IMG/VR virus record: IMGVR_UViG_3300009103_000004
Coordinates: 62,001-126,000 of that record
Strand: one strand, 5' to 3'
DNA length: 64,000 nucleotides
Source: a virus
Shown here: piece by piece, positions 1 to 64,000 of the stretch
How positions within the stretch are numbered: position 1 is the first letter of the stretch
How the letters are laid out: each line of letters starts with the position of its first letter
Program-made: the position numbers and the translations under genes
The notes under the pieces: model-generated
The model's database searches: none
What the model was told of the DNA's origin: nothing
Seen by the model: only the letters and a program-made list of their open reading frames with translations

Positions 1-797
1 GTTAAAACACCGGACTCGTCAGAACCAAGATCAGTAGCAGGGTCAAACTGCGCCTTAAGCAAAACCTCGTGTCTATCAAGATAATTTCTATTCTTGAGAT
101 TACCATGAAAGAAAGTATCGATCTTGTTTTCAGCGTAACCTATGTCGCCAGCAACCTTCGAATACCACTCATTTGACCAAGCTATAATGTCGTATATATG
201 CTGCAAGGAATATGATCTCTTGCTAAACCAATCACGCAATTCGTTAAAAGCAGCAGCATATATAAGAGTATCGCCACCACCCACAACTAGGTTAGTGTAT
301 AGCCCAAACCCGTCTGCAAATAAAGAAGAGGGGCAAGCCCACCCAAAACCCGTGGCAGGCGAGCATTGACCCATAGACGCCACAGTACTCTTCATTACCT
401 TAAAGGCATCATCATCATCGTAACGTTTTATAACTTCAAATACCTGAACCAGAGTGCTCTCTAACAAAGCTTCTATAATCTTATCGTACCAACCATCATT
501 TATAAAAATTATATCAGCATCAAGCCACGAGACATACTCGTACCCGCGAGATAAAACATCCCTTATGCCAATGTTAAGCAAAGCTTCCTTCTGCCACATC
601 AAATGCTGTGTCCTAAACGACAAACGGTTTGGGAGTTCATCTAGATGAAAATCAGCGTCATCAAAAGCCAGCTCAACAGTAGTGAGTTGTTCAGCGTAGT
701 CGCCAAGGCCTTCGTAAAACCTAAAGTAGTTATCCCTACGTCGTGAGTATCCGCACGGATTAAAGTAACAAGCAGTTAAGCCTAAATCAAAACTCAT
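1..797 (-). CDS. GT-A glycosyltransferase, partial (3' end beyond window)
   Basis: The frame is open from the ATG at 797 to the window edge with no stop, so the C-terminus is missing. About 265 residues are visible. A WLDADI motif at residues 91-96 is a DxD-type nucleotide-sugar/metal site. A GGGDT segment and an aromatic-rich N-terminus also fit a GT-A transferase. The start overlaps the stop of the next gene as ATGA, which supports this start and translational coupling. The family is not resolved. It is likely one of the transferases that build the operon's glycan. Confidence 0.8.
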   Translation of the reverse strand, partial: MSFDLGLTACYFNPCGYSRRRDNYFRFYEGLGDYAEQLTTVELAFDDADFHLDELPNRLSFRTQHLMWQKEALLNIGIRDVLSRGYEYVSWLDADIIFINDGWYDKIIEALLESTLVQVFEVIKRYDDDDAFKVMKSTVASMGQCSPATGFGWACPSSLFADGFGLYTNLVVGGGDTLIYAAAFNELRDWFSKRSYSLQHIYDIIAWSNEWYSKVAGDIGYAENKIDTFFHGNLKNRNYLDRHEVLLKAQFDPATDLGSDESGVL

Positions 798-1645
798 GAC
801 ACTATATCAAAATTATGTAAGGACTTGGCGCAATGTATAAATTCAGCAGCCTCAAACTCTGGATCATGAGAAGAATGTAAACGCTCAGACCCATGGTAGT
901 GACGCCTGGATTTTCCAAGATCAAAACCGTAAAGCGTTACTCCCCCGAAGACCCTGATGCCAAACGCAGCTGCAGCATACCCTATAGATGGCTTCTTGGT
1001 AGAATGTAAAGAGCTAAGACATGCACGAAAAGAAGGCTTAAGCACTAACATAGCTGAAGGGTCTCCGCCAGAATCTAAGTAACGAGCATACTCTAGTAAA
1101 GCTGCAGTTTCATTAGTCGTGCCTATAGCTATGTTTAAAACACCGAGTAGCTGGAAATCATCTCTGGTTATATCGCGCGTGTAGTCATAAATCCTACGTT
1201 CATTAAATAAATGTATGGTAGTCTTAGTGCCTATATCTTCAGAATGCTCTGTTATAAAAGGATGATTAAGCCTACACACCACTTTGTTGGAATCTATATG
1301 CTTACCGTACTTTGAGTTAAGCAAACAACTACCCCCACCGACTATGGTTATATGACCACCATAGATAGAAAAATTAGATATATCGGAAAGACTGGGAAGT
1401 TTATCAGAAAAAACCGAACATATGTATGGAGCTGAATTGGGATCAGGCCAATCTTCTTCTAGCCAGTGCGTAGGCATATTCTCGCGAAGTAAGTCGCTAC
1501 TATTGTCTGATATAACGCCACGCTCGAAATCAGTGAAAGCTTCTTTATACAGAACAACTGACGATAGGTCAGATGTTACTGGGATATGACTTAGTCTCTC
1601 AAGCGTTGGGAATTCAGGTATGTTAACTAGTAAGTCCTCATTCAT
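794..1645 (-). CDS. GT29-type sialyltransferase-like protein
   Basis: 283 residues, probably transferring sialic acid from CMP-sialate to a glycan end. The L-sialylmotif is visible at residues 101-127: VGGGSCLLNSKYG, then an ID pair, then VVCRLN. The S-motif is at 218-242 (PSIGYAAAAFG ... LYGFDL). HYH at 249-251 and the following H...E match motifs III and VS. GT29 enzymes are best known from eukaryotes, and bacterial sialyltransferases usually belong to other families. There is no signal peptide or membrane anchor, so it should act in the cytosol. It overlaps the CMP-sialate synthetase gene by 4 nt, which fits its donor. The acceptor cannot be read from sequence. Confidence 0.85.
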   Translation of the reverse strand: MNEDLLVNIPEFPTLERLSHIPVTSDLSSVVLYKEAFTDFERGVISDNSSDLLRENMPTHWLEEDWPDPNSAPYICSVFSDKLPSLSDISNFSIYGGHITIVGGGSCLLNSKYGKHIDSNKVVCRLNHPFITEHSEDIGTKTTIHLFNERRIYDYTRDITRDDFQLLGVLNIAIGTTNETAALLEYARYLDSGGDPSAMLVLKPSFRACLSSLHSTKKPSIGYAAAAFGIRVFGGVTLYGFDLGKSRRHYHGSERLHSSHDPEFEAAEFIHCAKSLHNFDIVS

Positions 1646-2331
1646 TTAGGAGAACTGAAGTAACCTGATTTCATTAGAAAGGTCAACTCTTCAAAGTCTG
1701 CTGGCTCGTCTATCTCAAAGCTACGTTGCCTAGGCATTACATAGAGTCCAACATTACCACTAGCTCTATCCTTAGACGCTTCAAGCAAGCCCTTGCTGGT
1801 TATATAAAAAGCGCCGTTTTCTCTATAGACCTCGGGCCTGTCTTGTCGCTGATGATGATACTGGTTTGATCGTATAGCGCCATGCTTGCCATATGACCAC
1901 ATGAACCCCCCGCACAACCACCCGCCACTGTCTAGACAAACAGAGACCACAGAATCGTATGGATTGTATTTTAAAACGTCCAAGCCACCCTCTATATCTT
2001 CAACAGAAGTAAGAGGTGCAGTACACTGTAAGAACACCAACGTTTCAAAATCTGGTACACATTCAGCAAAATGAAGTAATACCTCTTCACTGTTTGTATC
2101 ATCTCCAGATATGCAGTCAGGACGCCTTACTATCTTTGCACCAGACTCAACAGCAACCTCTTCTATATCACAACAATCCGTGCTAACCCACACGTCGTCA
2201 ACATTAGACTCCAGCGCAGTTTTTATAGAATAATCTATAAGGGGCCTACCGTTTAACAATTTAATGTTTTTACCGGGAATGCCCTTGCTGCCACCTCTAG
2301 CTGGAATTACGGCAATAGTTTTTCCACTCAT
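1642..2331 (-). CDS. neuA: CMP-sialic acid synthetase (N-acylneuraminate cytidylyltransferase)
   Basis: 229 residues, the usual length for a stand-alone NeuA catalytic domain. It activates a sialic acid with CTP to CMP-sialate. The nucleotide-binding signature PARGGSKGIPGKN lies near the N-terminus. It is followed by a STD segment, an RRPDCISGDDT-like region and a C-terminal IDEPADFE, the expected metal-binding IDxxxDF type. It lies 4 nt inside the sialyltransferase gene and close to the NeuB-like gene, so donor synthesis and transfer sit in one operon. A related 3-deoxy-nonulosonate such as legionaminate or pseudaminate is a possible alternative substrate. Confidence 0.88.
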   Translation of the reverse strand: MSGKTIAVIPARGGSKGIPGKNIKLLNGRPLIDYSIKTALESNVDDVWVSTDCCDIEEVAVESGAKIVRRPDCISGDDTNSEEVLLHFAECVPDFETLVFLQCTAPLTSVEDIEGGLDVLKYNPYDSVVSVCLDSGGWLCGGFMWSYGKHGAIRSNQYHHQRQDRPEVYRENGAFYITSKGLLEASKDRASGNVGLYVMPRQRSFEIDEPADFEELTFLMKSGYFSSPK

Positions 2332-2337
2332 TATTTA

Positions 2338-2595
2338 TTAACTACTAAACGAAGAATATATAGAAATCAAAGATAAAAGTAAGACAAAACAAAGTATAAC
2401 GTTAACAACTAAAGAACTACGTTGCGATGTATCCTGTGAGACACAGCATTTGTTAGCACCACATTTGGGGCTTGTGCATTCTCGAACTTCGTAAGAGTCA
2501 TAGAGTGCTTTGTTTATAATAGTGTTCATCTCGTAGTCGTACTCCTCAGGATCTACTCCGAGCTCATCGTGTAACTTTACTGGGTCGCTACTCAT
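2338..2595 (-). CDS. Small C-tail membrane protein
   Basis: I place the start at the ATG at 2595 (MSSDPVKLHDE...), giving 85 residues and an 8-nt overlap with the upstream gene. An in-frame codon at 2625 is less likely because the overlap would be 38 nt. The body is acidic and contains a Cys cluster (CTSPKCGANKCC). A hydrophobic segment of about 18 residues sits at the very C-terminus, as in a tail-anchored protein. No family is recognised. The Cys cluster may bind metal or form disulfides. Confidence 0.65.
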   Translation of the reverse strand: MSSDPVKLHDELGVDPEEYDYEMNTIINKALYDSYEVRECTSPKCGANKCCVSQDTSQRSSLVVNVILCFVLLLSLISIYSSFSS

Positions 2596-2812
2596 AACTA
2601 TACTCGTCATCGTAGTACCCATCACTTTTAGTAAGCCTGAGCAAAACCAAATCTTCTATAACATCACAACCTAGTTTTCTAAGAAGCTTAACACAGTCCA
2701 TGCGACTAAACTTCTTTTCAACCTCCTCAAGCTCAATGGCATCGTAACCACTGTTTAGCATAGTGCTAACATAATCGCGTAGTAACTCCATGTCTTCTTC
2801 TAAATCACTCAT
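2588..2812 (-). CDS. Small acidic protein, unknown
   Basis: 74 residues, acidic and predicted helical (MSDLEEDMELLRDYVSTML start). It ends in a Tyr/Asp/Glu-rich tail (GYYDDEYSYE). It overlaps the GT-B gene upstream by 8 nt and the tail-anchored gene downstream by 8 nt, consistent with an operon member. The product is not recognised. It could partner the adjacent small membrane protein. Confidence 0.65.
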   Translation of the reverse strand: MSDLEEDMELLRDYVSTMLNSGYDAIELEEVEKKFSRMDCVKLLRKLGCDVIEDLVLLRLTKSDGYYDDEYSYE

Positions 2813-3698
2813 AAAACGAATAGTATAGAGATTCTGTCCATTTCTTACTCATTGCTTCGGGCGAAAAGTATTTTTTAGCATACATCCACCTGTCAATTCT
2901 TTTTTCTTCAGGATCGTTATCTATTAAATCCATAATCTGAGATACAACATCGTCAACAGAAGAGCTAGGATCTACACTTTCCATCCAGGGCTCGTCAACG
3001 TCATAGTTCAAAGTCCAGCGACCCTGAGCTACAACGTCATAGTTTATTCTGCCGAAATCTCCCAATTCGCCAAAGCGCACCATGCCGTGTACCATTGGTA
3101 GTATCTGACTGATGTTGGCCTTACCCAAGGCAATAACGTGAGGGGCCTGAACCCACCCCGATTTATGGGGCAGCATAAACACCTTAACACCATACTCGCC
3201 AAGTTTTTTTATAACAGCTTGCGCCAATTTTTTATGAGGCTTGAGACAACCATTCCACGGGCTGGCATACCACAGTATGAATTTATTGAATGAAACAGGA
3301 GGACACACATCAGGTATGTCAACATGGTTTGCCCTATACATAACCTTTGGGTCCAATCCTACCTCCAGAAGCTTACTCCGAAATGTGTTGTTGTTAACCC
3401 AGTAATCCTTGAGCGGGTGCTTGATCATGTACTCACGTATATTCTTTTTTCTCAAAAGCTTCCTGTTACAACTACCCAAACCAAACAAGATAGACCTGTC
3501 CCTGTACTCTGGAACTATGTGAGTTATACACTGAGATAATATACCGTCAAAAGGCTCCTGTTCAGGAATCCTGATGTCCCACTCATGTTTCTTAAAATCA
3601 GATAAGTAAACAAACTCTATGTCGTCCTTAACTAGATCTCTGATCCTCTTAAGGCCGGATTCGGTGCCACTCTGCGCTATCCCAAGTATTTTTAACAT
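2805..3698 (-). CDS. Putative GT-B glycosyltransferase
   Basis: 297 residues. The protein looks like a short GT-B (GT4-like) transferase. A Rossmann-like N-terminal half is followed by a second half with a FILWYASPWNG strand, a 'KVFMLPHKSGW' strand and a 'YDVVAQGRWTLNY' region. The last resembles the donor-binding segment of GT-B enzymes. A C-terminal helix contains YAKKYFSPEAMSKKWTESL, a common ending in GT4 proteins. Donor and acceptor are unknown. It sits between sialate-synthesis genes, so a role in the same glycan is likely. Confidence 0.6.
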   Translation of the reverse strand: MLKILGIAQSGTESGLKRIRDLVKDDIEFVYLSDFKKHEWDIRIPEQEPFDGILSQCITHIVPEYRDRSILFGLGSCNRKLLRKKNIREYMIKHPLKDYWVNNNTFRSKLLEVGLDPKVMYRANHVDIPDVCPPVSFNKFILWYASPWNGCLKPHKKLAQAVIKKLGEYGVKVFMLPHKSGWVQAPHVIALGKANISQILPMVHGMVRFGELGDFGRINYDVVAQGRWTLNYDVDEPWMESVDPSSSVDDVVSQIMDLIDNDPEEKRIDRWMYAKKYFSPEAMSKKWTESLYYSFYE

Positions 3699-3712
3699 TG
3701 GGGGTAAGTGAC

Positions 3713-4549
3713 TTATCTAAGCGATGTAATTTTAGATAACTCGCTGGGTGTTACAATTTTATCAGAACTACCAAGGGCCTTTTCCATATCTCGTATACCT
3801 CGAACCAGCTTAAACATAGCATGTGGCTCAAGCGAACACAGCTGATCACTACCCCACATAGTTCTGTCTAGAGTAACGTGACGCTCTATTATTTCTGCAC
3901 CAAGAGCAACTGACGCTATAGTTGGGGTCAAGGCAAACTCATGACCACTGTAACCTATCTTGCATTTTGGGAATCGAGCGCCAAGCGTGGGCATACAACG
4001 TAAGTTTAATTCTTCTAATGGGGCTGGGTAAGATGAGTTACAGTGCAAGATTGCAACTTTAGTACTCTTATCTGTTTTAGTAATCCAACTGTAAGCATCC
4101 TCAACATTAGACATGTCACTCATACCAGTGGACATAATAACTGAATCAAAAGATTCAGAGCATGCACGGACCAAAGACTCGTTAACTATAGATGCTGAAG
4201 CAAGCTTCACCCAAGGAAGATTAAATTCTTGTAAGAACTCAACAGAATCCAAATCCCATGGAGACGCAGACCAAGCAATGTTGTTTGTACTGCAGTGCTC
4301 GTCTATTTCCTTATACTGATCCAAATCAAATTCAACACGATGCTTGTAAGCCAAATAAGTAGTCTTGCCCCATGGCGTATCCCGAACCTTCTCTTTCATA
4401 TGTTCTGGAACGCAAACATCAGGATTACGTTTTTGAAACTTAACTGAGTCAAAACCAGCAGCAGCTGCAATAGTTATAAGGCGCTTAGCTACATCAAGGT
4501 CGCCATTATGATTAATACCGATCTCGGCTATTGTATATACTTTACTCAT
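3713..4549 (-). CDS. neuB: Sialic acid synthase, NeuB-like, lacking the antifreeze-like domain
   Basis: The start is set at the ATG at 4549 (MSKVYTIAEIGINHNGD), overlapping the HAD gene by 8 nt. The product has 278 residues. The TIM-barrel motifs are present: GINHNG, SVKFQKR, KLASASI, CNSSYP at 170-175, KIGYSGHE and AEIIERHVTLDR. They cover the PEP-, Mn- and sugar-binding residues of N-acetylneuraminate synthase. Typical NeuB is about 340-350 residues with a C-terminal SAF/antifreeze-like domain that contributes an active-site Arg. Here the protein stops right after the barrel. It could use ManNAc, ManNAc-6-phosphate or a related hexose. The neighbouring HAD phosphatase makes a 9-phosphate route plausible. 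Confidence 0.88.
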   Translation of the reverse strand: MSKVYTIAEIGINHNGDLDVAKRLITIAAAAGFDSVKFQKRNPDVCVPEHMKEKVRDTPWGKTTYLAYKHRVEFDLDQYKEIDEHCSTNNIAWSASPWDLDSVEFLQEFNLPWVKLASASIVNESLVRACSESFDSVIMSTGMSDMSNVEDAYSWITKTDKSTKVAILHCNSSYPAPLEELNLRCMPTLGARFPKCKIGYSGHEFALTPTIASVALGAEIIERHVTLDRTMWGSDQLCSLEPHAMFKLVRGIRDMEKALGSSDKIVTPSELSKITSLR

Positions 4550-4916
4550 CTTTAAAGAAATCTTCAGAATATACACCGCGATCATCCACATAACAGTCAG
4601 CGCCGAACTTTACGCCTAGCCGAAGCTCGTGGTACTTCAGCCCCCATTCCTTTAACTGTTTCTTGGTCATCTCGGTCCACTCTTCAAGCTTTTCGGGATA
4701 ACTGGTTGCTCGTGCGGTATCTATGTATATGTAATGCCCAGATTCGTAGAGACGATTTACTAAAGCTATACGCTCCTTGTGAGGCTTAGCATCTCTATAA
4801 GTCTCCCCAACACTGGAGTATACACCATGATTCTTTGGATCTACTTGTGTACACAATGTACCATCCAAATCAAAACAAATGGAAGGCGCGGAATCTTTTT
4901 TTACTCTTTCACTCAT
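4542..4916 (-). CDS. HAD-family phosphatase (possible sialate-9-phosphate phosphatase)
   Basis: 124 residues, a minimal cap-less HAD protein. Motif I is ICFDLDGTL (nucleophile Asp16, Asp18), motif II is the YIDTAR strand and motif IV is CYVDDRG. It overlaps the NeuB-like gene by 8 nt and the GT7 gene by 1 nt. If the synthase makes a 9-phosphate product, this enzyme would dephosphorylate it before CMP activation. That step is inferred from context only. Nucleotide or sugar-phosphate phosphatase activity is also possible. Confidence 0.75.
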   Translation of the reverse strand: MSERVKKDSAPSICFDLDGTLCTQVDPKNHGVYSSVGETYRDAKPHKERIALVNRLYESGHYIYIDTARATSYPEKLEEWTEMTKKQLKEWGLKYHELRLGVKFGADCYVDDRGVYSEDFFKDE

Positions 4917-5584
4917 TACTCAGTTATATCAACATCTAAAAGTGTATAGTAGTCGTTATCGGAAGTTGCAAGTATTTTGTAAATACAATTGTTAAGTCCG
5001 TCTAAATCATTGAGTTCAGGGTATTTTTTAAAATTTTTAGTAACCTTCTGTTGAGGCTTCTTAAACTCCTTCCTGGCGGGATCATGGTTCCCCTTAAGCT
5101 CGCGGAAATGTTCCTTACCCCAAGCCCACTTCCTGTAGCCTTGAGATTCCTCCAACTGTATGCCCTTATTGTGAAACCTATGGCAGTAATTCCTATCCTC
5201 TCCGCCCCAACCCCAATAAGAATTAGCCCAGCCATTCAGCTCCCAATTAATCTTATTGTTAACTATTGATATCCCACCCATGCTCCACTTAGTGGGGCTG
5301 TGGACCTGCCTACCTGTTTCAGTGTAATGATAACCTGCGTTAGGTTTCTTAGGTAGCATATCCACATCATGAAAAGCAGTGTAGTCGGACTGGTCGTGAG
5401 TCTCCAAAAAACCAATATTCAATAACTTAGCACGATTAAATAAAAGATTATCAGCCTGGTTAACTACAGTGATGTGAAAAGGTATACCCTCTGCAGTTAA
5501 GTACTCATGGATAGCGGGAGCAAACTCGGATAAATGTTCCGGGCGGTCTCTGTAGGGTACTAGTATTTCTAAAGTGTAACTCAT
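4916..5584 (-). CDS. GT7 beta-1,4-galactosyltransferase-like enzyme
   Basis: 222 residues with the hallmarks of the animal beta-4-galactosyltransferase family. These are VPYRDRPEHL at 9-18, FHDVDM at 71-76 (DxD metal site), a GG turn at 103-104 and NGWANSYWGWGGED at 117-130 (acceptor loop). It lacks the stem and membrane anchor of Golgi enzymes. The likely reaction is transfer of Gal or GalNAc from its UDP form to a GlcNAc-type end. Its position next to sialylation genes suggests a sialyl-galactose terminus. Start and stop are shared with neighbours by short overlaps. Confidence 0.88.
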   Translation of the reverse strand: MSYTLEILVPYRDRPEHLSEFAPAIHEYLTAEGIPFHITVVNQADNLLFNRAKLLNIGFLETHDQSDYTAFHDVDMLPKKPNAGYHYTETGRQVHSPTKWSMGGISIVNNKINWELNGWANSYWGWGGEDRNYCHRFHNKGIQLEESQGYRKWAWGKEHFRELKGNHDPARKEFKKPQQKVTKNFKKYPELNDLDGLNNCIYKILATSDNDYYTLLDVDITE

Positions 5585-5586
5585 GC

Positions 5587-6180
5587 CTATTTCTTGTTTA
5601 TCCTCCAGCCTTGCTTAATCTTCAAGTCACGAGACTTCAGGACTTTTAAATCAGTGCCTTCTGTAAACCTAGCTACCGCACGTATAACTTGCATACCGTT
5701 GGTCCCCTTTGCAACATAATCGTCGCCCGCAAGAACACCACCAGCCTTTATCTTAGGCCACCAAGCAACGAGCTCTTTATATACGTGCTCCGTCTCATGG
5801 TAATCGTCGACGTAGAGAAAGTCTATAGAGTTATCTTCGTACGCATCAGCAAGTTCAATAGCATCTCCTTTTATGATGTTAACATAATCAGATACGGGAG
5901 ATAAATTTTCTCTACATTTAGCTTCTATCCTACTGCCGTCTCGATTAGCGACATCCGCCTTCGTTTTTCTGCTCCCCGTGTCTCCTTCAAACAAGTCAAT
6001 AGAATCGAAACGTATGTTCTTACCACTATTGATAATCTCCACAGCCATACACGATGTACTCTTTCCCAGGTAACTACCGAGCTCCACAAATAAGGCGCCG
6101 TCATCAGCTTCCCTTACCATATTTCGATATAACTTTGCTGCATCAAACCAACCTTTTATTTTTTTGTAATAATGTTTCAT
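5587..6180 (-). CDS. SAM-dependent methyltransferase (Methyltransf_24-like)
   Basis: 197 residues. A class I Rossmann methyltransferase is indicated by LFVELGSYLGKST (motif I), DSIDLFEGD, the IIKGDAIE strand and DFLYVDDYHETEHVYKEL, where an acidic/His pair follows the strand. A GGVLAGDDY segment follows. This pattern is typical of Methyltransf_24 proteins found in polysaccharide clusters. It probably O-methylates a sugar of the operon's glycan. It overlaps the pyruvyl transferase gene by 4 nt. Confidence 0.8.
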   Translation of the reverse strand: MKHYYKKIKGWFDAAKLYRNMVREADDGALFVELGSYLGKSTSCMAVEIINSGKNIRFDSIDLFEGDTGSRKTKADVANRDGSRIEAKCRENLSPVSDYVNIIKGDAIELADAYEDNSIDFLYVDDYHETEHVYKELVAWWPKIKAGGVLAGDDYVAKGTNGMQVIRAVARFTEGTDLKVLKSRDLKIKQGWRINKK

Positions 6181-6995
6181 ATTTTTATTTTATCAAAACC
6201 ATGTTGTATCTTTGAAATAGACGAAGAGTCTCCAGATCTTTTAGCATGGATAGTTGTACCACCATTGAGTATGGGCTCCATGCCTTTAAACCTAGTATCC
6301 GTAGCTATGTTAGTATGTACAAATATACAATCCGTACCGAGTGCTCGGCAGGGTAGCGCACAATGTAACCTAGGGGTAACAACAAGATCCGCACCTGCGT
6401 ACATAGATAATCTGTTCCTAGCAATATCAAGCCTGCGCTCAGGACTTGAATTAGGTAATACAGACAACCTGTGAGAAATGACTTCGCCCGAATAAGGTAT
6501 GTCTTTTAAAAATGGCTTGTTACCTCCCTTTGTCCACTGCTTATGACAGTCGCAAAAATACGTACCTCCTCGTTTACCTGAATAAGACTCAGGATTTAGG
6601 TATAGGGTTAAACAACCCGTAAAGTACGCAGAAATGCCATGTGACTTAAATAGGTCCACCGTCGAATAGTCACGACAGCCTATAGGCTCGTAACGTTTAA
6701 AATAATCCTTATATTTCTCAACCATTCCTACACTCTCATGCTGTATGTGAAAACTTATAAAAACAGGATGTATATTATTGGAAGGAGGGAACCTACTAAA
6801 GTCTGCCATGAACCATCCATTCATTATAAGGTTAACTGGATGTCCTTCGTAAGTGTGAAGAGACTCCCTATTCAAGATGGAAAATGAATCTACTCCTTTT
6901 TTACTTAAAAAATCTATAGCAGCTAACGTCTGTATATCGTCACCCAAATTGTAAGTAGGCGCGTAAACCACGGCGTAATCCTTATAATGTTTCAT
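6177..6995 (-). CDS. Polysaccharide pyruvyl transferase family protein
   Basis: 272 residues. NLGDDIQTLAAIDFL near the N-terminus matches the 'N-x-GD' loop of the polysaccharide pyruvyl transferase family (PF04230 type). The mid part has GCRDYSTVDLFKSHGI and a 'YFTGCLTLYL' strand. The C-terminal third has DLVVTPRLHCALPCRALG, the conserved RLH signature. Members add a ketal pyruvate from PEP to sugars, although some relatives act as glycosyltransferases. Membership is well supported and the reaction is inferred. It is coupled by 4-nt overlaps to the methyltransferase and the second GT29-like gene. Confidence 0.82.
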   Translation of the reverse strand: MKHYKDYAVVYAPTYNLGDDIQTLAAIDFLSKKGVDSFSILNRESLHTYEGHPVNLIMNGWFMADFSRFPPSNNIHPVFISFHIQHESVGMVEKYKDYFKRYEPIGCRDYSTVDLFKSHGISAYFTGCLTLYLNPESYSGKRGGTYFCDCHKQWTKGGNKPFLKDIPYSGEVISHRLSVLPNSSPERRLDIARNRLSMYAGADLVVTPRLHCALPCRALGTDCIFVHTNIATDTRFKGMEPILNGGTTIHAKRSGDSSSISKIQHGFDKIKI

Positions 6996-7555
6996 AATCT
7001 CTTAAAATGACCCTGCTCCACCCACTCGCCTATTAGCCTGCGTTCTTTGCCCATACTATGGTGGTGCCGGTTATAACTAGAATCGAGAGCGCATATACAT
7101 CTTTCTAAGCCGGGGAATAGGTTCTGGTCTTTTATTTTCTTCAACACAAGGAAACCTGTAGACGGTTTTTTATAATCCAAGTCAGCCATAACATCCGAAG
7201 CCTCTTCCATGCTTATGACAGTTCGAGGCTTATCAGTTACTCGAAGTCTTTGGAGTATCGTGGATTTTACTTTGTCTGCAATAGAATCCGAATCTCTCAG
7301 CCATACTGCTTTAACGGTCTGGAAATGCCTCATCCTAAAAGGATCCATTCTTCCACGGAAGCAATAGTGCCGCAAACTCCAGTTAGCCACAAGAACAATT
7401 AGATCCGTACGGTAACCCACTTTACCAGTGCCTAAATTATCCATCTTGTTAAACCTAAGAACAAGATCAGTATCCTTTATGTCAGGAGTAAAGTCTCGAG
7501 AAGGACGAGAGTTCCCGATTATAACCAGACGATTTTTACCTTCAGTAAGACTCAT
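6992..7555 (-). CDS. Second GT29-like (sialyltransferase-fold) protein, short
   Basis: 187 residues, shorter than full GT29 enzymes. An L-motif-like block at 10-37 reads VIIGNSRPSRDF ... DLVLRFN. An S-motif-like start KKPSTGFLVLKKI lies at 129-141. HHHS at 164-167 with a downstream Glu matches the motif III/VS region. It therefore resembles a compact sialyltransferase-type enzyme. The donor could be CMP-sialate or another CMP-sugar. It is divergent from the GT29-like protein at 794-1645, so it is not a recent duplicate. It overlaps its neighbours by 4 and 14 nt. Confidence 0.72.
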   Translation of the reverse strand: MSLTEGKNRLVIIGNSRPSRDFTPDIKDTDLVLRFNKMDNLGTGKVGYRTDLIVLVANWSLRHYCFRGRMDPFRMRHFQTVKAVWLRDSDSIADKVKSTILQRLRVTDKPRTVISMEEASDVMADLDYKKPSTGFLVLKKIKDQNLFPGLERCICALDSSYNRHHHSMGKERRLIGEWVEQGHFKRL

Positions 7556-8273
7556 TATATTTTAAAAACTTATCTTCAGGAGAACCCATCAAATGTTTCT
7601 TATCTGTGTAGTGACATATACTTACACGCGTATGCTTATTTAGCTTGGAATAACGGTAGTTCCAGTGGCTCTGTAAAGCGGTAATCGGGACTTTAGAGTA
7701 CCATGCAGAAGCGAGTAATAAAGGCTGCTCATACTTGAAAGCCCCGTATTTGATCCAATCCAGATGATCTAGCCCCGCATAAAATAAACAATTGCTCGTA
7801 GAACCTTGATCATCCTGATTCGATATCTCTTCGTAAGCTTCTAAAAACTTTACGGCACCAGGAGTATTAAAAAAACCAACTAAACCCCCGTTGTAAAAAT
7901 TTCTAAAATTTTCTGGAATATGTAGAAGAGATTTACGGACTTTCCAATTCAACCTCCATTGATGTCCCTTAACGGCAAAGACATCACCGCCCAAGTTAGA
8001 CATCTCTTGAAAAATGTTACCTGCCGAAGATGCTATGAGCATATCTAAGTCTAAGTGCAGTACCTGATCGTAACCTGAATTTATGTAGTCTAGAGCGTAC
8101 GGCAATCTGTGCCAGAAGTAGTTTGGGTTTAAGATACGTGGATGGAGCTCTGTCTCAATTTTAAATTCCGCACCAACAGAGTCACAGTAACGCTCGATAC
8201 AGGGTATGGAGAGATCCCTATATTTGTCATCAATACAATTATTGGTAGCGAGTGTATATATTATTCGGCGCAT
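7542..8273 (-). CDS. GT-A glycosyltransferase (GT8-like, DLDM)
   Basis: 243 residues. IIYTLATNNC at the start, a VLHLDLDMLI strand (DxD) near residue 75, FYNGGLVGFF and a late WNYRYSKL/CHYTDKKH region fit a GT8-like or related GT-A retaining transferase. There is no signal peptide. The start overlaps the next gene by 13 nt. Substrates are unknown. The preceding GT8 gene may supply the sugar it extends. Confidence 0.75.
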   Translation of the reverse strand: MRRIIYTLATNNCIDDKYRDLSIPCIERYCDSVGAEFKIETELHPRILNPNYFWHRLPYALDYINSGYDQVLHLDLDMLIASSAGNIFQEMSNLGGDVFAVKGHQWRLNWKVRKSLLHIPENFRNFYNGGLVGFFNTPGAVKFLEAYEEISNQDDQGSTSNCLFYAGLDHLDWIKYGAFKYEQPLLLASAWYSKVPITALQSHWNYRYSKLNKHTRVSICHYTDKKHLMGSPEDKFLKYNESY

Positions 8274-9139
8274 GACAACTCATGATAATCCCGCCATAAG
8301 TTATTTACTAACTTATAACTTCTGTGTTTACCCTTAAGGCGTATCCTGTCGCACGCTGTTGTAGTAGGTTTCCCACTAGTGTAATGTATGATCTTGAGAC
8401 TAGATAGAAAATCGGGTTTTCTTTTTACTAGACCGTCAGGAACCACACGACGTATTCGATTGTAGCGATTTGATACCAAGTAGTAGTCGTGATTGATAAA
8501 AAATCTGGAAAGTATTGTCTGCTCTCCAACGCGACCCCTCCCTAGCCGCTTGTAGAAAGATTTAAAATCCAGAGAGTTGGCGAAAGAAATTAGTTCGTCA
8601 AAGAACGAATCAGACATGTACTTCTTGGAAACAACGTAAACTCCACCGTTTATATCCCTAGTACTGCACTGCACGCCAGTGCCTGCAGGGTAAAACCCGT
8701 TATATCGATCCAGATCCCATGATATGCTGTCGGCAGCTCCAACAAAACCGTAATCACTTGAAAGCCTGAACAACTCTGTCAAATCTCCAGTAACCAGTGT
8801 GTCTGCATCCAGGTAGATTATATGGTCATATTCTGAGGGTTTAAACACCTCCCACTTATATATGCAAGGAAGTGTTCTTAAACGAGAGCCCTTGGCATTC
8901 TTCCTAATACTATAAAACAAATCAGAATAAGTAGTGGTATCTACTTTCTTAAATTTAATTTTTTTATAGGAGTTGCTCAGCAGTCGCTTAGCAGTGGGGG
9001 TAAGCTTACATATATCATCATCGTGCAGTATAACTATATCCCCACAAAACCATTTATTGTTTTTAAGAAAAGAAAAAATAAGAACATTAGCCATCAGTAC
9101 GACGGCATTATTACAAACAAGATATAAAGCTATATTCAT
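8261..9139 (-). CDS. GT8-family glycosyltransferase
   Basis: 292 residues. Conserved GT8 elements appear in order: a hydrophobic first strand, KWEVFKPSEYDHIIYLDADT (DxD metal/UDP site), an INGGVYVV strand, a GEQTILSRFF segment and a C-terminal IIHYTSGKP. The last supplies the His/Lys pair near the diphosphate. This arrangement matches LgtC/glycogenin-type retaining galactosyl- or glucosyltransferases. Donor preference cannot be told from sequence. Confidence 0.85.
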   Translation of the reverse strand: MNIALYLVCNNAVVLMANVLIFSFLKNNKWFCGDIVILHDDDICKLTPTAKRLLSNSYKKIKFKKVDTTTYSDLFYSIRKNAKGSRLRTLPCIYKWEVFKPSEYDHIIYLDADTLVTGDLTELFRLSSDYGFVGAADSISWDLDRYNGFYPAGTGVQCSTRDINGGVYVVSKKYMSDSFFDELISFANSLDFKSFYKRLGRGRVGEQTILSRFFINHDYYLVSNRYNRIRRVVPDGLVKRKPDFLSSLKIIHYTSGKPTTTACDRIRLKGKHRSYKLVNNLWRDYHELSCAE

Positions 9140-9148
9140 ATGTCTGGG

Positions 9149-10018
9149 TCAGCGCGGAGTAAGATTGCTGTATCTACTTATAATGGCGTCATCTCCATAT
9201 TTGTTTAAGACAGACTTCATAACATCCAAACCATACATCCACCGAGATCCGCCAAAATCTTCTTCAGCTTGCTTTAAAACTTCTCTTGCGCTCTCAACAT
9301 TATCTTCACAAAGATAGGGATAACCCTCGCCCAACATATCAATAGCACCTCCCGAATTATAACTGCAAAGTATATTACTCTCGCTATAAGCAGCTTGTAT
9401 TATTTTGTTACTGGGCTTGTATGGGGAATTGCGTATGGAAATATGCATGTTACAATCTCTCAATCCTTCGCCTATTGGACAAGAACCAGGATATGATTTG
9501 CACTTCCTGTCTAACTTGTACTGATACTTACTGAGAAATTTTTTTAAAGTTGGACCACCGTCATACCGCAAGAGGCTTCCAAAAAACCCGGGCTTGAACT
9601 TTGATTTATTTTCATTAGCAATTCTAAACGAAGGACTTATATAGTGGGGTATTACATCAAACTTGGAGTCCGGATACAGCTTAAAAAGAACATCTGCGTA
9701 CTCTTCGGTACGGCAAATAAAAGAATCAACACCTATAAGGTGATCGGACCCAGAAGCCAGAACTTTTTTTATTACAGATAAATCGAGGTCAATAATGTCG
9801 ATATGTACAAAAAAAGAATCAGGTATTTTGTTTATCCTGTCTATGTGTCCAGACCTGGGCTTTAAAAACACATAAGACTTAGTACTCTCTAATTTGAAGT
9901 CTTCCATCCACACAGACTTGCAGCTGATACCGTTAGAATTTAGAAGATCGGAAACCTCATCTCCGCAAGTGACTGCGGAAGATGTTTTCCTACATTTTAC
10001 AAATATTATATCATACAT
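9149..10018 (-). CDS. Putative GT-B glycosyltransferase
   Basis: 289 residues. The protein has two Rossmann-like halves. The C-terminal half has a NMHISIRNSPYKPSNKIIQAAYSESNILCS stretch ending in SYNSGGAIDMLGEGYPYL. This resembles the 'K-x-x-x-A-x-x-x-G-x-P' donor-site region of GT-B enzymes. No DxD motif is present. No specific family is recognised. It is separated from the fucosyltransferase-like gene by 1 nt and lies in the same operon. Confidence 0.55.
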   Translation of the reverse strand: MYDIIFVKCRKTSSAVTCGDEVSDLLNSNGISCKSVWMEDFKLESTKSYVFLKPRSGHIDRINKIPDSFFVHIDIIDLDLSVIKKVLASGSDHLIGVDSFICRTEEYADVLFKLYPDSKFDVIPHYISPSFRIANENKSKFKPGFFGSLLRYDGGPTLKKFLSKYQYKLDRKCKSYPGSCPIGEGLRDCNMHISIRNSPYKPSNKIIQAAYSESNILCSYNSGGAIDMLGEGYPYLCEDNVESAREVLKQAEEDFGGSRWMYGLDVMKSVLNKYGDDAIISRYSNLTPR

Positions 10019-10019
10019 G

Positions 10020-10877
10020 CTACCACCCCATGTAGTGTTTAACTACTTTTTCTTTACTTATATAACTTGGGACTAAGCCCGCTAGACATTCTTCTATATT
10101 AAAAAGTTTATAATTATTTTCCTCTTTTACTTTTTCTAAATCTGGGAAGTCAGAGTAAAATAAAAAATTATAGTCAGTACTAGATTTCAGATCTGCGGCA
10201 ACCGGATCAGCTTCTGGGCCCGACAATAACATGTCAGTCATGACGTATACATTACCCGAAACATCCATGGAATTTAGTGTGCTTAGTATGTTATCCTTAC
10301 TGTGTGCAGAACCCCACTGTTCGGGAGTGATGTCTACTCCAGGTAATGGAGAAAAGTGAGCACGCTTGTAACCATGTTTAGAGACTCTGTCCCCCCTCCG
10401 TACATGGATAACGCAATTGATATTATGATCAGTTAACTGTCTGGCTGACGTTAACGTCGTTTTACTAAACGGTATGTCTATACGTAAACCACGTGTAATT
10501 TCCTTAGCGTAATCTCCATACATATCGCTACAGTAAAACCTTTTCATACACAGTAAAGAGCCACCGTAGCATTGCTTAGGATTTCGACAAAGCGCATACA
10601 ACTCGCCATTAACCTTAATGCCAGCTACATTATAGTAAGCGTACCACGCAAGAGGAACCTCCCTCCCCCTATTATGCTTAGCTGCTAATATAAAATTAGG
10701 TAAAACTAATTCCAACCCAAGTTTGTAAGCCACAGATATATATACTCGAAACTGTGAAACTAAATCCAGCAACCCAGAATCTCGGCTTTCGCAAGCATCT
10801 GTGATATATAAATACTTGTAGCTACCCACGGTATGGGCCGGGGCTTTGGTGTATTTTTTTAAGAGTTCGTCTAACAT
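10020..10877 (-). CDS. Fucosyltransferase-like GT-B enzyme (HxRRGD motif)
   Basis: 285 residues. The motif INCVIHVRRGDR is the GDP-fucose-binding motif I shared by alpha-1,2-, alpha-1,6- and O-fucosyltransferases (GT11/GT23/GT65/GT68). The N-terminal LDLVSQFRVYISVAYKLGLELVLP pattern also resembles the first Rossmann unit of these enzymes. A VYVMTD strand lies before the C-terminal domain. Fucose transfer is the best guess. Exact linkage and acceptor are unknown, and no GDP-fucose synthesis genes are visible in the window. Confidence 0.72.
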   Translation of the reverse strand: MLDELLKKYTKAPAHTVGSYKYLYITDACESRDSGLLDLVSQFRVYISVAYKLGLELVLPNFILAAKHNRGREVPLAWYAYYNVAGIKVNGELYALCRNPKQCYGGSLLCMKRFYCSDMYGDYAKEITRGLRIDIPFSKTTLTSARQLTDHNINCVIHVRRGDRVSKHGYKRAHFSPLPGVDITPEQWGSAHSKDNILSTLNSMDVSGNVYVMTDMLLSGPEADPVAADLKSSTDYNFLFYSDFPDLEKVKEENNYKLFNIEECLAGLVPSYISKEKVVKHYMGW

Positions 10878-10882
10878 TACTT

Positions 10883-12511
10883 CTACATATGCTTAACTCT
10901 GTATTCAACTATAGAGTATTTATGAGTTCTATATAAAATGTCATAAGGAGACCTAGCAACAGAAGAATTACGATGAGCTAGTTTTCTGTTAGCTCTTTCA
11001 GATTTTCTCCTGTCCTTAATAGGGTAATTCTCAGTACGCTCACTTGTCGAATGAGGTATATGGAAAATGTAGTCCGACAAAGAATTAAATATAACGGACG
11101 TCACACCACTCTCGTCAAATCGTTCATATAAGTCAGTATCGTCATGACCCCAACCAACAAGTCTCTCATTGTACCATACAAAATCAGATTTATTGAAAAC
11201 ACAAAAACCCCCAAATGATTCGGAAAACCACCAAGCACCACGAATGTAGTAATCTGCCAGCCTTGTGCCAGTTTTGCGGTCAAGCAATAGGTAGTCCATC
11301 CATGTAGAAGACTTTATTGCGTAGTCAGTATCCAGCTTGATAACTACATCAAACACAGCCATGTCCACGGCAAGATTGTATGCCTTTCCCAAAGAAAAAT
11401 AAGACTCGTCCTCTACACGTATAATCCTGACATACCCAGCATCGACAAAGTAACGTATGACTTCGTTATCCATAATAGGAGAATCAGAAGCCCAATCAAC
11501 TACTATGATCTCAGTTATATATGGACAGTTTAGCCAAGTTGGTAAAGATTTTAGCAAGTTATCTATACGATTCATACATGCGCAAACTGCAGAAATTTTT
11601 AAATCGGAATTCTTGTGGTAGGCCCGTACATCCTTAAACCGTTTAGTAACTGGCAACTCATATACAACTCCTGTAGGTTCTACTCCACAAGCGGTGCCTA
11701 CATAGAAAGAATCCAATTCTTCGAATTCGTAAGACTTTTTTAAACCCCGAGATTCTGCGTAAGCATCCCATTGCTTTGCCCGATCCTCCCTAGGCATAAA
11801 ATTATCCATCTCACTTATGTACGACCTATAGTTGGGAAGGTCAGTTCTCAAATCAAGCCCACGCCTGACACCAAACAGGCGCTTCTGTCTGTTCAAAACT
11901 ACAACAGTGTCGACAATACATATAACACCTCCGCATAATGATGGGTCTACAATCTGACAAAAAAGCATATCCATGCCCCAACCTACCAGCTTACCATCGT
12001 ATGCGCCCATGAACATAGAAAGTGACTCCCTCTTGAAAGTTACAAAGTTCATCTCAGTAAAATTAGTTACACGAGCGTAGTTTTCATATACGGGGCGCAT
12101 AAACCAATGCGGTAGAAGACCTGCAGCGTGCTGAGCTGCTCCAGCTATTAATAGTTCTGAGCTAGAGTTAAGTACGTCAACTATATCCGACAAACTGCCC
12201 TTCTGAATACGAGCATCGTCATCCCATACAGTTACTGTATCAAACAACTTAATTCTTGATGACGACTTATGATACACGTAATGAAGATTCTGAAACTTAC
12301 TCCCAGAGCGTGCGTAAAATTCGTCAGCACCGCCGCGCAACTGTTTTTTCTTAGATTTGGATGTACCATAGAATACTATAATAACATAAAACCTACTCTT
12401 CAAATAACGAAGAGAGTAAGACGCAAAAACCTCATGATCACCGGCGGAAATAAAAATACAATCTCTACGCCCAGATAATTTAGGTTTTTTAAAATTACTC
12501 CAAAAACTCAT
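10883..12511 (-). CDS. Two-domain glycosyltransferase (DUF707-like + GT2/GT7C-like)
   Basis: I use the ATG at 12511 (MSFWSNFKK). The longer reading starts with TTG two codons earlier. Numbering below follows the longer 544-residue form. Domain 1 (to about 290) has VWDDDARI (DDD 99-101) and LVGWGMDML (178-185), as in DUF707-type proteins. Domain 2 (about 300-544) has a GT2 fold start (KISAVCACMNR), IKLDTDYA (DTD 396-398) and LVGWGHDDTDLYERF (453-467). The last resembles the GT7 C-terminal/GT27 acceptor site. The protein probably adds two sugars in sequence or works as a polymerase. Confidence 0.8.
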   Translation of the reverse strand: MSFWSNFKKPKLSGRRDCIFISAGDHEVFASYSLRYLKSRFYVIIVFYGTSKSKKKQLRGGADEFYARSGSKFQNLHYVYHKSSSRIKLFDTVTVWDDDARIQKGSLSDIVDVLNSSSELLIAGAAQHAAGLLPHWFMRPVYENYARVTNFTEMNFVTFKRESLSMFMGAYDGKLVGWGMDMLFCQIVDPSLCGGVICIVDTVVVLNRQKRLFGVRRGLDLRTDLPNYRSYISEMDNFMPREDRAKQWDAYAESRGLKKSYEFEELDSFYVGTACGVEPTGVVYELPVTKRFKDVRAYHKNSDLKISAVCACMNRIDNLLKSLPTWLNCPYITEIIVVDWASDSPIMDNEVIRYFVDAGYVRIIRVEDESYFSLGKAYNLAVDMAVFDVVIKLDTDYAIKSSTWMDYLLLDRKTGTRLADYYIRGAWWFSESFGGFCVFNKSDFVWYNERLVGWGHDDTDLYERFDESGVTSVIFNSLSDYIFHIPHSTSERTENYPIKDRRKSERANRKLAHRNSSVARSPYDILYRTHKYSIVEYRVKHM

Positions 12512-13139
12512 ATCCAAATTTATTGATGTCCTCAGAGTAAATGTCTGCCACAGCGGCTACGGAATCGGAGTCATAATATTCCGAGTAGCTCCCACGAGAT
12601 GTTTTGTTAGCGTGACCTAGTTTTAAATCTGGTAGTCCCAGTTTACTGGAAAGAAGAGAGTAATCCGTAGATAAGTCTTCAAGCTTGAAAACCGAATCAA
12701 CGAGAACGTTTCCGGAACTGTCGCAAACGTACTCATACTGAGGCTTCCTATGTATATGATTTTTGGCGTAGTCTAGGAATGCTATCTTCTTGCACCGGGA
12801 GTGCTTTCTTAGGAAGCGCCTGCACTCCTTTCTGATCCTTGTGACGCGAGGATCGCAATGGTGTGTTATCCACCTTCCCTTTATATTGAAATGAAACATT
12901 GAAACTAAGCGATCCCAAGGATTTCTTACTACCGCAAATGTAAAGTATTCGTTCCAAATGTCAGCACCATAGTGATCTATTATCTGCTCAGCAGTGGAAT
13001 GTCGCCATATATCACCCTTATTCTTTTTATCATCGGGGACGTAGTAATCCTTAGCACACCTCCTAATGCTTCTGTTTACAGAAACACTTCCGCACTTTCC
13101 TATGTTAACGTATATAAACTTATGTTTGTGACTAATCAT
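12495..13139 (-). CDS. Sulfotransferase (Sulfotransfer_2 type)
   Basis: 214 residues. The PAPS 5'-phosphosulfate loop is IGKCGSVS at 13-20 and the 3'-phosphate site is VVRNPWDRLVS at 70-80. The C-terminal YSEYYDSDS ... DINKFGYEF pattern recurs in the operon's other sulfotransferases. It would transfer sulfate from PAPS to a sugar hydroxyl. No membrane anchor is present, unlike Golgi carbohydrate sulfotransferases. It is followed directly by another sulfotransferase gene with a 4-nt overlap. Confidence 0.88.
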   Translation of the reverse strand: MISHKHKFIYVNIGKCGSVSVNRSIRRCAKDYYVPDDKKNKGDIWRHSTAEQIIDHYGADIWNEYFTFAVVRNPWDRLVSMFHFNIKGRWITHHCDPRVTRIRKECRRFLRKHSRCKKIAFLDYAKNHIHRKPQYEYVCDSSGNVLVDSVFKLEDLSTDYSLLSSKLGLPDLKLGHANKTSRGSYSEYYDSDSVAAVADIYSEDINKFGYEFLE

Positions 13140-13753
13140 TCTCCAAATTCATACCCAAAATACTCAATGTCTTTTGCGTATTTTTCCGCAACGATTTCAC
13201 GAGTTTCATCATCGTAGTATTCGGTGTAGTGTTTATGCGTTGATTTGTTGCGGTGTAGAAGTTCTTGTCGGGGTATTCCTATCTTGTCGCAAACAACGTT
13301 GAAGTCTTCTTGGAGATTTTCAAATCTTCCAACTAAGTCCACCTCACTCGACCAAGTTAGTTGCTCGGGTTCCCAGTACTTTCGATTTCTTAAAAAATCG
13401 CAAAAAGTATTACAACCCTCCAATGCTTTGGTATACATTTTGTAGCTTTCAATCCACACAGGATTAGTTGGGGGGTTTTCCTTCCAGTACTTCAACATTT
13501 TCTTGCGATAGGTATACTCACTAAAAACTTTAGCCCAAGAGTTTCTGACAAAACAAAAACTAAAATAACCAGCTATATCTAATTCTAAAGACCTGGTACT
13601 AAGAAGCTCATGCTTACCTGTGAATAATCTTCCCCTCCTAAGAACTGGGTGGTTACAAGGTTCCCCATAATTACCCAATACGGACTCTATGGAACTAGTA
13701 CCCGTCTTGGGAATAGCAACAAATACAAACCTATGCTTATGTGATATTATCAT
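13136..13753 (-). CDS. Sulfotransferase (Sulfotransfer_2 type)
   Basis: 205 residues. The PAPS loop is IPKTGTSS at 14-21. The 3'-phosphate motif is CFVRNSWAKVFS, in which the usual Pro after RN is Ser. The tail HYTEYYDDETREIV and an 'DIEYFGYEF' end are nearly identical to the copy at 15035-15787, suggesting internal duplication. The likely substrate is a different hydroxyl on the same glycan. It is coupled by 4-nt overlaps on both sides. Confidence 0.87.
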   Translation of the reverse strand: MIISHKHRFVFVAIPKTGTSSIESVLGNYGEPCNHPVLRRGRLFTGKHELLSTRSLELDIAGYFSFCFVRNSWAKVFSEYTYRKKMLKYWKENPPTNPVWIESYKMYTKALEGCNTFCDFLRNRKYWEPEQLTWSSEVDLVGRFENLQEDFNVVCDKIGIPRQELLHRNKSTHKHYTEYYDDETREIVAEKYAKDIEYFGYEFGE

Positions 13754-14364
13754 AACTTTTCGTAAATTAAATCCATGTGTCCTTTGGCAATCCCTTTTGT
13801 GAAAAGTTTGTGCTTATTTAAGAAAGCATTTAGTTCGTCAAATAGAACTCCACCTGTATAATAGATTGCCTTCACAGATACTTCTGTGTGCAGCCAATCA
13901 ATTTTATATATATGGTCATCAAAACTTTTTAAAACTTCAAGCTCTGCGCCTTGCACATCTAAAAATACATCATACTCTTCAATATTTAAATTGAGAGAAG
14001 ATATTATACTAGACATTCTTGTTGACTGTAATTTTATTGACCCTTTGTAGCCTAATTTTTTTTCGTGCTTTTTGCGCATCTCAAATATACTAGAAGAAGC
14101 CAGCATATTGTCTGTGCTGTATAACTTAAAATCGTATGTCTCCGATTCTTTATTGGTCACTAATGCTTGTAGTGCTTGAAAATTATTTCCGTTTGATTCG
14201 TTTACTTGATTTAAATTTTTCTGTAACTCTTTAAAAACTTCGGGAATCGGCTCGATGAATAAACCTTCTTTGTATTTGTCTTTGTACTCAGGACGCTTAC
14301 CAGTAGGAAGCATTTCACGCATATCATTTGCGCCTATGAACAAAATTTTCTTTTTATTTTTCAT
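13750..14364 (-). CDS. FkbM-family methyltransferase
   Basis: 204 residues. KILFIGAND opens the Rossmann fold, EGLFIEPIPEVFKELQ gives the acidic ribose-binding strand and YDVFLDVQGAELEVLKSF is the FkbM signature (D-x-x-G-x-E). It probably makes an O-methyl group on a sugar, as FkbM enzymes do. Base composition here is more AT-rich than in neighbouring genes, which may mark a later insertion with the next gene. Confidence 0.82.
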   Translation of the reverse strand: MKNKKKILFIGANDMREMLPTGKRPEYKDKYKEGLFIEPIPEVFKELQKNLNQVNESNGNNFQALQALVTNKESETYDFKLYSTDNMLASSSIFEMRKKHEKKLGYKGSIKLQSTRMSSIISSLNLNIEEYDVFLDVQGAELEVLKSFDDHIYKIDWLHTEVSVKAIYYTGGVLFDELNAFLNKHKLFTKGIAKGHMDLIYEKL

Positions 14365-14372
14365 TAAGACCT

Positions 14373-15032
14373 TTAATAGACAATATTTCGCCAGTCTAGA
14401 GTTTTAGAAACAACTCCAAAACCGGCTCCGTAATTTGACAAATTTTCAGACTGAAGTTTTTCGACGTAATCCATATCCACTAAATCTGGGTGTACGTACC
14501 AATCTTCATAAACCCACTTTGGGTGCTTGTTGGTAATGTCCCCAAATACTAAGTAGTATCCTCTATCTTCTAGTATTTCCCTAGATTCATTTCTTGGGCC
14601 TGCATCTTTACCGTGGCAGTAATCATGCTCAAATGTTACAGTGGCAAACTTGTAGTCACCCATAACTTGCCCATCCAGAGCTTTAAGCACATTTAAAGTT
14701 TTTCTGGGGGGTTCAATATCTAATTGTAAGTAGTCTATGTTTTGAGGGGCGTTATATGTATTAAATATTTCTCGGTAGTTGTGTTGTTGAGCATCACCAA
14801 ATACGTAGTTACTATTAGGCCTGTGCTTCTTATACAACCTTTCATATTTTTTTCGCTTAAACTCAAACATTATACCTGTCCAATTTAAACTAGATTCTAA
14901 TAAGTAAGTATTATTTATACGTATTGGGGTATGCGACCCCACCTCAATAAAGAAGCCATCGGTTTTATTTTTTAGAATCTTGCAGACAAATTTATCTTGT
15001 TCTGCTTGCCCATTATATTTTACAGGTTTCAT
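14373..15032 (-). CDS. FkbM-like methyltransferase
   Basis: 219 residues. The start AEQDKFVCKIL then GFFIEVGSHTPIRINNTYLLE is the motif-I region of a subset of FkbM proteins ('DGFFVEVGA'). WTGIMFEFKRKKYERL forms the second strand, and IDYLQLDIEPPRKTLNVLKAL is the FkbM signature strand. A CHGKDAGPRNESREIL segment follows. Probable sugar O-methylation. It is 8 nt from the other FkbM gene, and both are AT-rich. Confidence 0.78.
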   Translation of the reverse strand: MKPVKYNGQAEQDKFVCKILKNKTDGFFIEVGSHTPIRINNTYLLESSLNWTGIMFEFKRKKYERLYKKHRPNSNYVFGDAQQHNYREIFNTYNAPQNIDYLQLDIEPPRKTLNVLKALDGQVMGDYKFATVTFEHDYCHGKDAGPRNESREILEDRGYYLVFGDITNKHPKWVYEDWYVHPDLVDMDYVEKLQSENLSNYGAGFGVVSKTLDWRNIVY

Positions 15033-15034
15033 TA

Positions 15035-15787
15035 TTAATCTTCAAATTGATAACCGAAGTATTCTATATCCTTAGCGTAGCGTTTTGCTACAATTTCTCT
15101 AGTTTCATCATTGTAGTACTCTGTGTAATGCTTACCCTTTGCTTTGTTCACATGCGGTAGTTCCAAATCGGCACCTATACGTTCACAGACCTTTGGCCAT
15201 TCTTCCTTAAGGTTTTCCATCTTAATGATCATGTCCATACAATCTTGCCGTGTCTCGTCGACAATAAACGTTATCTGGCTAACGCCATGCCACTTCACCC
15301 ACGCGTAATCGGAACCTAACCATTTGTAGCCGTGACAGTTTCCTGGCTCAGAAAGACTTTTGACAAAGCCCTCAAAAGTGTCGCCGTGCTTGTCGTGAAA
15401 CTCTTTAAGAAATTCTCTACGAGTACGTAACCATTTTTCAGAGGATGCACTGTCGGGGTTCTCGACTACGGAGTCGGTAGTAGCGATCTGTATGTCGTAT
15501 TTGTAAGAAGACACGAGTCTAGACCAGGGGTTACGCACTATAGCAAACTTGAAGTACTCATCCCAGCACTCTGCATATGACGGATCATTATGAGGAGAAG
15601 GATATATCTTAGGTATCGGGTACTCCCGACCAATTTGATTCTTATGCCAATATCCCTTGTTAACCCAAGCGGGATCGTGCTTACCCTTACCCTTTATATG
15701 CTTGATATACCCAAACGCTCGCTCTACCGAAGAGCCTGCGTTCTTCGGAATGTGTATAAAAATGCATTTATGTTTATGGCTTATCAT
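15035..15787 (-). CDS. Sulfotransferase (Sulfotransfer_2 type)
   Basis: 250 residues, the longest stand-alone sulfotransferase here. The PAPS loop is IPKNAGSS at 13-20, the 3'-phosphate motif is FAIVRNPWSRLVS and the tail is HYTEYYNDETREIV. It starts MISHKHKCIFIH, nearly the same as the copy at 12495-13139. It shares the C-terminal block with 13136-13753. It overlaps the GT gene downstream in translation order by a few bases. Confidence 0.88.
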   Translation of the reverse strand: MISHKHKCIFIHIPKNAGSSVERAFGYIKHIKGKGKHDPAWVNKGYWHKNQIGREYPIPKIYPSPHNDPSYAECWDEYFKFAIVRNPWSRLVSSYKYDIQIATTDSVVENPDSASSEKWLRTRREFLKEFHDKHGDTFEGFVKSLSEPGNCHGYKWLGSDYAWVKWHGVSQITFIVDETRQDCMDMIIKMENLKEEWPKVCERIGADLELPHVNKAKGKHYTEYYNDETREIVAKRYAKDIEYFGYQFED

Positions 15788-16509
15788 GTTTGGTTGGTAT
15801 TCCTAAGATGATTAGTATAACCTGACCGAAGTAGCGTCCTGTATTTATCGTCAGCTTCTTTCCCGTGTATACTTTTGGGAAAGGTATTAAAGTCAGGAGG
15901 GTCCTGTAGATCCCATATTACGTTATTAGGATTGATACTAGCTGCCAGCCAACTAAAGGAACGGTAACCAACTAAAAAATTCTTTGCAGTGGCAAGAGCA
16001 CAAAAGTCATCATCCACAGAATTTGAAACAAGCTCGCACTTCATGCCGAGGCCTTCCAGTGCAGTTACGAGCTCATCCAAGTAACGCTTTGAAGCAGAAG
16101 CCATCAGATTCGTATGGTTGCCGTGAAATATGCAACAACGATCAAAGCTCTCAGACAGTCCGTTGGAACTTATTATAAAAGCATATTCTTCAGGAGAGGG
16201 TGGCTTTTCTGTAGGTATCTTAAATACATCTCCAACTCGAACGTGTAAAGCCAGGGCATCATCCGGTACAGTCTCAAAAGTTCTTGAGCTAACTATACCT
16301 GATAAAAGGTCAAAGTCTAATTTCGTAAAAGAAGGCATAAGACCCCATGCGCTTTCCTGTAGTGGTAAGTCGACGCTAGACAGATATCTGTGCACTATAG
16401 AATCCTCAGGATGTAATAACCCTTTGGGATTCAAAGTTATTATCATATCCCCAAGGTTATATATGCTAAGCCACTTCTTCTGACCTTTGCTAAGTTTACG
16501 TGATCCCAT
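15784..16509 (-). CDS. GT-B (fucosyltransferase-fold-like) protein
   Basis: The ATG at 16509 (MGSRKLSKGQKK) forms TAATG with the upstream stop. The frame extends to a TTG at 16530, which I reject. 241 residues. LALHVRVGDVF resembles the HxRxGD motif of fucosyltransferases. A C-terminal FLVGYRSFSWLAASINPNNV region matches the 'S-S-F-S' donor-site region of that fold. An unusual NLGDMI appears near the start. It is likely a GDP-sugar-dependent transferase with unknown acceptor. Confidence 0.6.
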   Translation of the reverse strand: MGSRKLSKGQKKWLSIYNLGDMIITLNPKGLLHPEDSIVHRYLSSVDLPLQESAWGLMPSFTKLDFDLLSGIVSSRTFETVPDDALALHVRVGDVFKIPTEKPPSPEEYAFIISSNGLSESFDRCCIFHGNHTNLMASASKRYLDELVTALEGLGMKCELVSNSVDDDFCALATAKNFLVGYRSFSWLAASINPNNVIWDLQDPPDFNTFPKSIHGKEADDKYRTLLRSGYTNHLRNTNQT

Positions 16510-17468
16510 TATATATATTTCTTCATACAATCATCTATTTTAGAAAAATCTGGGTACCCTAGATGTTTATAATATCTTTGATGCAGGGACAGTCCTATCC
16601 TTTTACCTTTAAGTGTTAGTCCTACTAAAGGAGATGGGGCACCTCTATAATGATTTATGTAAGCCAGATTAGGATCGCATACGACACTATGCGTATCCTT
16701 ATCTGCACAACCAGCATTATGTATAGATATGATGACAGGACTCTTTGCTAAAGTTTTATACATACCTTTAACCATTACCCATTTCTTCTTCTTTGTTTTT
16801 TTTGTCGGGTGATTAAATGTATCATAAGCGTATTCATGCATACTTCGTACTGGCACACCTGGTTTTCGAGATGGGCGAACTCGCTGATGAAGACGAAGGG
16901 CACCTAGTTTACCTTCTAGATTATGTTCGGATAACAAATCACCAATAGTGTCAGCCTCCATCCAAATAAACTCATCTGGGTCTATCAACATCCACCAGTC
17001 GGAATCATTATTCTCAATAGCGTCTTTATAAATAGATAATTGGGCATTGCTATTAACCTGACGTTTTCTAGAAACTCCCCAATTTTTGGACTCCAGCCGA
17101 TATGGCTTGTGCCAAGGTTTTAAATGAACTCCAGGGTATTTGGATGCGATGCTACGTAACCGTTCCATATTATCTTCATAAGAAGCATCAGATATGTGAG
17201 CCCCGGGCTTCATTTTCCACGCCTTGCCATCTTCCCTATCACCCTCAAACCAATCCGCAAAGTCCTTCTTACGAACTGATTCCTCTTTATACGAGTCGCA
17301 TAGTTCAACATCCCTAGAAGAATCGATTAAACGCTTATCTATAGACTTAGGGCCGTTCTCATAAATATGTATATCCGTGAAGCCGATTGACAAGTTGTGG
17401 TCGATCCACTCTTCTATAAAATCAATCTCCAAGCTAGGAAGTATAACAGTGGCTATAGAATATTTCAT
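16509..17468 (-). CDS. GT92/Glyco_tranf_2_4-like glycosyltransferase
   Basis: 319 residues. The start ATVILPSLEIDFIEEWIDHN then GFTDIHIYEN is the hallmark of GT92/DUF23-like transferases. WWMLIDPDEFIW supplies the acidic metal site. ISIHNAGC and AYINHYRG lie in the C-terminal part as in this family. GT92 enzymes add beta-1,4-galactose to core fucose in animals. Other relatives occur in bacteria, so the linkage is only suggested. Overlaps are 1 nt and 4 nt. Confidence 0.82.
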   Translation of the reverse strand: MKYSIATVILPSLEIDFIEEWIDHNLSIGFTDIHIYENGPKSIDKRLIDSSRDVELCDSYKEESVRKKDFADWFEGDREDGKAWKMKPGAHISDASYEDNMERLRSIASKYPGVHLKPWHKPYRLESKNWGVSRKRQVNSNAQLSIYKDAIENNDSDWWMLIDPDEFIWMEADTIGDLLSEHNLEGKLGALRLHQRVRPSRKPGVPVRSMHEYAYDTFNHPTKKTKKKKWVMVKGMYKTLAKSPVIISIHNAGCADKDTHSVVCDPNLAYINHYRGAPSPLVGLTLKGKRIGLSLHQRYYKHLGYPDFSKIDDCMKKYI

Positions 17469-18118
17469 TTGTTAAAACCCCAGCCAAACATGTCAGTGTC
17501 CTCACAATAGACTTTGCCAACTGTATCCACCAAGTCCCCTGTATAGTGTTCAGAACAAGAACCGTGCTTAGTTGTATTCTTTTTGGGTAGTAGAGAAACG
17601 TTAGGAGCTTCAAGGTAGTCGCAAAGCAAAGGTAGCATGGCGGTAATATCAGAAATATCGAACAAAAGTCCTACATCAGATTCAAACACGTTCTGGTAAG
17701 CAGTAATAATAGTAGAAGCTGGAATAACATGCCAAGCATCTCGCTCTCTACCCCCTTTACTACCGCCCACGTAATCCTTTACAAATTCCTCAAACGATAA
17801 GCCCTTTAGTGGGCTATACTGCTTGGGCGAATTGTTTAGCATTGTCCAGTAAGACAATATCCGCTCCCAGGGATTCCTTAATATTGCGAACGACTTAAAA
17901 CTGGAATCCACTCCAGCGTCCTGTAAAACCCTAAAATAGTTCTTATAGCCATCCAGCATCCACGCAGCATACCGCCTATCCACATTCTTCATCTTTTTAA
18001 ACGCAGGTAAGTCCTTAACCTCCAGAGAGTTGTCAGAAAAGAGTCGAGACTTCTTTATGGACGTACCGGCACACTTTGGTATGTGTATAAATAAAATCTT
18101 TCTATCAAAATCAATCAC
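17465..18118 (-). CDS. Sulfotransferase (Sulfotransfer_2 type), GTG start
   Basis: 217 residues. It starts at a GTG (V/M-IDFDRKILF), placed so that the PAPS loop IPKCAGTS falls at 13-20 as in its paralogues. The 3'-phosphate motif is FAILRNPWERILS. The C-terminus carries HYTGDLVDTVGKVYCEDTDMFGWGF, a variant of the common tail. The substrate is unknown. It lies between the GT92 gene and UDP-galactopyranose mutase. Confidence 0.87.
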   Translation of the reverse strand: MIDFDRKILFIHIPKCAGTSIKKSRLFSDNSLEVKDLPAFKKMKNVDRRYAAWMLDGYKNYFRVLQDAGVDSSFKSFAILRNPWERILSYWTMLNNSPKQYSPLKGLSFEEFVKDYVGGSKGGRERDAWHVIPASTIITAYQNVFESDVGLLFDISDITAMLPLLCDYLEAPNVSLLPKKNTTKHGSCSEHYTGDLVDTVGKVYCEDTDMFGWGFNK

Positions 18119-18124
18119 GACATT

Positions 18125-19141
18125 CTAAAAATTACGAAGCTTGGTCATAACTTGTTTTATAGCCATCCACATGTCTAAATACTTATAAGTAGCCAGCCGC
18201 CCCAGGAACAACACATTGTTCTGTGATTGAGCTATCTTCTTGTACTTGCTATATATGTACCGGCCCTCACCGAAGTTCATTGGGTATATGGCGAGGTTCT
18301 TTCCAGGTATATGTTGTTGGGGATAGTCCCTGGTTATCACTGTTTCTGGACCTTGCTCGTTCAAGTATACGCTATTGTCTGAAGTACGATTGTACGGAGC
18401 GTCTCCACATTCATTCAATATAGCACCCTTATCCCAGTTAAACTCTGCCTCATCCTTGGTGACGACAGTGTGCTCGAACCTAAGGGATCTGTACGGAAGG
18501 TGACCATGAGCGTGGTCGCAATAATCATCCACCTTGCCTGTGTATATGAGTTTGTCACAACTGTACATGCCATCCATCCACCGCTTCCATTCGTCGGGGC
18601 CAACGCCAAGATTAACCTCAATACCGGACAACATGTTGTTCATCATATCAGTATACCCACGAACAGGTATGCCTTGGTGCTTATCTGTAAAATATCTATC
18701 GTCCCAATCGTCGCGCTTGCCAGGGACACGGTTGGTTATGGAGCTGGGGAGGTCACACCAAGGTACGCCCCAGTGGCGCTCCGAGTACTTGGTGAAAACA
18801 AGATCCCTTATTTCTTCAGGAGTGAGTGATCTGCCGAGCTGCTCTTCAGTCTTCTTATTGTAGGGTATACTGATCCTCCCTAGATCAGTGTTGGCCTCTA
18901 CACGATGCGTATATCCGTTAAACGAAGTATACCTATTTACAAACTCCCAGACCTCATCGTCATTCGTGTGGAATATATGCGGGCCGTATTGGTGTACGGT
19001 TACATTGTTAAGCAAGCCATCAAAACAGTTGCCCCCGATATGACGCCTAGTGTCAAATACCTCTACAGAGTGTCCCTTGTCCCGCAAAAGTATTGCAGAG
19101 ACAATCCCGGATAGTCCGCAACCAACAATGTTGATTTTCAT
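18125..19141 (-). CDS. glf: UDP-galactopyranose mutase
   Basis: 338 residues. It interconverts UDP-Galp and UDP-Galf and so supplies galactofuranose. The FAD motif GCGLSG starts at residue 7. It is followed by RRHIGGNCFD, HQYGPHIFHT, a WGVPWCDLP stretch, RVPGKRDDWDDRYF and late LAIYPMNFGEG/VLFLGRLATYKYLDM blocks, all characteristic of bacterial Glf. The length is slightly shorter than the usual 360-390. Its presence implies that one of the nearby transferases uses UDP-Galf. Confidence 0.93.
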   Translation of the reverse strand: MKINIVGCGLSGIVSAILLRDKGHSVEVFDTRRHIGGNCFDGLLNNVTVHQYGPHIFHTNDDEVWEFVNRYTSFNGYTHRVEANTDLGRISIPYNKKTEEQLGRSLTPEEIRDLVFTKYSERHWGVPWCDLPSSITNRVPGKRDDWDDRYFTDKHQGIPVRGYTDMMNNMLSGIEVNLGVGPDEWKRWMDGMYSCDKLIYTGKVDDYCDHAHGHLPYRSLRFEHTVVTKDEAEFNWDKGAILNECGDAPYNRTSDNSVYLNEQGPETVITRDYPQQHIPGKNLAIYPMNFGEGRYIYSKYKKIAQSQNNVLFLGRLATYKYLDMWMAIKQVMTKLRNF

Positions 19142-19932
19142 CCAGACTTACTACTAAACGGCAACTCATTTAGCAAGTCTTTAGGGCCATATATAACTGG
19201 TGATTGTTTCAACTTACTGCGTTTCCTGACCCTACCCGAGAAGGCCCTGAAGAGTTCAGCCCAAGAACTGTTTCTATACTTGGGAGTGCGTATGTAGTTA
19301 AGGAATACGGCGGTCATCAAACCTTGCCTGCGCCTGCGGTACACAACCTCATATGCCACGCCACCAGAGTTGCAAGCAGCCAGCAAAATGTGACGCTGAG
19401 TTTCAGGATCCTTCTGCTTCCTGCCTAGCTTGCGTACGGCAACACCATCGCCTAGCTCACTTATCTTGTCACGTATAGGCTCGGGGTGAAAATCCGTTTT
19501 GTTATCCTCATCAGTCATGGTGCCGCTATGGCATGCATCTATTATAAGCGTAACCCCAACACCTCTGTTGTGACCCCACAAGCATTGCTTTATATCATCA
19601 TCAGTAAGCGCATCATCCCAATCGTGGTCATAAGTTATAAGGCATTCGTCTAAAAAGTCCGCCTCGTCATCGTCCTTATCAGGTACTTGACCGCCGTGAC
19701 CACTAAAGTAGAACAGTACATGGTCGCCACTAGTTGAAGTGTTTATAAGAGTTTTAAGTGCAATCAGTATATTTAACTTTGTAGCTTTTTCATTAAGTAG
19801 CATTTGTATGTCGTTAAACTTGAACCTGTTAGAACATACACGAGCTACCTTAGACGCATCATTCATACAGCCTCTAAGGTTTTTTCTTGAATCCGCATAT
19901 CTGTTTATACCAACTATTAGTGCTCTATTCAT
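19138..19932 (-). CDS. Metacaspase (caspase-like C14 peptidase)
   Basis: 264 residues forming a single p20-like domain. The catalytic His79 is in VLFYFSGHGGQ and Cys134 is in IIDACHSG. The first strand is ALIVGINRY and an acidic DDDEADFLDECL loop follows the His. No death or prodomain is present. Metacaspases cleave after Arg or Lys. The acidic S1 environment seen here fits that, but the target is unknown. It overlaps glf by 4 nt inside a glycan operon. Roles could be host-death control, maturation of a viral protein or defence. Confidence 0.88.
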   Translation of the reverse strand: MNRALIVGINRYADSRKNLRGCMNDASKVARVCSNRFKFNDIQMLLNEKATKLNILIALKTLINTSTSGDHVLFYFSGHGGQVPDKDDDEADFLDECLITYDHDWDDALTDDDIKQCLWGHNRGVGVTLIIDACHSGTMTDEDNKTDFHPEPIRDKISELGDGVAVRKLGRKQKDPETQRHILLAACNSGGVAYEVVYRRRRQGLMTAVFLNYIRTPKYRNSSWAELFRAFSGRVRKRSKLKQSPVIYGPKDLLNELPFSSKSG

Positions 19933-19980
19933 ATTATTTATCTATTTTAGAGAATCTGTACCAACTAGCCAAGCTCATCT

Positions 19981-20838
19981 TTACCACCCCCTGCTAAGCA
20001 AAGTGCCATGCTCGCCATGCTTGATGACACAATGGCCAGCATAAGAAGAATCGTGTTCCTTGAGATCAGAACACGCAAAACCCTTATAGTCTAAATATGT
20101 TGGAACCAAAGACTCACAATAACCACGTATACCAGACCTGTGACCTGACACTAAAGTTTTAACAGCATCATTACTCAATCTAAACACAGCAAAATGGCAG
20201 CCATAATTGTTAAGAGGATCGAAACCAGAAACAATCTCCCACCAGGGCCACCAAGAACCACCCCCGCCTTTCACACTAAGATTGTACGCCAGAAAGCCAT
20301 CATCCACTGAGTCGTAAGCAAGAAGATACTTAGCAAAGTCACCGCTAGGCCAAGAGTCATACTCTATGTTCCAGTAGTATGCTGCGCTAGAATCGGAACG
20401 AAGATAGTAATCTAGTGTGCCGAACTCGCCATTGAACCATAGCGGGTTTCCTTTGAGGAACCGTTCGGTTTTGTCGCCTGGTGTGATGGGGTAATTAAAG
20501 TTGGGACACTTATTGGTTACGAACCCGTTTGCTATAATGTCCTTAACAGTAAAATCGTGAACAGCAAAAGCCAAAGGATCTCCCAAATTATCGGACGCAT
20601 TATCATACAATATTACAAGCTCGTAATCATATTTGCGAGTACTAATACCGTTATATTCGGATATCCCTTTTTGCAAGCGTGCTAAAACACTTTGTTGTGA
20701 TATGCCCTTGGTACGGCTCGTATCGTCCGTAAAAGGCCAAACATGTGTTCTGTAAAGTAGCTTACAAGTTGGTAGTTGTTTCTTTACTGACACTGGGATC
20801 AATCCAAGTGTTTCCAGTCTCAGGGCCAAACTCCGCAA
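19981..20838 (-). CDS. DUF3405-like / putative glycosyltransferase
   Basis: Up to 285 residues. The ORF begins within the upstream gene (77-nt overlap), so the true start may be an internal TTG or GTG near codons 13-16. Features include a YELVILYDN strand, AAYYWNIEYDSWPSGDF, a possible acidic metal site like that of DUF3405/GT-A proteins, and GGGGSWWPWWEIVSG. The C-terminus has GIRGYCESLVPTYLDYKG. Context argues for sugar transfer. The family call is tentative. Confidence 0.55.
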   Translation of the reverse strand: MRSLALRLETLGLIPVSVKKQLPTCKLLYRTHVWPFTDDTSRTKGISQQSVLARLQKGISEYNGISTRKYDYELVILYDNASDNLGDPLAFAVHDFTVKDIIANGFVTNKCPNFNYPITPGDKTERFLKGNPLWFNGEFGTLDYYLRSDSSAAYYWNIEYDSWPSGDFAKYLLAYDSVDDGFLAYNLSVKGGGGSWWPWWEIVSGFDPLNNYGCHFAVFRLSNDAVKTLVSGHRSGIRGYCESLVPTYLDYKGFACSDLKEHDSSYAGHCVIKHGEHGTLLSRGW

Positions 20839-21001
20839 CTAGTATCTCATCTAACTCAGCGTCAACACTAGCTTGGTGCTTGTGCTCATAACCGGCTTTA
20901 AACATCTCAGAAGCAACCGAAACATTTTCAGCGTTGTAATACATATAGTGCTCTTTCAAGCAAGTCTCGCCCTTATTTTTATATCGTATCTTATATAGCA
21001 T
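20762..21001 (-). CDS. Small conserved-looking protein, unknown
   Basis: 79 residues, starting MLYKIRYKNKGETCLKEHYM. The N-terminal half reads as a small alpha/beta domain (YKIRYKNKG, then EHYMYYNAENVSVASEMFKAG). The acidic tail ends in TWIDPSVSKETTTNL. No family is identified. It overlaps the DUF3405-like gene downstream and lies 3 nt from the DUF3431-like gene. Confidence 0.6.
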   Translation of the reverse strand: MLYKIRYKNKGETCLKEHYMYYNAENVSVASEMFKAGYEHKHQASVDAELDEILVAEFGPETGNTWIDPSVSKETTTNL

Positions 21002-21004
21002 AGT

Positions 21005-21652
21005 TTATCTGTTTATTTTATTGGGATTAAAGATATACGACCAAGCTCTTTCTAAAAAATGACCTTCTTCTGGATCGCGTTCATTACTTACGGTTGTTAG
21101 TAACTTTCTATAATATTTTTTCGAATGTGACAACACATATTTCTTTGAAACTGAGAAACATGCACCAAAAGAACATCTAAATTCATCTTTGTCAGGAACT
21201 TCCAAATTTAAATATTTTTCCCACCATTTTTTAAAAGTTAACTCCGACCTAGTGAAGTTTTTCCATTTTAACATTCTTGGTATATGATCCCAGTTAGTAT
21301 ACCTGTTGCTTGATTCGTTACTATCAAGTTTCATGGAAGCAGATGGCTTGTCCGTATCTATGTCTAAGTATAAATCCCACCTGTAGCCGTAACCATGTGG
21401 TCTCGGCTCGCCCTGAACAAATACAGTTATATCTGACAGAGTATCATAGTTATTAACTATATGTGTAAGATACGTATGTGATTCCCTACCTATGTTAGGC
21501 ATGCGTTTTATCTTATCTATACGCTCCAATATCTCTGGGCGTATAGCGCGCCTGTCTTTAGAGTAAACAGTTACCTTAACATCGTCAGGGACATCCAGTA
21601 CCCATTTCAGATCTTCCTTATACCTAGCTACTACAATTTCTTTTGTTATCAT
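21005..21652 (-). CDS. DUF3431-family protein (putative glycosyltransferase-like)
   Basis: 215 residues. The pattern VVARYKEDLKWV, NIGRESHTYLTHIVNNYD, TVFVQGEPRPHG, FGACFSVSKKYV and EEGHFLERAWSYIF is the DUF3431 signature. DUF3431 proteins are found in fungi, algae and bacterial glycan clusters and are thought to be transferases. Its presence among sulfotransferase and glycosyltransferase genes fits that. Gene ends touch the neighbouring sulfotransferase start (TAATG-type overlap). Confidence 0.78.
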   Translation of the reverse strand: MITKEIVVARYKEDLKWVLDVPDDVKVTVYSKDRRAIRPEILERIDKIKRMPNIGRESHTYLTHIVNNYDTLSDITVFVQGEPRPHGYGYRWDLYLDIDTDKPSASMKLDSNESSNRYTNWDHIPRMLKWKNFTRSELTFKKWWEKYLNLEVPDKDEFRCSFGACFSVSKKYVLSHSKKYYRKLLTTVSNERDPEEGHFLERAWSYIFNPNKINR

Positions 21653-22272
21653 TAACTAAATGAGTAATCAAATTTCTCACAATCAATTTTAAAGACATCA
21701 CCTATAATGTCCCGTGTTTCAGAATCATAGTAAGAAGAATATTTACCACGGTCGCCAGTATTAAGGCGGCGCAAAGTATTTTGCTTATCCGGCATATCCA
21801 ACTTTCTACATACCTTGTTAAAGTCAGTAAGTAATTGCTCAAAACGTCCTATGAAGTCAACTAGTATATTACCTGAATCATCGGTAAGCCACAGATATTG
21901 AGGACTAAGCTCGAGAGTAGAGTCCAAACCAGAATGCCCGAGAGTAGTGTTTGGATCATTATTAACCCATTGAACGAATCGAACCCAATCTGAAAAAAGG
22001 GTTGTACCGAACATGTTGGTGCATTGTTGCAGGAGTTTCTTGTGCGCGGGCCCATTAGATCGCAAACACATTGTATGGAATGATACCATACGGTCCCACG
22101 GATTCCTGACAAAAGCGAAAGCGAAGTAGTCCTCGTATGACGCACCCAACAAGGTCTTATATTGCAGGGCGGTAAGGTGGCGATCCCTCCTATTAAATAA
22201 AGTACGCGTTATAGATGTTCCTGCACACTTTGGAATGTGTACATGGATACACTTGTACTTGTTAGATATCAC
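21652..22272 (-). CDS. Sulfotransferase (Sulfotransfer_2 type), GTG start
   Basis: I set the start at the GTG at 22272, which forms GTGA with the epimerase stop. It gives a start V/M-ISNKYKCIHVH matching paralogues that begin MISHKHK. 206 residues. The PAPS loop is IPKCAGTS, the 3'-phosphate motif is FAFVRNPWDRMVS and the tail is YSSYYDSETRDIIG. A TTG at 22293 would add seven unconserved residues. Probable carbohydrate O-sulfation. Confidence 0.87.
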   Translation of the reverse strand: MISNKYKCIHVHIPKCAGTSITRTLFNRRDRHLTALQYKTLLGASYEDYFAFAFVRNPWDRMVSFHTMCLRSNGPAHKKLLQQCTNMFGTTLFSDWVRFVQWVNNDPNTTLGHSGLDSTLELSPQYLWLTDDSGNILVDFIGRFEQLLTDFNKVCRKLDMPDKQNTLRRLNTGDRGKYSSYYDSETRDIIGDVFKIDCEKFDYSFS

Positions 22273-23186
22273 AAACCAATGCTTTCCTTCCAACCAGGAA
22301 CCCAGTCCTCTAGGTTCATAGTCGGTGCCCAGCCCAGTACGTCACGTATCTTATTGTTGTCAGCAAGTGTCTCCCTAGGCTCTATGACAGGGTCCAGCTG
22401 AACTCGGTCACCACCGATAAGATCCGCCAAGTCGTTTACAGACCTGTTATCACAGTTACCTACGTTGAATACTTCACCACCACCAATCTTACTAGATTCA
22501 GATGCAAGGATGTTAGCACGTACGACATCACGTACGTAAGTGAAATCTCTACGCTGCTCACCATCACCGTTAATAGTCAGTGGCTTGCCTTGCAACCTCT
22601 GATCAGCAAAAATGCCCATAACCAGTGCGTATGCTCCAGTAAGAGGCTGTCTCTCACCGTAAACGTTAAAATACCTGAGGCAGACTGTAGGCAGAGAATA
22701 AACATCAGAGAATAGCTTACAGTAAATCTCGCCTATGAGCTTTTGCGCTGCATATGGGCTTAGGGGGTTTGTAGGGTGTTCCTCATCAGATGGTAAATAC
22801 TCAGGCTCTCCTAGTACCGAAGATGACGAGCTGAAGACGAAACGGTTGACATTGTAATCGCTACATAGCTTTAGCATGCGCAGAGTACCGCCAACATTTA
22901 CTGAGTCAAACCCAACGGGATCTTCTATAGAAGGCTGCACACGAGCCTTGGCGGCAAGATGAAACATAGTGTCAACACCACCGTCCAGCTCAGATATAAT
23001 AGCAGCTTCGGAACACTCCTGGCTTATATCGACTATAAGCAACTTTGACTTCGTGTTTACATTCTTATATACGCCGGTGGACATATCATCTACCACCAGA
23101 ACCTCGTCACCCTGTGATATGAGCTCGTCAACAAGATTGCTGCCAATGAAACCCGCACCACCTACTACTATATGTTTTTTACTCAT
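22269..23186 (-). CDS. NAD-dependent sugar epimerase (GalE/WbpP-like)
   Basis: 305 residues, an extended SDR. NAD motif GGAGFIGSN is at the N-terminus, DISQE and FHLAAKARV follow, the catalytic Ser cluster is SSSSSVLG and YAAQK is the YxxxK pair. RYFNVYGERQ and FTYVRDVVRA also match GalE-type C4-epimerases. Substrate may be UDP-Glc/Gal or UDP-GlcNAc/GalNAc, which would feed the galactose-using enzymes here (GT7-like, glf). UDP-glucuronate enzymes are less likely. Confidence 0.88.
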   Translation of the reverse strand: MSKKHIVVGGAGFIGSNLVDELISQGDEVLVVDDMSTGVYKNVNTKSKLLIVDISQECSEAAIISELDGGVDTMFHLAAKARVQPSIEDPVGFDSVNVGGTLRMLKLCSDYNVNRFVFSSSSSVLGEPEYLPSDEEHPTNPLSPYAAQKLIGEIYCKLFSDVYSLPTVCLRYFNVYGERQPLTGAYALVMGIFADQRLQGKPLTINGDGEQRRDFTYVRDVVRANILASESSKIGGGEVFNVGNCDNRSVNDLADLIGGDRVQLDPVIEPRETLADNNKIRDVLGWAPTMNLEDWVPGWKESIGL

Positions 23187-23236
23187 GAGTACTGTTAATA
23201 CTTAATCTTCGTTATTTGTAAACAGAAATGTTCTTC

Positions 23237-24667
23237 TTAATCTACAGTGATTACGCTATCTGCAACAGAATATATGTTATTGTTATAGTCTAACCTGCCG
23301 TGGTAGCAATACCCTAAGCGCATTAACTTGGTGTGGTACACGCTAGTTTTCCACTCATGTATCGGAGACTCGGATATTATTATAGGAAGTTGCTGCTCTA
23401 TCAAATGCAACGCACCTCGTATAACCGACCACTCGTAACCTTCCGTATCGAGATGTATGACAGATACCTCACACTCTTTAGGCAAGTATGAATCTAAAGT
23501 TGTAGCTTCCACGGTTTGAACTTCGCCATCTTCCTCTAGTGTACTAACTCTGGACCCACCACCAAGCTCACCCCTCAAACGGGTGCTTACAACCATATCT
23601 ACATGTCCCTGTTGGCGGGATAGCGCCTTGTTCTCCAAAACCACGTTGTCTAACTTATTTAACTCTATGTTACGGACAGCATACTCGTAATTCTTTGGAA
23701 CAGGCTCAAAAGCATAAATAGTACCAGAAACCCCAGCACTCAAACCAGGAAGCATCTCACCTATGTACGCACCAGCATGAACTATAGATTTTCCGTCCGA
23801 ATTAGCTGTAATAAAATCAATGGTTTCACGCTCCCATACTTCACTGTCGGATAGCGTATGATATACAGGACGCGAGCAGTGACTGTTGGGCATGTAGAAC
23901 CTACCGTGTTCGTTCTCAAATAAACTCTCGCCCTGATGTTGTTTAGTCACTTGTAACTTGTATACACTTTCTTCCTCCTGCTTCTCACGCCAGTTGTCAA
24001 ACGTAAGCTCCTCGTGACCCTTATATTTATGCTTGAACACACCGCGATAGTTGCGTCCATAACATCTTGTACATATATCGTCTTTACACACGGTAAAATC
24101 AGACCCCTCAGAAACATCCTCCCAAGAAACTGCTTGTCCATAAGATTGATTAAAATACCTCTTCACTCCCCTAGAAAACGCAGTAGGGCCCGTGAGTGCA
24201 TGAACTCTATCATACCTACGACAACATATATTTCGTGTCACAACCTCTATAACTTTTTCAAGCATGGGGTGTTGGGGCTCAAACACTAAAGCCCATTGTG
24301 CGTATAACTGTGTACCATGGTAGCCATGTATAGGCTCGCTACTAATTAAGGCAGCATCTGTTTCATTCAAAAAATGAGATAATGTGCAAACAATAGTAGC
24401 GTCCATATCCAAATACACACCACCGTCTTGATACATTATGAGATAACGCCAAAAATCAGTCTTAGCAACAATGTTAGCTAACTGATTGTAAGCAAGCAAT
24501 ATGTCACCGTCAAAATAGTCATGCACATACGAATCTATTTCAGCATCTTCAAATATAGTATGTTTGAAATCTTTATTCCTATCCATAAATAACTCTGCTT
24601 GTGCTAAGGCAGGTTTAGGAATATTACTAACGTCCGGGTAGGTTTGGAATATTTGTTTCGGTATCAT
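23237..24667 (-). CDS. GT32 glycosyltransferase fused to FkbM methyltransferase
   Basis: 476 residues. The N-terminal domain (1-230) begins IPKQIFQTY and has TDFWRYLIMYQDGGVYLDMD, the Och1/GT32 DxD motif (DMD 87-89). The C-terminal domain (about 275-470) has IVHAGAYIGEM, YAFEPVPKNYEYAVRNI and SVIHLDTEGYEWSVIRGA, the FkbM signature. The fusion suggests that a sugar is added and then methylated by the same protein. It overlaps the sulfotransferase gene by 4 nt. A 50-nt gap separates it from the epimerase. Confidence 0.88.
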   Translation of the reverse strand: MIPKQIFQTYPDVSNIPKPALAQAELFMDRNKDFKHTIFEDAEIDSYVHDYFDGDILLAYNQLANIVAKTDFWRYLIMYQDGGVYLDMDATIVCTLSHFLNETDAALISSEPIHGYHGTQLYAQWALVFEPQHPMLEKVIEVVTRNICCRRYDRVHALTGPTAFSRGVKRYFNQSYGQAVSWEDVSEGSDFTVCKDDICTRCYGRNYRGVFKHKYKGHEELTFDNWREKQEEESVYKLQVTKQHQGESLFENEHGRFYMPNSHCSRPVYHTLSDSEVWERETIDFITANSDGKSIVHAGAYIGEMLPGLSAGVSGTIYAFEPVPKNYEYAVRNIELNKLDNVVLENKALSRQQGHVDMVVSTRLRGELGGGSRVSTLEEDGEVQTVEATTLDSYLPKECEVSVIHLDTEGYEWSVIRGALHLIEQQLPIIISESPIHEWKTSVYHTKLMRLGYCYHGRLDYNNNIYSVADSVITVD

Positions 24668-25389
24668 TTGTATCCAAGTAGCTCAAAATCTTCCTTAAAA
24701 TACTCCCGCGCCATGGCCTCGGACTCATCGTCATAATAATCCATATAAGGCTTACCAGCATCTTTTGCCTTTCGCGTAGTTGGGAGTTTTATCTTTGGTA
24801 TACCCAAATCAGAACATACGGCGCTGAAGTCATTCTGTAAATTCTCAAAGCGAATAAGCCTGTCAACCAGAAGTTGCCCATCACGGTTAGGTATATAACA
24901 AATTTGTGGGCGAGTGTGAGTCCACGTATGCGGTCTCCAATTTTTTTCCGCAGAACCAGAAAGTAACAAGCTCAAAGCTTCTTTAAATCCTACTTCCTGG
25001 TATTGAAGTACATAGTTATAACTAGAGACAAAGCGAGATAAAGGGTGTCTGCATTGGGTAAATTTGTAAGCATCTTCAAAAAATGCTTTGTAACGCTGTG
25101 AGTAATCCCACCACTGCTCACCGTTAACCTGGCAGATGTGAGTTTTGGATGGAAAATCCCCAGACAGGTACTTACCAGGAAACTTATCCAATGGATGGTG
25201 GTCAGACATGATTCGAATTATGCCGTCAGCATTTAAGCGTTTACTCGTTCGGTATTTATCAAACATATCACACTCAAACTCATGTGAATCTGCATGCTTG
25301 CGCTCAAAATAAAGATCTGACAAACCCAGAAGTGCAGCCCTGACTGATGTGCTGGCCGTCTTGGGTGCTCTAAACCAAATTGCCTTCAT
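24664..25389 (-). CDS. Sulfotransferase family protein
   Basis: The ATG at 25389 (MKAIWFRAPKTASTS) is chosen. The longer frame to 25515 lies inside the upstream gene. 241 residues. The PAPS loop is APKTASTS and the 3'-phosphate motif is FTQCRHPLSRFVS, where the canonical RNPW is RHPL. The tail YMDYYDDESEAMAREYFKEDFELLGY resembles the operon's other sulfotransferases. It is the most divergent stand-alone copy, so its substrate may differ. Confidence 0.82.
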   Translation of the reverse strand: MKAIWFRAPKTASTSVRAALLGLSDLYFERKHADSHEFECDMFDKYRTSKRLNADGIIRIMSDHHPLDKFPGKYLSGDFPSKTHICQVNGEQWWDYSQRYKAFFEDAYKFTQCRHPLSRFVSSYNYVLQYQEVGFKEALSLLLSGSAEKNWRPHTWTHTRPQICYIPNRDGQLLVDRLIRFENLQNDFSAVCSDLGIPKIKLPTTRKAKDAGKPYMDYYDDESEAMAREYFKEDFELLGYK

Positions 25390-28234
25390 GTGTCCATTTA
25401 GTGTTAAAATATTTTTGTTTTTCTGAAAAAGAATCAGGAAACAATTTATTACCAGTACCACCCCATTCATGTTCAAAGCCTCCGGATGAGTTGATTCGTA
25501 GTATCTTGTATCCACTATCCTTAAGCTGAAGGCATAAGTCTGTATCTTCTAGCCAAAAGGGCTTGAACTTTAAATCCATCTCAAATGCAACACCATAGAG
25601 AGATCTTCTGAAAATTTGACAACAACCAGCTAGAGTGTCCACAAACCCCTCGCCATCACCGTCAAAGACATCAGTATGTTCAAACGTAGAGTAGTCTTGA
25701 AAATAAGCACCCACAACTCCACACATACCAATACCAGTGTCGGATAACACAAATTTTGCTCTATCAAGAAAAGAACTGTTACGGATGTAAGAGTCACTGT
25801 CTACACTAACAACTATGTCGCCACGCGCTTCCTCAAACAGAACAGCCCTACCCCCGGCAACACCGTCATTGTCATCAGAATAAATTACTCTAACTTTTGA
25901 AAAGCGCTCCTCAATCAAGCGAAGCCACTCTCTAAACTCAGAGTTACTAGCGTTATCATATATTAACACCTCCTCTATGTCATCACGATGCTCAGCTAAC
26001 TCTAACCACGTAGACATGCAATCCTTTGTTTTATCCAACCTGTTGTGTGTTAAAAATACTAAGGATATAGAGGCCTGGGACATATCGTTGTAAGCAGGGG
26101 CTGCAAAACTGGCGTACATGGATTTAGAAGCGGATATGTATTCAGGCGTAATAACTTCATCGTTAACAGACTCATCATGATTCCACAAATGTACCGAGTA
26201 GGATCCGCGATATTCCTCTTCGTACTGCGCGCTATCTTCAGATAACAAACAATCATTTATCTTATCCCACAGAGGCCAGAAAAAAGAATGCGATCCCAAA
26301 ATCTTCAGTTTGTTCTGAGGCCAGTGCTTGGAATTTGCTATAACGTTAGGGACAACAACAGAATGCCAATCCCAAGCGTCGTCCCTACCCGCAGATTTGA
26401 AGGACCTGTATGAGTATATCCAATCAAGTATAAATTCAGATCCAGGCTTGGCCACTATAGTCGCATTACACAGACCATAATAATCATATTTATCGTAAAG
26501 TGCAGGATCCATAAAAATGCGAGCGGAATCCTGTATACCAAGAGATGTCTCAATATCGTAAAGATTTTCAAATGAAGAAACAGTTATGGTGTCCAAATCA
26601 AGGTATACACCACCATACTTGTACAACATTAGCAACCTAACCACATCAGACATATGGGCGTAATGCACAACTGGGTTACCAAAGATCTCGTGTACAAGAT
26701 CAACCTTGTTCATAGTGAGGTAGGGCTTTATTAGATCCCACCACACACCATGTGGCTCAGAATGATAGTGGAAGTAAACAGCGTCTGGAGCGTTATAGTG
26801 TATAGCTGTCTTAATAGCCAAGTATTGAACAAAAGTAAACTCCTCTGGAATATTGGACATACCAAAAGAGAAGTGGAATATATTCGGAACCTTGTTGTGA
26901 TCATACGAAATAGGATCTGGTATAAAATCCGGGGTTACGCTTGTGCCATTCTCAAAAACATAACCGCCTAACTCAATGTCTTCGGAAAAAGACTTGGCTA
27001 CGATCTCCCTAGTCTCGTCGTCGTAGTAATCCGAATAATGGTTGGGGTATGTCTTGATGGTGTCGCTGAATGTGACACCTTTGAATATAGAAGAGTCAAG
27101 TGAGTGCCTATCTTCGACGCAAAAGACATGATCAACACAGTCGCCCAAGTAATACTGTTGTTTGCGAACATTGGTTGTACGAACGTAGTCTTCAAAACTT
27201 ATAGTGTCTGAAGCACGTTTGTCAAAATCACGAAAGTACATAGAAACCAACCGCTCCCAGGGGTTAACAACAAAAGCAAAAGAAGTGTAGGAGTCACAAG
27301 TGTCCTGACCGTAAATATCTCTAACCTCAGAAGCCCTGAGCTCTACCGGGTTGTACAGGCCAGTGTCCACCATTGCTTGTTTGCAATTATCATCTGGGAG
27401 CGTAATTGGTATGAGTTGACGCTTGTGGTTTATAAGAGGCAAATGAAGCCTGTACAAATCTGCGTCCAGTTTGGTTGAAGGCTTACGCATGGAGAACCAG
27501 CCCGGGCCACACTTGCTGTCTTTACCAGAATGGTTCTCACCAGTACCCATGTTATATGCAGCAGCAGTTACATTGGGCCATTTCTCCAAACTGTCATAAC
27601 AGTTAAAGAAATAAGTCTCGTAGTTCATATGACACCCCAGAACACCCTTGAGGAAAAAAGGATGTACATTATCTCGTATGTCCTTGGCTGAAGACTCAAC
27701 GGACAACTTGTCCATGGATATATCTGTTATAAGAGTACGGTAGTTAAGTATATGAGAAGTACCGCAAGTTTCTCTGAAGCCCACGCGATGAGTAATCTTG
27801 TAGTTCTGTACATACACACCGCGATCAAACCACCACCCCATCCTACCAGGCATGTCCTTAACCGACGAAACTGTCTTATCCGAAATAAAATCATCAGCGT
27901 CAAAGAACATTACATACTCAGGGTCATACTTCTCAGCCGCTATCAACCCTACCACAAACTTAAGGCCCCTGTCATAATTACAAGCTGGCACACCAGTAAC
28001 TGGGCCATCAGCAAGAGATGGCGAATCGAAGCCCACCTCTACAAACTCAACGTGATCCTTTATTCTATGGTTATCGGAAAAGTCATCCAGTATCCTGTTG
28101 CACACTACTATTACACGAAAGTCCTTGTCTGTCTGGCTGCACACCGAAAATAGGGTGTCTCTAAGCAGGTCCCAGACGCGCTCATAGTAAAAGCTATTCT
28201 TAGGGTGCCTTACGGAGGTTATAAATGTAAACAT
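25370..28234 (-). CDS. Four-domain fusion: GT-A / sulfotransferase-like / GT32 / GT2
   Basis: 954 residues. Domain 1 (1-260) is a GT-A of the putative rhamnosyltransferase type with FFDADDFIS (110-118). Domain 2 (about 268-430) has the sulfotransferase 3'-phosphate motif FAFVVNPWERLVS (319-331) and the tail YSDYYDDETREIVA. The first PAPS loop is replaced by ITLPDDNCKQ. Domain 3 (about 449-690) is GT32: DVVRLLMLYKYGGVYLDLD (DLD 546-548). Domain 4 (722-945) is GT2: LVFLTHNR, VDSDS (811-815) and WLEDTDL. It looks like an assembly-line enzyme, and the sulfotransferase part may be inactive. Confidence 0.87.
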   Translation of the reverse strand: MFTFITSVRHPKNSFYYERVWDLLRDTLFSVCSQTDKDFRVIVVCNRILDDFSDNHRIKDHVEFVEVGFDSPSLADGPVTGVPACNYDRGLKFVVGLIAAEKYDPEYVMFFDADDFISDKTVSSVKDMPGRMGWWFDRGVYVQNYKITHRVGFRETCGTSHILNYRTLITDISMDKLSVESSAKDIRDNVHPFFLKGVLGCHMNYETYFFNCYDSLEKWPNVTAAAYNMGTGENHSGKDSKCGPGWFSMRKPSTKLDADLYRLHLPLINHKRQLIPITLPDDNCKQAMVDTGLYNPVELRASEVRDIYGQDTCDSYTSFAFVVNPWERLVSMYFRDFDKRASDTISFEDYVRTTNVRKQQYYLGDCVDHVFCVEDRHSLDSSIFKGVTFSDTIKTYPNHYSDYYDDETREIVAKSFSEDIELGGYVFENGTSVTPDFIPDPISYDHNKVPNIFHFSFGMSNIPEEFTFVQYLAIKTAIHYNAPDAVYFHYHSEPHGVWWDLIKPYLTMNKVDLVHEIFGNPVVHYAHMSDVVRLLMLYKYGGVYLDLDTITVSSFENLYDIETSLGIQDSARIFMDPALYDKYDYYGLCNATIVAKPGSEFILDWIYSYRSFKSAGRDDAWDWHSVVVPNVIANSKHWPQNKLKILGSHSFFWPLWDKINDCLLSEDSAQYEEEYRGSYSVHLWNHDESVNDEVITPEYISASKSMYASFAAPAYNDMSQASISLVFLTHNRLDKTKDCMSTWLELAEHRDDIEEVLIYDNASNSEFREWLRLIEERFSKVRVIYSDDNDGVAGGRAVLFEEARGDIVVSVDSDSYIRNSSFLDRAKFVLSDTGIGMCGVVGAYFQDYSTFEHTDVFDGDGEGFVDTLAGCCQIFRRSLYGVAFEMDLKFKPFWLEDTDLCLQLKDSGYKILRINSSGGFEHEWGGTGNKLFPDSFSEKQKYFNTKWTHEGNLV

Positions 28235-28881
28235 CAGTCAAAGGTATATTTAAACGTTTCTATATCTTCAGCATACAGCTTAGACACTATGTCCACAGAG
28301 TCACTATCATAGTACTCTCTGTAATCCTTTTTACGCTCGGACTCGTTCTTAACCTCGAGTGCGGATGTTCTCAACCTAAGCTTAAGCGTAGAGGCTATCA
28401 AGCCCAAGTCATCCGTAAGAGTTTCGTATCTTCCTATAAAGTCTGGGAGCAGGTGACCCTTGTAACAAACAAACTCAACCTGTGGGAGTAAGTGAGGAGA
28501 ACTCTTGTAGCTGTAAGGTATAAAGTGAGCCTTGGCATTAAACCAAGTATCATGGTTCTTCACAAACTCGTTGAAATCACCATCGTAATGCTGAATGTAT
28601 AAATTTGAAACACGATTATCCGTAAAGTTTATACCACCCAGCGCCAAATAGTGGAAAGCTGACACAAGACGATCCCAAGGATTTCTTACAAAACATAGTT
28701 TGAAGTAGTCTGCCCACAAGTCAGATGACTTTCCGAAGTTGTCATAGAGATGCTCCATACTCTCATGCTCACCGATTTGCATATCTATGTCGTGTGTCTT
28801 TCTCAATTTATGGAGTAGGGCTGTGCCAGCGACCCTGGGAACATGAAAGAATATAAATCGCTTGTCGTAGCAAATGTACAT
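28234..28881 (-). CDS. Sulfotransferase (Sulfotransfer_2 type)
   Basis: The ATG at 28881 is chosen over a TTG/GTG two codons earlier. 215 residues. The PAPS loop is HVPRVAGT, where the usual Lys is Arg. The 3'-phosphate motif is LCFVRNPWDRLVS. The tail DYREYYDSDSVDIVSKLYAED is the shared block. It is the first gene after a terminator/promoter gap, so it may be the first gene of the glycan operon. Its stop touches the start of the four-domain gene. Confidence 0.86.
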   Translation of the reverse strand: MYICYDKRFIFFHVPRVAGTALLHKLRKTHDIDMQIGEHESMEHLYDNFGKSSDLWADYFKLCFVRNPWDRLVSAFHYLALGGINFTDNRVSNLYIQHYDGDFNEFVKNHDTWFNAKAHFIPYSYKSSPHLLPQVEFVCYKGHLLPDFIGRYETLTDDLGLIASTLKLRLRTSALEVKNESERKKDYREYYDSDSVDIVSKLYAEDIETFKYTFD

Positions 28882-28925
28882 CACCAATAGATAAAAAAAA
28901 GAACCACGCCTGTCAACGGATACAT

Positions 28926-28960
28926 AAAAAAAGCGGCACCTATTGGGGTACCGCCTTTTT
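28926..28960. terminator. Rho-independent terminator, probably bidirectional
   Basis: The arms GCGGCACC (28933) and GGTACCGC (28947) pair with one mismatch. An A-run precedes and a T-run follows the hairpin on the plus strand, so it can end minus-strand transcription from the gene at 28976-29575. It separates that gene from the glycan operon. Confidence 0.75.
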
Positions 28961-28975
28961 CACATATGAACAAAC

Positions 28976-29575
28976 TTAAAGTTCTAAGTTATCAGCTAAT
29001 TCCATTTCTTCGTTATAGTACTCTGTGTGCAAGTGGAGGTCATCAGCTGGAGAAGGTATAAAAACACGGTTCTCCAAGTGCTTAGGTAGCTTATCCCCAC
29101 CATAGTGAAGGTGCACATCGTAAGCATCATCCAGAGTCTGCTGGTCGGCCTCACCGACCTTCCACGCATTAGCTAAATACTTATCAGGTATACACCTCGT
29201 GTTCCAAAGTTGCAAAATGTGACCGTCGTCAACGTCCAGTTCGTATGAGAAGGCTGGCTTGCTGAGTGGACTTAGGGGCGTAATAACGGTGCAGCTGGTA
29301 TTGGACCATATGTTATCTCGACCCCAATGTTCAGCGTTATCACTCATTACCATCACCATCAACGGCCTATTTGCTCCACCGAGAAGTGTGGGAGATAAAA
29401 GAAAGATATCCCCATCCTTGATCTGTTCTACATCAACATCGTAAGGCTTATCCAGCCCACGAAATACATTTTTACGCGCCTTAAACTTAATCCACTCGCT
29501 GACCCAATTATTAAATTGAGCTATGTGCATAGCAGAGGAAGCATGGTGCGAAACCGCTTGCATTAGATTATTCAT
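28976..29575 (-). CDS. Unknown protein
   Basis: 199 residues and soluble. It starts MNNLMQAVSHHASSAMHIAQ. The middle contains YDVDVEQIKDGDIFLLSPT and a Leu/Val-rich MVMVMSD strand. There is a KYLANAWKVGEADQQTL helix and an acidic, His/Tyr-rich C-terminus (DDLHLHTEYYNEE). The domain call is open. It has its own promoter motif 26 nt upstream and a terminator downstream, so it is monocistronic. Confidence 0.75.
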   Translation of the reverse strand: MNNLMQAVSHHASSAMHIAQFNNWVSEWIKFKARKNVFRGLDKPYDVDVEQIKDGDIFLLSPTLLGGANRPLMVMVMSDNAEHWGRDNIWSNTSCTVITPLSPLSKPAFSYELDVDDGHILQLWNTRCIPDKYLANAWKVGEADQQTLDDAYDVHLHYGGDKLPKHLENRVFIPSPADDLHLHTEYYNEEMELADNLEL

Positions 29576-29600
29576 GACATAAGTATGTTAGTTGTTCATG

Positions 29601-29612
29601 TATATATAACAC
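29601..29612 (-). promoter_or_regulatory. Recurrent GTGTTATATA promoter-like motif
   Basis: Plus-strand TATATATAACAC reads GTGTTATATATA toward the gene starting at 29575, 26 nt away. The same 12-mer type occurs upstream of at least six other minus-strand units. It resembles an extended -10 (TGnTATAnT). Confidence 0.55.
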
Positions 29613-29636
29613 AGGACTTAATAATATTTTTTAACC

Positions 29637-29666
29637 TTGAAATGAAATTAATGATACTATTATGAT
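29637..29666 (+). promoter_or_regulatory. Sigma70-like promoter for plus-strand genes
   Basis: TTGAAA (29637) and TATGAT (29661) are separated by 18 nt and lie just upstream of the ATG at 29673. The region is AT-rich and is the start point of the only plus-strand pair nearby. The ATG would fall within a very short leader. Confidence 0.5.
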
Positions 29667-29672
29667 ATACTT

Positions 29673-29867
29673 ATGTTATCTTGGCAAGTACTAAATGCAC
29701 GTGGTAAATTATGTTATGCGCTGTGCATCATCAACTTAGCTATAGCGTTTACCCTAGTAGTAAATGGACATCTAATAGGCCTGTGCCACGCAGTATTCGC
29801 AATGCTCTTGGGACTAGCTACATATGATCCAAGAAACCAAAAAGAAAATGATAATAAGACAAAATGA
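29673..29867 (+). CDS. Small two-helix membrane protein
   Basis: 64 residues. Two hydrophobic segments of about 17-20 residues (LCYALCIINLAIAFTLVV and CHAVFAMLLGLATY) are separated by a short NGHLIG turn and followed by a charged tail. It could be a holin-like or accessory membrane protein, but nothing in sequence proves this. The next gene starts within its last 44 nt. Confidence 0.6.
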   Translation: MLSWQVLNARGKLCYALCIINLAIAFTLVVNGHLIGLCHAVFAMLLGLATYDPRNQKENDNKTK

Positions 29868-30120
29868 CGATGAATGGCATTACGCTAACGAATACCAAGA
29901 ATTGCTAAAGCTAGATATGGGGGAAGCTCTAAACAAACCAAGTAAGTTAGAGACTAACCTCAAGGATGTTATACTCAAAGTCCTTTACAACTTACAAAGG
30001 ACAGACCTTAACCTGGAAAGCCCAGCAGCTAAGGAGATGTTAGCTACAGAAATAGCTAAGGGTATGAAAGATATAGCAGATAAAAAACAATGGTTCGATA
30101 AACGCTTTTACGAGTTTTAA
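29824..30120 (+). CDS. Small helical protein, unknown
   Basis: 98 residues, rich in Lys/Glu/Leu (for example KPSKLETNLKDVILKVLYNL) and predicted helical. The start may also be the ATG at 29848, which would shorten the overlap with the membrane-protein gene. It ends 6 nt before the convergent methyltransferase gene. No family is recognised. Confidence 0.6.
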   Translation: MIQETKKKMIIRQNDDEWHYANEYQELLKLDMGEALNKPSKLETNLKDVILKVLYNLQRTDLNLESPAAKEMLATEIAKGMKDIADKKQWFDKRFYEF

Positions 30121-30126
30121 AATTAA

Positions 30127-30744
30127 CTAAAACAATTCGTATGAGACAGAACGTATACAACCCCCGCGAGCTTTTATTTCAGATAAAGTTTTTTTAGATT
30201 TAAACTTTAGATTAAAAGGCTCTTTATCTATTTCTACTCCGCTTTCGTTTTTACAGTCCAACCGTATGTGTGGATTTGTTGGCTTATCAATGTTAGGAAT
30301 AAAGTTTCCTATAGGTAAGTGATCAGTAAAAACTAAAAACTTAAACGGAGTTTTATTATTTACTTGGTTGATAAATCTTAAAATGCTTTCATTGGAAAGA
30401 TGTTGTAGTACCTGCCTAATGATTGCCACGTCAGCTACCGGTAAAGTATCTCTACATATGTCTAGGTGCCTAAACCTAACATTAGGGATGTTAAATCTTT
30501 TTATGTTCCTGTTTATTATAACTTCCGATACATCACAAGCAGTGTATCGTTCACAATAATTAACCAAATGCTGGCCTACATTGAAATCCCCGCACCCGAG
30601 ATCAATGATGGTCTTAGGTTTTACAGACTCTAAAAAGACTGCAACTGCTTCCACATAAGACGACAGGTACGCCCCTTTACTCCCATACCCACTTGAACCC
30701 CAAACGTCTTTTGTGTAAATTTCGTCAAAAATGTTAGTATCCAC
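30127..30744 (-). CDS. Class I SAM methyltransferase, GTG start
   Basis: 205 residues. Motif I is TIIDLGCGDFNVGQHL, motif II is the YTACDVSE strand, and post-motifs are VRFRHLDICRD and VADVAIIRQVLQHLSNE. The fold is that of small-molecule or sugar methyltransferases. The C-terminus (KSKKTLSEIKARGG) is basic. The frame begins with GTG at 30744. It is separated from the sugar operon but may act on the same products. Confidence 0.78.
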   Translation of the reverse strand: MDTNIFDEIYTKDVWGSSGYGSKGAYLSSYVEAVAVFLESVKPKTIIDLGCGDFNVGQHLVNYCERYTACDVSEVIINRNIKRFNIPNVRFRHLDICRDTLPVADVAIIRQVLQHLSNESILRFINQVNNKTPFKFLVFTDHLPIGNFIPNIDKPTNPHIRLDCKNESGVEIDKEPFNLKFKSKKTLSEIKARGGCIRSVSYELF

Positions 30745-30761
30745 AGGACACAGAAACGCTT

Positions 30762-31571
30762 TTACGAATTTTGATTATCTACCCAAGGTGGATTACTAAA
30801 TAAGTCCACGGATTGTTTTTTCTCCATCTTCTTGTCACCATCAGTAAGAGCCTCATATGCCTTGCCACCACCAACCACAGCCGCAGTGGCTCCCAATGCT
30901 TTTGCCTCTAAAGATTGAACTTCTTTCTTGGACATTTGACTTGCAGCGGCATCTCTCTCAGCTTTAGTAAAACTACCGGGGTGCTTGGGTGTACCACCTT
31001 CGGGCACAGTCCTGTCAGCTGATGGCTTACGTGGCATACTGCCCGGATTTCCGCTAGCTGCAGGATTTGTAACAGCTGCTGTTCGCTTTGGTGGCTTGAG
31101 GCCGGTAGGACCTTGAGGGCTTACAGGGGGCTTAGGAGCGGGCGTGCCGTACGGGATCGTGGGCTTGAACTTGGGCTTGGGCTTGGGCCTGAACTTGGGA
31201 ACAGCAAACTTAACAAGGGGAGCGGCTAGCTTAGCAATCTTTGATAATATGTTGGCATCCTTACCCCAGGGAGGAGTGGCGGGTAATGGGAGTTCACGTG
31301 GAGCTTCTGGCTTTGGTAACCAGTCACCAGGATTACTCCCGCCAGGCCCTTCTGGCAGTGGAGTAGGAAGAGGCCCCTCTTCCCAGGGAGCTTTACCTCC
31401 AGGGCCCCTAGGGTTGGGAGGTAGGGGGCCGTCCCAGGGGGGACGCTCAGGCCCAGGCAATTCACGAGGCGGCTCACGCTCAGGCAAACCAGGGAGAGTT
31501 GATGTAGGCTCTACCGGGGGTGTATGCGGTGGGAGCGGAAAGTCATGTATTGGACCTGCTTCTTTATTCAT
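30762..31571 (-). CDS. Pro-rich protein with the basic module of the tagged cassette
   Basis: 269 residues. The first 100 residues are highly Pro/Gly/Glu-rich (PPGW-like and PLPPNP runs). Then comes PLVKFAVPKFRPKPKPKFKP, which matches the LVKxAVPKIRPKVRPK blocks of proteins encoded at 43.6-50.2 kb. KRTAAVTNPAASGNPG matches their AATNPS block. The C-terminus has a KKEVQSLEAKALGATAAVVGGG stretch. It lacks the N-terminal tag but clearly belongs to that protein set. It is probably a structural or packaged component. Confidence 0.75.
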   Translation of the reverse strand: MNKEAGPIHDFPLPPHTPPVEPTSTLPGLPEREPPRELPGPERPPWDGPLPPNPRGPGGKAPWEEGPLPTPLPEGPGGSNPGDWLPKPEAPRELPLPATPPWGKDANILSKIAKLAAPLVKFAVPKFRPKPKPKFKPTIPYGTPAPKPPVSPQGPTGLKPPKRTAAVTNPAASGNPGSMPRKPSADRTVPEGGTPKHPGSFTKAERDAAASQMSKKEVQSLEAKALGATAAVVGGGKAYEALTDGDKKMEKKQSVDLFSNPPWVDNQNS

Positions 31572-31602
31572 AGTTAGAAAGATTACGGTAATATTATGTA
31601 AT

Positions 31603-31630
31603 TGCCAAGTAAATACCGTGGTTTATTATT
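31603..31630 (+). promoter_or_regulatory. Possible promoter for the plus-strand regulator operon
   Basis: TTGCCA at about 31603 and TATTAT at about 31625 are spaced 16 nt and precede the ATG at 31652 in an AT-rich stretch. Nothing else supports the site. Confidence 0.35.
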
Positions 31631-31651
31631 ACACAATACAAATATATATAT

Positions 31652-31966
31652 ATGTTAATAATAATAGATGCAGAGTTATCCGACCCTCCTAGCTCAAGAA
31701 CATGTTTTAGAGATACTACGTTATATGCTTCGATTTTTGTAGATGCAGACGTTCTAGTTGAGTGCAGCCCGCATACAATAGATTTCTATTGGAAATGGTT
31801 AAAGCGGGGTGGAGCAATGGACTTCGTTTCACAAATTATAAAATTTGGCGAAGAGACAGGGTTCTCCATACGTCGCTGTTGTGGCGGTAGCATAAACTTG
31901 GAACGCCTAGATGAAGTTTCTTTATCTAGGGTCATATCTACGCTGAATGCATATCGTAAGACTTAG
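31652..31966 (+). CDS. Unknown small protein
   Basis: 104 residues starting MLIIIDAELSDPPSS. The middle contains an aromatic-rich HTIDFYWKWLKRGGAMDF segment and a GFSIRRCCGGSI Cys pair. It overlaps the next plus-strand gene by 20 nt. No domain is recognised. It may belong with the Fis-like regulator as one operon. Confidence 0.55.
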   Translation: MLIIIDAELSDPPSSRTCFRDTTLYASIFVDADVLVECSPHTIDFYWKWLKRGGAMDFVSQIIKFGEETGFSIRRCCGGSINLERLDEVSLSRVISTLNAYRKT

Positions 31967-32819
31967 CATATTACTGCTCGTAAGCAGTTGTAGTAAATTT
32001 AGAGAACCGCAATTAAATATACTTGATTGTGGTTGTCACGGCCACTATCCTGCTAGAAATTGTCCATGTAGTGAATTTGGTATATGTGGGTGTGATGTAA
32101 CAGTAATGTCCAGCAGACAAGCAGAATTTAGAAAAACGGTATATAAGGAGCCAGTACTTTGGTTTGTATACTATACTCGTGTGTTAGAATACGGTAGCGA
32201 ACGAGATGTACGAACTGTGATCAAGGCATGCAGTGCGGATGAAGCAAAGAAAATACTTATCGAGCAGCTTGGTGTTGAGTTCCCATATCATAGAGCCAAA
32301 GCAATAACATTATATAAGTTGTGGCACGGATTTAGAAAGGGCTACAAATTTGGTAACTTTAATGATTTAAATGTAGACGACATAGCTACAATAGCGTTCC
32401 CGAACAAGGTGGGGAAACTGTACCATGTTGAGAAACAAAGGCCTGAGGGGTGGAAGAACAGGTTTAATTTCTCACAGCCTAAGGATGGTAGTAATAATGG
32501 CTTTGAATCTGGGGAAAAGAACTGGGCCTTCATACATAGGAAGGGGAAGTCACTACCTGAAGCTGAGAGGCACATGTACCGCTATAAAGGTAAGTGGATA
32601 CGCATAACGGAAGAAGAAAAGGAAAAAGAAAAAGAAGAGATACGGGATGCGCTACTTAGGGCAGAAGGTAATAGAAGAAAAGCATGTGAGTATCTAGGTG
32701 TTAGAAGTCACAAACTATACAAGATGATGAAACGACACCCAGAAGTTGATTGGAACAAAGAAATTCCAAAGGGCGGTATAGGGTTATGGATGGGAGGAAA
32801 GAATGACAAGAAGTGTTGA
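31947..32819 (+). CDS. Cys-rich lipoprotein-like N-terminus plus Fis-type HTH protein
   Basis: 290 residues in a single frame. Residues 1-50 start with a hydrophobic LSILLLVSSC (possible lipobox) and then CGCHGHYPARNCPCSEFGICGC. An internal ATG at 32106 (MSSRQAEFRK) could start a separate cytosolic protein. The C-terminus (about 235-275) is a Fis/HTH_8-like domain, with EEIRDALLRAEGNRRKACEYLG then LYKMMKRHP. It is either a lipid-anchored oddity or two genes read through. The middle is conserved-looking but unknown. Confidence 0.7.
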   Translation: MHIVRLSILLLVSSCSKFREPQLNILDCGCHGHYPARNCPCSEFGICGCDVTVMSSRQAEFRKTVYKEPVLWFVYYTRVLEYGSERDVRTVIKACSADEAKKILIEQLGVEFPYHRAKAITLYKLWHGFRKGYKFGNFNDLNVDDIATIAFPNKVGKLYHVEKQRPEGWKNRFNFSQPKDGSNNGFESGEKNWAFIHRKGKSLPEAERHMYRYKGKWIRITEEEKEKEKEEIRDALLRAEGNRRKACEYLGVRSHKLYKMMKRHPEVDWNKEIPKGGIGLWMGGKNDKKC

Positions 32820-33048
32820 ACAACAAATAAGAATGATGCTTGATAAGTATCAGGAGTCTAACTTTACAGTACCTGAAGTTCGGAGGTGCCTAGCTGAGGT
32901 TATTGAAAACCAGCTAGAGAAAAGAATTAAGAAGATGGAGGAGCATCGTGTTCGAGGAGTTGATGGGATTGAAAAATTTCCGCATAACGATCAAGAGCGC
33001 TATCCCGGGTCAAATGTGTCTGACCAAACTCCCACGCCCCCTGTATAA
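32803..33048 (+). CDS. Small helical protein, unknown
   Basis: 81 residues. A GGGAGGAAAG ribosome site sits right before the ATG, and the start overlaps the regulator stop. The N-terminal 45 residues look helical (RSVEQQIRMMLDKYQ). The tail is acidic and overlaps the end of the convergent GT90 gene by about 120 nt, so the last part may be non-essential or mis-called. Confidence 0.6.
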   Translation: MTRSVEQQIRMMLDKYQESNFTVPEVRRCLAEVIENQLEKRIKKMEEHRVRGVDGIEKFPHNDQERYPGSNVSDQTPTPPV

Positions 33049-33805
33049 GCTTAAACTCTAAGCTAATATCTGATCTAACCTTTTCCAGGTTTTCCAAAAG
33101 ATCCGACAAATCTCGCTTCACTGGAACATAGTGTTCCCACGGTACGAGATGCTCGTAAAAGAATTCTTCCCACGGCCTGTCTACTATAAAAAGAGGGCGA
33201 TAAGCAAAAAACTGAAGTTTGGTACGAGCCGAGTAGCCATGCCCCTCCATGTCTATTAAGTACTTAAACGCTTTAACCTGATCGACCATACTCATGTACT
33301 TTGGGGTTATAGCCTTTTCAGCAGTTCGGGTCCATACGATGTTCCTGTAAAATAGAGTGTCCTTACCTACCTCACGCGCCATACGTATAAATCTTTTCCT
33401 AACAGACGCCGTTGTAGCCCCTATCCAACCCATGGCTTCAGTAGAAGATTCCCGCATTCCCGAGCCCATCATGCGTACCCTAAACTCTTCATAGTCTCCT
33501 ATGCCGGCATACTGCCAATCTTTATAAAGAAAGTCTGGATATGTTTTATTGTACTCTTTGCAAGTTGTTGAAAAGCTATAAACTGGGTATTCACTCACAG
33601 TCTCGGGCTTATCATTAAAGTCAAAAATCAAAGTAGGGAAATCACGTGGAACACTCCTGTGTTTACAAGTTTCCTCTATAAGCCACCGGACTTTGTCGCC
33701 GCGTTGCTCCGGGTGGTCGTGGACATTAAAAGATAAAATGCCTTTTTCTCGTTTGACAGCCAGTGTCCATTTAGGCATTCTTTCAGGAAATTTAAATTTA
33801 TCCAT
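32927..33805 (-). CDS. GT90 / CAP10-type glycosyltransferase
   Basis: I use the ATG at 33805 (MDKFKFPERM). The frame runs on to a TTG at 33832. 292 residues. The CAP10/GT90 pattern is clear. MGWIGATTASVRKRF is followed by KAFKYLIDMEGHGYSARTK, PLFIVDRPWEEFFYEHLVPWEHYVPV, DLSDLLENL and the C-terminal ALDRYAEIF. GT90 includes protein O-glucosyltransferases (POGLUT) and fungal xylosyltransferases. It usually acts in the ER, but here it has no signal. It adds a further eukaryote-type transferase outside the main operon. Confidence 0.82.
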   Translation of the reverse strand: MDKFKFPERMPKWTLAVKREKGILSFNVHDHPEQRGDKVRWLIEETCKHRSVPRDFPTLIFDFNDKPETVSEYPVYSFSTTCKEYNKTYPDFLYKDWQYAGIGDYEEFRVRMMGSGMRESSTEAMGWIGATTASVRKRFIRMAREVGKDTLFYRNIVWTRTAEKAITPKYMSMVDQVKAFKYLIDMEGHGYSARTKLQFFAYRPLFIVDRPWEEFFYEHLVPWEHYVPVKRDLSDLLENLEKVRSDISLEFKLIQGAWEFGQTHLTRDSALDRYAEIFQSHQLLEHDAPPSS

Positions 33806-33837
33806 AAGTAGGTAACATTTAACCGTAAACAAAAATC

Positions 33838-34029
33838 ATGATTGAATTCTATAACGTTAGAAAAAAAGCAAAAGTGTCAATATCCGAAGAGGATGTAGAG
33901 AAAGTTGTCTATAACTCAACAACAAAAACGGGGAAGACTGTCACGAGATATGGAATAAAAGCTGTGGACGATGACGGGACAAAACTAACTAAGTTTGTAA
34001 GCAAAGATACATACGACTCGCTCGCCTAA
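33838..34029 (+). CDS. Small beta-rich protein, unknown
   Basis: 63 residues (MIEFYNVRKKAKVSISEEDV). It reads as a compact alternating-strand fold with conserved-looking YGIKAVDDDG and LTKFVSKDTY. It is divergent from the GT90 gene, with a 32-nt gap holding both starts. A strong terminator follows at 34050, so it is a monocistronic plus-strand gene. Confidence 0.7.
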   Translation: MIEFYNVRKKAKVSISEEDVEKVVYNSTTKTGKTVTRYGIKAVDDDGTKLTKFVSKDTYDSLA

Positions 34030-34049
34030 GTTGCAACTACTAATAAGTA

Positions 34050-34086
34050 AAAAAAGGATCGCTCGGGGGGAGCGATCCTTTTTTGT
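34050..34086. terminator. Rho-independent terminator
   Basis: The 10-bp stem AAGGATCGCT/AGCGATCCTT has a CGGGGGG loop, with A-runs before and TTTTTT after. It can stop the plus-strand gene before it and the minus-strand RNA after it. Confidence 0.88.
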
Positions 34087-34091
34087 TTTGA

Positions 34092-34278
34092 AATAAAACG
34101 ACAGAGCCGAGGGCTCAGTGCTCTGCCAGTTGCATATAATGAAGCATACCCCTAAACTTCAAGTAGCCCACTAAACGTAGCAAACTTTGTTTTCCTTTAA
34201 AAGGGAGCGAAGGTCTACCCCTAAACCCAGCTCCCAAGGGAAAAGTAAAAAGAACTGATCACCGAAGGACGGTTCAAT
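34092..34278 (-). ncRNA. Candidate small structured RNA
   Basis: No ORF lies here. Transcription would start at the promoter motif at 34279-34290 and end at a hairpin (CAGAGC at 34102 with GCTCTG at 34120, then a T-rich TTTTATTT). That gives about 180 nt. Internal features are a GGGAGC/GCTCCC hairpin (34203-34235) and two copies of the 11-mer TACCCCTAAAC (34147 and 34216). A third related ACTAAAC word lies between them. It resembles a phage small RNA, but the function is unknown. Confidence 0.5.
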
Positions 34279-34290
34279 CATATATAACGC
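34279..34290 (-). promoter_or_regulatory. Recurrent promoter motif (GCGTTATATATG) before the small RNA
   Basis: The plus-strand CATATATAACGC is a one- or two-base variant of the GTGTTATATACT motif. It points into the gene-free stretch at 34092-34278. Confidence 0.5.
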
Positions 34291-34292
34291 AG

Positions 34293-34640
34293 TTACTCAT
34301 TAAATTTCTCACTGAGTTTTTTAGACTTTGCCATCCAAGACTTCATGGGAAGTTCTGTAAGCCAGTCCTGCATCGTGGGTATTTTCCCCAAGTCCTCCAT
34401 TACGTGTTGTTCGCCAACTAAACGTACGGGTACAGTTTTATCTGCAGAATTTACTAAGATAGCACCAAACACACGCTCACATTCGTGAATACCCTGGGAG
34501 TGATGTCTAATAGCTCTATGCCTGAGGTCGGGCATAGCATTCTTAAATTCATCAAACCAGTCGTGTATTGCTAGGTAATCTCCGGCTTCGCCGCCGAATT
34601 GTTCTGCTGAACTTAATGCGTGGTAATAGGAATGGCTCAT
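34293..34640 (-). CDS. DUF6915-like phage protein
   Basis: I use the ATG at 34640 (MSHSYYHALSS), 115 residues. SHSYYHALSSAEQFGG, YLAIHDWFDEFK, RHRAIRHHSQGIHECERVFG and VRLVGEQHVMEDLGKIP match a family of phage and prophage proteins rich in His residues. Those His residues may coordinate a metal. The function is unknown. It is close to the next gene upstream (2-nt gap). Confidence 0.78.
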   Translation of the reverse strand: MSHSYYHALSSAEQFGGEAGDYLAIHDWFDEFKNAMPDLRHRAIRHHSQGIHECERVFGAILVNSADKTVPVRLVGEQHVMEDLGKIPTMQDWLTELPMKSWMAKSKKLSEKFNE

Positions 34641-34642
34641 AA

Positions 34643-35050
34643 TTAATCGTAATAATTCCAAGTTATCTCACAACCTTCGTCATCTTGTAACTCAGGTTCG
34701 GTTATATACAAGCTGCTGCCACTCAATATATCCTTAGCACCTACACGAATTGTTATCAGAGCCTCAATGTCAACTTCGTTTCCAAGAATGGACCACAAAT
34801 CCCAGTCATGAATCCTGAACTCATCAGGCCAATTAGGGCAGTCGTACCATAGTTCTTGTTTATTTATTACGCCGGTAACGTGTCGTAGCTTGCATTCATC
34901 ATGCTCTGTAGCATGACCTACTGTAAGTGACGAGAATCCGTGCTTTTCCAATTCATCAATGAATTTAAAAAATTCATCTCCATACTTTTGTCTAGATGGG
35001 TGAGCACCACCCAAGTCCAGGACTTGTTGATAACTATTATCTTTTTCCAT
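34643..35050 (-). CDS. Unknown protein
   Basis: 135 residues. It opens MEKDNSYQQVLDLGGAHPSR and is acidic, with a HATEHDECKLRHVTG strand, WDLWSILGNEVDIEALITIRVG and a terminal EGCEITWNYYD. No known domain. Its upstream region is the pentanucleotide array, so it may be regulated from there. Confidence 0.7.
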   Translation of the reverse strand: MEKDNSYQQVLDLGGAHPSRQKYGDEFFKFIDELEKHGFSSLTVGHATEHDECKLRHVTGVINKQELWYDCPNWPDEFRIHDWDLWSILGNEVDIEALITIRVGAKDILSGSSLYITEPELQDDEGCEITWNYYD

Positions 35051-36075
35051 AACTTCAAAACATAAACATAACAGAGCTTATACGAGCGTAACGTAACCCC
35101 CGTAACTTATCCCAAACAATCACATACGTAACTTGCCAAATCAGACAAGACACATCGCTACAAATCTCAAAACAACCCATCTTAGCTAAACCCACCAGAT
35201 CAGACAGAACATACCATATCATATTTTAACTCAGCTTAACGAGACACAACTCGACTAAAGCCATACCAATTGCTCAACATATCTGACCTAAAGCAACCCA
35301 GCTCATCCAAACGGAGCAAATCGAAGCTCGCCGGAACCCAACTCATCTTAACCTATCTGACATACCAGAACTGATACCATCTCATAACAGCGAAACTCAT
35401 CATAACAGAGCTGACTCAACAAAGCGGAACAAGTCTCATCATAGCGAAACTCAACAAAACAGAGCGGAACAGCCAAATCTTACCAGAACAAAGCGAAGCT
35501 TACCCCAGCTGAACTTATACTATCTTAACCCAGCTAATCAAATCAGCCACATTGGAGCGGAACTTATCCCATCTGAACCAGAAGCAACTTGACTCATCGT
35601 ATCTGCCGCAACTGATCGCAAAGCACCGCAACATAGCACACTAGAGCATATAATACCAGATCACATCTGCCGAAGCGAAACATAACTGAACATATCTTAA
35701 GCCAACAGGGCTCAACGAAACATATCTGACTTAACAGAACGTAGCCCAACTAAACACAGCAAAAGACTACTTAACATGTAACGCCATATCTGACTTAACA
35801 CAACTCGGGGCAACTCAGCACGTAGCATACCTACCGAACTTACGAGAACTTATCTGACTTAACGGAACGTATCTATACAAATCTCAGCCCATCCCATCTT
35901 AACTTATCTGACATAACAGAGCTGAACAAACCTGGCCGGAACCAAACCCATATCAACTCAGCTCGACAAAGGGGCATCGAATCTGACTTAACAGAGCATA
36001 GCTTATACGAACGTAGCAAAACGAATCCCAGCTAGACGAATCTGCCATAGCAAAACGGAATCATTGGCTACAACA
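35051..36075. repeat. 1 kb non-coding array with 5-nt periodicity (NNANC)
   Basis: This stretch has no ORF of note. It can be divided almost throughout into 5-base words with A at position 3 and C at position 5, for example TTAAC, AGAAC, GTAGC, CCAAC, TAAAC, ACAGC, GAATC and TAGAC. Occasional 4- or 6-base slips occur, for about 200 units in all. The minus strand therefore reads GNTNN. The longer phrase ATCTGACTTAAC recurs at 35724, 35788, 35852 and 35981. A period of five excludes coding origin. It could be a protein-binding, partition, packaging or ring-protein RNA-wrapping site. Confidence 0.85.
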
Positions 36076-36078
36076 AAT

Positions 36079-36108
36079 GGGTGGCCAGGGTAGGAGCCTG
36101 ACCACCCA
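36079..36108 (-). terminator. Hairpin terminator after the basic-tail protein gene
   Basis: GGGTGG-CCAGG pairs with CCTG-ACCACCC around a GTAGGAG loop, 25 nt after the stop of the gene at 36133-36993. The U-tract is weak (TTTG), so termination may be partial. Confidence 0.55.
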
Positions 36109-36132
36109 AATGAAAATTACTAAGATTAGCTC

Positions 36133-36993
36133 CTAGCCGGCAATTTCGAACTGACCCCAGCTTCCTACTGCTTTGGGGCTACTGGGCCTCCACTCACCAA
36201 TTCCATTATGGAATCCGGCAAGCTGGATAAGGTTAATGATAGCCTGACCGCTTATTATGTTCGGGCTATACTGAACCAGTATCTCTGTGGACCAGTCGTG
36301 TATTACCGGGCGGTAGCGCAGGTCTTTATCTTTGCCTACGCCCAAGCTAACCGGATCTTGGCGCATTGATACGCCTAGTGAGTGCAGGTGTTTCATTTCC
36401 TTCACTCTCTCGGGTGTCACCCATCTGGACTTGGGCTCTTCATCGAGCTCATCGGTGAACCGATAGTCCATTTTGGTCTTGAGGTTCTCTGGCAGGTGGC
36501 CGTGCTGGCTAGTCAGTGGCAGCATCTGATTATCACGCTTATCCGTACCAAATATGAAGAACCATGAACGCGAAGCTATCATAGTCAGATTTGGGTCGTT
36601 AACGTGACGACAAGCATCCACTGTGGCCTTTTTGACCTGAATGGCAGTTGCGCATAAGTGCGTTGGCTTGCCCTTCTTGTCGAACAGCCAGTAACCTGCA
36701 TCCTTCATTTCCTGGAACTGATCCTTGGGTGGGCGATCTTTTCCCTGAACCTTCAACCCGTCATGCTTCTTTTCTAGATCAAGTCGGGTCTTGTTGGTTA
36801 CGGTGTGACAACCGTAGATGTTAGCTCCCATTGATTTCAGGGTGAGTGTAAACTCCTCAACCTTCCGTTCCGGGATGTATATGTCTAGAGCTGTACTCTC
36901 TGGTGGAGTGCTCTTTTTACTTACTGATCCGGTTCCTACTTTTTTAGCTGCTGCCTTTTTGGCAGGAGCTTTCTTTTTAGCTGTTGTAGCCAT
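36133..36993 (-). CDS. Protein with histone H1-like basic tail, phage type
   Basis: 286 residues. The first 30 are Lys/Ala/Pro-rich (ATTAKKKAPAKKAAAKK), like a histone H1 or nucleoid-protein tail. The body has a MIASRSWFFIFGTD strand and a C-terminus IHDWSTEILVQYSPNIISG followed by GIGEWRPSSPKAVGSWGQFEI. That is a pattern I associate with small proteins in many phages. A clear AAGGAG site precedes the ATG. It probably binds DNA or a nucleic-acid complex. It lies directly next to the 5-nt array. Confidence 0.72.
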   Translation of the reverse strand: MATTAKKKAPAKKAAAKKVGTGSVSKKSTPPESTALDIYIPERKVEEFTLTLKSMGANIYGCHTVTNKTRLDLEKKHDGLKVQGKDRPPKDQFQEMKDAGYWLFDKKGKPTHLCATAIQVKKATVDACRHVNDPNLTMIASRSWFFIFGTDKRDNQMLPLTSQHGHLPENLKTKMDYRFTDELDEEPKSRWVTPERVKEMKHLHSLGVSMRQDPVSLGVGKDKDLRYRPVIHDWSTEILVQYSPNIISGQAIINLIQLAGFHNGIGEWRPSSPKAVGSWGQFEIAG

Positions 36994-37018
36994 ATTTTTT
37001 TATTTCTCCTTATTATTA

Positions 37019-37669
37019 TTATCCTGTTCTTACTTTATTGATCTGCTTGCGCACTTCAGCAGGCTTTATCTCTAGGCGCTTTGCCAAAGATATAACCAAA
37101 GGCTCAAGCTGATCGAGTTCTTCAATGAGTTCGGTAAATCCATTGAACTTACCGAATGCTCCCATTAAATATCTATACATTTCATACGTGACCGTTGACT
37201 TATGGTCCTCATTAAGAAGCACTGAATCGATTGTCCTGTAGGCCTTTCTGGCATCCTTTGATTTGGTACTGTGAAGAAACCTAACCACGGATACCTTCCT
37301 ACTCTCACCACCGGTACTACGAATGTTGACACGAACTACCTTAGCCTTGATAGAACGTATTACATACCGTGCCTCATCCTGACGGCGCTTATGTGCAGCA
37401 TCTGCGTCATCCCAAGTAAAGTAGGAATGCATGGCAGACTTTTTCTTACTAGCTGCAGTTATAACATCATCAGGCAAGATCGAGCCGAGCTTGTTGGCCA
37501 AGGCTTGGAGCTCAAGTCCAACCTTCTCAACGTCTGCGTCCCTAATGGAACTCCCTTCAGCTTTTACAAACCCTACTACTTCGATATCCTCTGTGGTGTC
37601 CAACGAACCCACATCAACTACTTCAGCCTCTACGGCTTTTGCCTTTATGGCTCTCTTAGTTTTAGTCAT
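37019..37669 (-). CDS. Unknown phage-type protein
   Basis: 216 residues. A Lys/Ala/Glu-rich N-terminus (MTKTKRAIKAKAVEAEVVD) is followed by SAMHSYFTWDDADAAHKRRQDEARYVIRS, a pattern seen in small conserved phage proteins. The C-terminus is helical with LEIKPAEVRKQINKVRTG. A hairpin plus T-run lies in its leader (37674-37708), so expression may be attenuated. It is 25 nt upstream of the histone-tail gene and probably co-transcribed with it. Confidence 0.72.
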   Translation of the reverse strand: MTKTKRAIKAKAVEAEVVDVGSLDTTEDIEVVGFVKAEGSSIRDADVEKVGLELQALANKLGSILPDDVITAASKKKSAMHSYFTWDDADAAHKRRQDEARYVIRSIKAKVVRVNIRSTGGESRKVSVVRFLHSTKSKDARKAYRTIDSVLLNEDHKSTVTYEMYRYLMGAFGKFNGFTELIEELDQLEPLVISLAKRLEIKPAEVRKQINKVRTG

Positions 37670-37673
37670 AGAT

Positions 37674-37708
37674 ATAAAAAAGGTGCCTTAGGGGAAACCT
37701 AAGACACC
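37674..37708 (-). promoter_or_regulatory. Attenuator-like hairpin in the leader of the gene at 37019
   Basis: The stem GGTG-CTTAGG/CCTAAG-CACC (37682-37708) is followed on the minus strand by TTTTTT. It sits between the promoter motif (37712-37723) and the ATG at 37669. That placement would end transcription before the gene unless relieved. Confidence 0.6.
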
Positions 37709-37711
37709 CAA

Positions 37712-37723
37712 AGTATATAACAC
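37712..37723 (-). promoter_or_regulatory. Recurrent GTGTTATATACT promoter motif
   Basis: This is an exact copy of the 12-mer (plus strand AGTATATAACAC), 43 nt upstream of the ATG at 37669. Confidence 0.6.
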
Positions 37724-37795
37724 ATATAGGCGTTAAATTTTGAACGTACGCTATATGTTGTAGTCTAACATAATGTCTAGTTATGTTGTTAAAGG

Positions 37796-37828
37796 TGGGC
37801 GCTTGGTTTGTAAGATCAGGCGCCTACT
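37796..37828 (-). terminator. Weak hairpin after the gene at 37831
   Basis: GGCGC and GCGCC arms flank a 20-nt loop just past the stop codon. The following T-run is short (CCTTTAAC). Confidence 0.4.
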
Positions 37829-37830
37829 GA

Positions 37831-38202
37831 TTAATGGAGAAGATCATGTGCATCTTCATCATGCTTTATAAACCCCCTGTCAGAACTCCACACGGCAACT
37901 TTTGCGTAAGTTTCGTACGGATGCTCAGGAGGTTCGTTGTTAAATCGAGCACTATGCTCGGATAACACCAATATCTCTTCTCTGATTTCATCGGAGATAG
38001 ATTCAATATCAGCTGCAGATTTCGTCAAGTCTATATCGCCATGCCAGAACTTCCCGAAGGATTTGGACATGACGTTGGCGTTAAATACTACGACGTTACC
38101 TGGGTTAGCTTGCCTATAGTCAGTTTTGGAGTGCCCAACAATACGAGCCGGGTTAAGCCCCTTATCTATAAACAACTCTACAGGATTATCTTCATTCTTC
38201 AT
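37831..38202 (-). CDS. Unknown acidic protein
   Basis: 123 residues from the ATG at 38202 (38211 is another in-frame ATG). DKGLNPARIVGHSKTD and NPGNVVVFNANVMSKSFGKFWHGDIDL suggest a compact alpha/beta domain. The C-terminus is acidic (HDEDAHDLL). It overlaps the upstream gene by about 11 nt. No family is recognised. Confidence 0.65.
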   Translation of the reverse strand: MKNEDNPVELFIDKGLNPARIVGHSKTDYRQANPGNVVVFNANVMSKSFGKFWHGDIDLTKSAADIESISDEIREEILVLSEHSARFNNEPPEHPYETYAKVAVWSSDRGFIKHDEDAHDLLH

Positions 38203-38419
38203 AGTTATCATTTAGTTCAAATATAATTACACTTTTATTTCCATTTACTCTATACATTGATCTAGATGCATACCCAAGCTGTGCCATGCGATGAACTAGG
38301 TCGGTTACATATATAGTTTTAAGAACGACTTTGATATTACCCAAGTGGTAATTGCTATCAATAGACACTGAGTTTGAATACTCACTGCATACGTCAACTA
38401 TATACGAGAACCTAGGCAT
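38192..38419 (-). CDS. Small protein, unknown
   Basis: 75 residues, MPRFSYIVDVCSEYSNSVS start, with mixed strand and helix and a VTDLVHRMAQLGYASRSMYRV segment. The stop overlaps the next start. It is the third gene of a run of six tightly coupled genes from 39716 to 37831. Confidence 0.65.
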   Translation of the reverse strand: MPRFSYIVDVCSEYSNSVSIDSNYHLGNIKVVLKTIYVTDLVHRMAQLGYASRSMYRVNGNKSVIIFELNDNYEE

Positions 38420-38664
38420 TAATGCATGCCTGCGTTACAAAACGGGTTATCACAGATTCCATATTCGGGAACTTTAATCGCACCCTCTAGAACGTCATCA
38501 AAGTCAGTAATCATATAATCGCATGTTTGCGAGTCATACTGACTGTTAATAGCTTCTACCAGCCTATCGTGACCAGCGTCATTATCATACTCATGCTCAA
38601 GTTCGTCTGGGACCTTGGCTTTAGTAACCTGGCCAGCTTCGTGATCCATTATGAAAACATACAT
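38419..38664 (-). CDS. Small acidic protein, unknown
   Basis: 81 residues, 20% acidic. It contains HEYDNDAGHDRLVEAINSQYDS and an ending ICDNPFCNAGMH. CxxxxC plus His might bind a metal. Its ATG overlaps the stop of the deoxyribosyltransferase-like gene by 1 nt. Function unknown. Confidence 0.65.
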   Translation of the reverse strand: MYVFIMDHEAGQVTKAKVPDELEHEYDNDAGHDRLVEAINSQYDSQTCDYMITDFDDVLEGAIKVPEYGICDNPFCNAGMH

Positions 38665-39203
38665 TACCTAAACTCCTTTCTAAGTAATCTCCATCTTTCC
38701 GAATCAATGACCTTAGTACCATTATCGATATCTTTTATAATCTCGATAATTTCCTCAAGTGAATCGTAGATGTAGTTATGTGGCAACATACCCATAAGCC
38801 ACAGAGGTGTTTTATGCTTACCTCCGTCCATACTTATGAATATGGGTTTTTTCATCCTAACTGCGGTAACTAACTCTTCTGCACTTCCCCAACTTGCCAC
38901 CTCAGGTAGTAAGTTAGCTATTATGAAATCAGATCTGTCGACAAGGTTGAGATCATACCCGCGTATAACTTTCATACGCTTGGATACATCACTGTAGTGA
39001 CCCTTGATCATCTGTTTCTTTACGTGCTCTCTGACGTCCTCAGTTTCCTCAACATCCTTGATGAAAGGTTTCTTGTAAGGGTTAAAGAGGGTTATACCAA
39101 GTGGAGTTAATTCCTCCTCTACATACTCACGCCAATCACGGCCACTTGCGTATTGCATATGACCAACTAGGTAAGTGCTTGTTTTACTTAGCAGATTAGT
39201 CAT
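38664..39203 (-). CDS. Nucleoside 2-deoxyribosyltransferase-like protein
   Basis: I use the ATG at 39203 (ATGA overlap with the previous gene), giving about 179 residues. YLVGHMQYASGRDWREYV, GITLFNPYKKP, IRGYDLNLVDRSDFIIANL and SWGSAEELVTAVRMKKPIF follow the order of the nucleoside 2-deoxyribosyltransferase family used for nucleotide salvage by phages. SAEEL carries the catalytic Glu. The GGKHKTPLWLMGM region may bind the base. Substrate unknown. Confidence 0.8.
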   Translation of the reverse strand: MTNLLSKTSTYLVGHMQYASGRDWREYVEEELTPLGITLFNPYKKPFIKDVEETEDVREHVKKQMIKGHYSDVSKRMKVIRGYDLNLVDRSDFIIANLLPEVASWGSAEELVTAVRMKKPIFISMDGGKHKTPLWLMGMLPHNYIYDSLEEIIEIIKDIDNGTKVIDSERWRLLRKEFR

Positions 39204-39490
39204 TTCCAATACGGGATAACTGGAACAATGGGAAGGTCGTCAGCACTAGTGAATATAGCGCCGGGGCCATTGCCTTCGTCGTCTCTACTTGGCCATACCA
39301 ACAATTCGTTAGAACCATCTGGGTCGGTTAGAACCATTATTAATCCCTTACTATCCCAACCAATGTGCTCAACCTCTTCAGCAGTCATATATCTAACTTC
39401 TGATATAACCTTACCCTTTAATTTTTTTTCAGCAACAGAACCCCATGTAAGAGTTGGGTCTGCATTAGCTTCTTTCATTAATTTCACCAT
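39200..39490 (-). CDS. Small phage-type protein
   Basis: 96 residues. A strong ribosome site (GAGGAGG) precedes the ATG. The C-terminal half WPSRDDEGNGPGAIFTS matches a recurring phage pattern for small proteins of unknown function. The N-terminal half has VISEVRYMTAEEVEHIGWDSK. It overlaps the deoxyribosyltransferase-like gene by 4 nt. Confidence 0.75.
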   Translation of the reverse strand: MVKLMKEANADPTLTWGSVAEKKLKGKVISEVRYMTAEEVEHIGWDSKGLIMVLTDPDGSNELLVWPSRDDEGNGPGAIFTSADDLPIVPVIPYWK

Positions 39491-39716
39491 TGTAAACCTC
39501 CTCGTGTATTTTACCTACATCTGTTTCGCTGTAAGGATTACCAGTTTGGTAGTTGTGAACCGCAGAAACTTCATCTGGAAAAGACTTATAAAGCTTATAC
39601 CTGTTCTGTCTGTCCGCAACTGCTATCAATTTAAATAGCTTGGCAGTAAACCAATCAGCACGTGAGTTATTAAGTATCTCCTCAACATTGTCTCTATCAT
39701 AATCCGACATTGGCAT
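39465..39716 (-). CDS. Small phage-type protein
   Basis: 83 residues (second ATG at 39710 possible). DNVEEILNNSRADWFTAKLFKLIAVAD and KSFPDEVSAVHNYQTG follow a pattern found in many phages ('..FPDEV..'). Function unknown. It overlaps the following gene start by 26 nt. Confidence 0.75.
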   Translation of the reverse strand: MPMSDYDRDNVEEILNNSRADWFTAKLFKLIAVADRQNRYKLYKSFPDEVSAVHNYQTGNPYSETDVGKIHEEVYNGEINERS

Positions 39717-39718
39717 AA

Positions 39719-39967
39719 CTATTTACCTTTCTTTTTGTTGTTTACCCAGTGCAAATAATCCACTGGTCGCATCCCGAGCTCTTTGGCTCTTGCCCTGACT
39801 TCATCTTCATCATAAAGCGTGTAGTCTATTGGACAATCGTCGCTTATGACTGGGTAGTTGTGCAACGTTGTTCTATTTTTATTTTTCTTAGCTTTGGAGC
39901 AACCCTCCAAAAACAATACAAATAGCAAACAAAGCAAAACTGGGAAGAATGTACTGTTACTAGTCAT
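39719..39967 (-). CDS. Small lipoprotein
   Basis: I use the ATG at 39967, an 8-nt overlap with the previous gene. The frame extends upstream but would then overlap it heavily. 82 residues: a short charged-free N-terminus, hydrophobic FFPVLLCLLFVLFLEGC with a lipobox-like LEGC, then a Lys-rich linker and an acidic tail (DEDEVRARAKELGMRP). It is a likely membrane-anchored lysis or superinfection factor, but that is inference. Confidence 0.7.
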   Translation of the reverse strand: MTSNSTFFPVLLCLLFVLFLEGCSKAKKNKNRTTLHNYPVISDDCPIDYTLYDEDEVRARAKELGMRPVDYLHWVNNKKKGK

Positions 39968-40193
39968 TTTTAATATTGTCGCTATACTTTGGGTAATCAT
40001 CACTGCTATCCGACGTAAACTTTTCAAAGTCGTAGTGTTCGTCTAAAAAGTCCTTGGCGTCTGACATAGTATCATCAAAGTGCCGAGTCCTGTCCTCTTG
40101 CGGCGTGTCTTCGTCTGCCTGTATTACCATTTCGTGTAACAGCTCTGCTGCTAATTTTGCCTTCTCCGATTTTTTCATATTTCTTTTTACCAT
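39960..40193 (-). CDS. Small acidic protein
   Basis: 77 residues. Two starts are possible: ATG 40193 and ATG 40178 (MKKSEKAKLAAELLHEM). It is helical then acidic (DDTMSDAKDFLDEHYDFEKF). It overlaps the gene at 40075-40272 by about 100 nt, so one of the two frames may be shortened or not used. Function unknown. Confidence 0.6.
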   Translation of the reverse strand: MVKRNMKKSEKAKLAAELLHEMVIQADEDTPQEDRTRHFDDTMSDAKDFLDEHYDFEKFTSDSSDDYPKYSDNIKND

Positions 40194-40272
40194 TCAGAGC
40201 CAAAGCGTAGTTACGGGAAGCAACTACACCGGCATCTGAATTTATTTGTTTAATTGTTTTCAAATCCCACAT
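40075..40272 (-). CDS. Small protein with a strong ribosome site, unknown
   Basis: 65 residues. The ATG at 40272 follows GGAGGAAGG and overlaps the stop of the upstream 26-aa gene as TAATG, so the start is well supported. The first half (MWDLKTIKQINSDAGVV) is natural. The second half is Arg/Gly-rich and overlaps the next gene, so the reading may end by design or the real gene may be shorter. Confidence 0.5.
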   Translation of the reverse strand: MWDLKTIKQINSDAGVVASRNYALALNGKKKYEKIGEGKISSRAVTRNGNTGRRRHAARGQDSAL

Positions 40273-40352
40273 TATTTACGCCTTCCTCCATATAACCAAA
40301 CTAATGCCATGGTAGCTATTGCCACTAAGCAAATTAATCCAAGTACACTCAT
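40272..40352 (-). CDS. 26-residue membrane micropeptide
   Basis: The frame MSVLGLICLVAIATMALVWL ends in YGGRRK. It is one hydrophobic helix with a basic tail. It starts at 40352 with an ATGA overlap on the previous gene and ends with the TAATG that starts the next gene, so it fills its slot exactly. The GGAGGAAGG inside its last codons serves the next gene. It is too short for standard ORF calling. Confidence 0.7.
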   Translation of the reverse strand: MSVLGLICLVAIATMALVWLYGGRRK

Positions 40353-40606
40353 TGTTTCGGGTGTTCTAGGTTTCTACCCATCATATTGTTTACAAAATAC
40401 AGGGCACCTATATTACCTTCTAGCTCTGACAGTGTTCCACGTAATCTACGTAAAGACTCTCTATCTGCCTCATTCGGGTGTAGTCGGTAATACTCTATTA
40501 GAGCAGACACGTCTCTTATCTCAGCTTCCATATCTCTCAATGCTTCTGCAAAACCATACTTTTTACTTCGTAGCTGTGGGAAGTCAAATTCCATTTGAGT
40601 GCTCAC
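40349..40606 (-). CDS. Small helical protein
   Basis: 85 residues with a long helix. SKKYGFAEALRDMEAEIRD and EADRESLRRLRGTLSELEGNI look coiled-coil-like. It overlaps the membrane-anchored gene (4 nt) and the micropeptide gene (4 nt). No function is apparent. Position suggests a membrane-associated partner of the neighbours. Confidence 0.65.
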   Translation of the reverse strand: MSTQMEFDFPQLRSKKYGFAEALRDMEAEIRDVSALIEYYRLHPNEADRESLRRLRGTLSELEGNIGALYFVNNMMGRNLEHPKQ

Positions 40607-41220
40607 GGAGTCTTATTTGTTTTATGCTCAAGAGTAGGTAATGTCGTAGAGTTTTTCCTGTCATGAGCTTCTATATCGCGCTCAAGCTGCTCTATCAGTT
40701 CAGCTTCATCCCTATACAGCAGTTCCTCTTGTTTACTCTCTAGAGTATGATCAACTTCCTGTATTAGCACAGCTCGTAGCAAATCAGCCTCTACCACGTT
40801 TCCAGCTTCTATAGCATCATGGAAAAGCTCTGTAAACATTTGCGTAGCATCCCTATGTATGTTTGGAGTACGAGGTGTTTTAGTTCCATCTACGGGCCCC
40901 CACTGACTTATTGCAGCGTGATAGCCGTCAGAGTAAGAATCCATGGTACCCCCATGAAGAAACGATATCCCCATCTGGGTTTTGCCAGCTTCAAAACCAC
41001 GCTGATAACCTCGTTGGTCAGCCTCGTAAGCCTCATTGGTCTTAATGCGTAACTCACTGAATAAATCTGATATCTGAGCATCTTGAATAGTACTCTCTAC
41101 GTCAAACGTCTTTACCAAAAAGTTCAGACGTTCTATCTCATCCTTATGACCAACTAAAAAATACCCGCCTACGCAGATAATGTTTAAGATTGTCAGTACC
41201 CATATTGTGTTTTGTTTCAT
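40603..41220 (-). CDS. Membrane-anchored coiled-coil protein
   Basis: 205 residues. One membrane helix at 6-24 (IWVLTILNIICVGGYFL) is followed by charged helices (DEIERLNFLVKTF) and a Glu/Lys-rich C-terminus. No enzymatic motif. It could be a spanin-like or other envelope-spanning component. The neighbouring lipoprotein gene favours that, but there is no direct proof. Confidence 0.6.
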   Translation of the reverse strand: MKQNTIWVLTILNIICVGGYFLVGHKDEIERLNFLVKTFDVESTIQDAQISDLFSELRIKTNEAYEADQRGYQRGFEAGKTQMGISFLHGGTMDSYSDGYHAAISQWGPVDGTKTPRTPNIHRDATQMFTELFHDAIEAGNVVEADLLRAVLIQEVDHTLESKQEELLYRDEAELIEQLERDIEAHDRKNSTTLPTLEHKTNKTP

Positions 41221-41225
41221 TGTAT

Positions 41226-41750
41226 TTAGTGAATGTGAAAAGCCCCTAAACGTAGGAAGCTTATGAATTTACGTATGTAGTCTTTACTCTCTTTCCCTGA
41301 AAACTCAATAGCCAACGCATGTTGAGCACCTGAAATTACTCCAGATCTATGTTTTTTATACTTCTCGTTATCTTTACCCAAACTAACAGAACCATCTTTG
41401 TTGGCCCCGGGTATTGGGACCTCAAAATCCGGTATATCATCTAGGGCGTCTTCCAAAGCCTTTGCCATATTACTGGCATCTTTCTCAGTTACAACCTGTC
41501 CGCTGTTACTGTCATAGTGACCATCCCAGTCTACAACCTCCTTACAATGTATGGCGTAATCCTCATCTGATATGTCATGCTCCTTAGCCTCTTCTTCAGA
41601 CATCGCCAATACCTCTGTTCCTAATGGTTTCCAACCATACTTTGCTGCCAGCACTAAAATAGGTGACCACCCCCATATGTTCCAACGGAAGTAGTTATCA
41701 TCCTCTTTATCTGACTTAGACTCATCTACTGTATATAGGTCATACCCCAT
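41226..41750 (-). CDS. Unknown protein
   Basis: The ATG at 41750 (MGYDLYTVDES) follows AAGGAG, so it is preferred over an upstream start at 41822. 174 residues, acidic. WNIWGWSPILVLAAKYGW is an aromatic segment. The sequence is otherwise a mix of strands and DDIPDFEVPIPG loops, with a KDYIRKFISFLRLG helix at the end. No domain is recognised. Confidence 0.68.
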   Translation of the reverse strand: MGYDLYTVDESKSDKEDDNYFRWNIWGWSPILVLAAKYGWKPLGTEVLAMSEEEAKEHDISDEDYAIHCKEVVDWDGHYDSNSGQVVTEKDASNMAKALEDALDDIPDFEVPIPGANKDGSVSLGKDNEKYKKHRSGVISGAQHALAIEFSGKESKDYIRKFISFLRLGAFHIH

Positions 41751-41826
41751 ATTATGCAATTTCTCCTTCTTATGTGTTATGTGTTTATGAAGAACAATAT
41801 ATCTACTAACTAAAAACAACAAAACT

Positions 41827-42315
41827 ATGAAAACTATAAATATAATATTCTTCTCTTTGTTTCTTATAACAAACGCTTTGGTGGCAAAACCAACAACCTT
41901 TCTGACAGAGATAAACGATCACGCAAGTGAACCGGATCTCAGAAAGAAAATCGTTGGATACCGCGACTTAGGCGTGTCTGGTAATAATCGTTGTTTCTTG
42001 ATAGCAACAAGCATTTCCGGATGGACCGCCTCAAAGGCACACCTCGCCATGGGCGTAAATCACCTACTCTTCGAGAAGGTTGAATTACGTCTCGTAAATG
42101 GTAAATGGACCGTGCACAAACGGTGGTTCCACCCGGTAGTAAAGGGCCGTAAGACGCCTTATCTAAACTCTTCAATTTGGTACGCCGACCTCACCGAGCA
42201 TAACACCCTGAAGTTCAGGGATGATGCGAGGAAGTTGGTAACCGATTGGATGGACTATTTAAGGTTAGTCTACAACCCGATGCTAATTGCAATTGAAACA
42301 AGCAACGTAATATAA
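41827..42315 (+). CDS. Secreted protein, unknown
   Basis: 162 residues. A signal peptide is clear (MKTINIIFFSLFLITNALVA), cleaved probably after ALVA. The mature part is basic with FLIATSISGWTASKAHL and HKRWFHPVVKGRKTPYL. No known domain. It is one of two consecutive plus-strand genes. The second, at 42318, starts 3 nt after its stop. Confidence 0.72.
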   Translation: MKTINIIFFSLFLITNALVAKPTTFLTEINDHASEPDLRKKIVGYRDLGVSGNNRCFLIATSISGWTASKAHLAMGVNHLLFEKVELRLVNGKWTVHKRWFHPVVKGRKTPYLNSSIWYADLTEHNTLKFRDDARKLVTDWMDYLRLVYNPMLIAIETSNVI

Positions 42316-42317
42316 CC

Positions 42318-42464
42318 ATGGACATATTCGAAACAAAACCGTGGCATAGCTTCCAATGGCATGATCATTTGTGGCTGCTAATACCAGCCATAATATTATT
42401 AATGCCGTGGTGGGCGCCAAAGCTAAGCGACTTAATCTACTGGCTTAAAAACCGGAAGAGCTAG
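42318..42464 (+). CDS. 48-residue membrane protein
   Basis: The frame starts MDIFETKPWHSFQW. A hydrophobic segment follows (HLWLLIPAIILLMPWW), and the tail ends KNRKS. One membrane helix. It follows the secreted-protein gene within 3 nt and is followed by a strong terminator. It looks like a small partner of that protein. Confidence 0.6.
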   Translation: MDIFETKPWHSFQWHDHLWLLIPAIILLMPWWAPKLSDLIYWLKNRKS

Positions 42465-42473
42465 TCGCCAAAC

Positions 42474-42518
42474 AAAGAGAAGGTCCTGAAAGGGGGTAAA
42501 CAAATACACCTTCTCTTT
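42474..42518. terminator. Strong bidirectional terminator
   Basis: AAAGAGAAGGT pairs with ACCTTCTCTTT (11 bp) around a 23-nt loop, with T-rich sequence at the right end. It separates the convergent plus-strand pair and the minus-strand gene at 42529. Confidence 0.8.
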
Positions 42519-42528
42519 TACCTAACAA

Positions 42529-42873
42529 CTAAGATTTTGATATGTTCTTGTTAAACTTAAGTAGCCCCGAATCAGTGATTACCTTGTCCACTACGAGAGT
42601 CATGGTACTAAGTATGTCACCTTGTGCCTCTTGCTGCTTATCATTAATGTCAGCTTGAGCGCTAACAAAATTACTCATTGCAAGAGTTCCGATACCCAGC
42701 TCCTTGACTACAGTAGTCAGGGATTTGTTTAGGGTATCCATTTTTTTATCTATCTGCTCACTCAGCTGAACTTGACGCTCCATCAACTGGATCATCTGTT
42801 CCATCATCTGAGTGGGTCCCACTGTCTGTGGGTAGTTTATTACGTTCCCCGATTCGTCTGTTATTATTTCCAT
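42529..42873 (-). CDS. Coiled-coil protein, unknown
   Basis: 114 residues. A long Gln/Met-rich helix (GPTQMMEQMIQLMERQVQ) is likely to be coiled-coil, followed by DTLNKSLTTVVKELGIG. It overlaps the upstream gene by 116 nt in a different frame. The start MEIITDESGNVINYP is an acceptable fold but may lie too early. Confidence 0.6.
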   Translation of the reverse strand: MEIITDESGNVINYPQTVGPTQMMEQMIQLMERQVQLSEQIDKKMDTLNKSLTTVVKELGIGTLAMSNFVSAQADINDKQQEAQGDILSTMTLVVDKVITDSGLLKFNKNISKS

Positions 42874-42997
42874 CTTCTTCTAGTATTGTTATTAATTTAT
42901 CTAACCTGTCACTAATAGAATCTAGTGACTGTACCAATCTAGGTAGCGTTCCCTCGTAGAACTGAACGCCCCTGCTTGTTTCGTGGAATTGAATCAT
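42758..42997 (-). CDS. Small phage-type protein
   Basis: 79 residues. The N-terminus MIQFHETSRGVQFYEGTLPRL then SISDRLDKLITIL follows a common phage pattern ('..G..FYE..LP.L...L..IA..L'). The acidic/Ser tail lies over the coiled-coil gene. The start is 7 nt downstream of the tmRNA-like RNA on the minus strand. Confidence 0.65.
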   Translation of the reverse strand: MIQFHETSRGVQFYEGTLPRLVQSLDSISDRLDKLITILEEDGNNNRRIGERNKLPTDSGTHSDDGTDDPVDGASSSAE

Positions 42998-43003
42998 AAA
43001 AAA

Positions 43004-43074
43004 TGGTGGAGGTGGGCAGATTCGAACTGCCGTACCATTATCGCACGGACAATGGTCGAAACCGATTCACCCCC
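43004..43074 (-). ncRNA. tmRNA-like tRNA domain without a message domain
   Basis: The minus strand begins GGGGGTGAATCGGTTTCGAC, matching the conserved 5' end of tmRNA (GGGGxTG..T.GGxTTCGAC). It ends in a T arm GGCAG-TTCGAAT-CTGCC, acceptor strand CACCTCC and ACCA. The acceptor stem pairs GGGGGTG with CACCTCC and carries a G3-U70 pair and A73, the identity of alanine. Between them a 9-bp stem (ACCATTGTC/GATAATGGT) with a CGTGC loop replaces the helix P2-tag-pseudoknot region. Total length is 71 nt, so there is no tag ORF. It overlaps the last 12 codons of the gene at 43038. Confidence 0.65.
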
Positions 43075-43442
43075 ACAATGTTAATAAGTTTAGCTCTTGT
43101 ACGCCTAGCGTCCTCAAGCGCCCTGTTATAAGTTAGGCGTTTCTTACCAAGTTTCCAAACCCAACCTGTTGGGTGTTGCAAGTATGTTGCGCCATTCTCC
43201 CGAAATGTCCCTGCCCAAAACGGGAGGACAAAACATTTGGATAAGGATACCACCTCTTTGTGGTCTTCATACTTTCTCTTAAACCTAAGCTCTGGTGCCT
43301 TACAGGTACCGTCAGCTAGAAACTCTATAATCTCAACACCTAAGTCTACTCTTGGGTAATCACGTAGCTGCACGTGCCTGTACCTGCTTCCCACCGCTAA
43401 TGATCTAGTCCCATCTACAATATTAATTATTTTATCATGCAT
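43038..43442 (-). CDS. Unknown basic protein
   Basis: 134 residues, basic. It carries a KCFVLPFWAGTFRENGATYLQHP region and a Lys/Arg-rich end (WVWKLGKKRLTYNRALEDARRTRAKLI). It may bind nucleic acid. Its last 12 codons overlap the tmRNA-like gene, so RNA processing would destroy the end of its message. A GTGTTATATATA motif lies 50 nt upstream. Confidence 0.65.
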   Translation of the reverse strand: MHDKIINIVDGTRSLAVGSRYRHVQLRDYPRVDLGVEIIEFLADGTCKAPELRFKRKYEDHKEVVSLSKCFVLPFWAGTFRENGATYLQHPTGWVWKLGKKRLTYNRALEDARRTRAKLINIVGVNRFRPLSVR

Positions 43443-43491
43443 CTTGTCCTTGTCTGATAGTTATACATATATGTAGGATAATCCCTACAAT

Positions 43492-43503
43492 TATATATAA
43501 CAC
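43492..43503 (-). promoter_or_regulatory. Recurrent promoter motif (GTGTTATATATA)
   Basis: Plus strand TATATATAACAC, 50 nt upstream of the ATG at 43442, is a near-exact copy of the motif found at 29601 and elsewhere. Confidence 0.55.
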
Positions 43504-43571
43504 AAGATGCTAATTAGTTCTACTGATTAATAGGTAAAAAAAATTATTTAAATTGGGACTAGGGCCCCCTT

Positions 43572-44183
43572 CTATTCATATCCCTTAAAATCTGCAGGAG
43601 ATAGTTTTCTTACAAGTTCCTTACCAGTAACCTTGTCCAAGTAAGTAACATTTGGAAAGCTTCCGGGTCCGAATGCATTGGATGATGTGGGTGTATGGCC
43701 CTCATCAACTAGCTTCAAAAAAGTTTTTCTAGCAGGGCCTTCGACATAAGTATTCGCAAAATCCTTCTGCCATTCGCCAAAATGCTTTCTACTCATAACG
43801 CCGGTCGCAACATTACCATATGACTTACCAAGCATTGGACCGCGCATTGCTGCTTTGGGGTCTTTTAAGTAGTCATCATAGGTGCTAAAAAATTTTCTCA
43901 TCCCACTAGGATTAAGTCTCTTAGCCTCGTTATACCAAGGGTTAACAGGCTGTTCTTTGCTAACATTCCCTAGAGAGAGCGGTTTCTTTGGCATTTGCCC
44001 AACCTTAGGAACAGATCTCCTAACATTAGGAACAGGTCTTACAATAGCAGAAGATTCTGGATGTTTAAATGATTTTGGTATTGGAGGAGGAGCTACAGCT
44101 CGTGGCTTTAACTTGGGGCGTACCTTGGGCTTTATTCTGGGAACAGCTTCCTTAACCAGCCAATACTTTTCCTTGTTGGTCAT
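43572..44183 (-). CDS. Tagged basic Pro-rich protein (cassette member 1)
   Basis: I set the start at the ATG at 44183 (MTNKEKYWLVKEA) that forms TGATG with the previous stop. 203 residues. After the tag comes VPRIKPKVRPKLKPRA (basic Pro-rich module). Further Pro-rich sequence leads into a folded C-terminal half (GKSYGNVATGVMSRKHFG ... PNVTYLDKVTGKELV). It ends near a natural stop with no terminator. Probably a structural or packaged protein. The tag is the best evidence for membership. Confidence 0.8.
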   Translation of the reverse strand: MTNKEKYWLVKEAVPRIKPKVRPKLKPRAVAPPPIPKSFKHPESSAIVRPVPNVRRSVPKVGQMPKKPLSLGNVSKEQPVNPWYNEAKRLNPSGMRKFFSTYDDYLKDPKAAMRGPMLGKSYGNVATGVMSRKHFGEWQKDFANTYVEGPARKTFLKLVDEGHTPTSSNAFGPGSFPNVTYLDKVTGKELVRKLSPADFKGYE

Positions 44184-44608
44184 CAACCACCTGTGTAATG
44201 CGGAAATTGATTTCCAAGAAGTTTCTTTAGTTTCTCACTCTGAGCAGATGAGTCTAAAGTTCCCCAAGACCCAGTACCATATCTTTTATTGTAGCTATCT
44301 ATTGCAGAACGACCAGCAGCGTTGGCTCTATCCTGCTGCCACTTAGCTCTCCCGGTAAGTGGAGGAGGAGCGGGAGCTGGGATCGACACGTTTACTGGAG
44401 GAACTGGAGGAGGAGATCCAACTGGTGGTTTTTTAGAAACATTACCGGGATTGTGTGGTACAGTTGGCTTAACTACCTTTCCCTTGGCGGGTGGTGCTAT
44501 TTGAGCTCCACTGGCAGAATCAAATGTCCCATACGAATCAGAGTATGATCCAGACGTTGAGTTAGACTCAGCTAACTTTACTAAAAAATATTTCTCTTTA
44601 TTGTTCAT
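44183..44608 (-). CDS. Tagged protein (cassette member 2)
   Basis: 141 residues. The tag MNNKEKYFLVKLA is followed by a Ser/Gly-rich stretch, then a Pro/Ala/Lys-rich part (PPAKGKVVKPTVPH and a PPPVPPVN run) and a folded-looking end (WQQDRANAAGRSAIDSY). There is no recognised domain. It shares only the tag and low-complexity character with its neighbours. Confidence 0.78.
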   Translation of the reverse strand: MNNKEKYFLVKLAESNSTSGSYSDSYGTFDSASGAQIAPPAKGKVVKPTVPHNPGNVSKKPPVGSPPPVPPVNVSIPAPAPPPLTGRAKWQQDRANAAGRSAIDSYNKRYGTGSWGTLDSSAQSEKLKKLLGNQFPHYTGG

Positions 44609-44618
44609 AGTTATTTGT

Positions 44619-44927
44619 TCATTTCAGACCGCCAGAAGCAGCTAATATCCCGGCCAAGGCAGCAGGTATCATAGCAGCTTGGTAGGGGTTCATTTGAAAT
44701 GGGTTTACGTATTCCCACCAGTTATCTCGTTTTCGCGTAGTAAAGAATCCATCTTCTCCCCGTTGTCTGATGTCTCTAACTTCCTTCTTATATTCTGACA
44801 TTGGCTCGCAATACGTACCATCTTCCTTTTCAACACACCAACGTTCAGGAACTTCTCTCTTGGGATCTGGTTCCTGAATCCCAAAAAAAGCTTCCTTAAC
44901 CAGCCAATATTTCTCTTTGTTGTTCAT
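44619..44927 (-). CDS. Tagged protein (cassette member 3)
   Basis: 102 residues: tag MNNKEKYWLVKEA, then acidic PKREVPERWCVEKEDGTYCEP, then RQRGEDGFFTTRKRDNWW. It ends in a hydrophobic segment (MIPAALAGILAASGGLK) that may be a membrane helix. No Pro-rich module. It lies 10 nt from the previous gene. Confidence 0.78.
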   Translation of the reverse strand: MNNKEKYWLVKEAFFGIQEPDPKREVPERWCVEKEDGTYCEPMSEYKKEVRDIRQRGEDGFFTTRKRDNWWEYVNPFQMNPYQAAMIPAALAGILAASGGLK

Positions 44928-44929
44928 GG

Positions 44930-45271
44930 TTACTCCTTTCCTTCCTCAGAATTAAGATATTCTAAATTAGCTATATCCTGTTCTGTAAGTTCTTCGCCTC
45001 TCTTTTTCTTAGCCTCTAGGTCTTTCTTTTGTTTTTTTGCTCTTCCGCCTAAAGGTCCCGTAGTATGAAGGGGAGCATAAGCACCTATTGACGCGCCAGG
45101 CATAAAAAGAGACATTAAAGTAGCGTAAGCCCGAACCTTATCCTTATTAAAAGGCTTGGCATTAGGTCCACGCATTCTAGCTACCAAGCCGGGGTGTTTG
45201 ATGCCACGCTCTTCCCAGGATTTATATTCCTTTGCAGTTTTGAATAGAAAATATTTCTCTTTGTTACTCAT
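44930..45271 (-). CDS. Tagged protein (cassette member 4)
   Basis: 113 residues. Tag MSNKEKYFLFKTA. Then a Gly/Arg/Lys-rich body with KPFNKDKVRAYATLMSLFM and GAYAPLHTTGPLGG, ending KKQKKDLEAKKKRGEEL and an acidic tail. It may bind nucleic acid. No known domain. Confidence 0.78.
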   Translation of the reverse strand: MSNKEKYFLFKTAKEYKSWEERGIKHPGLVARMRGPNAKPFNKDKVRAYATLMSLFMPGASIGAYAPLHTTGPLGGRAKKQKKDLEAKKKRGEELTEQDIANLEYLNSEEGKE

Positions 45272-45274
45272 CAG

Positions 45275-45820
45275 TTACATTATAGACGCTCGAAAAGCTT
45301 TCAACTTCTCGTTCGCAGTTTGCTCTCGTATCCATTCAAGATTCTTTCTCCGATGCTCTATATACTCTCTTCTCTCTTCTTCAGTAGGTGGCTCGTGTCC
45401 ACGTCGTGCCCTCCAGTCATCAAGATCCTTGGTTTCAGAAATATTCTTTTCGTAAACCTCCAACAATCTACCCAAATCCTTCCTATCAAAACTAGGTGCG
45501 CCTACCCTTCCTTCCAAGAAATCATCTGGCGAATTATGAGTACCCTCAATCATACGATCCTCTAAAAGACGATTGACCAATTCTTTGTCGGTCTCCCCCC
45601 AAAACTTATACCAAGGCCGATCTTCCCCATGCATCATCTCATGCACCAAAGGACCTTCAGTCCCCTTATCCCCCAGCCATCCTGTTACGTTATACTTGTC
45701 AGCAGCATCTCCACCCTCAGTTAATCGAATGTCATCAGGAGTGAGCTCTCTATCGTATCCGGCAATACCCAAGCCCATACCAGCTAACTTAACCAAATAA
45801 TATTTCTCTTTGTTATTCAT
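45275..45820 (-). CDS. Tagged putative zinc metallopeptidase (cassette member 5)
   Basis: 181 residues. After the tag MNNKEKYYLVKLA comes GPLVHEMMHGEDRPWYKFW, where H60-E61-x-x-H64 is the HExxH zinc-protease motif. A C-terminal helix (REYIEHRRKNLEWIREQ) follows. The third zinc ligand is not evident (Glu or Asp downstream is possible). It is the only enzyme motif in the cassette, so it may process tagged proteins during assembly or act in the host. That is inference. Confidence 0.75.
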   Translation of the reverse strand: MNNKEKYYLVKLAGMGLGIAGYDRELTPDDIRLTEGGDAADKYNVTGWLGDKGTEGPLVHEMMHGEDRPWYKFWGETDKELVNRLLEDRMIEGTHNSPDDFLEGRVGAPSFDRKDLGRLLEVYEKNISETKDLDDWRARRGHEPPTEEERREYIEHRRKNLEWIREQTANEKLKAFRASIM

Positions 45821-46007
45821 TTTCTATTTTAATTAAAAAACAACCTATGTTCTTACTTAGCTGTGTAACTCGTTCCAGAGCTTCTTCTTTTTTCTTACCC
45901 CGCATTTTTTTAGCTTCCTCATAAAGGTCCAGTATAAAGTCATTAGTTATCTTATGTTTAACCACGCCAACTACTTTATCTTCCTTACTCAAGGTGACTG
46001 ATTCCAT
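45813..46007 (-). CDS. Small untagged protein inside the cassette
   Basis: 64 residues, MESVTLSKEDKVVGVVKH start, helical and Lys/Glu-rich, ending IGCFLIKIENE. It lacks the tag that nearly all its neighbours carry and overlaps the tagged genes on both sides by 1-8 nt. It could be a chaperone or scaffold for them. Function unknown. Confidence 0.65.
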   Translation of the reverse strand: MESVTLSKEDKVVGVVKHKITNDFILDLYEEAKKMRGKKKEEALERVTQLSKNIGCFLIKIENE

Positions 46008-46735
46008 TAAGGGTTATACTTACTAGAGGTACTAGGAGAATATATATCCCTAAGCGCACCAGACATAGGACCCTCTTCAGCCCAGCCTCGTTGGAACTCA
46101 AGGTCGTCAAGGTCGTCATAAACAGAACCAGGTCTTTTATTGCTCCTAGCCCAGGGAGGTGCGTCGTCGGATATGCCAGTCGGACGTTTACCACTTAGAG
46201 ACCTCTGATAATCTGCCCATCCTGGAGACATAGCAGTCGGTATGGGGTCGCCGGGCTTCCAGAGAGGTGGAGGGTCTTTGGGGAATACGGGTTTTTTGGG
46301 AGTCCGCTTAGTCTTAGGAGCACCAGTTATAGGACTAGTTCCTTTACTTCCTCCTGAAGGAGGACTTTTCCAAGTCGCCTGTGGGGTTCCAAATCTTTTA
46401 AGTTCCGTTTCATTCGGAAACCATTTTCTCATAAATAGCTCTCTTTGTTGTTCGAGAGGCGAATTTCCGCGTAATTCTCTATCGAGAGACTTCGGCTTAG
46501 CTGTCACCTCTTTTTGTTTACCAGTTATAGGACTAGTTCCTTTACTTCCTCCTGAAGGATTTGTAACGGCTGCTGTTTGCTTGCCTGATGGTGGCTTGGA
46601 CTTAATAGGAAATACGTCTGTGTCCCTTGGGACTTGTATCGGCTTAGCTAAAACCTTGCTAGGCTTGGGCCTAACCTTAGGTCTAATCTTAGGTATAGCG
46701 TACTTAACCAAATAATATTTCTCTTTGTTGTTCAT
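46007..46735 (-). CDS. Tagged basic Pro-rich protein (cassette member 6)
   Basis: 242 residues. Tag MNNKEKYYLVKYA and module IPKIRPKVRPKPSKVLAKP, then the AVTNPSGGSKGTSPITG block. PPSGGSKGTSPITG is repeated later in the protein, an internal duplication. The C-terminus is Pro/Asp/Arg-rich with no folded domain. It is an extended, disordered protein and a probable structural or packaged component. Confidence 0.78.
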   Translation of the reverse strand: MNNKEKYYLVKYAIPKIRPKVRPKPSKVLAKPIQVPRDTDVFPIKSKPPSGKQTAAVTNPSGGSKGTSPITGKQKEVTAKPKSLDRELRGNSPLEQQRELFMRKWFPNETELKRFGTPQATWKSPPSGGSKGTSPITGAPKTKRTPKKPVFPKDPPPLWKPGDPIPTAMSPGWADYQRSLSGKRPTGISDDAPPWARSNKRPGSVYDDLDDLEFQRGWAEEGPMSGALRDIYSPSTSSKYNP

Positions 46736-47349
46736 TTCCTTGGGGTCATGTTATAGCCTGTTATTTCTTCTTTGTTAGTGGTAAGATTCGTGTTAATTGG
46801 AGTCCCAGTTGCGTAAGTTCTCGTAGGAGCATTTCCAGTCATGGCAAAAGAACCTAACGCTTGTTGCCAAGGACTCTGCGCAGTACCTGGTTGGTTTGTA
46901 GTAATCTGATCCTTAGTTATATTGCCGTTCTGCATCACTGTCTCAGCACTAACATGTTCCCCGAACTGCTTGGCTTGATTGTTCATGCCTGGTGTAGGAT
47001 TAGCAGATATTCTATCTCCCATAGTGTTCATGTCTGAGCCATATAAAGAAGTGGTAGCTTTGTTTTGCGCCCAAGTCTTGGCTCCTTGTGGTGCAAAACT
47101 ATTCCACATGGTGCCCGCCATACCTACCAGTGGCTGGGCAACCGTATTGAACATAGCGCCAGCTTGCTGTCCAGCTTGCCCAGCTTGCTGTAATACGTTA
47201 GTTGGTTTTTCACTCATTACTCCTGCGGGAGGTCCTGAGAAAGCTGCACCTATCGAGCCTGCAGGATGTTTGAAAAAGTCTCCTACAGAATAGTTCTGTT
47301 GGTTGGCTAACTTAGTTAAATATAATTTTTCTTTGTTGTTCATATTCAT
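46732..47349 (-). CDS. Tagged protein (cassette member 7)
   Basis: 205 residues. The start is MNMNNKEKLYLTKLA with an ATGA overlap on the previous gene. The body is Gly/Ala/Gln-rich with PAGSIGAAFSGPPAGVM and GQAGQQAGAMFN, and a QALGSFAMTGNAPTRTYATG end. The tag is slightly divergent (LYLTKL). It looks disordered. No enzymatic motif. Confidence 0.75.
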   Translation of the reverse strand: MNMNNKEKLYLTKLANQQNYSVGDFFKHPAGSIGAAFSGPPAGVMSEKPTNVLQQAGQAGQQAGAMFNTVAQPLVGMAGTMWNSFAPQGAKTWAQNKATTSLYGSDMNTMGDRISANPTPGMNNQAKQFGEHVSAETVMQNGNITKDQITTNQPGTAQSPWQQALGSFAMTGNAPTRTYATGTPINTNLTTNKEEITGYNMTPRK

Positions 47350-47891
47350 CGAGTACTGTTTTGATCCAAAGCACGAGAGTTAGGAAATGATCTAGAATCC
47401 AGTTGACTTCCTACTACACCGCCAGCACCCATAGCAGCAGGAACAGCAAGAACAGAAGCGGGGATGCCGCCCTTTTGAGCTGCCTGTCCTGACAAACCTC
47501 CGCCAGATGGGTTAAACTTTAGCTCATCAACTACAGAACGAGGTATTACAGGAGCAGTTGTATCCATTTTCTTAGGTGCCTGCAGTTTAGGTCTGGGGGT
47601 TGAAGGCGAAGCTGCTGGCGGAGCTGCTGCTGGAGCTGGCCTCTTAGGCATGGGCATAACGTTTGGTGTCTCTCCCTTTGAAGGATTTGTAGCAGCTCCT
47701 GGTCTCCTACCACTAGAACGAAGATGTTCAAACGAATCTTTGTTCTCACGTACGCGTTTAAGATAATGCTCTAAATGAAGATCTCTATGACCAAAGCGTG
47801 GGTCAGCCTTAGGCCTTGGGCGAGGATTTGGCCTAACCTTTAACCTAGGAACAGCTTCCTTAACTAAAAAATATTTCTCCTTATTATTCAT
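47346..47891 (-). CDS. Tagged basic Pro-rich protein (cassette member 8)
   Basis: 181 residues. Tag MNNKEKYFLVKEA, module VPRLKVRPNPRPRPKADP, and the GAATNPSKGETPN block, then an Ala/Pro-rich stretch (APAAAPPAASPSTP) and a hydrophobic ASVLAVPAAMGAGGVVG region. Its end overlaps member 7 by 4 nt, so the cassette is translated as one block. Likely a structural or packaged role. Confidence 0.78.
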   Translation of the reverse strand: MNNKEKYFLVKEAVPRLKVRPNPRPRPKADPRFGHRDLHLEHYLKRVRENKDSFEHLRSSGRRPGAATNPSKGETPNVMPMPKRPAPAAAPPAASPSTPRPKLQAPKKMDTTAPVIPRSVVDELKFNPSGGGLSGQAAQKGGIPASVLAVPAAMGAGGVVGSQLDSRSFPNSRALDQNSTR

Positions 47892-50158
47892 TTTCTTGGT
47901 ACCAATGGGTTGTTTTCTAATTGTTCGTCTGTTTTAAATTGATCTAAAAAGGAATGTCTAGGATCTTTACCGAAGCCTACGTCCCGTGTTCCCGACTTAG
48001 CATTAGGGAGTCCGTGACTATCCTCTCCTGTAAAATCTACAGCACTGGGGCTGCCCATATTTCCTGGAGGTGTTTGGGTACCAGGCTGGCCCATAGCTCC
48101 CGGATCGCCTGGAGGTTTTGATCCTATGGACGGAGATTCTTTATCGCCTACAGGTATTACTACTGGTGTCAGTGCGGGATTACTAAGTACCGCTTCCCAA
48201 GGAGCATCAGTCGTAGTTTGACCCTGATGTATCCTATCAGCAGCCTCTAAGTACGGTATCGACTGCTGCCCTAAATCTCTTGCACCAGTTGCGATAGACG
48301 ATGCACCAGTTGATAGGCCAGAGGCTGCAGCAGTTGCCGCCTGATCCACTATATGTTCAGCGTCCTCTTCTTTAACTCCAAGATCAATAAGAGGAGCCTT
48401 TGCGTATTCTGTTCCCTTTTCCTTAGCCTGCGATTGTAAATCACCAGCTACAACACCGCCTGCGTTCCTTACTAGTTTAGCAACGGGAGTATTTGCAGCA
48501 GCGCGGTACTCAGCTAAGTTAGGTACATCAGAATTTAAGAACTCCTCGCTATTCAGCGTAGACATATAGTTTATTAAGTCCTCTCTCGACTCATCTCCAA
48601 ACTCAACACCTGTACCATCTGCGGCCTGGTTAAATAGTGTATTCATTCCTTGCCCCGCGACCACGGATACAGGGCCTCGTAAACTTTGTGTAAGTAGACC
48701 GGAACCTTCTGGTATTCTAGCCTCACCCAACATGGCATTAGTAGCTAAATTAAGTATCAAATCGGACTGTCGATTTACAGAATCTTCGTAAGGGCTAGTC
48801 TCACCCCATATTTGGTATGGATTAAGTTTACTATTTATCACCTGGTTTACGGCAGGCCAAGCATCTTTACGTATGGAACGCAACATTCGTTCTTTAGCAT
48901 CATCACTCAGCGTAACGCCGTATTCAGCTTCAATACTAGCAGCAAATTCATCAACAATTTGTGATGGTACAGCATCTACAGCATTATAACCTTGGTATGA
49001 CAAAATTGGAGCCGAAGATGCTATTGTGGCTCTACCCAAAGGCGACTTCCAATATCCCACTCCGCCATAATGAAGGGGACTGAGAGCTGTGTTTACTCCA
49101 CGCCGGAATAAAGTATCTTTCCTACCCAAATCAAACGGCCTAGTAGCTTTTGCTAGAGGATTATATTTCCAAACAGGTTTATTTGGTCTAACTAGATTAA
49201 CTGCTGACTGAGTACCTGGACGTCTAATAATATCCAAAAACTTACCAACATCTTGTGTAAGAGCATCTGGCCTTGGTGCACCACCCGGCCTCGTAGCTGG
49301 CTTGCCCGGAACATTAGTTAATAGCTTTTCCTCTAATTTTTTAACTAAAAATGGGTGTACTGGCTTAGGTCCTCGATATCTGGACGGATTAGTAGCAGAA
49401 CCTGGTCGGAAAACTTGTCTATTACCCGGGGTTTGTCTTGGGGTTGGGCGTACACCTTTATTATTAGGGAGTGACCGCAGGCCAGTTAGAGGCGTTGGCT
49501 TGGGCTTAACCCTAGGTCTAATTTTTGGTACAGCAGATTTTACAAGTGAGGCACTCTTTTCCTTTTTCTTCTTTTTATTCCTATCTTTATAGTTGTTGTA
49601 AGCCATGTGGGCCACGCCTGTAACTAAACCCGTACCAGCTGCACCTGCAGTCCAAGCCCAAGGATTGTTGGCTCTCCAAAAAGGAAGTTGTAACGTCCTA
49701 TCCTTACGGAGAGCACTATCTGGAGTAAAATCAATAGGAGCTGCAGCGTCAGTATCCTGTATTACAGGCTTGGGAGGAGTAGCCTTGTTCCAGGTTCTAC
49801 TAATATCAACTGCTTCATTATTAGCGTGCCTTGCAATTCGTTTTTTAAGCTCATGATGTTCACGCGCTATAGGATTCGAATTATCCCCACGTAACCAAGG
49901 TGGTATCGTTTTTGGAAGAGATTTACTTCCCGTTGAAGATATTTGATCCCTAAGTGCAATATGTTCCCTACGATCTTGTAACGGTAATTTTCTCCATTCA
50001 GGAGTTCCTATTTGCTGTATTTTATCTAAAAAGCTAGAACCACCAAACTCAGGTGCAGCAAACCCCCCAGAGGATATGCTCTGTCTGGCTTTTTCAACAG
50101 CGTCCGGACTCATGTCTATCCCGCATTTGACCAAGCCCAGTTGTAGTTCTCTATTCAC
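47888..50158 (-). CDS. Large tagged protein with an internal copy of the tag/basic module (cassette member 9)
   Basis: I prefer the GTG at 50158 (V/M-NRELQLGLVKCG), which aligns with the tag, over a TTG at 50164. About 756 residues. A possible membrane helix (NPWAWTAGAAGTGLVTGVAH) lies near residues 167-188. Just after it comes KEKSASLVKSAVPKIRPRVKP, an internal tag-like plus module copy, and later GSATNPSRYRG. The C-terminal two thirds are Asp/Ala/Asn-rich without a known domain. It could be a large virion or ejected protein. It ends the cassette near a terminator. Confidence 0.75.
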   Translation of the reverse strand: MNRELQLGLVKCGIDMSPDAVEKARQSISSGGFAAPEFGGSSFLDKIQQIGTPEWRKLPLQDRREHIALRDQISSTGSKSLPKTIPPWLRGDNSNPIAREHHELKKRIARHANNEAVDISRTWNKATPPKPVIQDTDAAAPIDFTPDSALRKDRTLQLPFWRANNPWAWTAGAAGTGLVTGVAHMAYNNYKDRNKKKKKEKSASLVKSAVPKIRPRVKPKPTPLTGLRSLPNNKGVRPTPRQTPGNRQVFRPGSATNPSRYRGPKPVHPFLVKKLEEKLLTNVPGKPATRPGGAPRPDALTQDVGKFLDIIRRPGTQSAVNLVRPNKPVWKYNPLAKATRPFDLGRKDTLFRRGVNTALSPLHYGGVGYWKSPLGRATIASSAPILSYQGYNAVDAVPSQIVDEFAASIEAEYGVTLSDDAKERMLRSIRKDAWPAVNQVINSKLNPYQIWGETSPYEDSVNRQSDLILNLATNAMLGEARIPEGSGLLTQSLRGPVSVVAGQGMNTLFNQAADGTGVEFGDESREDLINYMSTLNSEEFLNSDVPNLAEYRAAANTPVAKLVRNAGGVVAGDLQSQAKEKGTEYAKAPLIDLGVKEEDAEHIVDQAATAAASGLSTGASSIATGARDLGQQSIPYLEAADRIHQGQTTTDAPWEAVLSNPALTPVVIPVGDKESPSIGSKPPGDPGAMGQPGTQTPPGNMGSPSAVDFTGEDSHGLPNAKSGTRDVGFGKDPRHSFLDQFKTDEQLENNPLVPRK

Positions 50159-50213
50159 AAACAAGGATGTTAGATAACTTACATAAAAAGGTCAAAGCAT
50201 AACTAATAGGTAA

Positions 50214-50247
50214 AAAAAGGTCGTACTCGTTAAAATACGACCTTTTT
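50214..50247 (-). terminator. Strong terminator after the gene at 50264
   Basis: AAAAAGGTCGTA/TACGACCTTTTT form a 12-bp stem with a CTCGTTAAAA loop. It separates the cassette from the gene at 50264-51442. Confidence 0.85.
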
Positions 50248-50263
50248 AGTTTCAAGTTGTGTG

Positions 50264-51442
50264 TTAGTCCTTTTCAAGGCCAAGACACGACTTTCTGCTA
50301 TTTAGATCCGCCTCAGAGATTAGCTGACTTTGGCGGTTCTCTATCTCAGTCTCCCGAAGTCGGGCCACTTGCTCGGGGCTGAGGCCAGGCTTCTCTGCCC
50401 CTTCGGGCATCTTTTCAAGGCAAGTCCTGAAATTCAACTCGTTGTTGATCTGACCTAACATATGTCTTAGGTCGCGACTCGAGTTGAAAGCCACAGAATG
50501 TGGCCGGATGTAAGCAGCCTCTTGGTCCACGTTTTTAATCATGGACTCGTGTCGGTTATTAGCGAACTTCATATCGTTATAACCGATAACGGCAGAGATC
50601 TTGGGCATATCCAGCTCCTCAGCGAGAGGTTTCCACTTCTTCTCAGGGTCCGAGGGTCTTACCTGCCGAAGCTTGGTTGCCCAATGCTTGGTGTTCCTGA
50701 CCAAGAAATGTGGAAACCACATCTCCAACGAGTCTTTCCCATTGTAGCAGCATGCCCCGCTACCCATGATATTGGTTGTGTACTTCTTTATAAGATCCGT
50801 AATAAAGAACCGAAGTTCGGAATATTCCGGATACTTTTCGAGGTTGCCCTCAAGAAGCTTCCACACAGGACCCTTGGACTGCTTAAGATATGCAAGCCTC
50901 TTCCTGATGCTCATTTCAGGAAACTTCTTAAAGAAGTTCACGAGCCTGCTCGGATAATCCTGGAGACTTTCCTTCCTGAGCGACTTCCGTCTCCGGATGT
51001 GAGAGCGTCCCGCATAGTCCTTGTAATCCGGCTCGCTGGCTTGCAGTAGCTCAGACAGCCTATGAGCATCTCTTCCCTTTGCACGGAAGAACACCTCCAA
51101 AGGCGAATCAAGAACTGACTCGACAGTTGGCCACTCAAATGAGTCAGAGTGGGTGGCTTTCCCGTACTTGCAGAGCTTGCCATCCACGTCGACCGGCAAG
51201 GTCTTGAGATCATTGAGGTAGTTGTGGTAACCATCCTCAAAGCCGAAACGACCGAGATCGATGAATCCTTTGTCGTCTTGCTTCCCAATGAGGGTGGGAC
51301 GAGGTCCCACCTTCGCACGAAGTGATCCATCGAGAACAATCCAGTGCTGCGACGTGAACACGAACTCACACGCCGCTAGCTTGTAGTAAGCAAAGCGCAT
51401 GTCAAAGCACGTTGCTGATGTTGATATTAATAATTTTTTCAT
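50264..51442 (-). CDS. Unknown protein with possible signal sequence
   Basis: 392 residues. It begins MKKLLISTSATCFDMRFAYYKLAACEFVF, which could be a weak signal sequence. It is rich in Lys/Arg/Glu in the middle with helical segments and has no recognised domain. An AT-rich leader and the GTGTTATATACT motif lie 47 nt upstream, and a terminator lies just past that motif. It is a monocistronic gene with a shared leader type. Confidence 0.72.
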   Translation of the reverse strand: MKKLLISTSATCFDMRFAYYKLAACEFVFTSQHWIVLDGSLRAKVGPRPTLIGKQDDKGFIDLGRFGFEDGYHNYLNDLKTLPVDVDGKLCKYGKATHSDSFEWPTVESVLDSPLEVFFRAKGRDAHRLSELLQASEPDYKDYAGRSHIRRRKSLRKESLQDYPSRLVNFFKKFPEMSIRKRLAYLKQSKGPVWKLLEGNLEKYPEYSELRFFITDLIKKYTTNIMGSGACCYNGKDSLEMWFPHFLVRNTKHWATKLRQVRPSDPEKKWKPLAEELDMPKISAVIGYNDMKFANNRHESMIKNVDQEAAYIRPHSVAFNSSRDLRHMLGQINNELNFRTCLEKMPEGAEKPGLSPEQVARLRETEIENRQSQLISEADLNSRKSCLGLEKD

Positions 51443-51488
51443 AGTTTTTTTATTCTTTGTTTATAGTTAAATAAATATCGTTACCATT

Positions 51489-51500
51489 AGTATATAACAC
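51489..51500 (-). promoter_or_regulatory. Recurrent GTGTTATATACT motif
   Basis: Plus strand AGTATATAACAC, an exact copy, sits 47 nt before the ATG at 51442. A terminator and a CATGACAGG/CCTGTCATG-like half-site lie next to it. Confidence 0.6.
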
Positions 51501-51511
51501 ATGACAGGTAA

Positions 51512-51538
51512 AAAAACCCCCTAACTAGAGGGGGTTTT
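51512..51538 (-). terminator. Terminator between genes at 51560 and 50264
   Basis: AAAACCCCC and GGGGGTTTT arms flank an 8-9 nt loop with A-rich left and T-rich right sides. It follows the stop of the gene at 51560. Confidence 0.75.
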
Positions 51539-51559
51539 AGTGGCTCACCGTTATACGGT

Positions 51560-52498
51560 TTACCAGAAGGGCCTAATCGCCTTCAAGGCTATACAGGCGT
51601 CACGTTCCGTTTCGGAACTAACCGTAGATTGTAGTGCGGATAATGCCCGCACTGCATTTTTCAAGGCAGTGCTGTATTCGGCATTGTGCCCGGATCTGGC
51701 GGACACCTCGGTGATGTAACTCAGAAGCTTCTTCAACTCCCATCGCGGGTCCTTAGACCAAGGACTGGTGTCACCCCGAGCACGCCTTGCCTGCATATGG
51801 TGCCGCAAGCCGTTTAGTTTCTGGTATGGATTGTACTCAATGACTCGCCGTCCGTCAGGCAGAGTTACGACCTCATCCTCAGGGACAATGGGGCCTAACT
51901 CTTTCTTGTCGAATATTCCGGCAATGCGGTCGGCCTCGGCCTTTGCTGCGGCCAGAATCTCTGGAGCTGGGGGTTCAGGTTGGGATTCACCCAGGAACTC
52001 CCACATCGCGTACTTCTTTAGAACCTCGTACTTGCCTTCGACGGAATCATAACCCTCATCATCATAGGAGATGCGGAGGGCCCGGTCGACCTCTTGGACC
52101 CCGTTGCCAGGGTACAATCCACCGAGATGTGCGGCTTGGTCCTCGATTCTACGATAGTACCCCACGGCCTCTTTCAAGGATGTGAAATATCTCGTCCAAT
52201 CGTATGCAGAGCCCTTATCGTAGTTAGAGCACTCCGAGATGAGGAAGTGACCCTCCCTATCTTCGACGTTCGCTCCGTCGTACAGATCGGAGATAGAAGT
52301 CTCGACCTTCTCATTGCACGGGCGGCACAGAGCACAGGTTTCAAAACCGTACGAATCGGTCTCACCCTGAACTATAACCTCAGCAGGTTTTCCGCAGTCC
52401 TCGCATGTATCAGGTCCGACTTTGAAGGATAAACCACCGCCGTAACGAATGGTCTGCCCGTCATCCTTCCCAATGATTGCTAATATTTTATTTCTCAT
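51560..52498 (-). CDS. Unknown protein with Cys4-type zinc finger
   Basis: 312 residues. CEDC at about 32-35 and a later CALCRPC provide likely zinc ligands, with ISDLYDGANVEDREGHFL after them. The C-terminal part is helical. No known enzyme domain. The leader carries a variant motif (GGGTTATATAAT) 54 nt upstream. It may be a regulator or nucleic-acid-binding protein. Confidence 0.7.
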   Translation of the reverse strand: MRNKILAIIGKDDGQTIRYGGGLSFKVGPDTCEDCGKPAEVIVQGETDSYGFETCALCRPCNEKVETSISDLYDGANVEDREGHFLISECSNYDKGSAYDWTRYFTSLKEAVGYYRRIEDQAAHLGGLYPGNGVQEVDRALRISYDDEGYDSVEGKYEVLKKYAMWEFLGESQPEPPAPEILAAAKAEADRIAGIFDKKELGPIVPEDEVVTLPDGRRVIEYNPYQKLNGLRHHMQARRARGDTSPWSKDPRWELKKLLSYITEVSARSGHNAEYSTALKNAVRALSALQSTVSSETERDACIALKAIRPFW

Positions 52499-52551
52499 AA
52501 TTTATCTTTGTTGTTTGTTGTATTGTTGTGATTAAATAAAATGACTCCATT

Positions 52552-52563
52552 ATTATATAACCC
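52552..52563 (-). promoter_or_regulatory. Variant of the recurrent promoter motif (GGGTTATATAAT)
   Basis: Plus strand ATTATATAACCC, 54 nt upstream of the ATG at 52498. Confidence 0.5.
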
Positions 52564-52604
52564 GTAACAGACAACTATTTCACTAACTAGACATAGGTAT
52601 AAAT

Positions 52605-52760
52605 ATGAAAAACATATTAGTAAAAACTTTGACAATGTACTCACGAGCCAGGGAACGCATAATGTCCAAGACATATTGGAAGAACTCACTAGCCTTCTTA
52701 AGGCTTCCCGAACTGAAGTTCCTCAAGACCTTCGGCTTTATAATGAGTATCATGTTTTAA
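52605..52760 (+). CDS. 51-residue basic protein, unknown
   Basis: The frame starts MKNILVKTLTMYSRARERIM and is Lys/Arg/Phe-rich with a hydrophobic end (FGFIMSIMF). A terminator follows at once (52769). It is opposite in strand to its neighbours and has weak ribosome-site evidence, so it is moderately supported. Confidence 0.45.
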   Translation: MKNILVKTLTMYSRARERIMSKTYWKNSLAFLRLPELKFLKTFGFIMSIMF

Positions 52761-52768
52761 CAATATGT

Positions 52769-52794
52769 AAAAAAGACCGAGTGAACGGTCTTTT
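52769..52794. terminator. Terminator
   Basis: AAAAGACCG/CGGTCTTTT with an AGTGAA loop follows the stop of the small plus-strand gene and also the minus gene at 52817. Confidence 0.75.
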
Positions 52795-52816
52795 CGACCC
52801 GAAGGTCTTTTGGCTT

Positions 52817-53041
52817 TCACCGGAGAGGATGGGTACGTTCCAGCTCTCTGTTAGCATCCGCTTCAGCTTTGTCTATGACGTGCATCCACATGTCTTCAGT
52901 GATATACCATGGTTTTGTGCCGCCTTCAGTGTGAGCAACCTTCCAGGCTCTATCCCACAGCATGGGCCAGCCTAGTCCATCGTAAACGGTCTCAAAGCTT
53001 TCAGAGATCCAGAACCAAATAAGTGTAAGTAATTTTTTCAT
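52817..53041 (-). CDS. Small protein with weak signal sequence
   Basis: 74 residues. MKKLLTLIWFWISESF could be a signal or membrane anchor, followed by WPMLWDRAWKVAHTEGG and an acidic helix (HVIDKAEADANRELE). Function unknown. An operator-like repeat lies just upstream and is shared with the gene at 54120. Confidence 0.62.
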   Translation of the reverse strand: MKKLLTLIWFWISESFETVYDGLGWPMLWDRAWKVAHTEGGTKPWYITEDMWMHVIDKAEADANRELERTHPLR

Positions 53042-53066
53042 AATTGTTGTTGTTTTAGGTTAAATT

Positions 53067-53092
53067 AAGCAGTTTTATGACATGCCGGTCAT
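53067..53092 (-). repeat. 26-bp leader repeat (operator-like), copy 1
   Basis: AAGCAGTTTTATGACATGC then CGGTCAT, differing by one base from the copy at 54516-54541. It contains an inverted pair ATGAC/GTCAT around ATGCCG. It sits between the promoter motif and the start codon of a small gene. Confidence 0.6.
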
Positions 53093-53105
53093 ATATTAGT
53101 AACAC
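53093..53105 (-). promoter_or_regulatory. Variant promoter motif (GTGTTACTAATAT)
   Basis: Plus strand ATATTAGTAACAC lies about 52 nt before the ATG at 53041. It resembles the recurring motif with a CTA insertion. Confidence 0.4.
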
Positions 53106-53150
53106 AAAACAGGGGTAAATTGCATGTTTTAACAGGGCAAAATTGCAGGG

Positions 53151-53225
53151 CATATCATGCATAATGATCAATAGAAAGCCGGGCTATTGATCAAAAGTCG
53201 TTAACTCTCTTCGATGCATGATATG
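53151..53225. repeat. Nested perfect inverted repeats
   Basis: Outer arms CATATCATGCAT (53151) and ATGCATGATATG (53214) pair over 12 bp. Inner arms TGATCAATAG (53165) and CTATTGATCA (53184) pair over 10 bp with a 9-nt loop. The block lies in a gap between two small genes and could be a cruciform, an operator or a structured RNA. Confidence 0.7.
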
Positions 53226-53244
53226 ACAGGCGCATGCAACAGCT

Positions 53245-53274
53245 AAAAAAACCCCCTATTTGGAGGGGGTTTTT
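53245..53274 (-). terminator. Terminator after the gene at 53256
   Basis: AAAAAAACCCCC/GGGGGTTTTT arms around CTATTTGGA. It overlaps the last bases of the gene. Confidence 0.75.
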
Positions 53275-53441
53275 ACTTCCACTTTAGGGAAGATTTTTAC
53301 CATACCGGTCCCCTTGCAGGGGTGGCACCAGCCCTGGTAATTTGTCCATCGGGCGAACTTATCTCCGCCACCTTTACCTTTACAGGTAGGACAAACTTTA
53401 AGACTGTACCCTCCAGATTTATCCAAGATCATTCTAGGCAT
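53256..53441 (-). CDS. Small zinc-finger protein (DnaJ-type CxxCxGxG)
   Basis: 61 residues. CPTCKGKGGG and CHPCKGTGM are two CxxCxGxG units of the DnaJ type, spaced for one zinc cluster. A chaperone-binding or nucleic-acid-binding role is possible. It overlaps the next gene by 8 nt. Confidence 0.72.
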   Translation of the reverse strand: MPRMILDKSGGYSLKVCPTCKGKGGGDKFARWTNYQGWCHPCKGTGMVKIFPKVEVKTPSK

Positions 53442-53616
53442 CGCTTACACCCTTTCCTTTATGTTCAGACATTCTTTTCTCCACGTATTGATTCACTGAC
53501 ATCGGATAAGGATGCCTTTTATCAAAACGAGGATTAAGACGGCAGAGCCGGGAATACTCTTGTATATAATACTTCCGAAGTTCTGCTTCTGAGAGTCCTA
53601 TCAATACTGCACTCAT
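53434..53616 (-). CDS. Small basic protein, unknown
   Basis: I use the ATG at 53616 (MSAVLIGLSEAELRKYY), which follows a GGAGGGAA ribosome site. A longer frame to 53661 lacks one. 60 residues. A helical first half then a basic FDKRHPYPMSVNQYVEKRM. Nothing matches. Confidence 0.68.
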   Translation of the reverse strand: MSAVLIGLSEAELRKYYIQEYSRLCRLNPRFDKRHPYPMSVNQYVEKRMSEHKGKGVSDA

Positions 53617-53617
53617 C

Positions 53618-54034
53618 TTATTCCCTCCCCAAGAGTTTCCGATCCGCGACCTCAAGGTCATGAGCTACCTCCAGCAAACGATCCACAATGTTCGTTTGAA
53701 TGTACTGAGACTCTAACTCCTCATGGTACCTTACATCATCCTTAATGTTGTCAACGATCTTACGCAATGCAGCAGCTTTTTTGGCCAGAACGCCATCTCT
53801 AATAAGAAGATCTTCTATTGAGATGACAACCTTACCGTCCGCTTCCTGCTGCTTCTTCCTGAAATGCGCACCTATGCCCAGTCCCAACTCAGTTAACTTG
53901 GGCTCAGGCTTGGGAGCTATCTTTTCCCGAATAGCACGGATGTCGGGAGCAATAGATGATAGGATCGCAAGATCCTTACTTATTGCAATAAGTGTATCCC
54001 ATATAGCGCTTAAGTAATTTAATATTCTTTTCAT
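53618..54034 (-). CDS. Membrane-anchored coiled-coil protein, unknown
   Basis: 138 residues. A hydrophobic N-terminus (MKRILNYLSAIWDTLIAI) then REKIAPKPEPKLTELG and helical KKAAALRKIVDNIKDD. No enzyme motif. The leader AAAAAAACTATG type is the same as that of the gene at 50264. The motif is 50 nt upstream. Confidence 0.65.
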   Translation of the reverse strand: MKRILNYLSAIWDTLIAISKDLAILSSIAPDIRAIREKIAPKPEPKLTELGLGIGAHFRKKQQEADGKVVISIEDLLIRDGVLAKKAAALRKIVDNIKDDVRYHEELESQYIQTNIVDRLLEVAHDLEVADRKLLGRE

Positions 54035-54083
54035 AGTTTTTTTATCCTTTGTTTAGTTTATTAAAAAATTGTTGTTCCTCAAA

Positions 54084-54095
54084 AGTATATAACAC
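54084..54095 (-). promoter_or_regulatory. Recurrent GTGTTATATACT motif
   Basis: Plus strand AGTATATAACAC, an exact copy, 50 nt before the ATG at 54034. Another CGTAACACGT half-site lies next to it. Confidence 0.6.
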
Positions 54096-54106
54096 GTAAC
54101 ACGTAA

Positions 54107-54134
54107 AAAAACCCCATTGTTAAGAGGGGGTTTT
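54107..54134 (-). terminator. Terminator after the gene at 54120
   Basis: AAAACCCC and GGGGGTTTT arms flank a short loop. It overlaps the last codons of the secreted-protein gene. Confidence 0.7.
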
Positions 54135-54497
54135 CTTGGCTTCAGTTACTACCCGAAGCCGGTCGGTCCTATCTGGATCGTTGAAGTCTCGGCCCTCTTT
54201 CCAGAGGAACCCACCATACTTCTCTTCCCATTCAGGAATGTCAATAAGCAGGTAGTTTATGCCGAGTATTCTTTCGGACCCATATACAGGACCAGTTAGT
54301 TCCTTCGCCCGGGACTTGTAGCAGCTCGGTTGAAGAATCCAGACTTGGCGATCAGTATGCCGGAGATCAGACAACCTATCTATTTTAGGAGTCTTGATCA
54401 CCTTGTGGTAACCGCCGTCGTATACCTTTCGCCAACCTGCATCCACAAGGGAAGCAAGCATAACGAAGGCCAGTAGTGTTGTTATATATTTTTTCAT
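54120..54497 (-). CDS. Secreted protein, unknown
   Basis: 125 residues. A clear signal peptide (MKKYITTLLAFVMLASLVDA) is followed by a basic, Asp/Arg-rich mature part with GWRKVYDGGYHKVIKTPK and LRHTDRQVWILQPSCY. No domain. It shares its operator-like leader with the gene at 52817. An array of phased TATCA elements lies upstream. Confidence 0.72.
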   Translation of the reverse strand: MKKYITTLLAFVMLASLVDAGWRKVYDGGYHKVIKTPKIDRLSDLRHTDRQVWILQPSCYKSRAKELTGPVYGSERILGINYLLIDIPEWEEKYGGFLWKEGRDFNDPDRTDRLRVVTEAKKTPS

Positions 54498-54515
54498 ATG
54501 TTGTTTGGGTTAATT

Positions 54516-54541
54516 AAGCAGTTTTATGACATGCTGGTCAT
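54516..54541 (-). repeat. 26-bp leader repeat (operator-like), copy 2
   Basis: AAGCAGTTTTATGACATGC then TGGTCAT, one base different from the copy at 53067. It lies between the promoter motif and the ATG at 54497. Confidence 0.6.
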
Positions 54542-54542
54542 A

Positions 54543-54554
54543 AGTACATAACGC
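54543..54554 (-). promoter_or_regulatory. Variant promoter motif (GCGTTATGTACT)
   Basis: Plus strand AGTACATAACGC is two bases from the consensus and lies 46 nt before the ATG at 54497. Confidence 0.5.
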
Positions 54555-54738
54555 AAATATATCATATATTGCATTGTTTATGATATAATTGATATATCAA
54601 ATGTATCATTATCTATATCATAATGTATCACAAACATATCACAACAATGGCCATTATATATCATACTATCACTTGTGTATCATTTATGTATCAGAACTAT
54701 GACATAGTGTGATATATCATTTTATATCATAACTGACA
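54555..54738. repeat. Phased TATCA/TGATA repeats (iteron-like)
   Basis: About a dozen TATCA pentamers (often TATATCAT) occur in this AT-rich stretch, many spaced near 10-11 bp, one turn of the helix. Some are reversed (TGATATA). It lies upstream of a promoter motif, so it looks like an activator or initiator binding array. Confidence 0.6.
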
Positions 54739-54748
54739 TGTAAAAAAA

Positions 54749-54778
54749 GGAGGGTACAGGCCGAAGCCCATACCCTCC
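54749..54778 (-). terminator. Strong terminator after the gene at 54814
   Basis: GGAGGGTA/TACCCTCC pair around a CAGGCC-rich loop, with TTTTTTT following on the minus strand. Confidence 0.82.
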
Positions 54779-54813
54779 AATGGGTGTGGTTGTCTTCTCC
54801 ATAGACAAATTAC

Positions 54814-55197
54814 TTACGTGACATGATATCCTGACCCCCCACAGGTGGAGCACGTAACTGGATATAAACTCCAGTTTCCAGCATTGTTGTATTTGTATGT
54901 TCTACTGGCTATAAAGCCACCATACGTGAATGCTCTGTTGTCTACCTCGAACTCCTCATCATGTCCATCTGGATCTAACAATCCAACACCGTTACATATA
55001 TAACATACGTCGAAGCCACGATTAGAGTTACAAAACTCTTTTTCGTGTGTAGTATCAAACGATCCATCTATGCTGGCTAACCAGCAATCATGTAGATCGA
55101 CATCATACATGTTATAAGCAGTGTCCAGGACTTCACGGTACTTTAACATGTCTACCCATCTCCGTACTTCACCGACAGTCGCTATATCTTTAGTCAT
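54814..55197 (-). CDS. Small zinc-finger protein
   Basis: 127 residues. CYICNGVG and CSTCGGSG are two CxxCxGxG-type units separated by about 50 residues. Acidic DLHDCWLASIDGSFD and GHDEEFEVDNRAFTYGGF lie around them. A DnaJ-like zinc cluster is possible. It may bind nucleic acid or a chaperone partner. It ends at the strong terminator. Confidence 0.7.
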   Translation of the reverse strand: MTKDIATVGEVRRWVDMLKYREVLDTAYNMYDVDLHDCWLASIDGSFDTTHEKEFCNSNRGFDVCYICNGVGLLDPDGHDEEFEVDNRAFTYGGFIASRTYKYNNAGNWSLYPVTCSTCGGSGYHVT

Positions 55198-55272
55198 GAC
55201 TCTCCTAGCTCACTCAGTATAGAGAGGAGGTTGCGATAAGATCTCGGCAAGCTTCTTTTCTATGAATCATCT

Positions 55273-55410
55273 TCATGACGACACCTTCACTTTCCTATGA
55301 GCTTTCCACTCATGCTTTGGGCAGTATGTCCATCCTCCTTGCTTCACCGACTCCGCTGCCTCGGAATCGGAAACACGTTTAATCTCTTTTTTCTTTTTTA
55401 TACACTTCAT
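55273..55410 (-). CDS. Small basic protein
   Basis: 45 residues from the ATG at 55410 (MKCIKKKKEIKRVSDSEAAE), which follows a GGAGGA site. The longer frame to 55506 has no such site. The C-terminus GGWTYCPKHEWKAHRKVK has a Cys/His pair. No known family. It overlaps the next gene by 32 nt. Confidence 0.6.
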   Translation of the reverse strand: MKCIKKKKEIKRVSDSEAAESVKQGGWTYCPKHEWKAHRKVKVSS

Positions 55411-55591
55411 TGGATTGTTCCTCCATGTTTTGGTTATTAGGTATTTCATATACCTTATTATATAATTCCTCTGGTACATCGCCAATAAGCAATGGTTCAA
55501 TCTCATAGGTTAATACCAAGTGAGACTTACCACTTATTGCACGTATAGGCTCATTCAAACCCGTACCAGGATGATTTCTATTTTTGTTCAT
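55379..55591 (-). CDS. Small protein, unknown
   Basis: 70 residues (MNKNRNHPGTGLNEPIRAIS). Mixed strands with LVLTYEIEPLLIGDVPEELY and a Gln/Asn/Lys-rich tail. It overlaps its neighbours by 4 and 32 nt. Confidence 0.6.
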   Translation of the reverse strand: MNKNRNHPGTGLNEPIRAISGKSHLVLTYEIEPLLIGDVPEELYNKVYEIPNNQNMEEQSNEVYKKEKRD

Positions 55592-56007
55592 ATTGCGTCA
55601 CACTCGCCTAGCATCAGATTGAAGTGACGTTTTGCGGGCTGGTCTATAATGTCACCGTCTGGATGTTCGATCCGTACAGGCCAATCACCAGGCTGGCATT
55701 CAATTTCGGAATTTTTAATTGTTCCAAATTCTTTTACATAGCTGGGACCGGGATCAAAATCGGTGCGTACAAATAACTTCCAACCATCAAAACGGTTAGA
55801 AATCGATGTAGTAAATTTCAATATGTTTGAATATGGAGTATCTTTTGAATACGTTACCGAGCCCCCGCAGGGTGCATCGGGGTGGATATGGAAACGTACG
55901 GTAAAGTTACTGTGCGGTGCCAGAAACGATGCCGTTATTGCCTTGCGCATCGCACTTTGCCTCTGCAGAGATGAGTGGAATTTATTAATCTCTTTCTCAT
56001 GATTCAT
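55588..56007 (-). CDS. Unknown protein
   Basis: 139 residues. A His/Pro-rich HIHPDAPCGGSVTYSKD segment and TTSISNRFDGWKLFVRTDF then an acidic-Gly end (QPGDWPVRIEHPDGD). It resembles a small beta domain. It begins an operon of three genes. A TATAAATA box lies 22 nt upstream of its ATG. Confidence 0.65.
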   Translation of the reverse strand: MNHEKEINKFHSSLQRQSAMRKAITASFLAPHSNFTVRFHIHPDAPCGGSVTYSKDTPYSNILKFTTSISNRFDGWKLFVRTDFDPGPSYVKEFGTIKNSEIECQPGDWPVRIEHPDGDIIDQPAKRHFNLMLGECDAI

Positions 56008-56028
56008 TTACTATTATCCTTGGTTTAT

Positions 56029-56036
56029 TATTTATA
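56029..56036 (-). promoter_or_regulatory. TATAAATA box (T4-late-promoter-like)
   Basis: The minus strand reads TATAAATA, the T4 late consensus. It lies 22 nt before the ATG at 56007, and a GC hairpin lies behind it. Confidence 0.45.
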
Positions 56037-56044
56037 TAAAAGGC

Positions 56045-56061
56045 GGGGGACCCTGACCCCC
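56045..56061 (-). terminator. GC-rich hairpin before the promoter
   Basis: GGGGG and CCCCC arms flank a 7-nt ACCCTGA loop, followed on the minus strand by a short GCCTTTT run. It may end transcription from the structured tract upstream. Confidence 0.5.
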
Positions 56062-57060
56062 TGACTGTAACTGACGTTAGTTCATTACGTGCCTCTGGTT
56101 TATGGTTTTGGCTTTCTGAATTAACTGTATGCTCTGGCACCATCGGTGTTTCAGAGACAGCCTACAGCCTAGCCGGGATTTAAATTGACCCCCTATATTG
56201 ACTAATTGCGTCCGGTTCATTTGTGTCACCTATACGTAGTTATGGGCTGTGTACTCACGTGGGTACACCACATAACTTTCCTTCGGACGGTCATTACTCG
56301 CTTGTCCTTGTAAAAACCTTCAAGACAATACCGTGGGTACTGCTTCTGCTTGTTGGTAGCTACGTTGTCCGTAGAGTAAAACTTATAATGAGTCATGAAC
56401 ACATTAATAAGCGACGATCCATGGTGTATGACGCATAAGATCTCTAAGCGACCGACAGTCGCATAGTAGTGTCAATCTAGGGGGGCTGTATACTGTGGGT
56501 ATAGATGTTACGTAATGTCTCGCGAACTATAAGTTAACATCCGACCAAATAGAATCGAGTGGTAGCTGCTATCCACTCATGGATTCTTTATCACATTAGC
56601 TTTACGTTTCTGTGATATCAGGAATTAGTTTTGTGTTAGGAGTGAAGCCCTAAAAAAGGCGTACTCTCCCCCAACCCCAGTTATGCGGATTCTCTTGCCG
56701 CATTAATATCACTGTTCGGGTACATTGTTTTGTATGGCTAACCAGCCCTAATGTCCGCAATAGCTTCTTAGGCTTAGATGAAGTATACAGAGAAATATTC
56801 CTTTCGTTTGTTATTATTAAAACCCAGTAGAGGAGACTCGAACTCCTCATGGTACCTTGTGACCTTCCTCACGGTTTCTGTGTAAGAGGGTACCGACCAT
56901 CCAGTTACTGAGTTCTAAATTGATAAAAATAAAGAGAGCGGGTGTTGACTTTAACGAGCAAAGGATGACAACAAAGAAACAAACCAAGGCTCTGGGTACA
57001 ACACCCGCTCAACTTCAAACCCATATAAGTGAAAGGGGGGGAACTTATATGGGAGGTAAA
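56062..57060. other. Gene-free tract of about 1 kb rich in hairpins
   Basis: No convincing ORF. Strong inverted repeats occur one after another. They include AGTTATG/CATAACT with inner GTGTAC/GTACAC (56238-56277), GCGAC/GTCGC (56448), GAATC-GAGTGG/CCACTC-GATTC (56552-56586), GAGCGGGTGTTG/CAACACCCGCTC (56936-57010, 12 bp) and CCCATATAAGT/ACTTATATGGG (57020-57053). The tract looks like a cluster of structured RNAs rather than a coding remnant. Strand is uncertain. Confidence 0.55.
56821..56914 (-). ncRNA. tRNA-like element (non-canonical)
   Basis: The minus strand has a 9-bp acceptor-like stem (AACTCAGTA/TACTGGGTT, one GU) and a T-arm-like AGGAG-TTCGAGT-CTCCT. Between them are GGTACC arms and a CTTAC/GTGAG stem, but no canonical anticodon arm or D arm, and no CCA is encoded. 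It is either a degenerate tRNA or a tRNA-mimic. Confidence 0.35.
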
Positions 57061-57066
57061 TGATTA

Positions 57067-57936
57067 CTATTTAAGAGGATTAGTCTTATGAGACGTAATC
57101 GTCAACGGATTGGCTTTCACCAATTCTGCTTCAGTTGGTACGGAACCTACTGGATACTTTTTATCCATGTAAACTCTGTATTCCATACCATCCGGTAGGT
57201 GGGCGTCCATGTAGTCAGCGTCCCTTCCGAGGCGCATGAGAGTATTGAAGCCGGAATTAAGGTATTCTTCCGAATCTTCTTCACCGGCGTTACCGTCACA
57301 TATGCTTGTAAGCGTGTAGATTATGAGGGGCTCAGATCCACTTCCACTCTCCAATCCCGCCAAGGGAGTATCTATATTGTGTTCATCAGGATCGTCGAAA
57401 TCTACTTTCCAAGTGCGAAGTAAATGATCAAGATGCTCCTTAGCATGGTGCAGAGATGGATACCCAAACCAAGTGTCATGGTCCTCGTCATACTTATCCA
57501 TGTCGAGGAGTTTATAATCAGAGAAGATCGCGGATAGCAGCTCATCGGTTTTCGAACTTTCATCCTTAACATTTAGCAAGACATACTCTTCTGGCCATTG
57601 ATCCGCCCAGGGTAAACAACCTAAAGTTAGGCTAACGTTACTAAAAATCTCCTCAAACTTACCTTCGCCGTTATCACGATCATACAGATCGAATCTAACT
57701 TCGTCGGTACCCAAGTCGACCTTCATTACTCTACCGTTGTGGTAGTCCAAGCGTACTTCGTTGTTGGGATGCTTGTGCTCCATCATATGGTATTCAAGAT
57801 AAGCTTCAGCGAGCGTCATAGGACGCTGGCCACTTACGTCTGCAAGACCAAAGCCCTGCTGCTTGGAGTTATTATACAACTCCCAGAATAGAATCCAGTG
57901 GGGAAACCCACTAGGTAGTTTTATTATATTATCCAT
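57067..57936 (-). CDS. Unknown acidic protein
   Basis: 289 residues, strongly acidic. YHMMEHKHPNNEVRLDYHNG and DEVRFDLYDRDNGEGKFEE are followed by GYPSLHHAKEHLDHLL and DGMEYRVYMDKKYPVG near the end. It may be a soluble enzyme or inhibitor but matches no family I recognise. It is flanked on both sides by hairpin-rich gene-free tracts, and an 11-bp hairpin follows the stop. Confidence 0.7.
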   Translation of the reverse strand: MDNIIKLPSGFPHWILFWELYNNSKQQGFGLADVSGQRPMTLAEAYLEYHMMEHKHPNNEVRLDYHNGRVMKVDLGTDEVRFDLYDRDNGEGKFEEIFSNVSLTLGCLPWADQWPEEYVLLNVKDESSKTDELLSAIFSDYKLLDMDKYDEDHDTWFGYPSLHHAKEHLDHLLRTWKVDFDDPDEHNIDTPLAGLESGSGSEPLIIYTLTSICDGNAGEEDSEEYLNSGFNTLMRLGRDADYMDAHLPDGMEYRVYMDKKYPVGSVPTEAELVKANPLTITSHKTNPLK

Positions 57937-58845
57937 GATATGTTACCTATTTGTATTTAGTTTATTTGTTGTGAGAAAACCTAATGAGGAAGGACTGCCT
58001 GTAGGCTGATCAGTTCCTTATACCCTAGTCCTATTACGCTAATCGGATACCGAAGTATATGCTGATATAACGTAGCGCCCTTGGTTGTGTCTCCAGTTAG
58101 GGTTGTCTCATTAATACTCTTTTCAGAATAAATTGATGTGGTCCGTCTTGCTCTCTGCCTTTTCGTAGGTTTACTTGGCCAATCAGAGAATCGATGTTCA
58201 TAGCCCCAGACGCCTACTGTATCGGCGGGGGTTGTTGGAAACCTCTTTCGAAGCGTACCACCTTACGCGCGATACCATCTTACAGACCGACTAGTATAAG
58301 TACATATACGGAAGGACCGTGATCCCTCGCATCGGAGTACAGTCCCCAATGCCATGTAAAAATACATAGTAACTACTAAGTTCAACCACAAAGCACTTTT
58401 ACTTGAATAGTAAAAGATAAGGGAGACCACGCTAGCCCACTTGAACGTGCGCACGTTGTGAGCGACAACGAATGGTGGTTTGTGCTGTAACTCCCAAAGA
58501 TAAAAAGTAGTGAGCCGGTGAGGGGGGTGTCTATGTTTTAACCCGATCCCCACCGGCTCTAATATCCCACTTCCGCTGGAGACGGAGTGTGGGACAAAGG
58601 ATGAGGTGGTGGTTACTGTCCGTAGATCAAATAACCACCAAGCGTATGTAGCGGTCGCGCCCGACCCGTGCTGATAAGAAAGACAGCTAGAACCTCAGCG
58701 CTATCCCCTAGAGGAGTCACGGCGGTTCGATTACGTTTGATCTAGCCTATGACCTATCAGTATGCCTTCATGGCGACTTGCATACTACCTTTTTACCTCA
58801 AAAAGTGGAGAAGCATCGACGTGTTAGAACTCCTTACCGACTGGC
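57937..58845. other. Gene-free tract of about 0.9 kb with many hairpins
   Basis: No reliable ORF. It contains a perfect 14-nt palindrome AACGTGCGCACGTT (58444) and the hairpin arms GAGCCGGTG/CACCGGCTC (58512-58559). Further arms are TCCCAC/GTGGGA (58565-58594), GGTGGTTA/TAACCACC (58608-58639) and AGTATGC/GCATACT (58759-58786). The first part (57950-58200) shows no obvious feature. The tract may encode structured RNA or be a replication or packaging site. Confidence 0.55.
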
Positions 58846-59040
58846 TTAACTAACCAGCAAGCCGCTACTACAAGCAGCTGGAATGGGATCACGAGCATAC
58901 AACCTTTCAATTTGCCAATGCTTCTTCGCTCGTGTCTTTTTAGGACCATTTCCCTGGTAGGAGTTTTGTTGAGCAGATCCCCTACGGTTTGTTCTTGTAC
59001 CTAGGAACAAGAAAAGCAAACGCGAAGAGAATACGTACTC
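58846..59040 (-). CDS. Possible small basic protein, uncertain start
   Basis: A frame ending at 58846 encodes QGNGPKKTRAKKHWQIERLY and ends ACSSGLLVS, with a basic, natural-looking composition. No ATG with a ribosome site lies close. A TTG near 59005-59020 is possible, and a longer frame overlaps the gene at 59060. A TATATATACT motif lies at 59041. Weakly supported. Confidence 0.3.
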   Translation of the reverse strand, partial: EYVFSSRLLFLFLGTRTNRRGSAQQNSYQGNGPKKTRAKKHWQIERLYARDPIPAACSSGLLVS

Positions 59041-59059
59041 AAGTATATATACCACAAAA

Positions 59060-59437
59060 TCATATAATATTTCGCGGCATCTCGCCTTCCTTGGAAAGCT
59101 TGTCACTAACAGATGCTTTACGCACTGCTTCATTATAGCCATCAGTACCCACAAGCCCCAGTGTGTTATCAGCTAACTCATACTGATCAACTTTATAGAT
59201 ACTCAAAAAGCTTTTGAAATGTATCTTTTCACTTTCATACGCTATCCACTTTCTTAGCCTGTCTACGTGACCAGAAGCTTGAATTATCAATCTGACATCA
59301 TGGAACAGATATGGATAGTATTCTACTTTATTTCGAACAAAGATACCCGGGTTTAATGCTTCAGCTATATTGTTTACAAATATTTGCGGAAGCGGTTCAT
59401 CCAAGTCTTTGAGCATTTCATCTTTATGTTGGTTCAT
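59060..59437 (-). CDS. Unknown protein
   Basis: 125 residues. NQHKDEMLKDLDEPLPQIF leads into a helical body with YEVDQ-like segments and a KASVSDKLSKEGEMPRNII tail. No domain known. It overlaps the next gene by 14 nt. A promoter-like TATATATACT lies behind its stop. Confidence 0.65.
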   Translation of the reverse strand: MNQHKDEMLKDLDEPLPQIFVNNIAEALNPGIFVRNKVEYYPYLFHDVRLIIQASGHVDRLRKWIAYESEKIHFKSFLSIYKVDQYELADNTLGLVGTDGYNEAVRKASVSDKLSKEGEMPRNII

Positions 59438-59780
59438 TGCGTTTGAATATATATTTATAATTTTCTTTTGACTCTTTAACTAATTCTTTTCCCTTACTAG
59501 GGGTGTTACTATCAGACATACTGGTTTCTTTAAAAACTGCAAAAAGTCTTCCTATCCACGCCTGTAATGGCATTTCCATCTCAACCTCTTTACTAACTTC
59601 GCCGTTTTTTATTTCCTGTACAGCTATGTCAGCGAGAGTCTCCATACCGAACAATCCCTCGCCCTGCTTTATTGTCATCGTTTCACGAACAGTTATACCA
59701 TTTTTTTCAAAATAGTATTCCGCAACCAAGTGCTTTAGCACAGGGCACATTACTTCATCATCTTCATCATCATCAAACAT
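59424..59780 (-). CDS. Unknown acidic protein
   Basis: 118 residues. It begins MFDDDEDDEVMCPVL and has a beta-rich VRETMTIKQGEGLFGM then MPLQAWIGRLFAVF. It ends Lys/Asn-rich. It shares an overlap with the preceding gene. Function unknown. Confidence 0.65.
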   Translation of the reverse strand: MFDDDEDDEVMCPVLKHLVAEYYFEKNGITVRETMTIKQGEGLFGMETLADIAVQEIKNGEVSKEVEMEMPLQAWIGRLFAVFKETSMSDSNTPSKGKELVKESKENYKYIFKRNEPT

Positions 59781-59812
59781 GGGACATTTTACCTAGGTTT
59801 AGTTGTGTAATT

Positions 59813-60076
59813 TTAAAACTCATAGTGTTCAGGATCTGCTTGTACTGCCTCTATTGCTTTCTTGCGAATAGTATCATAACACCAGCCACTCATAGTCATG
59901 AGGCAGATGTCTACGATTTTGGGGTTTTCATTATAAGCGCAAAGAAGATGCATGGCACGCTTGTGATACGGCTCATCATCTTCGATTATCTCCTTTATGA
60001 AATACTCCATGAAAGCAGTGCGGTACGGTATACCTTCCTCATCTACAAATGTAAGTTCAGTTTGAGTATCGCTCAC
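59813..60076 (-). CDS. Unknown acidic helical protein, GTG start
   Basis: 87 residues. The GTG at 60076 (V/M-SDTQTELTFVDEEG) is the only close start. FMEYFIKEIIEDDEPYHKRAMHLL is a long helix. No domain. It lies 1 nt from the previous gene. Confidence 0.62.
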   Translation of the reverse strand: MSDTQTELTFVDEEGIPYRTAFMEYFIKEIIEDDEPYHKRAMHLLCAYNENPKIVDICLMTMSGWCYDTIRKKAIEAVQADPEHYEF

Positions 60077-60077
60077 A

Positions 60078-60263
60078 TTAGTATCTTATTTCAGTACCGT
60101 ATATTGCAGAATCACCAACACTAGATATAATTTGCTCAACCCACTGATCCTTATTCTTAGGCGTTCCGTCTGGATTATAATGTGCTGACCTATCTTTAGT
60201 CATCCTATACTTGGGAGACTTACGTACTTTTTTAACCGCCTTTTTAGTTTTTTTTGCTGCCAT
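60078..60263 (-). CDS. Small basic protein, unknown
   Basis: 61 residues. MAAKKTKKAVKKVRKSPKY is a Lys-rich start like a nucleic-acid-binding tail, then acidic-polar SVGDSAIYGTEI. It is the second member of a run of small basic genes. Confidence 0.62.
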   Translation of the reverse strand: MAAKKTKKAVKKVRKSPKYRMTKDRSAHYNPDGTPKNKDQWVEQIISSVGDSAIYGTEIRY

Positions 60264-60265
60264 CG

Positions 60266-60409
60266 TTATACCCTCTTTCTCATTGCTTTAGCTTTATTTC
60301 TAAGGCTACGCTCTTGAGCCTTTCCACCACCGGGTCGTCCCCGTTTTCTGTTCTTTTTATTCTTGGTAATTTTCCTACCATATTCTTGATACAAGTTATC
60401 GTTACTCAT
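60266..60409 (-). CDS. 47-residue AT-hook peptide
   Basis: The frame starts MSNDNLYQEYGRKITKNKKN, and NRKRGRPGGGK carries the RGRP core of an AT-hook that binds the minor groove of AT-rich DNA. It ends KAMRKRV. It fits its slot with an 8-nt overlap on the previous gene and a 2-nt gap to the next. It probably binds AT-rich DNA, as a nucleoid-type or regulatory factor. Confidence 0.72.
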   Translation of the reverse strand: MSNDNLYQEYGRKITKNKKNRKRGRPGGGKAQERSLRNKAKAMRKRV

Positions 60410-60770
60410 TTTTCTTTATTTCCTTATTTTTAGACTCCCAATGATCAGCCTCATATACAAGATCGGCGGAATCATCAGAATCAGTTTTATCATCAACCAT
60501 TGCATCCAGTATAACCCATTGATAGTCGTATGCTAAATTCGCATAGTACTGGACCTGGTGCTGTGCTATATACAATTCATGCTCTAACATATATTGCTCG
60601 TGTGTCTTCCCAGCAATAAGTTGCCACTTCTGAGGAAGTGTCCATGTTAGATTATCAAAAAGCCACACCGACGTGTGACCTATACCCATTCGTGTAGTTA
60701 CATCGTGGATCCAAAATATAATGTTATTCCACTTATGATTTACCCAGTTAGTTAATTTCAAAAAAATCAT
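60402..60770 (-). CDS. Unknown protein with N-terminal hydrophobic segment
   Basis: 122 residues. It begins MIFLKLTNWVNHKWNNIIFWIHD, aromatic-rich and possibly membrane-associated. Then TWTLPQKWQLIAGKTHEQY, a helical HELYIAQHQVQYYANLAYDY segment, and an acidic tail. It overlaps the previous gene by 4 nt. No function evident. Confidence 0.62.
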   Translation of the reverse strand: MIFLKLTNWVNHKWNNIIFWIHDVTTRMGIGHTSVWLFDNLTWTLPQKWQLIAGKTHEQYMLEHELYIAQHQVQYYANLAYDYQWVILDAMVDDKTDSDDSADLVYEADHWESKNKEIKKNE

Positions 60771-60979
60771 AAATTTTTCTTGGTTTTCTTTTTACGAGGT
60801 TTGTGCATGGACTTAGCTTTAGATAAAGCCTCTGTCCAATTCTTCTCAAAATATAGCCACGAAGTTCCATCTGGTACGAACTTGTACCATATCGCTGTGC
60901 CATAGATCTGGGAGTCCCTCTTCTCTAGGACTAAACCTAACTTTTTTGCTATATCCTCAGCATCACTCTGTTTCCCCAT
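60767..60979 (-). CDS. Small basic protein
   Basis: 70 residues. SDAEDIAKKLGLVLEKRDS then TSWLYFEKNWTEALSKAKS ends in a Lys/Arg-rich KPRKKKTKKNL. A nucleic-acid-binding tail is likely. Confidence 0.62.
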   Translation of the reverse strand: MGKQSDAEDIAKKLGLVLEKRDSQIYGTAIWYKFVPDGTSWLYFEKNWTEALSKAKSMHKPRKKKTKKNL

Positions 60980-61220
60980 TTAATATATCTCCAAAATCTA
61001 ACTGTATTCCTTTGTTTAGACGTAGAACTATTTGTTCCACTTCATAAAAGCACACATCTCTTTCTTCGTAGTTATCAAAGCTAAAAACCTCAAAACATTT
61101 ACCCGAAGCGTAGAGTCTCACATAGTACTTGTCCCTGCCATGTGACTTGACAGGGCCATCAGCAGTGACTCCACAGATATGAGAAAAATTTAATAGGGTA
61201 TCGCGATACTTTACCCACAT
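60963..61220 (-). CDS. Unknown small protein
   Basis: I use the ATG at 61220 (MWVKYRDTLLNFSHICGV), just 1 nt past the previous stop. 85 residues. GRDKYYVRLYASGKCFEVFSF forms strands and YEVEQIVLRLNKG a helix. No family known. Confidence 0.65.
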   Translation of the reverse strand: MWVKYRDTLLNFSHICGVTADGPVKSHGRDKYYVRLYASGKCFEVFSFDNYEERDVCFYEVEQIVLRLNKGIQLDFGDILNGETE

Positions 61221-61221
61221 A

Positions 61222-61503
61222 CTATATTCCGTGGTATTCCCAACCGCGCTTGTCACATACCATTCGAATTAACTGCTTAGCATCCCACTCATTAAACCAT
61301 ACTTTTTCAAGCAAATGATCCAACCACCCAATAAGCTGCAGGGGAGTTTCAACTCTGTCGTATTCTATTGGGTAGGAAGCTTTCATACCCTTTTCCCTTA
61401 AAAAAAGGATACCGCCGTCATCACCCCATTCGAAGTCCACGTTTCCCGGATCTTCATTGTTCATCTTTTTAAACTCGTTCCATTCTATAATTTCAGGTTT
61501 CAT
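61222..61503 (-). CDS. Unknown protein
   Basis: 93 residues. NEFKKMNNEDPGNVDFEWGD then YPIEYDRVETPLQLIGWLDHLL and FNEWDAKQLIRMVCDKR. A mixed fold, no domain. The tRNA-Ile gene lies 31 nt upstream, so its message may be cut from a tRNA-containing transcript. Confidence 0.65.
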   Translation of the reverse strand: MKPEIIEWNEFKKMNNEDPGNVDFEWGDDGGILFLREKGMKASYPIEYDRVETPLQLIGWLDHLLEKVWFNEWDAKQLIRMVCDKRGWEYHGI

Positions 61504-61534
61504 TTTTAGCCTTGGTTAATTTTAAGTGGTTAAA

Positions 61535-61611
61535 TGGTGGGCCCTGTCGGGTTCGAACCGACGACCTGCCGATTATGAGTCGGACGCTCTAACCAACTGA
61601 GCTAAGGGCCC
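61535..61611 (-). tRNA. tRNA-Ile2 (anticodon CAU, AUA-reading)
   Basis: The minus strand gives a complete cloverleaf: acceptor GGGCCCT/AGGGCCC with A73 and encoded CCA, D arm GCTC/GAGC with AGTTGG, anticodon stem CCGA..TCGG with loop CTCATAA (CAT) and T arm GTCGG-TTCGAAC-CCGAC. The sequence GACTCATAATCGG and the acceptor match the tRNA-Ile2 type that carries lysidine at C34 and decodes AUA. It is not elongator or initiator Met by overall similarity. The window uses many ATA codons, so it likely supports that bias. Confidence 0.9.
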
Positions 61612-61858
61612 AAACGACAACGAGGCGGAGCATCAAGGAAGCTTCCATTGTACGCACTCCAACTAGTTTGTACCTCGTTGCCAAATAGGGCCGATACAGC
61701 CGCAGGTAGGTACCTAAAACGGTTTTGTTTAGTTTGTTAACGGTTAGTTTTAGAACTACGACTGTACCGGCAATTTAAAGCCAGTACGGCGTTGGTCGGT
61801 TTGGAAAAGTCCAACTAGTTAATATTTAGTTAGTGACCGCTACCGTACTGGCTAAGCG
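61612..61858 (-). ncRNA. Structured non-coding stretch next to the tRNA
   Basis: No ORF of note. Long pairs occur: AGCCAGTACGG/CCGTACTGGCT (11 bp, about 61779-61855) and CAACGAGG/CCTCGTTG (61618-61680). GCCAGTAC can also pair with GTACCGGC just before it, so two exclusive folds are possible. The 11-mer TCCAACTAGTT type (TCCAACTAGT) occurs twice (61666 and 61811). It might be a processed RNA between the CDS and tRNA. Confidence 0.4.
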
Positions 61859-62080
61859 TTAATTGCCTGCGTCGACCTTGGCCTTTAAGCCGTCTATATC
61901 TGTGCGTAGATTAATTACCTCTTCTAACAATCTCTCAATTGTATGATGAGTTTCTATATTACCACGCTGCAGGATATTCATACCCTCACGTAAATGCTCC
62001 ATAACAGATGTAAGTTTTTCAACTTGATCTGTAGCATCTACGTTGGGAAGTACAAAGTTTTCAGGAAGTGCCTTATCCAT
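61859..62080 (-). CDS. Coiled-coil protein
   Basis: I use the ATG at 62080, which follows AGGAG. The frame can begin at a TTG at 62089. 73 residues. VEKLTSVMEHLREGMNIL then ETHHTIERLLEEVINLRTD form a heptad-like coiled coil. It probably oligomerises. Function unknown. Confidence 0.68.
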   Translation of the reverse strand: MDKALPENFVLPNVDATDQVEKLTSVMEHLREGMNILQRGNIETHHTIERLLEEVINLRTDIDGLKAKVDAGN

Positions 62081-62381
62081 CGTGCTCAACTCCTATGTTC
62101 ATAGTTTTAAGTAATTCCTCCCAGTTACCAGATGAATGATCGGGAACAGATATTTGATCCCCACCGAACTGAACGAGTGCTCGTGCAGCGGCAAATGAAT
62201 CATTCTTGGCCTGCAGGTCGGAAAAAATATCCACCTGCGATTCATTTAAATCTACCTCAAAGTAACAAGCAGTAAACTCTGGTACTGTTTCAGCAGTTTT
62301 ATATAGATCAGCGGAGCTACTCACAGTTTTAACACAAAGACTGTGAAGCCCGTAATCATCTAGTATTCCACAATATTTCAT
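62073..62381 (-). CDS. Unknown protein
   Basis: 102 residues, beginning MKYCGILDDYGLHSLCVKT. Mixed strands and FAAARALVQFGGDQISV, with an acidic tail. It overlaps the neighbours by 8 and 4 nt. No domain. Confidence 0.62.
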   Translation of the reverse strand: MKYCGILDDYGLHSLCVKTVSSSADLYKTAETVPEFTACYFEVDLNESQVDIFSDLQAKNDSFAAARALVQFGGDQISVPDHSSGNWEELLKTMNIGVEHDG

Positions 62382-62794
62382 AATATATTTCTATGCAAGT
62401 TTTCTGCAGATGTTTTGGTGGTTGGCAATGCGCTTTTCACATTAGAAGAAACCAACAACTTGTTAGAGTTTTTATTTCTAGATATTATTTTTCGTTTATA
62501 ACCCGGAACTTGGAAGTCTTTAAGTGTTGACTCTGGTATAAGTTCGTAACCTGCTCGACGTTTAGCTCGTTCAAGTTTACGAAACTCATCCTGACATCTC
62601 CAATAAGCTACATCCTCAAACTTAACCTGTGAACTCAACCTGGGACTTGTTCTCCTACCCCACGATGTAATTAATGTAGCTAAGCGTTTCCCATCATTGT
62701 CGTGTTCGTGACCAATGACAAATAGTTCCAAGATATAAACTTTGTCTGATTTTTCATCTTCATAATGTAAGACTTGGCGTTTATATAATTCCAT
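62378..62794 (-). CDS. WGR-domain-like protein
   Basis: 138 residues. YILELFVIGHEHDNDGKRL then LITSWGRRTSPRL and KFEDVAYWRCQDEFRKLERAKRRAGYEL follow the WGR pattern (strands, then W-G-R, then a helix ending in GYE). WGR domains bind nucleic acids, usually in DNA-repair or regulatory proteins. The C-terminal part is Lys/Ser-rich. It is likely nucleic-acid binding. Confidence 0.68.
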   Translation of the reverse strand: MELYKRQVLHYEDEKSDKVYILELFVIGHEHDNDGKRLATLITSWGRRTSPRLSSQVKFEDVAYWRCQDEFRKLERAKRRAGYELIPESTLKDFQVPGYKRKIISRNKNSNKLLVSSNVKSALPTTKTSAENLHRNIL

Positions 62795-62796
62795 AA

Positions 62797-63840
62797 CTAA
62801 TCTTTTAGAGTTATATCATCGATCGAAAGAAATTTAAATTCTTCATTACCTATCCTATGCTCTGCCACGTAATTGTTAAGGCGTGTTACAGCTTCATCCA
62901 TGTGTTCAGGATCAGACGGTAAGTCGTCTAAATCAACACAATTCTGTAATTCCAAACCGGCATCCCATATGTCTCGAGTTATAGGCCTAAACCCTAAAAA
63001 CTCAATTGCATTGCGACAGCAATCCAGGAAATCATCTACAGTTCCAGAAGTCTCAACTCCATCACGTATAGCCGAGCCTATTTGATTGAGCGGTAACCCT
63101 GTATACTTGTGAGACGAAGTGTCCCAAAATCTACTTGTAAACAAGCCCTTAAACGTGGCGTTAGCACTACGCTTCGAGCCCATAGCTTGAGCGGCCTGTT
63201 CGTGTAAGAGTTTGTACATAATCTCCTGCTCATCAGAGTAAGGCTTAGCCTTGTATTGACGCTTGGGCGTAGATCTGGAGACCGAGTCATCAAGTGGATG
63301 ACTGGAACTATGTATAACCGTAGCCAAATCCTGTAAGCGAGTATTAACTGCGTCCAATCTACTTTCTAGCAACTCACGCTGCATCACTGACTCGGATCGC
63401 AAATCTCGTAATACATCAGTACTAGTTTCTCCCTCTACGTAAACACTATATTTACGAACAGTTGGAATAACTTCAGCATTAACCCACCTCAGGAAATCAA
63501 CAGCTTCTTGCTTGTCAGAACAAAAAGCCAAAACGTACAGCCCAGGTTCCAGTATAAGATTATCCTCAGGAAATGCGAAAGGTACTATATTCCTTATACG
63601 ATCCATCATATCCCCACAGTTATCTACATCTATGCCCAAAGCACTGTATACGTCTTTAGCGTAAAATGCGGGCTCTCCAGACATTGTGCGAGATACACGA
63701 AGTGAATTATCAAGCCACTTTATAGTACAACTTGATTCTCCTGATAGACTTTCAAGATTTTCTATATTTTCATTAACCTCACCTTCTATGACTGCAGCAG
63801 CGTCACTTACATTTATAAAATTGGGAGTTGGTGTTTCCAT
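62797..63840 (-). CDS. Bro-N/ANT-domain protein
   Basis: 347 residues. FYAKDVYSALGI ... EPGLYVLAFCSDKQEAVDFLRWVNAEVIPTVRKYSVYV (about 60-135) is the Bro-N antirepressor domain, common in phages and large DNA viruses. A helical middle part follows. The C-terminal region has ANATFKGLFTSRFW and many Asp/Asn residues. It is probably a DNA-binding regulator. AAAGGA precedes the start. It lies at the head of the last operon in the window. Confidence 0.8.
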   Translation of the reverse strand: METPTPNFINVSDAAAVIEGEVNENIENLESLSGESSCTIKWLDNSLRVSRTMSGEPAFYAKDVYSALGIDVDNCGDMMDRIRNIVPFAFPEDNLILEPGLYVLAFCSDKQEAVDFLRWVNAEVIPTVRKYSVYVEGETSTDVLRDLRSESVMQRELLESRLDAVNTRLQDLATVIHSSSHPLDDSVSRSTPKRQYKAKPYSDEQEIMYKLLHEQAAQAMGSKRSANATFKGLFTSRFWDTSSHKYTGLPLNQIGSAIRDGVETSGTVDDFLDCCRNAIEFLGFRPITRDIWDAGLELQNCVDLDDLPSDPEHMDEAVTRLNNYVAEHRIGNEEFKFLSIDDITLKD

Positions 63841-63855
63841 TATATATTCCTTTAG

Positions 63856-63996
63856 TTATTCATTAGTTTGAACTTCTTCCACATGCTCTGTGGTTGAGCC
63901 CTCAGCAATTAATTCTGCCTCTTCTTGAACGCTATGTTGTTCTCCCCTTTGAATTTCAAATGGGAGCATATTGATGAGCTCTTCGCCTTCAGCCAT
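63856..63996 (-). CDS. Small acidic protein at window end
   Basis: 46 residues from the ATG at 63996 (MAEGEELINMLPFEI). It is Glu/Gln-rich and ends VQTNE. An earlier start beyond the window is possible. The stop lies 16 nt before the Bro-N start. Confidence 0.55.
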   Translation of the reverse strand: MAEGEELINMLPFEIQRGEQHSVQEEAELIAEGSTTEHVEEVQTNE

Positions 63997-64000
63997 TCTA

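What the first reader, a model, noticed from the sequence alone, without database searches (positions are those of the whole stretch)
25370..28234. Four-domain fusion GT-A / sulfotransferase-like / GT32 / GT2, with a degenerate PAPS loop
Seen: four domains in order in a 954-residue protein. The first sulfotransferase motif reads ITLPDDNCKQ instead of an IPKxAGTS-type loop, while the second (VVNPWERLVS) and the tail are kept. Inference: the sulfotransferase unit may be a structural or acceptor-binding remnant in an assembly-line enzyme.
Basis: seen in the sequence. Interest (0 to 1): 0.7.

Follow-up and report, generated by a model that had tools for sequence, protein, structure and literature searches.

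The report
Phage glycosyltransferase trio with dead sulfotransferase
A marine-type phage makes one long protein that carries three sugar-adding enzymes with a broken sulfate-adding enzyme wedged between the first two, and a related phage carries the same protein broken in the same way, so the dead part seems to be kept for a job other than adding sulfate.

Summary
The 954-aa, four-domain ORF is real (25370-28234, minus strand). It lies in a sulfotransferase/glycosyltransferase island of a tailed-phage record. The degenerate first PAPS loop is confirmed. That Arg is present in 182 of 182 compared phage sulfotransferases, and the first-loop Lys/Arg in 178 of 179. Both are absent here. A full-length orthologue (925 aa, 47% identical) exists in a related phage contig. 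It shares the R-to-V change and also lacks the second-motif Ser. Its replaced first loop shares P-D-x-x-C-[KR]-x-A with ours. Elsewhere the parts are separate: domain 1 is a lone gene beside sulfotransferase genes, and GT32-GT2 is a two-domain protein. The four-domain protein therefore looks like a join of three modules, with a captured sulfotransferase in the middle that lost its cofactor sites but was kept in frame. All three GT domains keep their acidic motifs. Best reading: a trifunctional glycosyltransferase with an internal non-catalytic pseudo-sulfotransferase, probably a spacer or acceptor/partner-binding module. PAPS-independence and any role are inferred, not assayed. The full-length AlphaFold model was unusable.

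The parts
25370..28234 (-). 954-aa four-domain protein GT-A / pseudo-sulfotransferase / GT32 / GT2
   Evidence: full-length orthologue L115:5001-7778, 47% identity
27470..28234 (-). Domain 1, aa 1-255, GT-A-like glycosyltransferase; DADD at aa 112-115
   Evidence: PF00535 marginal; 18 viral loci with free-standing homologues; D112, D114 and D115 invariant in the 13-row alignment
26945..27451 (-). Domain 2, aa 262-430, sulfotransferase-like unit without PAPS-binding residues
   Evidence: AF2 pLDDT 84.9; Foldseek hits are sulfotransferases
27377..27406 (-). Former 5'-phosphosulfate loop, ITLPDDNCKQ, aa 277-286
   Evidence: Lys/Arg in 178 of 179 compared phage sulfotransferases, Asp here and in L115; predicted helix from aa 282
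27242..27271 (-). Former 3'-phosphate motif, VVNPWERLVS, aa 322-331 (Arg to Val323; Ser331 kept here, Tyr in L115)
   Evidence: Arg in 182 of 182, Ser in 180 of 182 compared sequences
26099..26926 (-). Domain 3, aa 437-712, GT32-type (YLDLDT, DXD at aa 546-548)
   Evidence: PF04488 45.4 bits
25373..26083 (-). Domain 4, aa 718-954, GT2 (DSDS at aa 812-815, WLEDTD at aa 894-899)
   Evidence: PF00535 47.4 bits; D3-D4 also occur as a separate 681-aa protein, L137:4675-6720
28234..28887 (-). Upstream free-standing sulfotransferase, intact motifs (HVPRVAGTA, FVRNPWDRLVS); its stop overlaps the fusion start (TGATG)
   Evidence: PF03567 66.2 bits
24664..25389 (-). Downstream free-standing sulfotransferase, intact loop (RAPKTASTS) and CRHPLSRFVS; probable start at 25389, overlapping the fusion's 3' end
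   Evidence: PF03567 41.1 bits
12495..22293 (-). Five more free-standing sulfotransferases in the cassette (12495-13139, 13136-13753, 15035-15787, 17465-18118, 21652-22293)
   Evidence: all keep the first-loop Lys and the RN[PS]W Arg

Best explanation
The protein is a trifunctional glycosyltransferase of a tailed phage, with a pseudo-sulfotransferase as its second domain. Shown by sequence: four domains in one frame; loss of the PAPS-binding Lys/Arg and of the 3'-phosphate Arg; the same losses in a divergent orthologue; the same modules found as separate proteins elsewhere. Inferred: an island gene for domain 1, an adjacent sulfotransferase gene and a GT32-GT2 gene were joined; the sulfotransferase, now internal, stopped binding PAPS and was retained as a folded spacer that positions the GTs or holds the growing glycan or a partner protein (the flanking active sulfotransferases are candidates); sulfation itself is done by the free-standing sulfotransferases of the island. 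The three GT domains would add sugars in sequence to one glycan.
For: Of 182 aligned phage sulfotransferases, 182 have the 3'-phosphate Arg, 178 of the 179 with a residue there have the loop Lys/Arg and 180 have the Ser; the fusion has V, D and S, and the orthologue V, D and Y. The column where 166 of 182 carry His, a candidate catalytic base, reads E and G. The orthologue is collinear and 47% identical, in a phage contig with shared flanking genes. Domain identities are 52/36/45/55%, so all four domains are maintained. Domain 2 folds confidently (pLDDT 84.9, pTM 0.80) and matches viral sulfotransferases (E 2e-5 to 1e-3). The GT acidic motifs are conserved. Domain 1 is a separate gene next to a sulfotransferase gene in most loci that reach far enough, including domain 1 then sulfotransferase with a 4-base overlap in L098. 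GT32-GT2 is a separate two-domain protein in L137-L139. Precedents: PBCV-1 A111/114R with three GT domains (PMC7826918); LH3, whose central GT-fold domain appears to have lost activity and separates two catalytic domains (PMC6082870).
Against: No biochemistry. Only two members are known (this record and IMGVR_UViG_3300037190_000807), so retention is judged from one pair. Basic residues (K285 here, R in the orthologue) sit in the replaced loop and could still bind an anion. Inter-domain geometry could not be modelled (full-length AF2 pLDDT 46). The spacer or binding role is inferred by elimination.
Confidence: 0.62

Rival explanations
1. Domain 2 is still an active sulfotransferase that binds PAPS through different residues.
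For: Fold kept; Ser331 kept in the window protein; a basic residue (K285, R in L115) near the old loop.
Against: The loop Lys/Arg, the 3'-phosphate Arg and the commonly His column are lost in both members, and the Ser in one. The unit has shrunk to about 170 aa, and further in L115. The loop is predicted to be helical. Other phage sulfotransferases fused to GT domains keep their motifs (L037, L074).
Confidence: 0.07
2. Domain 2 is neutral debris of the fusion that has not yet been deleted, with no role.
For: Long stem branch in the tree; C-terminal half only 28% identical with gaps; Ser lost in one member.
Against: No stop or frameshift in two divergent members; 36% identity overall, 44% over the former cofactor half and 61% over the 3'-phosphate strand-turn-helix; a shared new motif P-D-x-x-C-[KR]-x-A-x(4)-G-L-Y-[ND]-P-V-x-L.
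Confidence: 0.13
3. Domain 2 has been given a new ligand-binding role: the old cofactor site now binds another ligand, such as a sulfated acceptor, a nucleotide or a partner sulfotransferase.
For: The replaced loop is itself conserved between the two members (14 of 29 residues over the region), as is the VVNPWERL helix; in both phages the protein lies between sulfotransferase genes.
Against: Only two sequences; a helix-capping or packing role explains the same conservation; no ligand known.
Confidence: 0.15
4. The ORF is an assembly or gene-calling artefact.
For: None beyond the rarity of the architecture.
Against: A collinear orthologue at 47% identity in an independent contig, in a shared gene neighbourhood.
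Confidence: 0.01

Closest known systems
Sulfotransfer_2 (PF03567) phage sulfotransferases (PHROG 3347)
   Same: Fold, RNPW-type helix position and C-terminal YYDDET...EDIE..GY tail; sister genes in the same island
   Different: First-loop Lys/Arg, 3'-phosphate Arg and the usual His replaced; shorter; internal to a larger protein
Chlorovirus PBCV-1 A111/114R (PMC7826918)
   Same: A viral multidomain protein that carries several glycosyltransferase domains in one chain
   Different: Algal virus, not a phage; the domains described are all GTs and no dead sulfotransferase is reported
Human LH3/PLOD3 (PMC6082870)
   Same: A central enzyme-fold domain that appears to have lost activity separates catalytic domains
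   Different: The central domain is a GT fold, not a sulfotransferase; unrelated protein
SULT4A1 (PMC11275347)
   Different: Keeps PAPS motifs and the active-site His; single-domain vertebrate protein; its activity is still debated
Phage GT-sulfotransferase fusions L074:1510-2916 (GT14-ST) and L037:5959-7941 (ST2-GT25-ST4)
   Same: Sulfotransferase fused to glycosyltransferase in marine-type phages
   Different: Their sulfotransferase motifs are intact

Membership tests
PAPS-dependent sulfotransferase (PF03567) | Catalytic Lys/Arg in the PAPS-binding loop (PMC11625862) | tested here: not met
   178 of 179 compared sequences K/R; Asp in the fusion and in its orthologue
PAPS-dependent sulfotransferase (PF03567) | Arg of the 3'-phosphate strand-turn-helix (RNPW) | tested here: not met
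   182 of 182 Arg; Val in both
PAPS-dependent sulfotransferase (PF03567) | Ser of the 3'-phosphate helix (PMC11625862) | tested here: inconclusive
   Ser331 kept here, Tyr in the orthologue; 180 of 182 Ser elsewhere
PAPS-dependent sulfotransferase (PF03567) | Fold: central sheet with strand-loop-helix and strand-turn-helix | tested here: met
   AF2 pLDDT 84.9; top viral fold matches with a name are nearly all sulfotransferases; PDB matches are sulfotransferases but weak, E 0.025 or worse
PAPS-dependent sulfotransferase (PF03567) | Score above the Pfam gathering cut-off | tested here: not met
   20.4 bits alone, 16.7 in the full protein, cut-off 22
PAPS-dependent sulfotransferase (PF03567) | Sulfate transfer from PAPS | not testable with these tools
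   needs an assay
GT32 / Gly_transf_sug (domain 3) | PF04488 match and DXD | tested here: met
   45.4 bits against 23; YLDLDT
GT2 (domain 4) | PF00535 match, DXD-type motif and ED motif | tested here: met
   47.4 bits against 23.3; DSDS, WLEDTD
GT2-like GT-A (domain 1) | PF00535 match above cut-off | tested here: inconclusive
   23.2 bits against 23.3; invariant D112, D114 and D115

The most novel reading that the evidence does not exclude
The old PAPS site has been rebuilt into a new binding site with its own conserved motif (P-D-x-x-C-[KR]-x-A ... G-L-Y-[ND]-P-V-x-L plus VVNPWERL), so that a former sulfotransferase now recognises the glycan, a nucleotide or an active sulfotransferase partner and couples sugar addition to sulfation in a phage glycan assembly line.
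Probability: 0.15. Interest if true: 0.75.

Novelty: new variant of a known kind. Interest (0 to 1): 0.5.

Why it matters
If true, it is a clear case of a sulfotransferase captured by gene fusion, stripped of its cofactor sites and kept as a building part, in a phage. My paper searches found no sulfotransferase described as a pseudoenzyme of this kind (one library only). The separate modules in other phages give a natural before-and-after series for testing how an enzyme becomes a scaffold. It also warns that counting sulfotransferase domains in phage genomes overestimates sulfation capacity.

Tried and rejected
Full-length tblastn against annotated phages: no match. First viral scan with the single protein: none. 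Scan of bacterial and archaeal genomes: only domain-1 relatives. DNA pattern for VVNPWER in viral contigs: 10 stretches, and in the frames printed only the orthologue is a sulfotransferase, so the Arg-to-Val form is not widespread there. Full-length AlphaFold with a 13-row alignment: pLDDT 46, not used. PDB fold search: sulfotransferases dominate the top but no E below 0.001, so only supportive. Considered that loss of the motifs follows from fusion itself: rejected, since two other phage fusions keep them. Tree placement of the two domain-2 units: one clade (100/99) on a long stem; the nearest active relative cannot be named. Residue numbers run one higher than the protein numbering used here.

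Full report
What is there. The ORF at 25370-28234 on the minus strand encodes 954 aa without a stop. The window is part of a 167-kb virus record with tailed-phage genes: large terminase, portal (weak match), DnaB-type helicase, DNA polymerase, UvsX-like recombinase. The gene sits in a long minus-strand island of glycosyltransferases, sugar-nucleotide enzymes and seven free-standing sulfotransferases. The upstream sulfotransferase's stop overlaps its start codon, and the downstream sulfotransferase's frame overlaps its 3' end.

Domains. aa 1-255: GT-A-like, PF00535 just under its cut-off, with clear homologues in 18 other viral loci besides L115. aa 262-430: sulfotransferase-like, under the Pfam cut-off (20.4 bits against 22) but matched to a sister gene at 4.7e-12 in a small database. 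aa 437-712: GT32. aa 718-954: GT2.

The PAPS sites. I aligned the unit with sulfotransferases from this phage and from 77 viral loci, later 182 sequences. The loop Lys/Arg is present in 178 of 179 sequences with a residue there and is Asp in the fusion. The Ser is kept. The column that is His in 166 of 182 is Glu, though alignment is less sure there. By the definition used in a recent review (loop Lys/Arg, helix Ser, sheet architecture; PMC11625862) the unit fails the first criterion. A caveat: one of the two retrieval patterns covered the second motif (Arg or Val allowed); the other was the C-terminal tail and does not bias it.

The orthologue. A scan with domain 1 found L115:5001-7778, 925 aa, collinear over all four domains and 47% identical. 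Its sulfotransferase unit reads IPDARCRKAL for the loop and YVVNPWERLAY for the second motif: same Arg-to-Val, and the Ser is lost too. The two contigs share flanking genes, mostly at 30-65% identity, including UDP-galactopyranose mutase, a caspase-like protein and a DUF3431 protein. So this is a conserved protein of one phage group, not an assembly accident.

Retention. Identities per domain are 52, 36, 45 and 55%. Within domain 2, the half with the former cofactor sites is 44% identical, the 3'-phosphate strand-turn-helix 61%, and the C-terminal half 28%. Neutral debris would not be expected to look like this, but it is one pair of sequences, and at this distance synonymous sites are expected to be saturated, so no dN/dS was attempted.

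Origin. In most other loci that extend upstream of it, domain 1 is a lone gene directly after a sulfotransferase gene; in L098 it comes directly before one, with a 4-base overlap. Domains 3 and 4 form a separate 681-aa protein in L137-L139 (three contigs probably of one phage population). The four-domain protein is thus a join of three modules found apart. Which fused first is not known.

Structure. AlphaFold of aa 256-438 with 51 rows gives pLDDT 84.9 and pTM 0.80, with a helix starting at aa 282, where active enzymes have the glycine-rich loop. I could not run an active control, so the loop claim rests on the known fold. The leading viral fold matches are sulfotransferases. The full-length model failed.

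How it works. Most likely the three GT domains act on one glycan and domain 2 is a folded, non-catalytic spacer or binding module. Precedents are three GT domains in one viral protein (PMC7826918) and the accessory domain of LH3 (PMC6082870). No APS kinase was found in the phage record, so PAPS for the active sulfotransferases would come from the host; this is inferred and the record may be incomplete.

Verdict. New variant of a known kind, interest 0.5.

Noticed in passing
window 794-4591: Sialyltransferase of family GT29 (794-1645), a CMP-sialic-acid-synthetase-like gene (1642-2331) and a NeuB-like gene (3713-4591): a phage-borne sialic acid pathway.
   Followed up: partly
window 19138-19932: Caspase-like peptidase C14 (PF00656, 5.9e-31) inside the sugar island, kept next to UDP-galactopyranose mutase in the related contig.
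   Followed up: partly
L037:5959-7941: Three-domain phage protein sulfotransferase / GT25 / second sulfotransferase type (PF17784), motifs intact.
   Followed up: no
window 23237-24667: GT32 fused to an FkbM-type methyltransferase, another multidomain sugar enzyme of the same island.
   Followed up: no
window 12495-13139: Free-standing sulfotransferase with a slightly altered loop (NIGKCGSVS) but Lys and Arg kept; among the free-standing sulfotransferases of the record it is the closest to the fusion's unit.
   Followed up: partly
window 62797-63840: Bro-N / anti-repressor-like protein.
   Followed up: no

What the first reader, a model, noticed from the sequence alone, without database searches (positions are those of the whole stretch)
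35051..36075. A 1 kb array with pentanucleotide period (NNANC) in a gene-free interval
Seen: the stretch divides into about 200 five-base words, nearly always with A at position 3 and C at position 5 (TTAAC, AGAGC, GAATC, CCAGC). The longer phrase ATCTGACTTAAC recurs at 35724, 35788, 35852 and 35981. The pattern fits neither codons nor CRISPR nor ordinary tandem repeats, since the words vary freely. Known: TRAP binds RNA triplets spaced at about 5 nt. Inference: a partition, packaging or replication site, or an RNA wrapped by a ring protein.
Basis: partly seen in the sequence, partly recalled or inferred. Interest (0 to 1): 0.9.

Follow-up and report, generated by a model that had tools for sequence, protein, structure and literature searches.

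The report
A phage's 15-unit gapped-guide RNA array
The strange 1-kb stretch is a cassette of about 15 guide-RNA units of the recently described VIPR kind (a CRISPR-like tool used by viruses), and three of its guides spell out, with every third base skipped, conserved parts of bacterial gene families, two of them DNA methyltransferases.

Summary
In detail: lag-5 identity is 0.44 against 0.28 in dinucleotide shuffles (z 11), and it is unique in the 167-kb phage record. The array is non-coding. Read on the other strand (sense with its neighbours) it is GNUNN words in 15 units of 50-78 nt. Units are separated by a 4-nt word, G[GT]C[AT], that shifts the register. A motif scan of viral contigs found dozens of similar arrays. 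49 of 66 such loci carry one protein family within 522 bp, against 0 of 61 comparison loci. The window's own 36133-36993(-) belongs to it. That family is Vipr (PDB 36pp; Cas7/Csm3-like fold), so this is a VIPR locus (preprint PMC13142463): vap - vipr - vrRNA array. Decoding the free NN letters with VIPR's one-base skip gives TGGFPCQAFSV (C5 DNA methyltransferase motif), KNGGEFYTP (HsdM) and VMKVFVYGTL (gamma-glutamyl cyclotransferase). These gapped codes match 19, 41 and 1 database sequences exactly, all with the skipped base at the codon wobble position. A 2-base-skip control gave none. New relative to the preprint's main text: the triplet is G-[U/A/C]-U rather than GGY, units abut without tails, and guides sit on conserved motifs of restriction-modification genes. 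No expression or binding was tested.

The parts
37019..37669 (-). Candidate vap (VIPR accessory protein), 216 aa, PHROG 15946
   Evidence: Same family as the small gene next to Vipr/arrays in other loci (clusters 1 and 3; PHROG 15946; alignment). AlphaFold model pLDDT 78, no fold match in the PDB.
36133..36993 (-). vipr gene: 286-aa RAMP/Cas7-like protein with a Lys/Ala-rich N-terminal extension
   Evidence: Member of the array-adjacent family (HMM E=1.1e-38). Family profile hits PDB 36pp_D 'SUSP1 Vipr protein' E=1.6e-40; single-sequence hit E=1.7e-5. Model pLDDT 83.7 matches Csm3 chains, E 9e-6, prob 1.0.
36078..36108 (-). 12-bp hairpin followed by TTTGTTG, terminator-like, between the vipr stop codon and the array
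   Evidence: Consensus scan only.
35051..36075 (-). vrRNA array: about 15 units of GNUNN words (triplet middle base U 36%, A 32%, C 25%, G 7%)
   Evidence: Autocorrelation, parse, triplet composition.
35988..36042 (-). Unit 1 (NN = TC TA GG TC TT AC CG AA AT CT)
   Evidence: Parse; target unknown.
35859..35908 (-). Unit 3: NN AA AA GG GG GA TT TA AC CC = codons for [NK][NK]GG[DE][FL]YTP; target hsdM-type N6 adenine methyltransferases
   Evidence: 41 exact 1-nt-skip matches in viral contigs, 41/41 in codon phase; Pfam N6_Mtase/HsdM_N on three of them; 2-nt-skip control 0 matches.
35731..35790 (-). Unit 5: codes for [IM]V[IM][NK]V[FL]VYGTL; target gamma-glutamyl cyclotransferase (AIG2-like) gene
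   Evidence: One exact match, L175, residues VMKVFVYGTL near the start of a GGACT protein.
35672..35726 (-). Unit 6 (NN = AT TC GA CT GG AA AT CA AT TC TC)
   Evidence: Parse; target unknown.
35608..35667 (-). Unit 7 (NN = GT CT AT AT CT GT AT GC GC GC CA GC)
   Evidence: Parse; no exact match in viral contigs.
35549..35603 (-). Unit 8: reverse complement codes for TGG[FL]P[CW][HQ]A[FL]SV; target C5-cytosine DNA methyltransferase motif IV
   Evidence: 5 exact matches in viral contigs and 14 in bacterial genomes, 19/19 translating to TGGFPCQAFSV; PF00145 in all five tested.
35475..35544 (-). Unit 9: codes for [FL]YG[NK][SR][NK][HQ]GKS[FL]L[NK][FL], a P-loop-like (GxxxxGKS) reading
   Evidence: Parse; no exact match in viral contigs, so only a suggestion.
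36043..36046 (-). First of the 15 boundary words G[GT]C[AT]; the others have their first sense base at 35987, 35912, 35858, 35794, 35730, 35671, 35607, 35548, 35474, 35415, 35361, 35287, 35205, 35146
   Evidence: the same 4-nt word GGCA marks units in other loci and in Brocalys and Cy-LDV1.

Best explanation
A VIPR locus of a tailed phage. The - strand is transcribed (inferred) into RNA made of GNU-NN pentamers. Vipr, a single-domain RAMP protein, polymerises along it, one subunit per pentamer, gripping the fixed GNU letters and presenting the NN pairs (inferred from the described VIPR mechanism and the Cas7-like model). Each ~11-pentamer unit, delimited by a 4-nt G[GT]C[AT] word, is one guide. 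It pairs with double-stranded DNA through its NN letters with one target base skipped per step (rule from PMC13142463; supported here by target decoding), so the skipped base falls on codon wobble positions. Bound complexes repress the target gene (shown for other VIPRs, inferred here). At least three units address gene families: C5 DNA methyltransferases, type I restriction methyltransferases (hsdM) and gamma-glutamyl cyclotransferases. Each sits on a stretch so conserved that one guide can fit diverged homologues. The likely role is silencing restriction-modification and other genes of the host, its mobile elements or rival phages.
For: Protein: the array-adjacent family is Vipr by sequence (36pp_D) and Csm3/Cas7-like by fold. 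Association: 49 of 66 other array loci have Vipr within 522 bp, 0 of 61 comparison loci of similar total length. Array: pentamers with fixed triplet and free NN, units of 9-14 words, as described for vrRNAs (9-16 repeats). Accessory gene: same family as in other array loci and in the Vipr-bearing Cy-LDV1. Code: exact 1-nt-skip matches for three units with 18-22 fixed bases, 61/61 in the predicted codon phase and, where tested, all in the predicted family; same code with 2-nt skip 0 hits; the full C5 and HsdM motifs are absent from 40 word-shuffled sets. No self-targets: the record lacks all three gene families. Triplet type clusters on the Vipr tree (16 changes against 27 in shuffles), as expected if Vipr reads the triplet.
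Against: No transcription, binding or repression data. The triplet here is GHU, with GGU only 7%, while the preprint's worked examples use GGY (it mentions 'a related consensus' in supplements I could not read). Five units were scanned; two gave no exact match, and the rest remain undecoded. The decoded units were noticed as familiar motifs before the scans, so they were not chosen blind. Because the motifs are universal, the hits do not reveal the actual target organism. No distinct 3' tail was found between units. 17 array loci had no Vipr in the DNA fetched (some are contig ends, others perhaps other kinds).
Confidence: 0.93

Rival explanations
1. It is a Vipr-bound guide array, but the methyltransferase and GGCT readings are coincidences or reflect different true targets; the guides address unidentified rival phages, as in the SUSP1 and P. 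fulva systems.
For: 12 of 15 units have no identified target; units 7 and 9 had no exact match; motif resemblance was spotted by eye.
Against: For a 22-base gapped code the chance expectation is well below one, yet 5 viral and 14 genomic exact matches occur, all C5 methyltransferases where tested. For unit 3, 41 against 0 with a 2-nt skip. Three unrelated units all fall in coding phase.
Confidence: 0.1
2. A long RNA that binds many copies of Vipr as a sponge or structural scaffold, without guiding: the NN letters are simply unconstrained.
For: Free NN letters and a very long array are also what unconstrained spacers would give; TRAP-RNA binding has such spacers (own knowledge).
Against: NN letters spell gapped gene sequences; a related RNP was shown to be a programmable DNA binder (PMC13142463).
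Confidence: 0.03
3. DNA element (partition, packaging or replication site) bound by a protein with a half-turn repeat.
For: Intergenic, repetitive, once per record.
Against: Mean period about 4.9, not 5.25; strand-asymmetric triplet; adjacency to a Cas7-like protein; decodable letters; varied position and orientation across viruses.
Confidence: 0.01

Closest known systems
VIPR systems (Viral Interference Programmable Repeat; Escherichia phage SUSP1 and Pseudomonas fulva prophage type II, PMC13142463)
   Same: Vipr RAMP gene, small accessory gene, adjacent tandem pentamer array with fixed triplet and hypervariable NN, units of 9-16 words, 1-nt skip with skipped base at codon wobble.
   Different: Triplet G[U/A/C]U instead of GGY; 15 units head to tail with a 4-nt boundary word and no visible tail; Vipr has a 40-aa Lys/Ala-rich N-terminal extension and is a long branch; three decoded targets are enzyme genes (two DNA methyltransferases), not satellite or lysogeny-switch genes.
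VIPR-like loci of Mycobacterium phage Brocalys (gp45) and Cyanophage Cy-LDV1 (g33/g34), annotated as hypothetical proteins
   Same: Vipr homologue beside pentamer arrays; unit boundary word GGCA; Cy-LDV1 shares the accessory gene family.
   Different: Triplet GGC; only a few units.
Type III CRISPR Csm3 / Cas7 backbone subunits
   Same: Predicted RRM-type fold (best PDB matches); coats a guide RNA with fixed register.
   Different: 5-nt rather than 6-nt register; one gene, no Cas10/Csm4/Csm5, no CRISPR repeats; pairing through 2 of 5 nt.
TRAP (tryptophan RNA-binding attenuation protein) sites
   Same: Fixed triplets spaced 2-3 nt apart in RNA.
   Different: No TRAP homologue seen beside the array; triplet GNU not (G/U)AG; about 170 or more repeats; spacer letters carry information.

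Membership tests
VIPR | Vipr (ancestral RAMP) gene next to the array | tested here: met
   36133-36993(-), profile to 36pp_D E=1.6e-40, single sequence 1.7e-5, Csm3-like model
VIPR | Accessory (vap) gene in a minimal two-gene locus | tested here: inconclusive
VIPR | Tandem pentamers: conserved triplet plus hypervariable NN, 9-16 per unit | tested here: met
   15 units of about 9-14 words
VIPR | Triplet GGY, or a related consensus | tested here: inconclusive
   GGY not met: GNU with G in the middle in only 7%. Related GUU, GCU and mixed triplets occur across the family.
VIPR | Invariable structured 3' tail after the repeat tract (described for type II; architectures vary between types) | tested here: inconclusive
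   No tail visible between units, which abut through a 4-nt word. The preprint reports staggered overlapping arrays and variable architectures, so the tail does not define all types.
VIPR | NN letters read DNA with a 1-nt skip | tested here: met
   Computationally only: exact gapped matches for three units, codon phase 61/61, 2-nt-skip control 0
VIPR | vrRNA expressed and bound by Vipr; represses target | not testable with these tools
   Needs sRNA-seq, pull-down and reporter assay
CRISPR-Cas array | Identical repeats with spacers, adjacent cas operon | tested here: not met
   No long identical repeats (one search lists no tandem array there); no effector operon around it
Simple tandem repeat / protein-coding repeat | Recurring unit sequence or open frame | tested here: not met
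   Tandem Repeats Finder finds nothing there; stops in all frames
TRAP-binding RNA | (G/U)AG triplets and a TRAP gene | tested here: not met
   Triplet is GNU; adjacent protein is Vipr

The most novel reading that the evidence does not exclude
VIPR guides can work at the level of protein motifs. By skipping wobble bases and sitting on a conserved motif, a single guide silences a whole enzyme family across species. This phage carries such 'family-wide' guides against restriction-modification methyltransferases, that is, an RNA-guided counter-defence or rival-suppression arsenal, read by a Vipr that has shifted from GGY to G[U/A/C]U triplets.
Probability: 0.45. Interest if true: 0.85.

Novelty: new variant of a known kind. 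Interest (0 to 1): 0.74.

Why it matters
VIPR was described only in 2026, with GGY-type systems of a few phages as worked examples. This locus is an independent check of its gapped code in a distant Vipr with a different triplet: the letters decode into recognisable gene sequence. It suggests what large phage arrays aim at (DNA methyltransferases, a GGCT-like enzyme), and shows that one guide can exactly fit dozens of homologues with a median of 35% protein identity. A 15-guide natural set and a wide range of triplet types (GGU, GGC, GUU, GCU, mixed) make the protein-triplet recognition rule directly testable.

Tried and rejected
Tandem repeat, coding repeat, CRISPR, TRAP and DNA-site readings were rejected. 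A cross-search of the collected guides against the loci in hand showed no excess over shuffled guides for any skip length once low-complexity guides were removed, as expected for 1.2 Mb of unrelated DNA. Exact 1-nt-skip searches for units 7 and 9 found nothing. Rfam has no convincing match there. The accessory protein has no sequence or fold match in the PDB. L112, L074, L032 and L078 were dropped as coding repeats (lag-15 dominance). One script failed on a motif syntax error and was rerun; another failed on a file name and was rerun.

Full report
1. The observation. The stretch 35051-36075 really has a five-base period. Lag-5, -10 and -15 identities are 0.44, 0.42 and 0.40 against 0.28 in dinucleotide-preserving shuffles. 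A sliding scan gives sharp edges (35051-36076) and no second instance in the rest of the 167-kb virus record. It is non-coding in all frames and holds no conventional tandem repeat. The period drifts because single bases are lost at regular points.

2. Anatomy. All genes close to the array lie on the - strand. Reading that strand: a 216-aa gene (37669-37019), a 286-aa gene (36993-36133), a terminator-like hairpin (36108-36078), the array, then a 135-aa gene starting at 35050. In this sense the words are GNTNN. The middle base is U 36%, A 32%, C 25%, G 7%. A four-base word G[GT]C[AT], followed by GNT, recurs 15 times at 54-82 nt, 12 of 14 spacings being 4 modulo 5.

3. Related arrays and their partner. 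A scan of viral contigs with nine ANCNN words returned at least 120 stretches. After dropping coding repeats, 81 arrays in 67 loci remained, window included. They show the same build: free NN letters, a fixed triplet (GGU, GUU, GCU or mixed) and, in many, recurring unit boundaries. Most array-adjacent gene pairs run in the GNTNN direction (37 against 12). Clustering of all neighbouring genes gave one dominant family, present in 50 loci and mostly abutting the array. The window's 286-aa protein is in it. With a profile, 49 of 66 array loci (window excluded) have a member within 522 bp, against 0 of 61 loci fetched for other reasons. The profile was built from members of this family, so the first number is partly by construction; the zero is not. 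A second recurring family includes the window's 216-aa protein.

4. Identification. The family profile finds PDB 36pp, 'SUSP1 Vipr protein' (E=1.6e-40); the window protein alone does so at 1.7e-5. Its AlphaFold model (pLDDT 83.7) best matches Csm3 chains of type III CRISPR complexes (E 9e-6). The preprint PMC13142463 describes VIPR: a viral RAMP protein, an accessory gene and RNAs of 9-16 GGY/NN pentamers. These RNAs recognise double-stranded DNA through the NN letters with one skipped target base per step, the skip usually falling on codon wobble positions. Arrays vary and include staggered, overlapping RNAs; natural targets were satellites and prophages.

5. Decoding. I read each unit's NN letters as first and second codon bases, on both strands. 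Unit 8, reverse complement: TGG[FL]P[CW][HQ]A[FL]SV, the catalytic motif of C5 DNA methyltransferases. Unit 3: [NK][NK]GG[DE][FL]YTP, a hallmark of HsdM-type methyltransferases. Unit 5: [IM]V[IM][NK]V[FL]VYGTL, the start of gamma-glutamyl cyclotransferases. These were noticed by eye, so I tested them as exact gapped DNA patterns. Unit 8 (22 fixed bases): 5 viral contigs and 14 bacterial genomes. Unit 3 (18 fixed bases): 41 viral contigs. Unit 5 (20 fixed bases used): one contig. All 61 hits lie in the predicted codon phase, and the ambiguous letters resolve to the motif residues. Nine encoded proteins tested with Pfam were all of the expected family. The unit 3 code with a 2-base skip has no hit at all. 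The full C5 and HsdM motifs never appear in 40 word-shuffled versions of all arrays. The 41 HsdM targets share a median of 35% protein identity, and their skipped bases vary, with 36 distinct 26-mers. The phage record itself encodes none of the three families. Units 7 and 9 gave no exact match.

6. What is new. The triplet is G[U/A/C]U. On a tree of 48 Vipr proteins the triplet type is clustered (16 changes against 27 in shuffles), and the window protein is a long branch nearest to a GUU-type relative. This fits, but does not prove, that Vipr reads the triplet. The boundary word GGCA is shared widely: 48 of 161 four-base register shifts in all arrays are exactly GGCA. It also marks units in the GGC-type arrays beside the Vipr genes of Mycobacterium phage Brocalys and Cyanophage Cy-LDV1. 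It may be a processing or register signal (inference).

7. Mechanism and limits. Shown here: the period, the units, the Vipr neighbour, and gapped matches to gene families. Taken from the preprint: RNP formation, the one-base skip, repression. Inferred: transcription of the - strand, one guide per unit, and silencing of methyltransferase genes in hosts, their mobile elements or rival phages. The hits name gene families, not the actual target organism. No tail was recognised between units, so RNA ends are unknown. The VIPR type could not be assigned without the preprint's supplements.

Noticed in passing
window 794-4591 (-): A run that looks like a sialic-acid kit: NeuB synthase (3713-4591), CMP-sugar cytidylyltransferase (1642-2331) and a GT29 sialyltransferase (794-1645) (Pfam). 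GT29 is best known from eukaryotes (own knowledge).
   Followed up: partly
window 19138-19932 (-): Caspase-domain (Peptidase_C14) protein encoded by the phage (E=5.9e-31), next to a UDP-galactopyranose mutase (18125-19141).
   Followed up: partly
window 794-33832: A region of roughly 30 kb dense with glycosyltransferases, methyltransferases and several Sulfotransfer_2-like proteins, suggesting heavy surface decoration.
   Followed up: no
window 43572-47891 and L002 9270-10037, L008 507-893: About eight different proteins share the N-terminus M(N/T)NKEKYxLVKxA, perhaps a sorting or packaging tag on virion proteins.
   Followed up: no
window 35362-35470 (-): Units 10 and 11 share most of their first words (GCTCTGTTnTGnTGAGTTTCGCTnT...), like two guides against variants of one target.
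   Followed up: no
L011 12326-12601, L047 12226-12526, L085 11901-12201, L127 10076-10376: Four closely similar loci with short NNAAC-type arrays but no Vipr found; the flanking proteins (314 and about 351 aa) are conserved. Possibly orphan guides or another use of such arrays.
   Followed up: no
L190 2590-2830 (Mycobacterium phage Brocalys), L191 3230-3420 and 4010-4190 (Cyanophage Cy-LDV1): GGCNN arrays of a few units, bounded by GGCA, lie unannotated beside Vipr genes called hypothetical proteins.
   Followed up: partly
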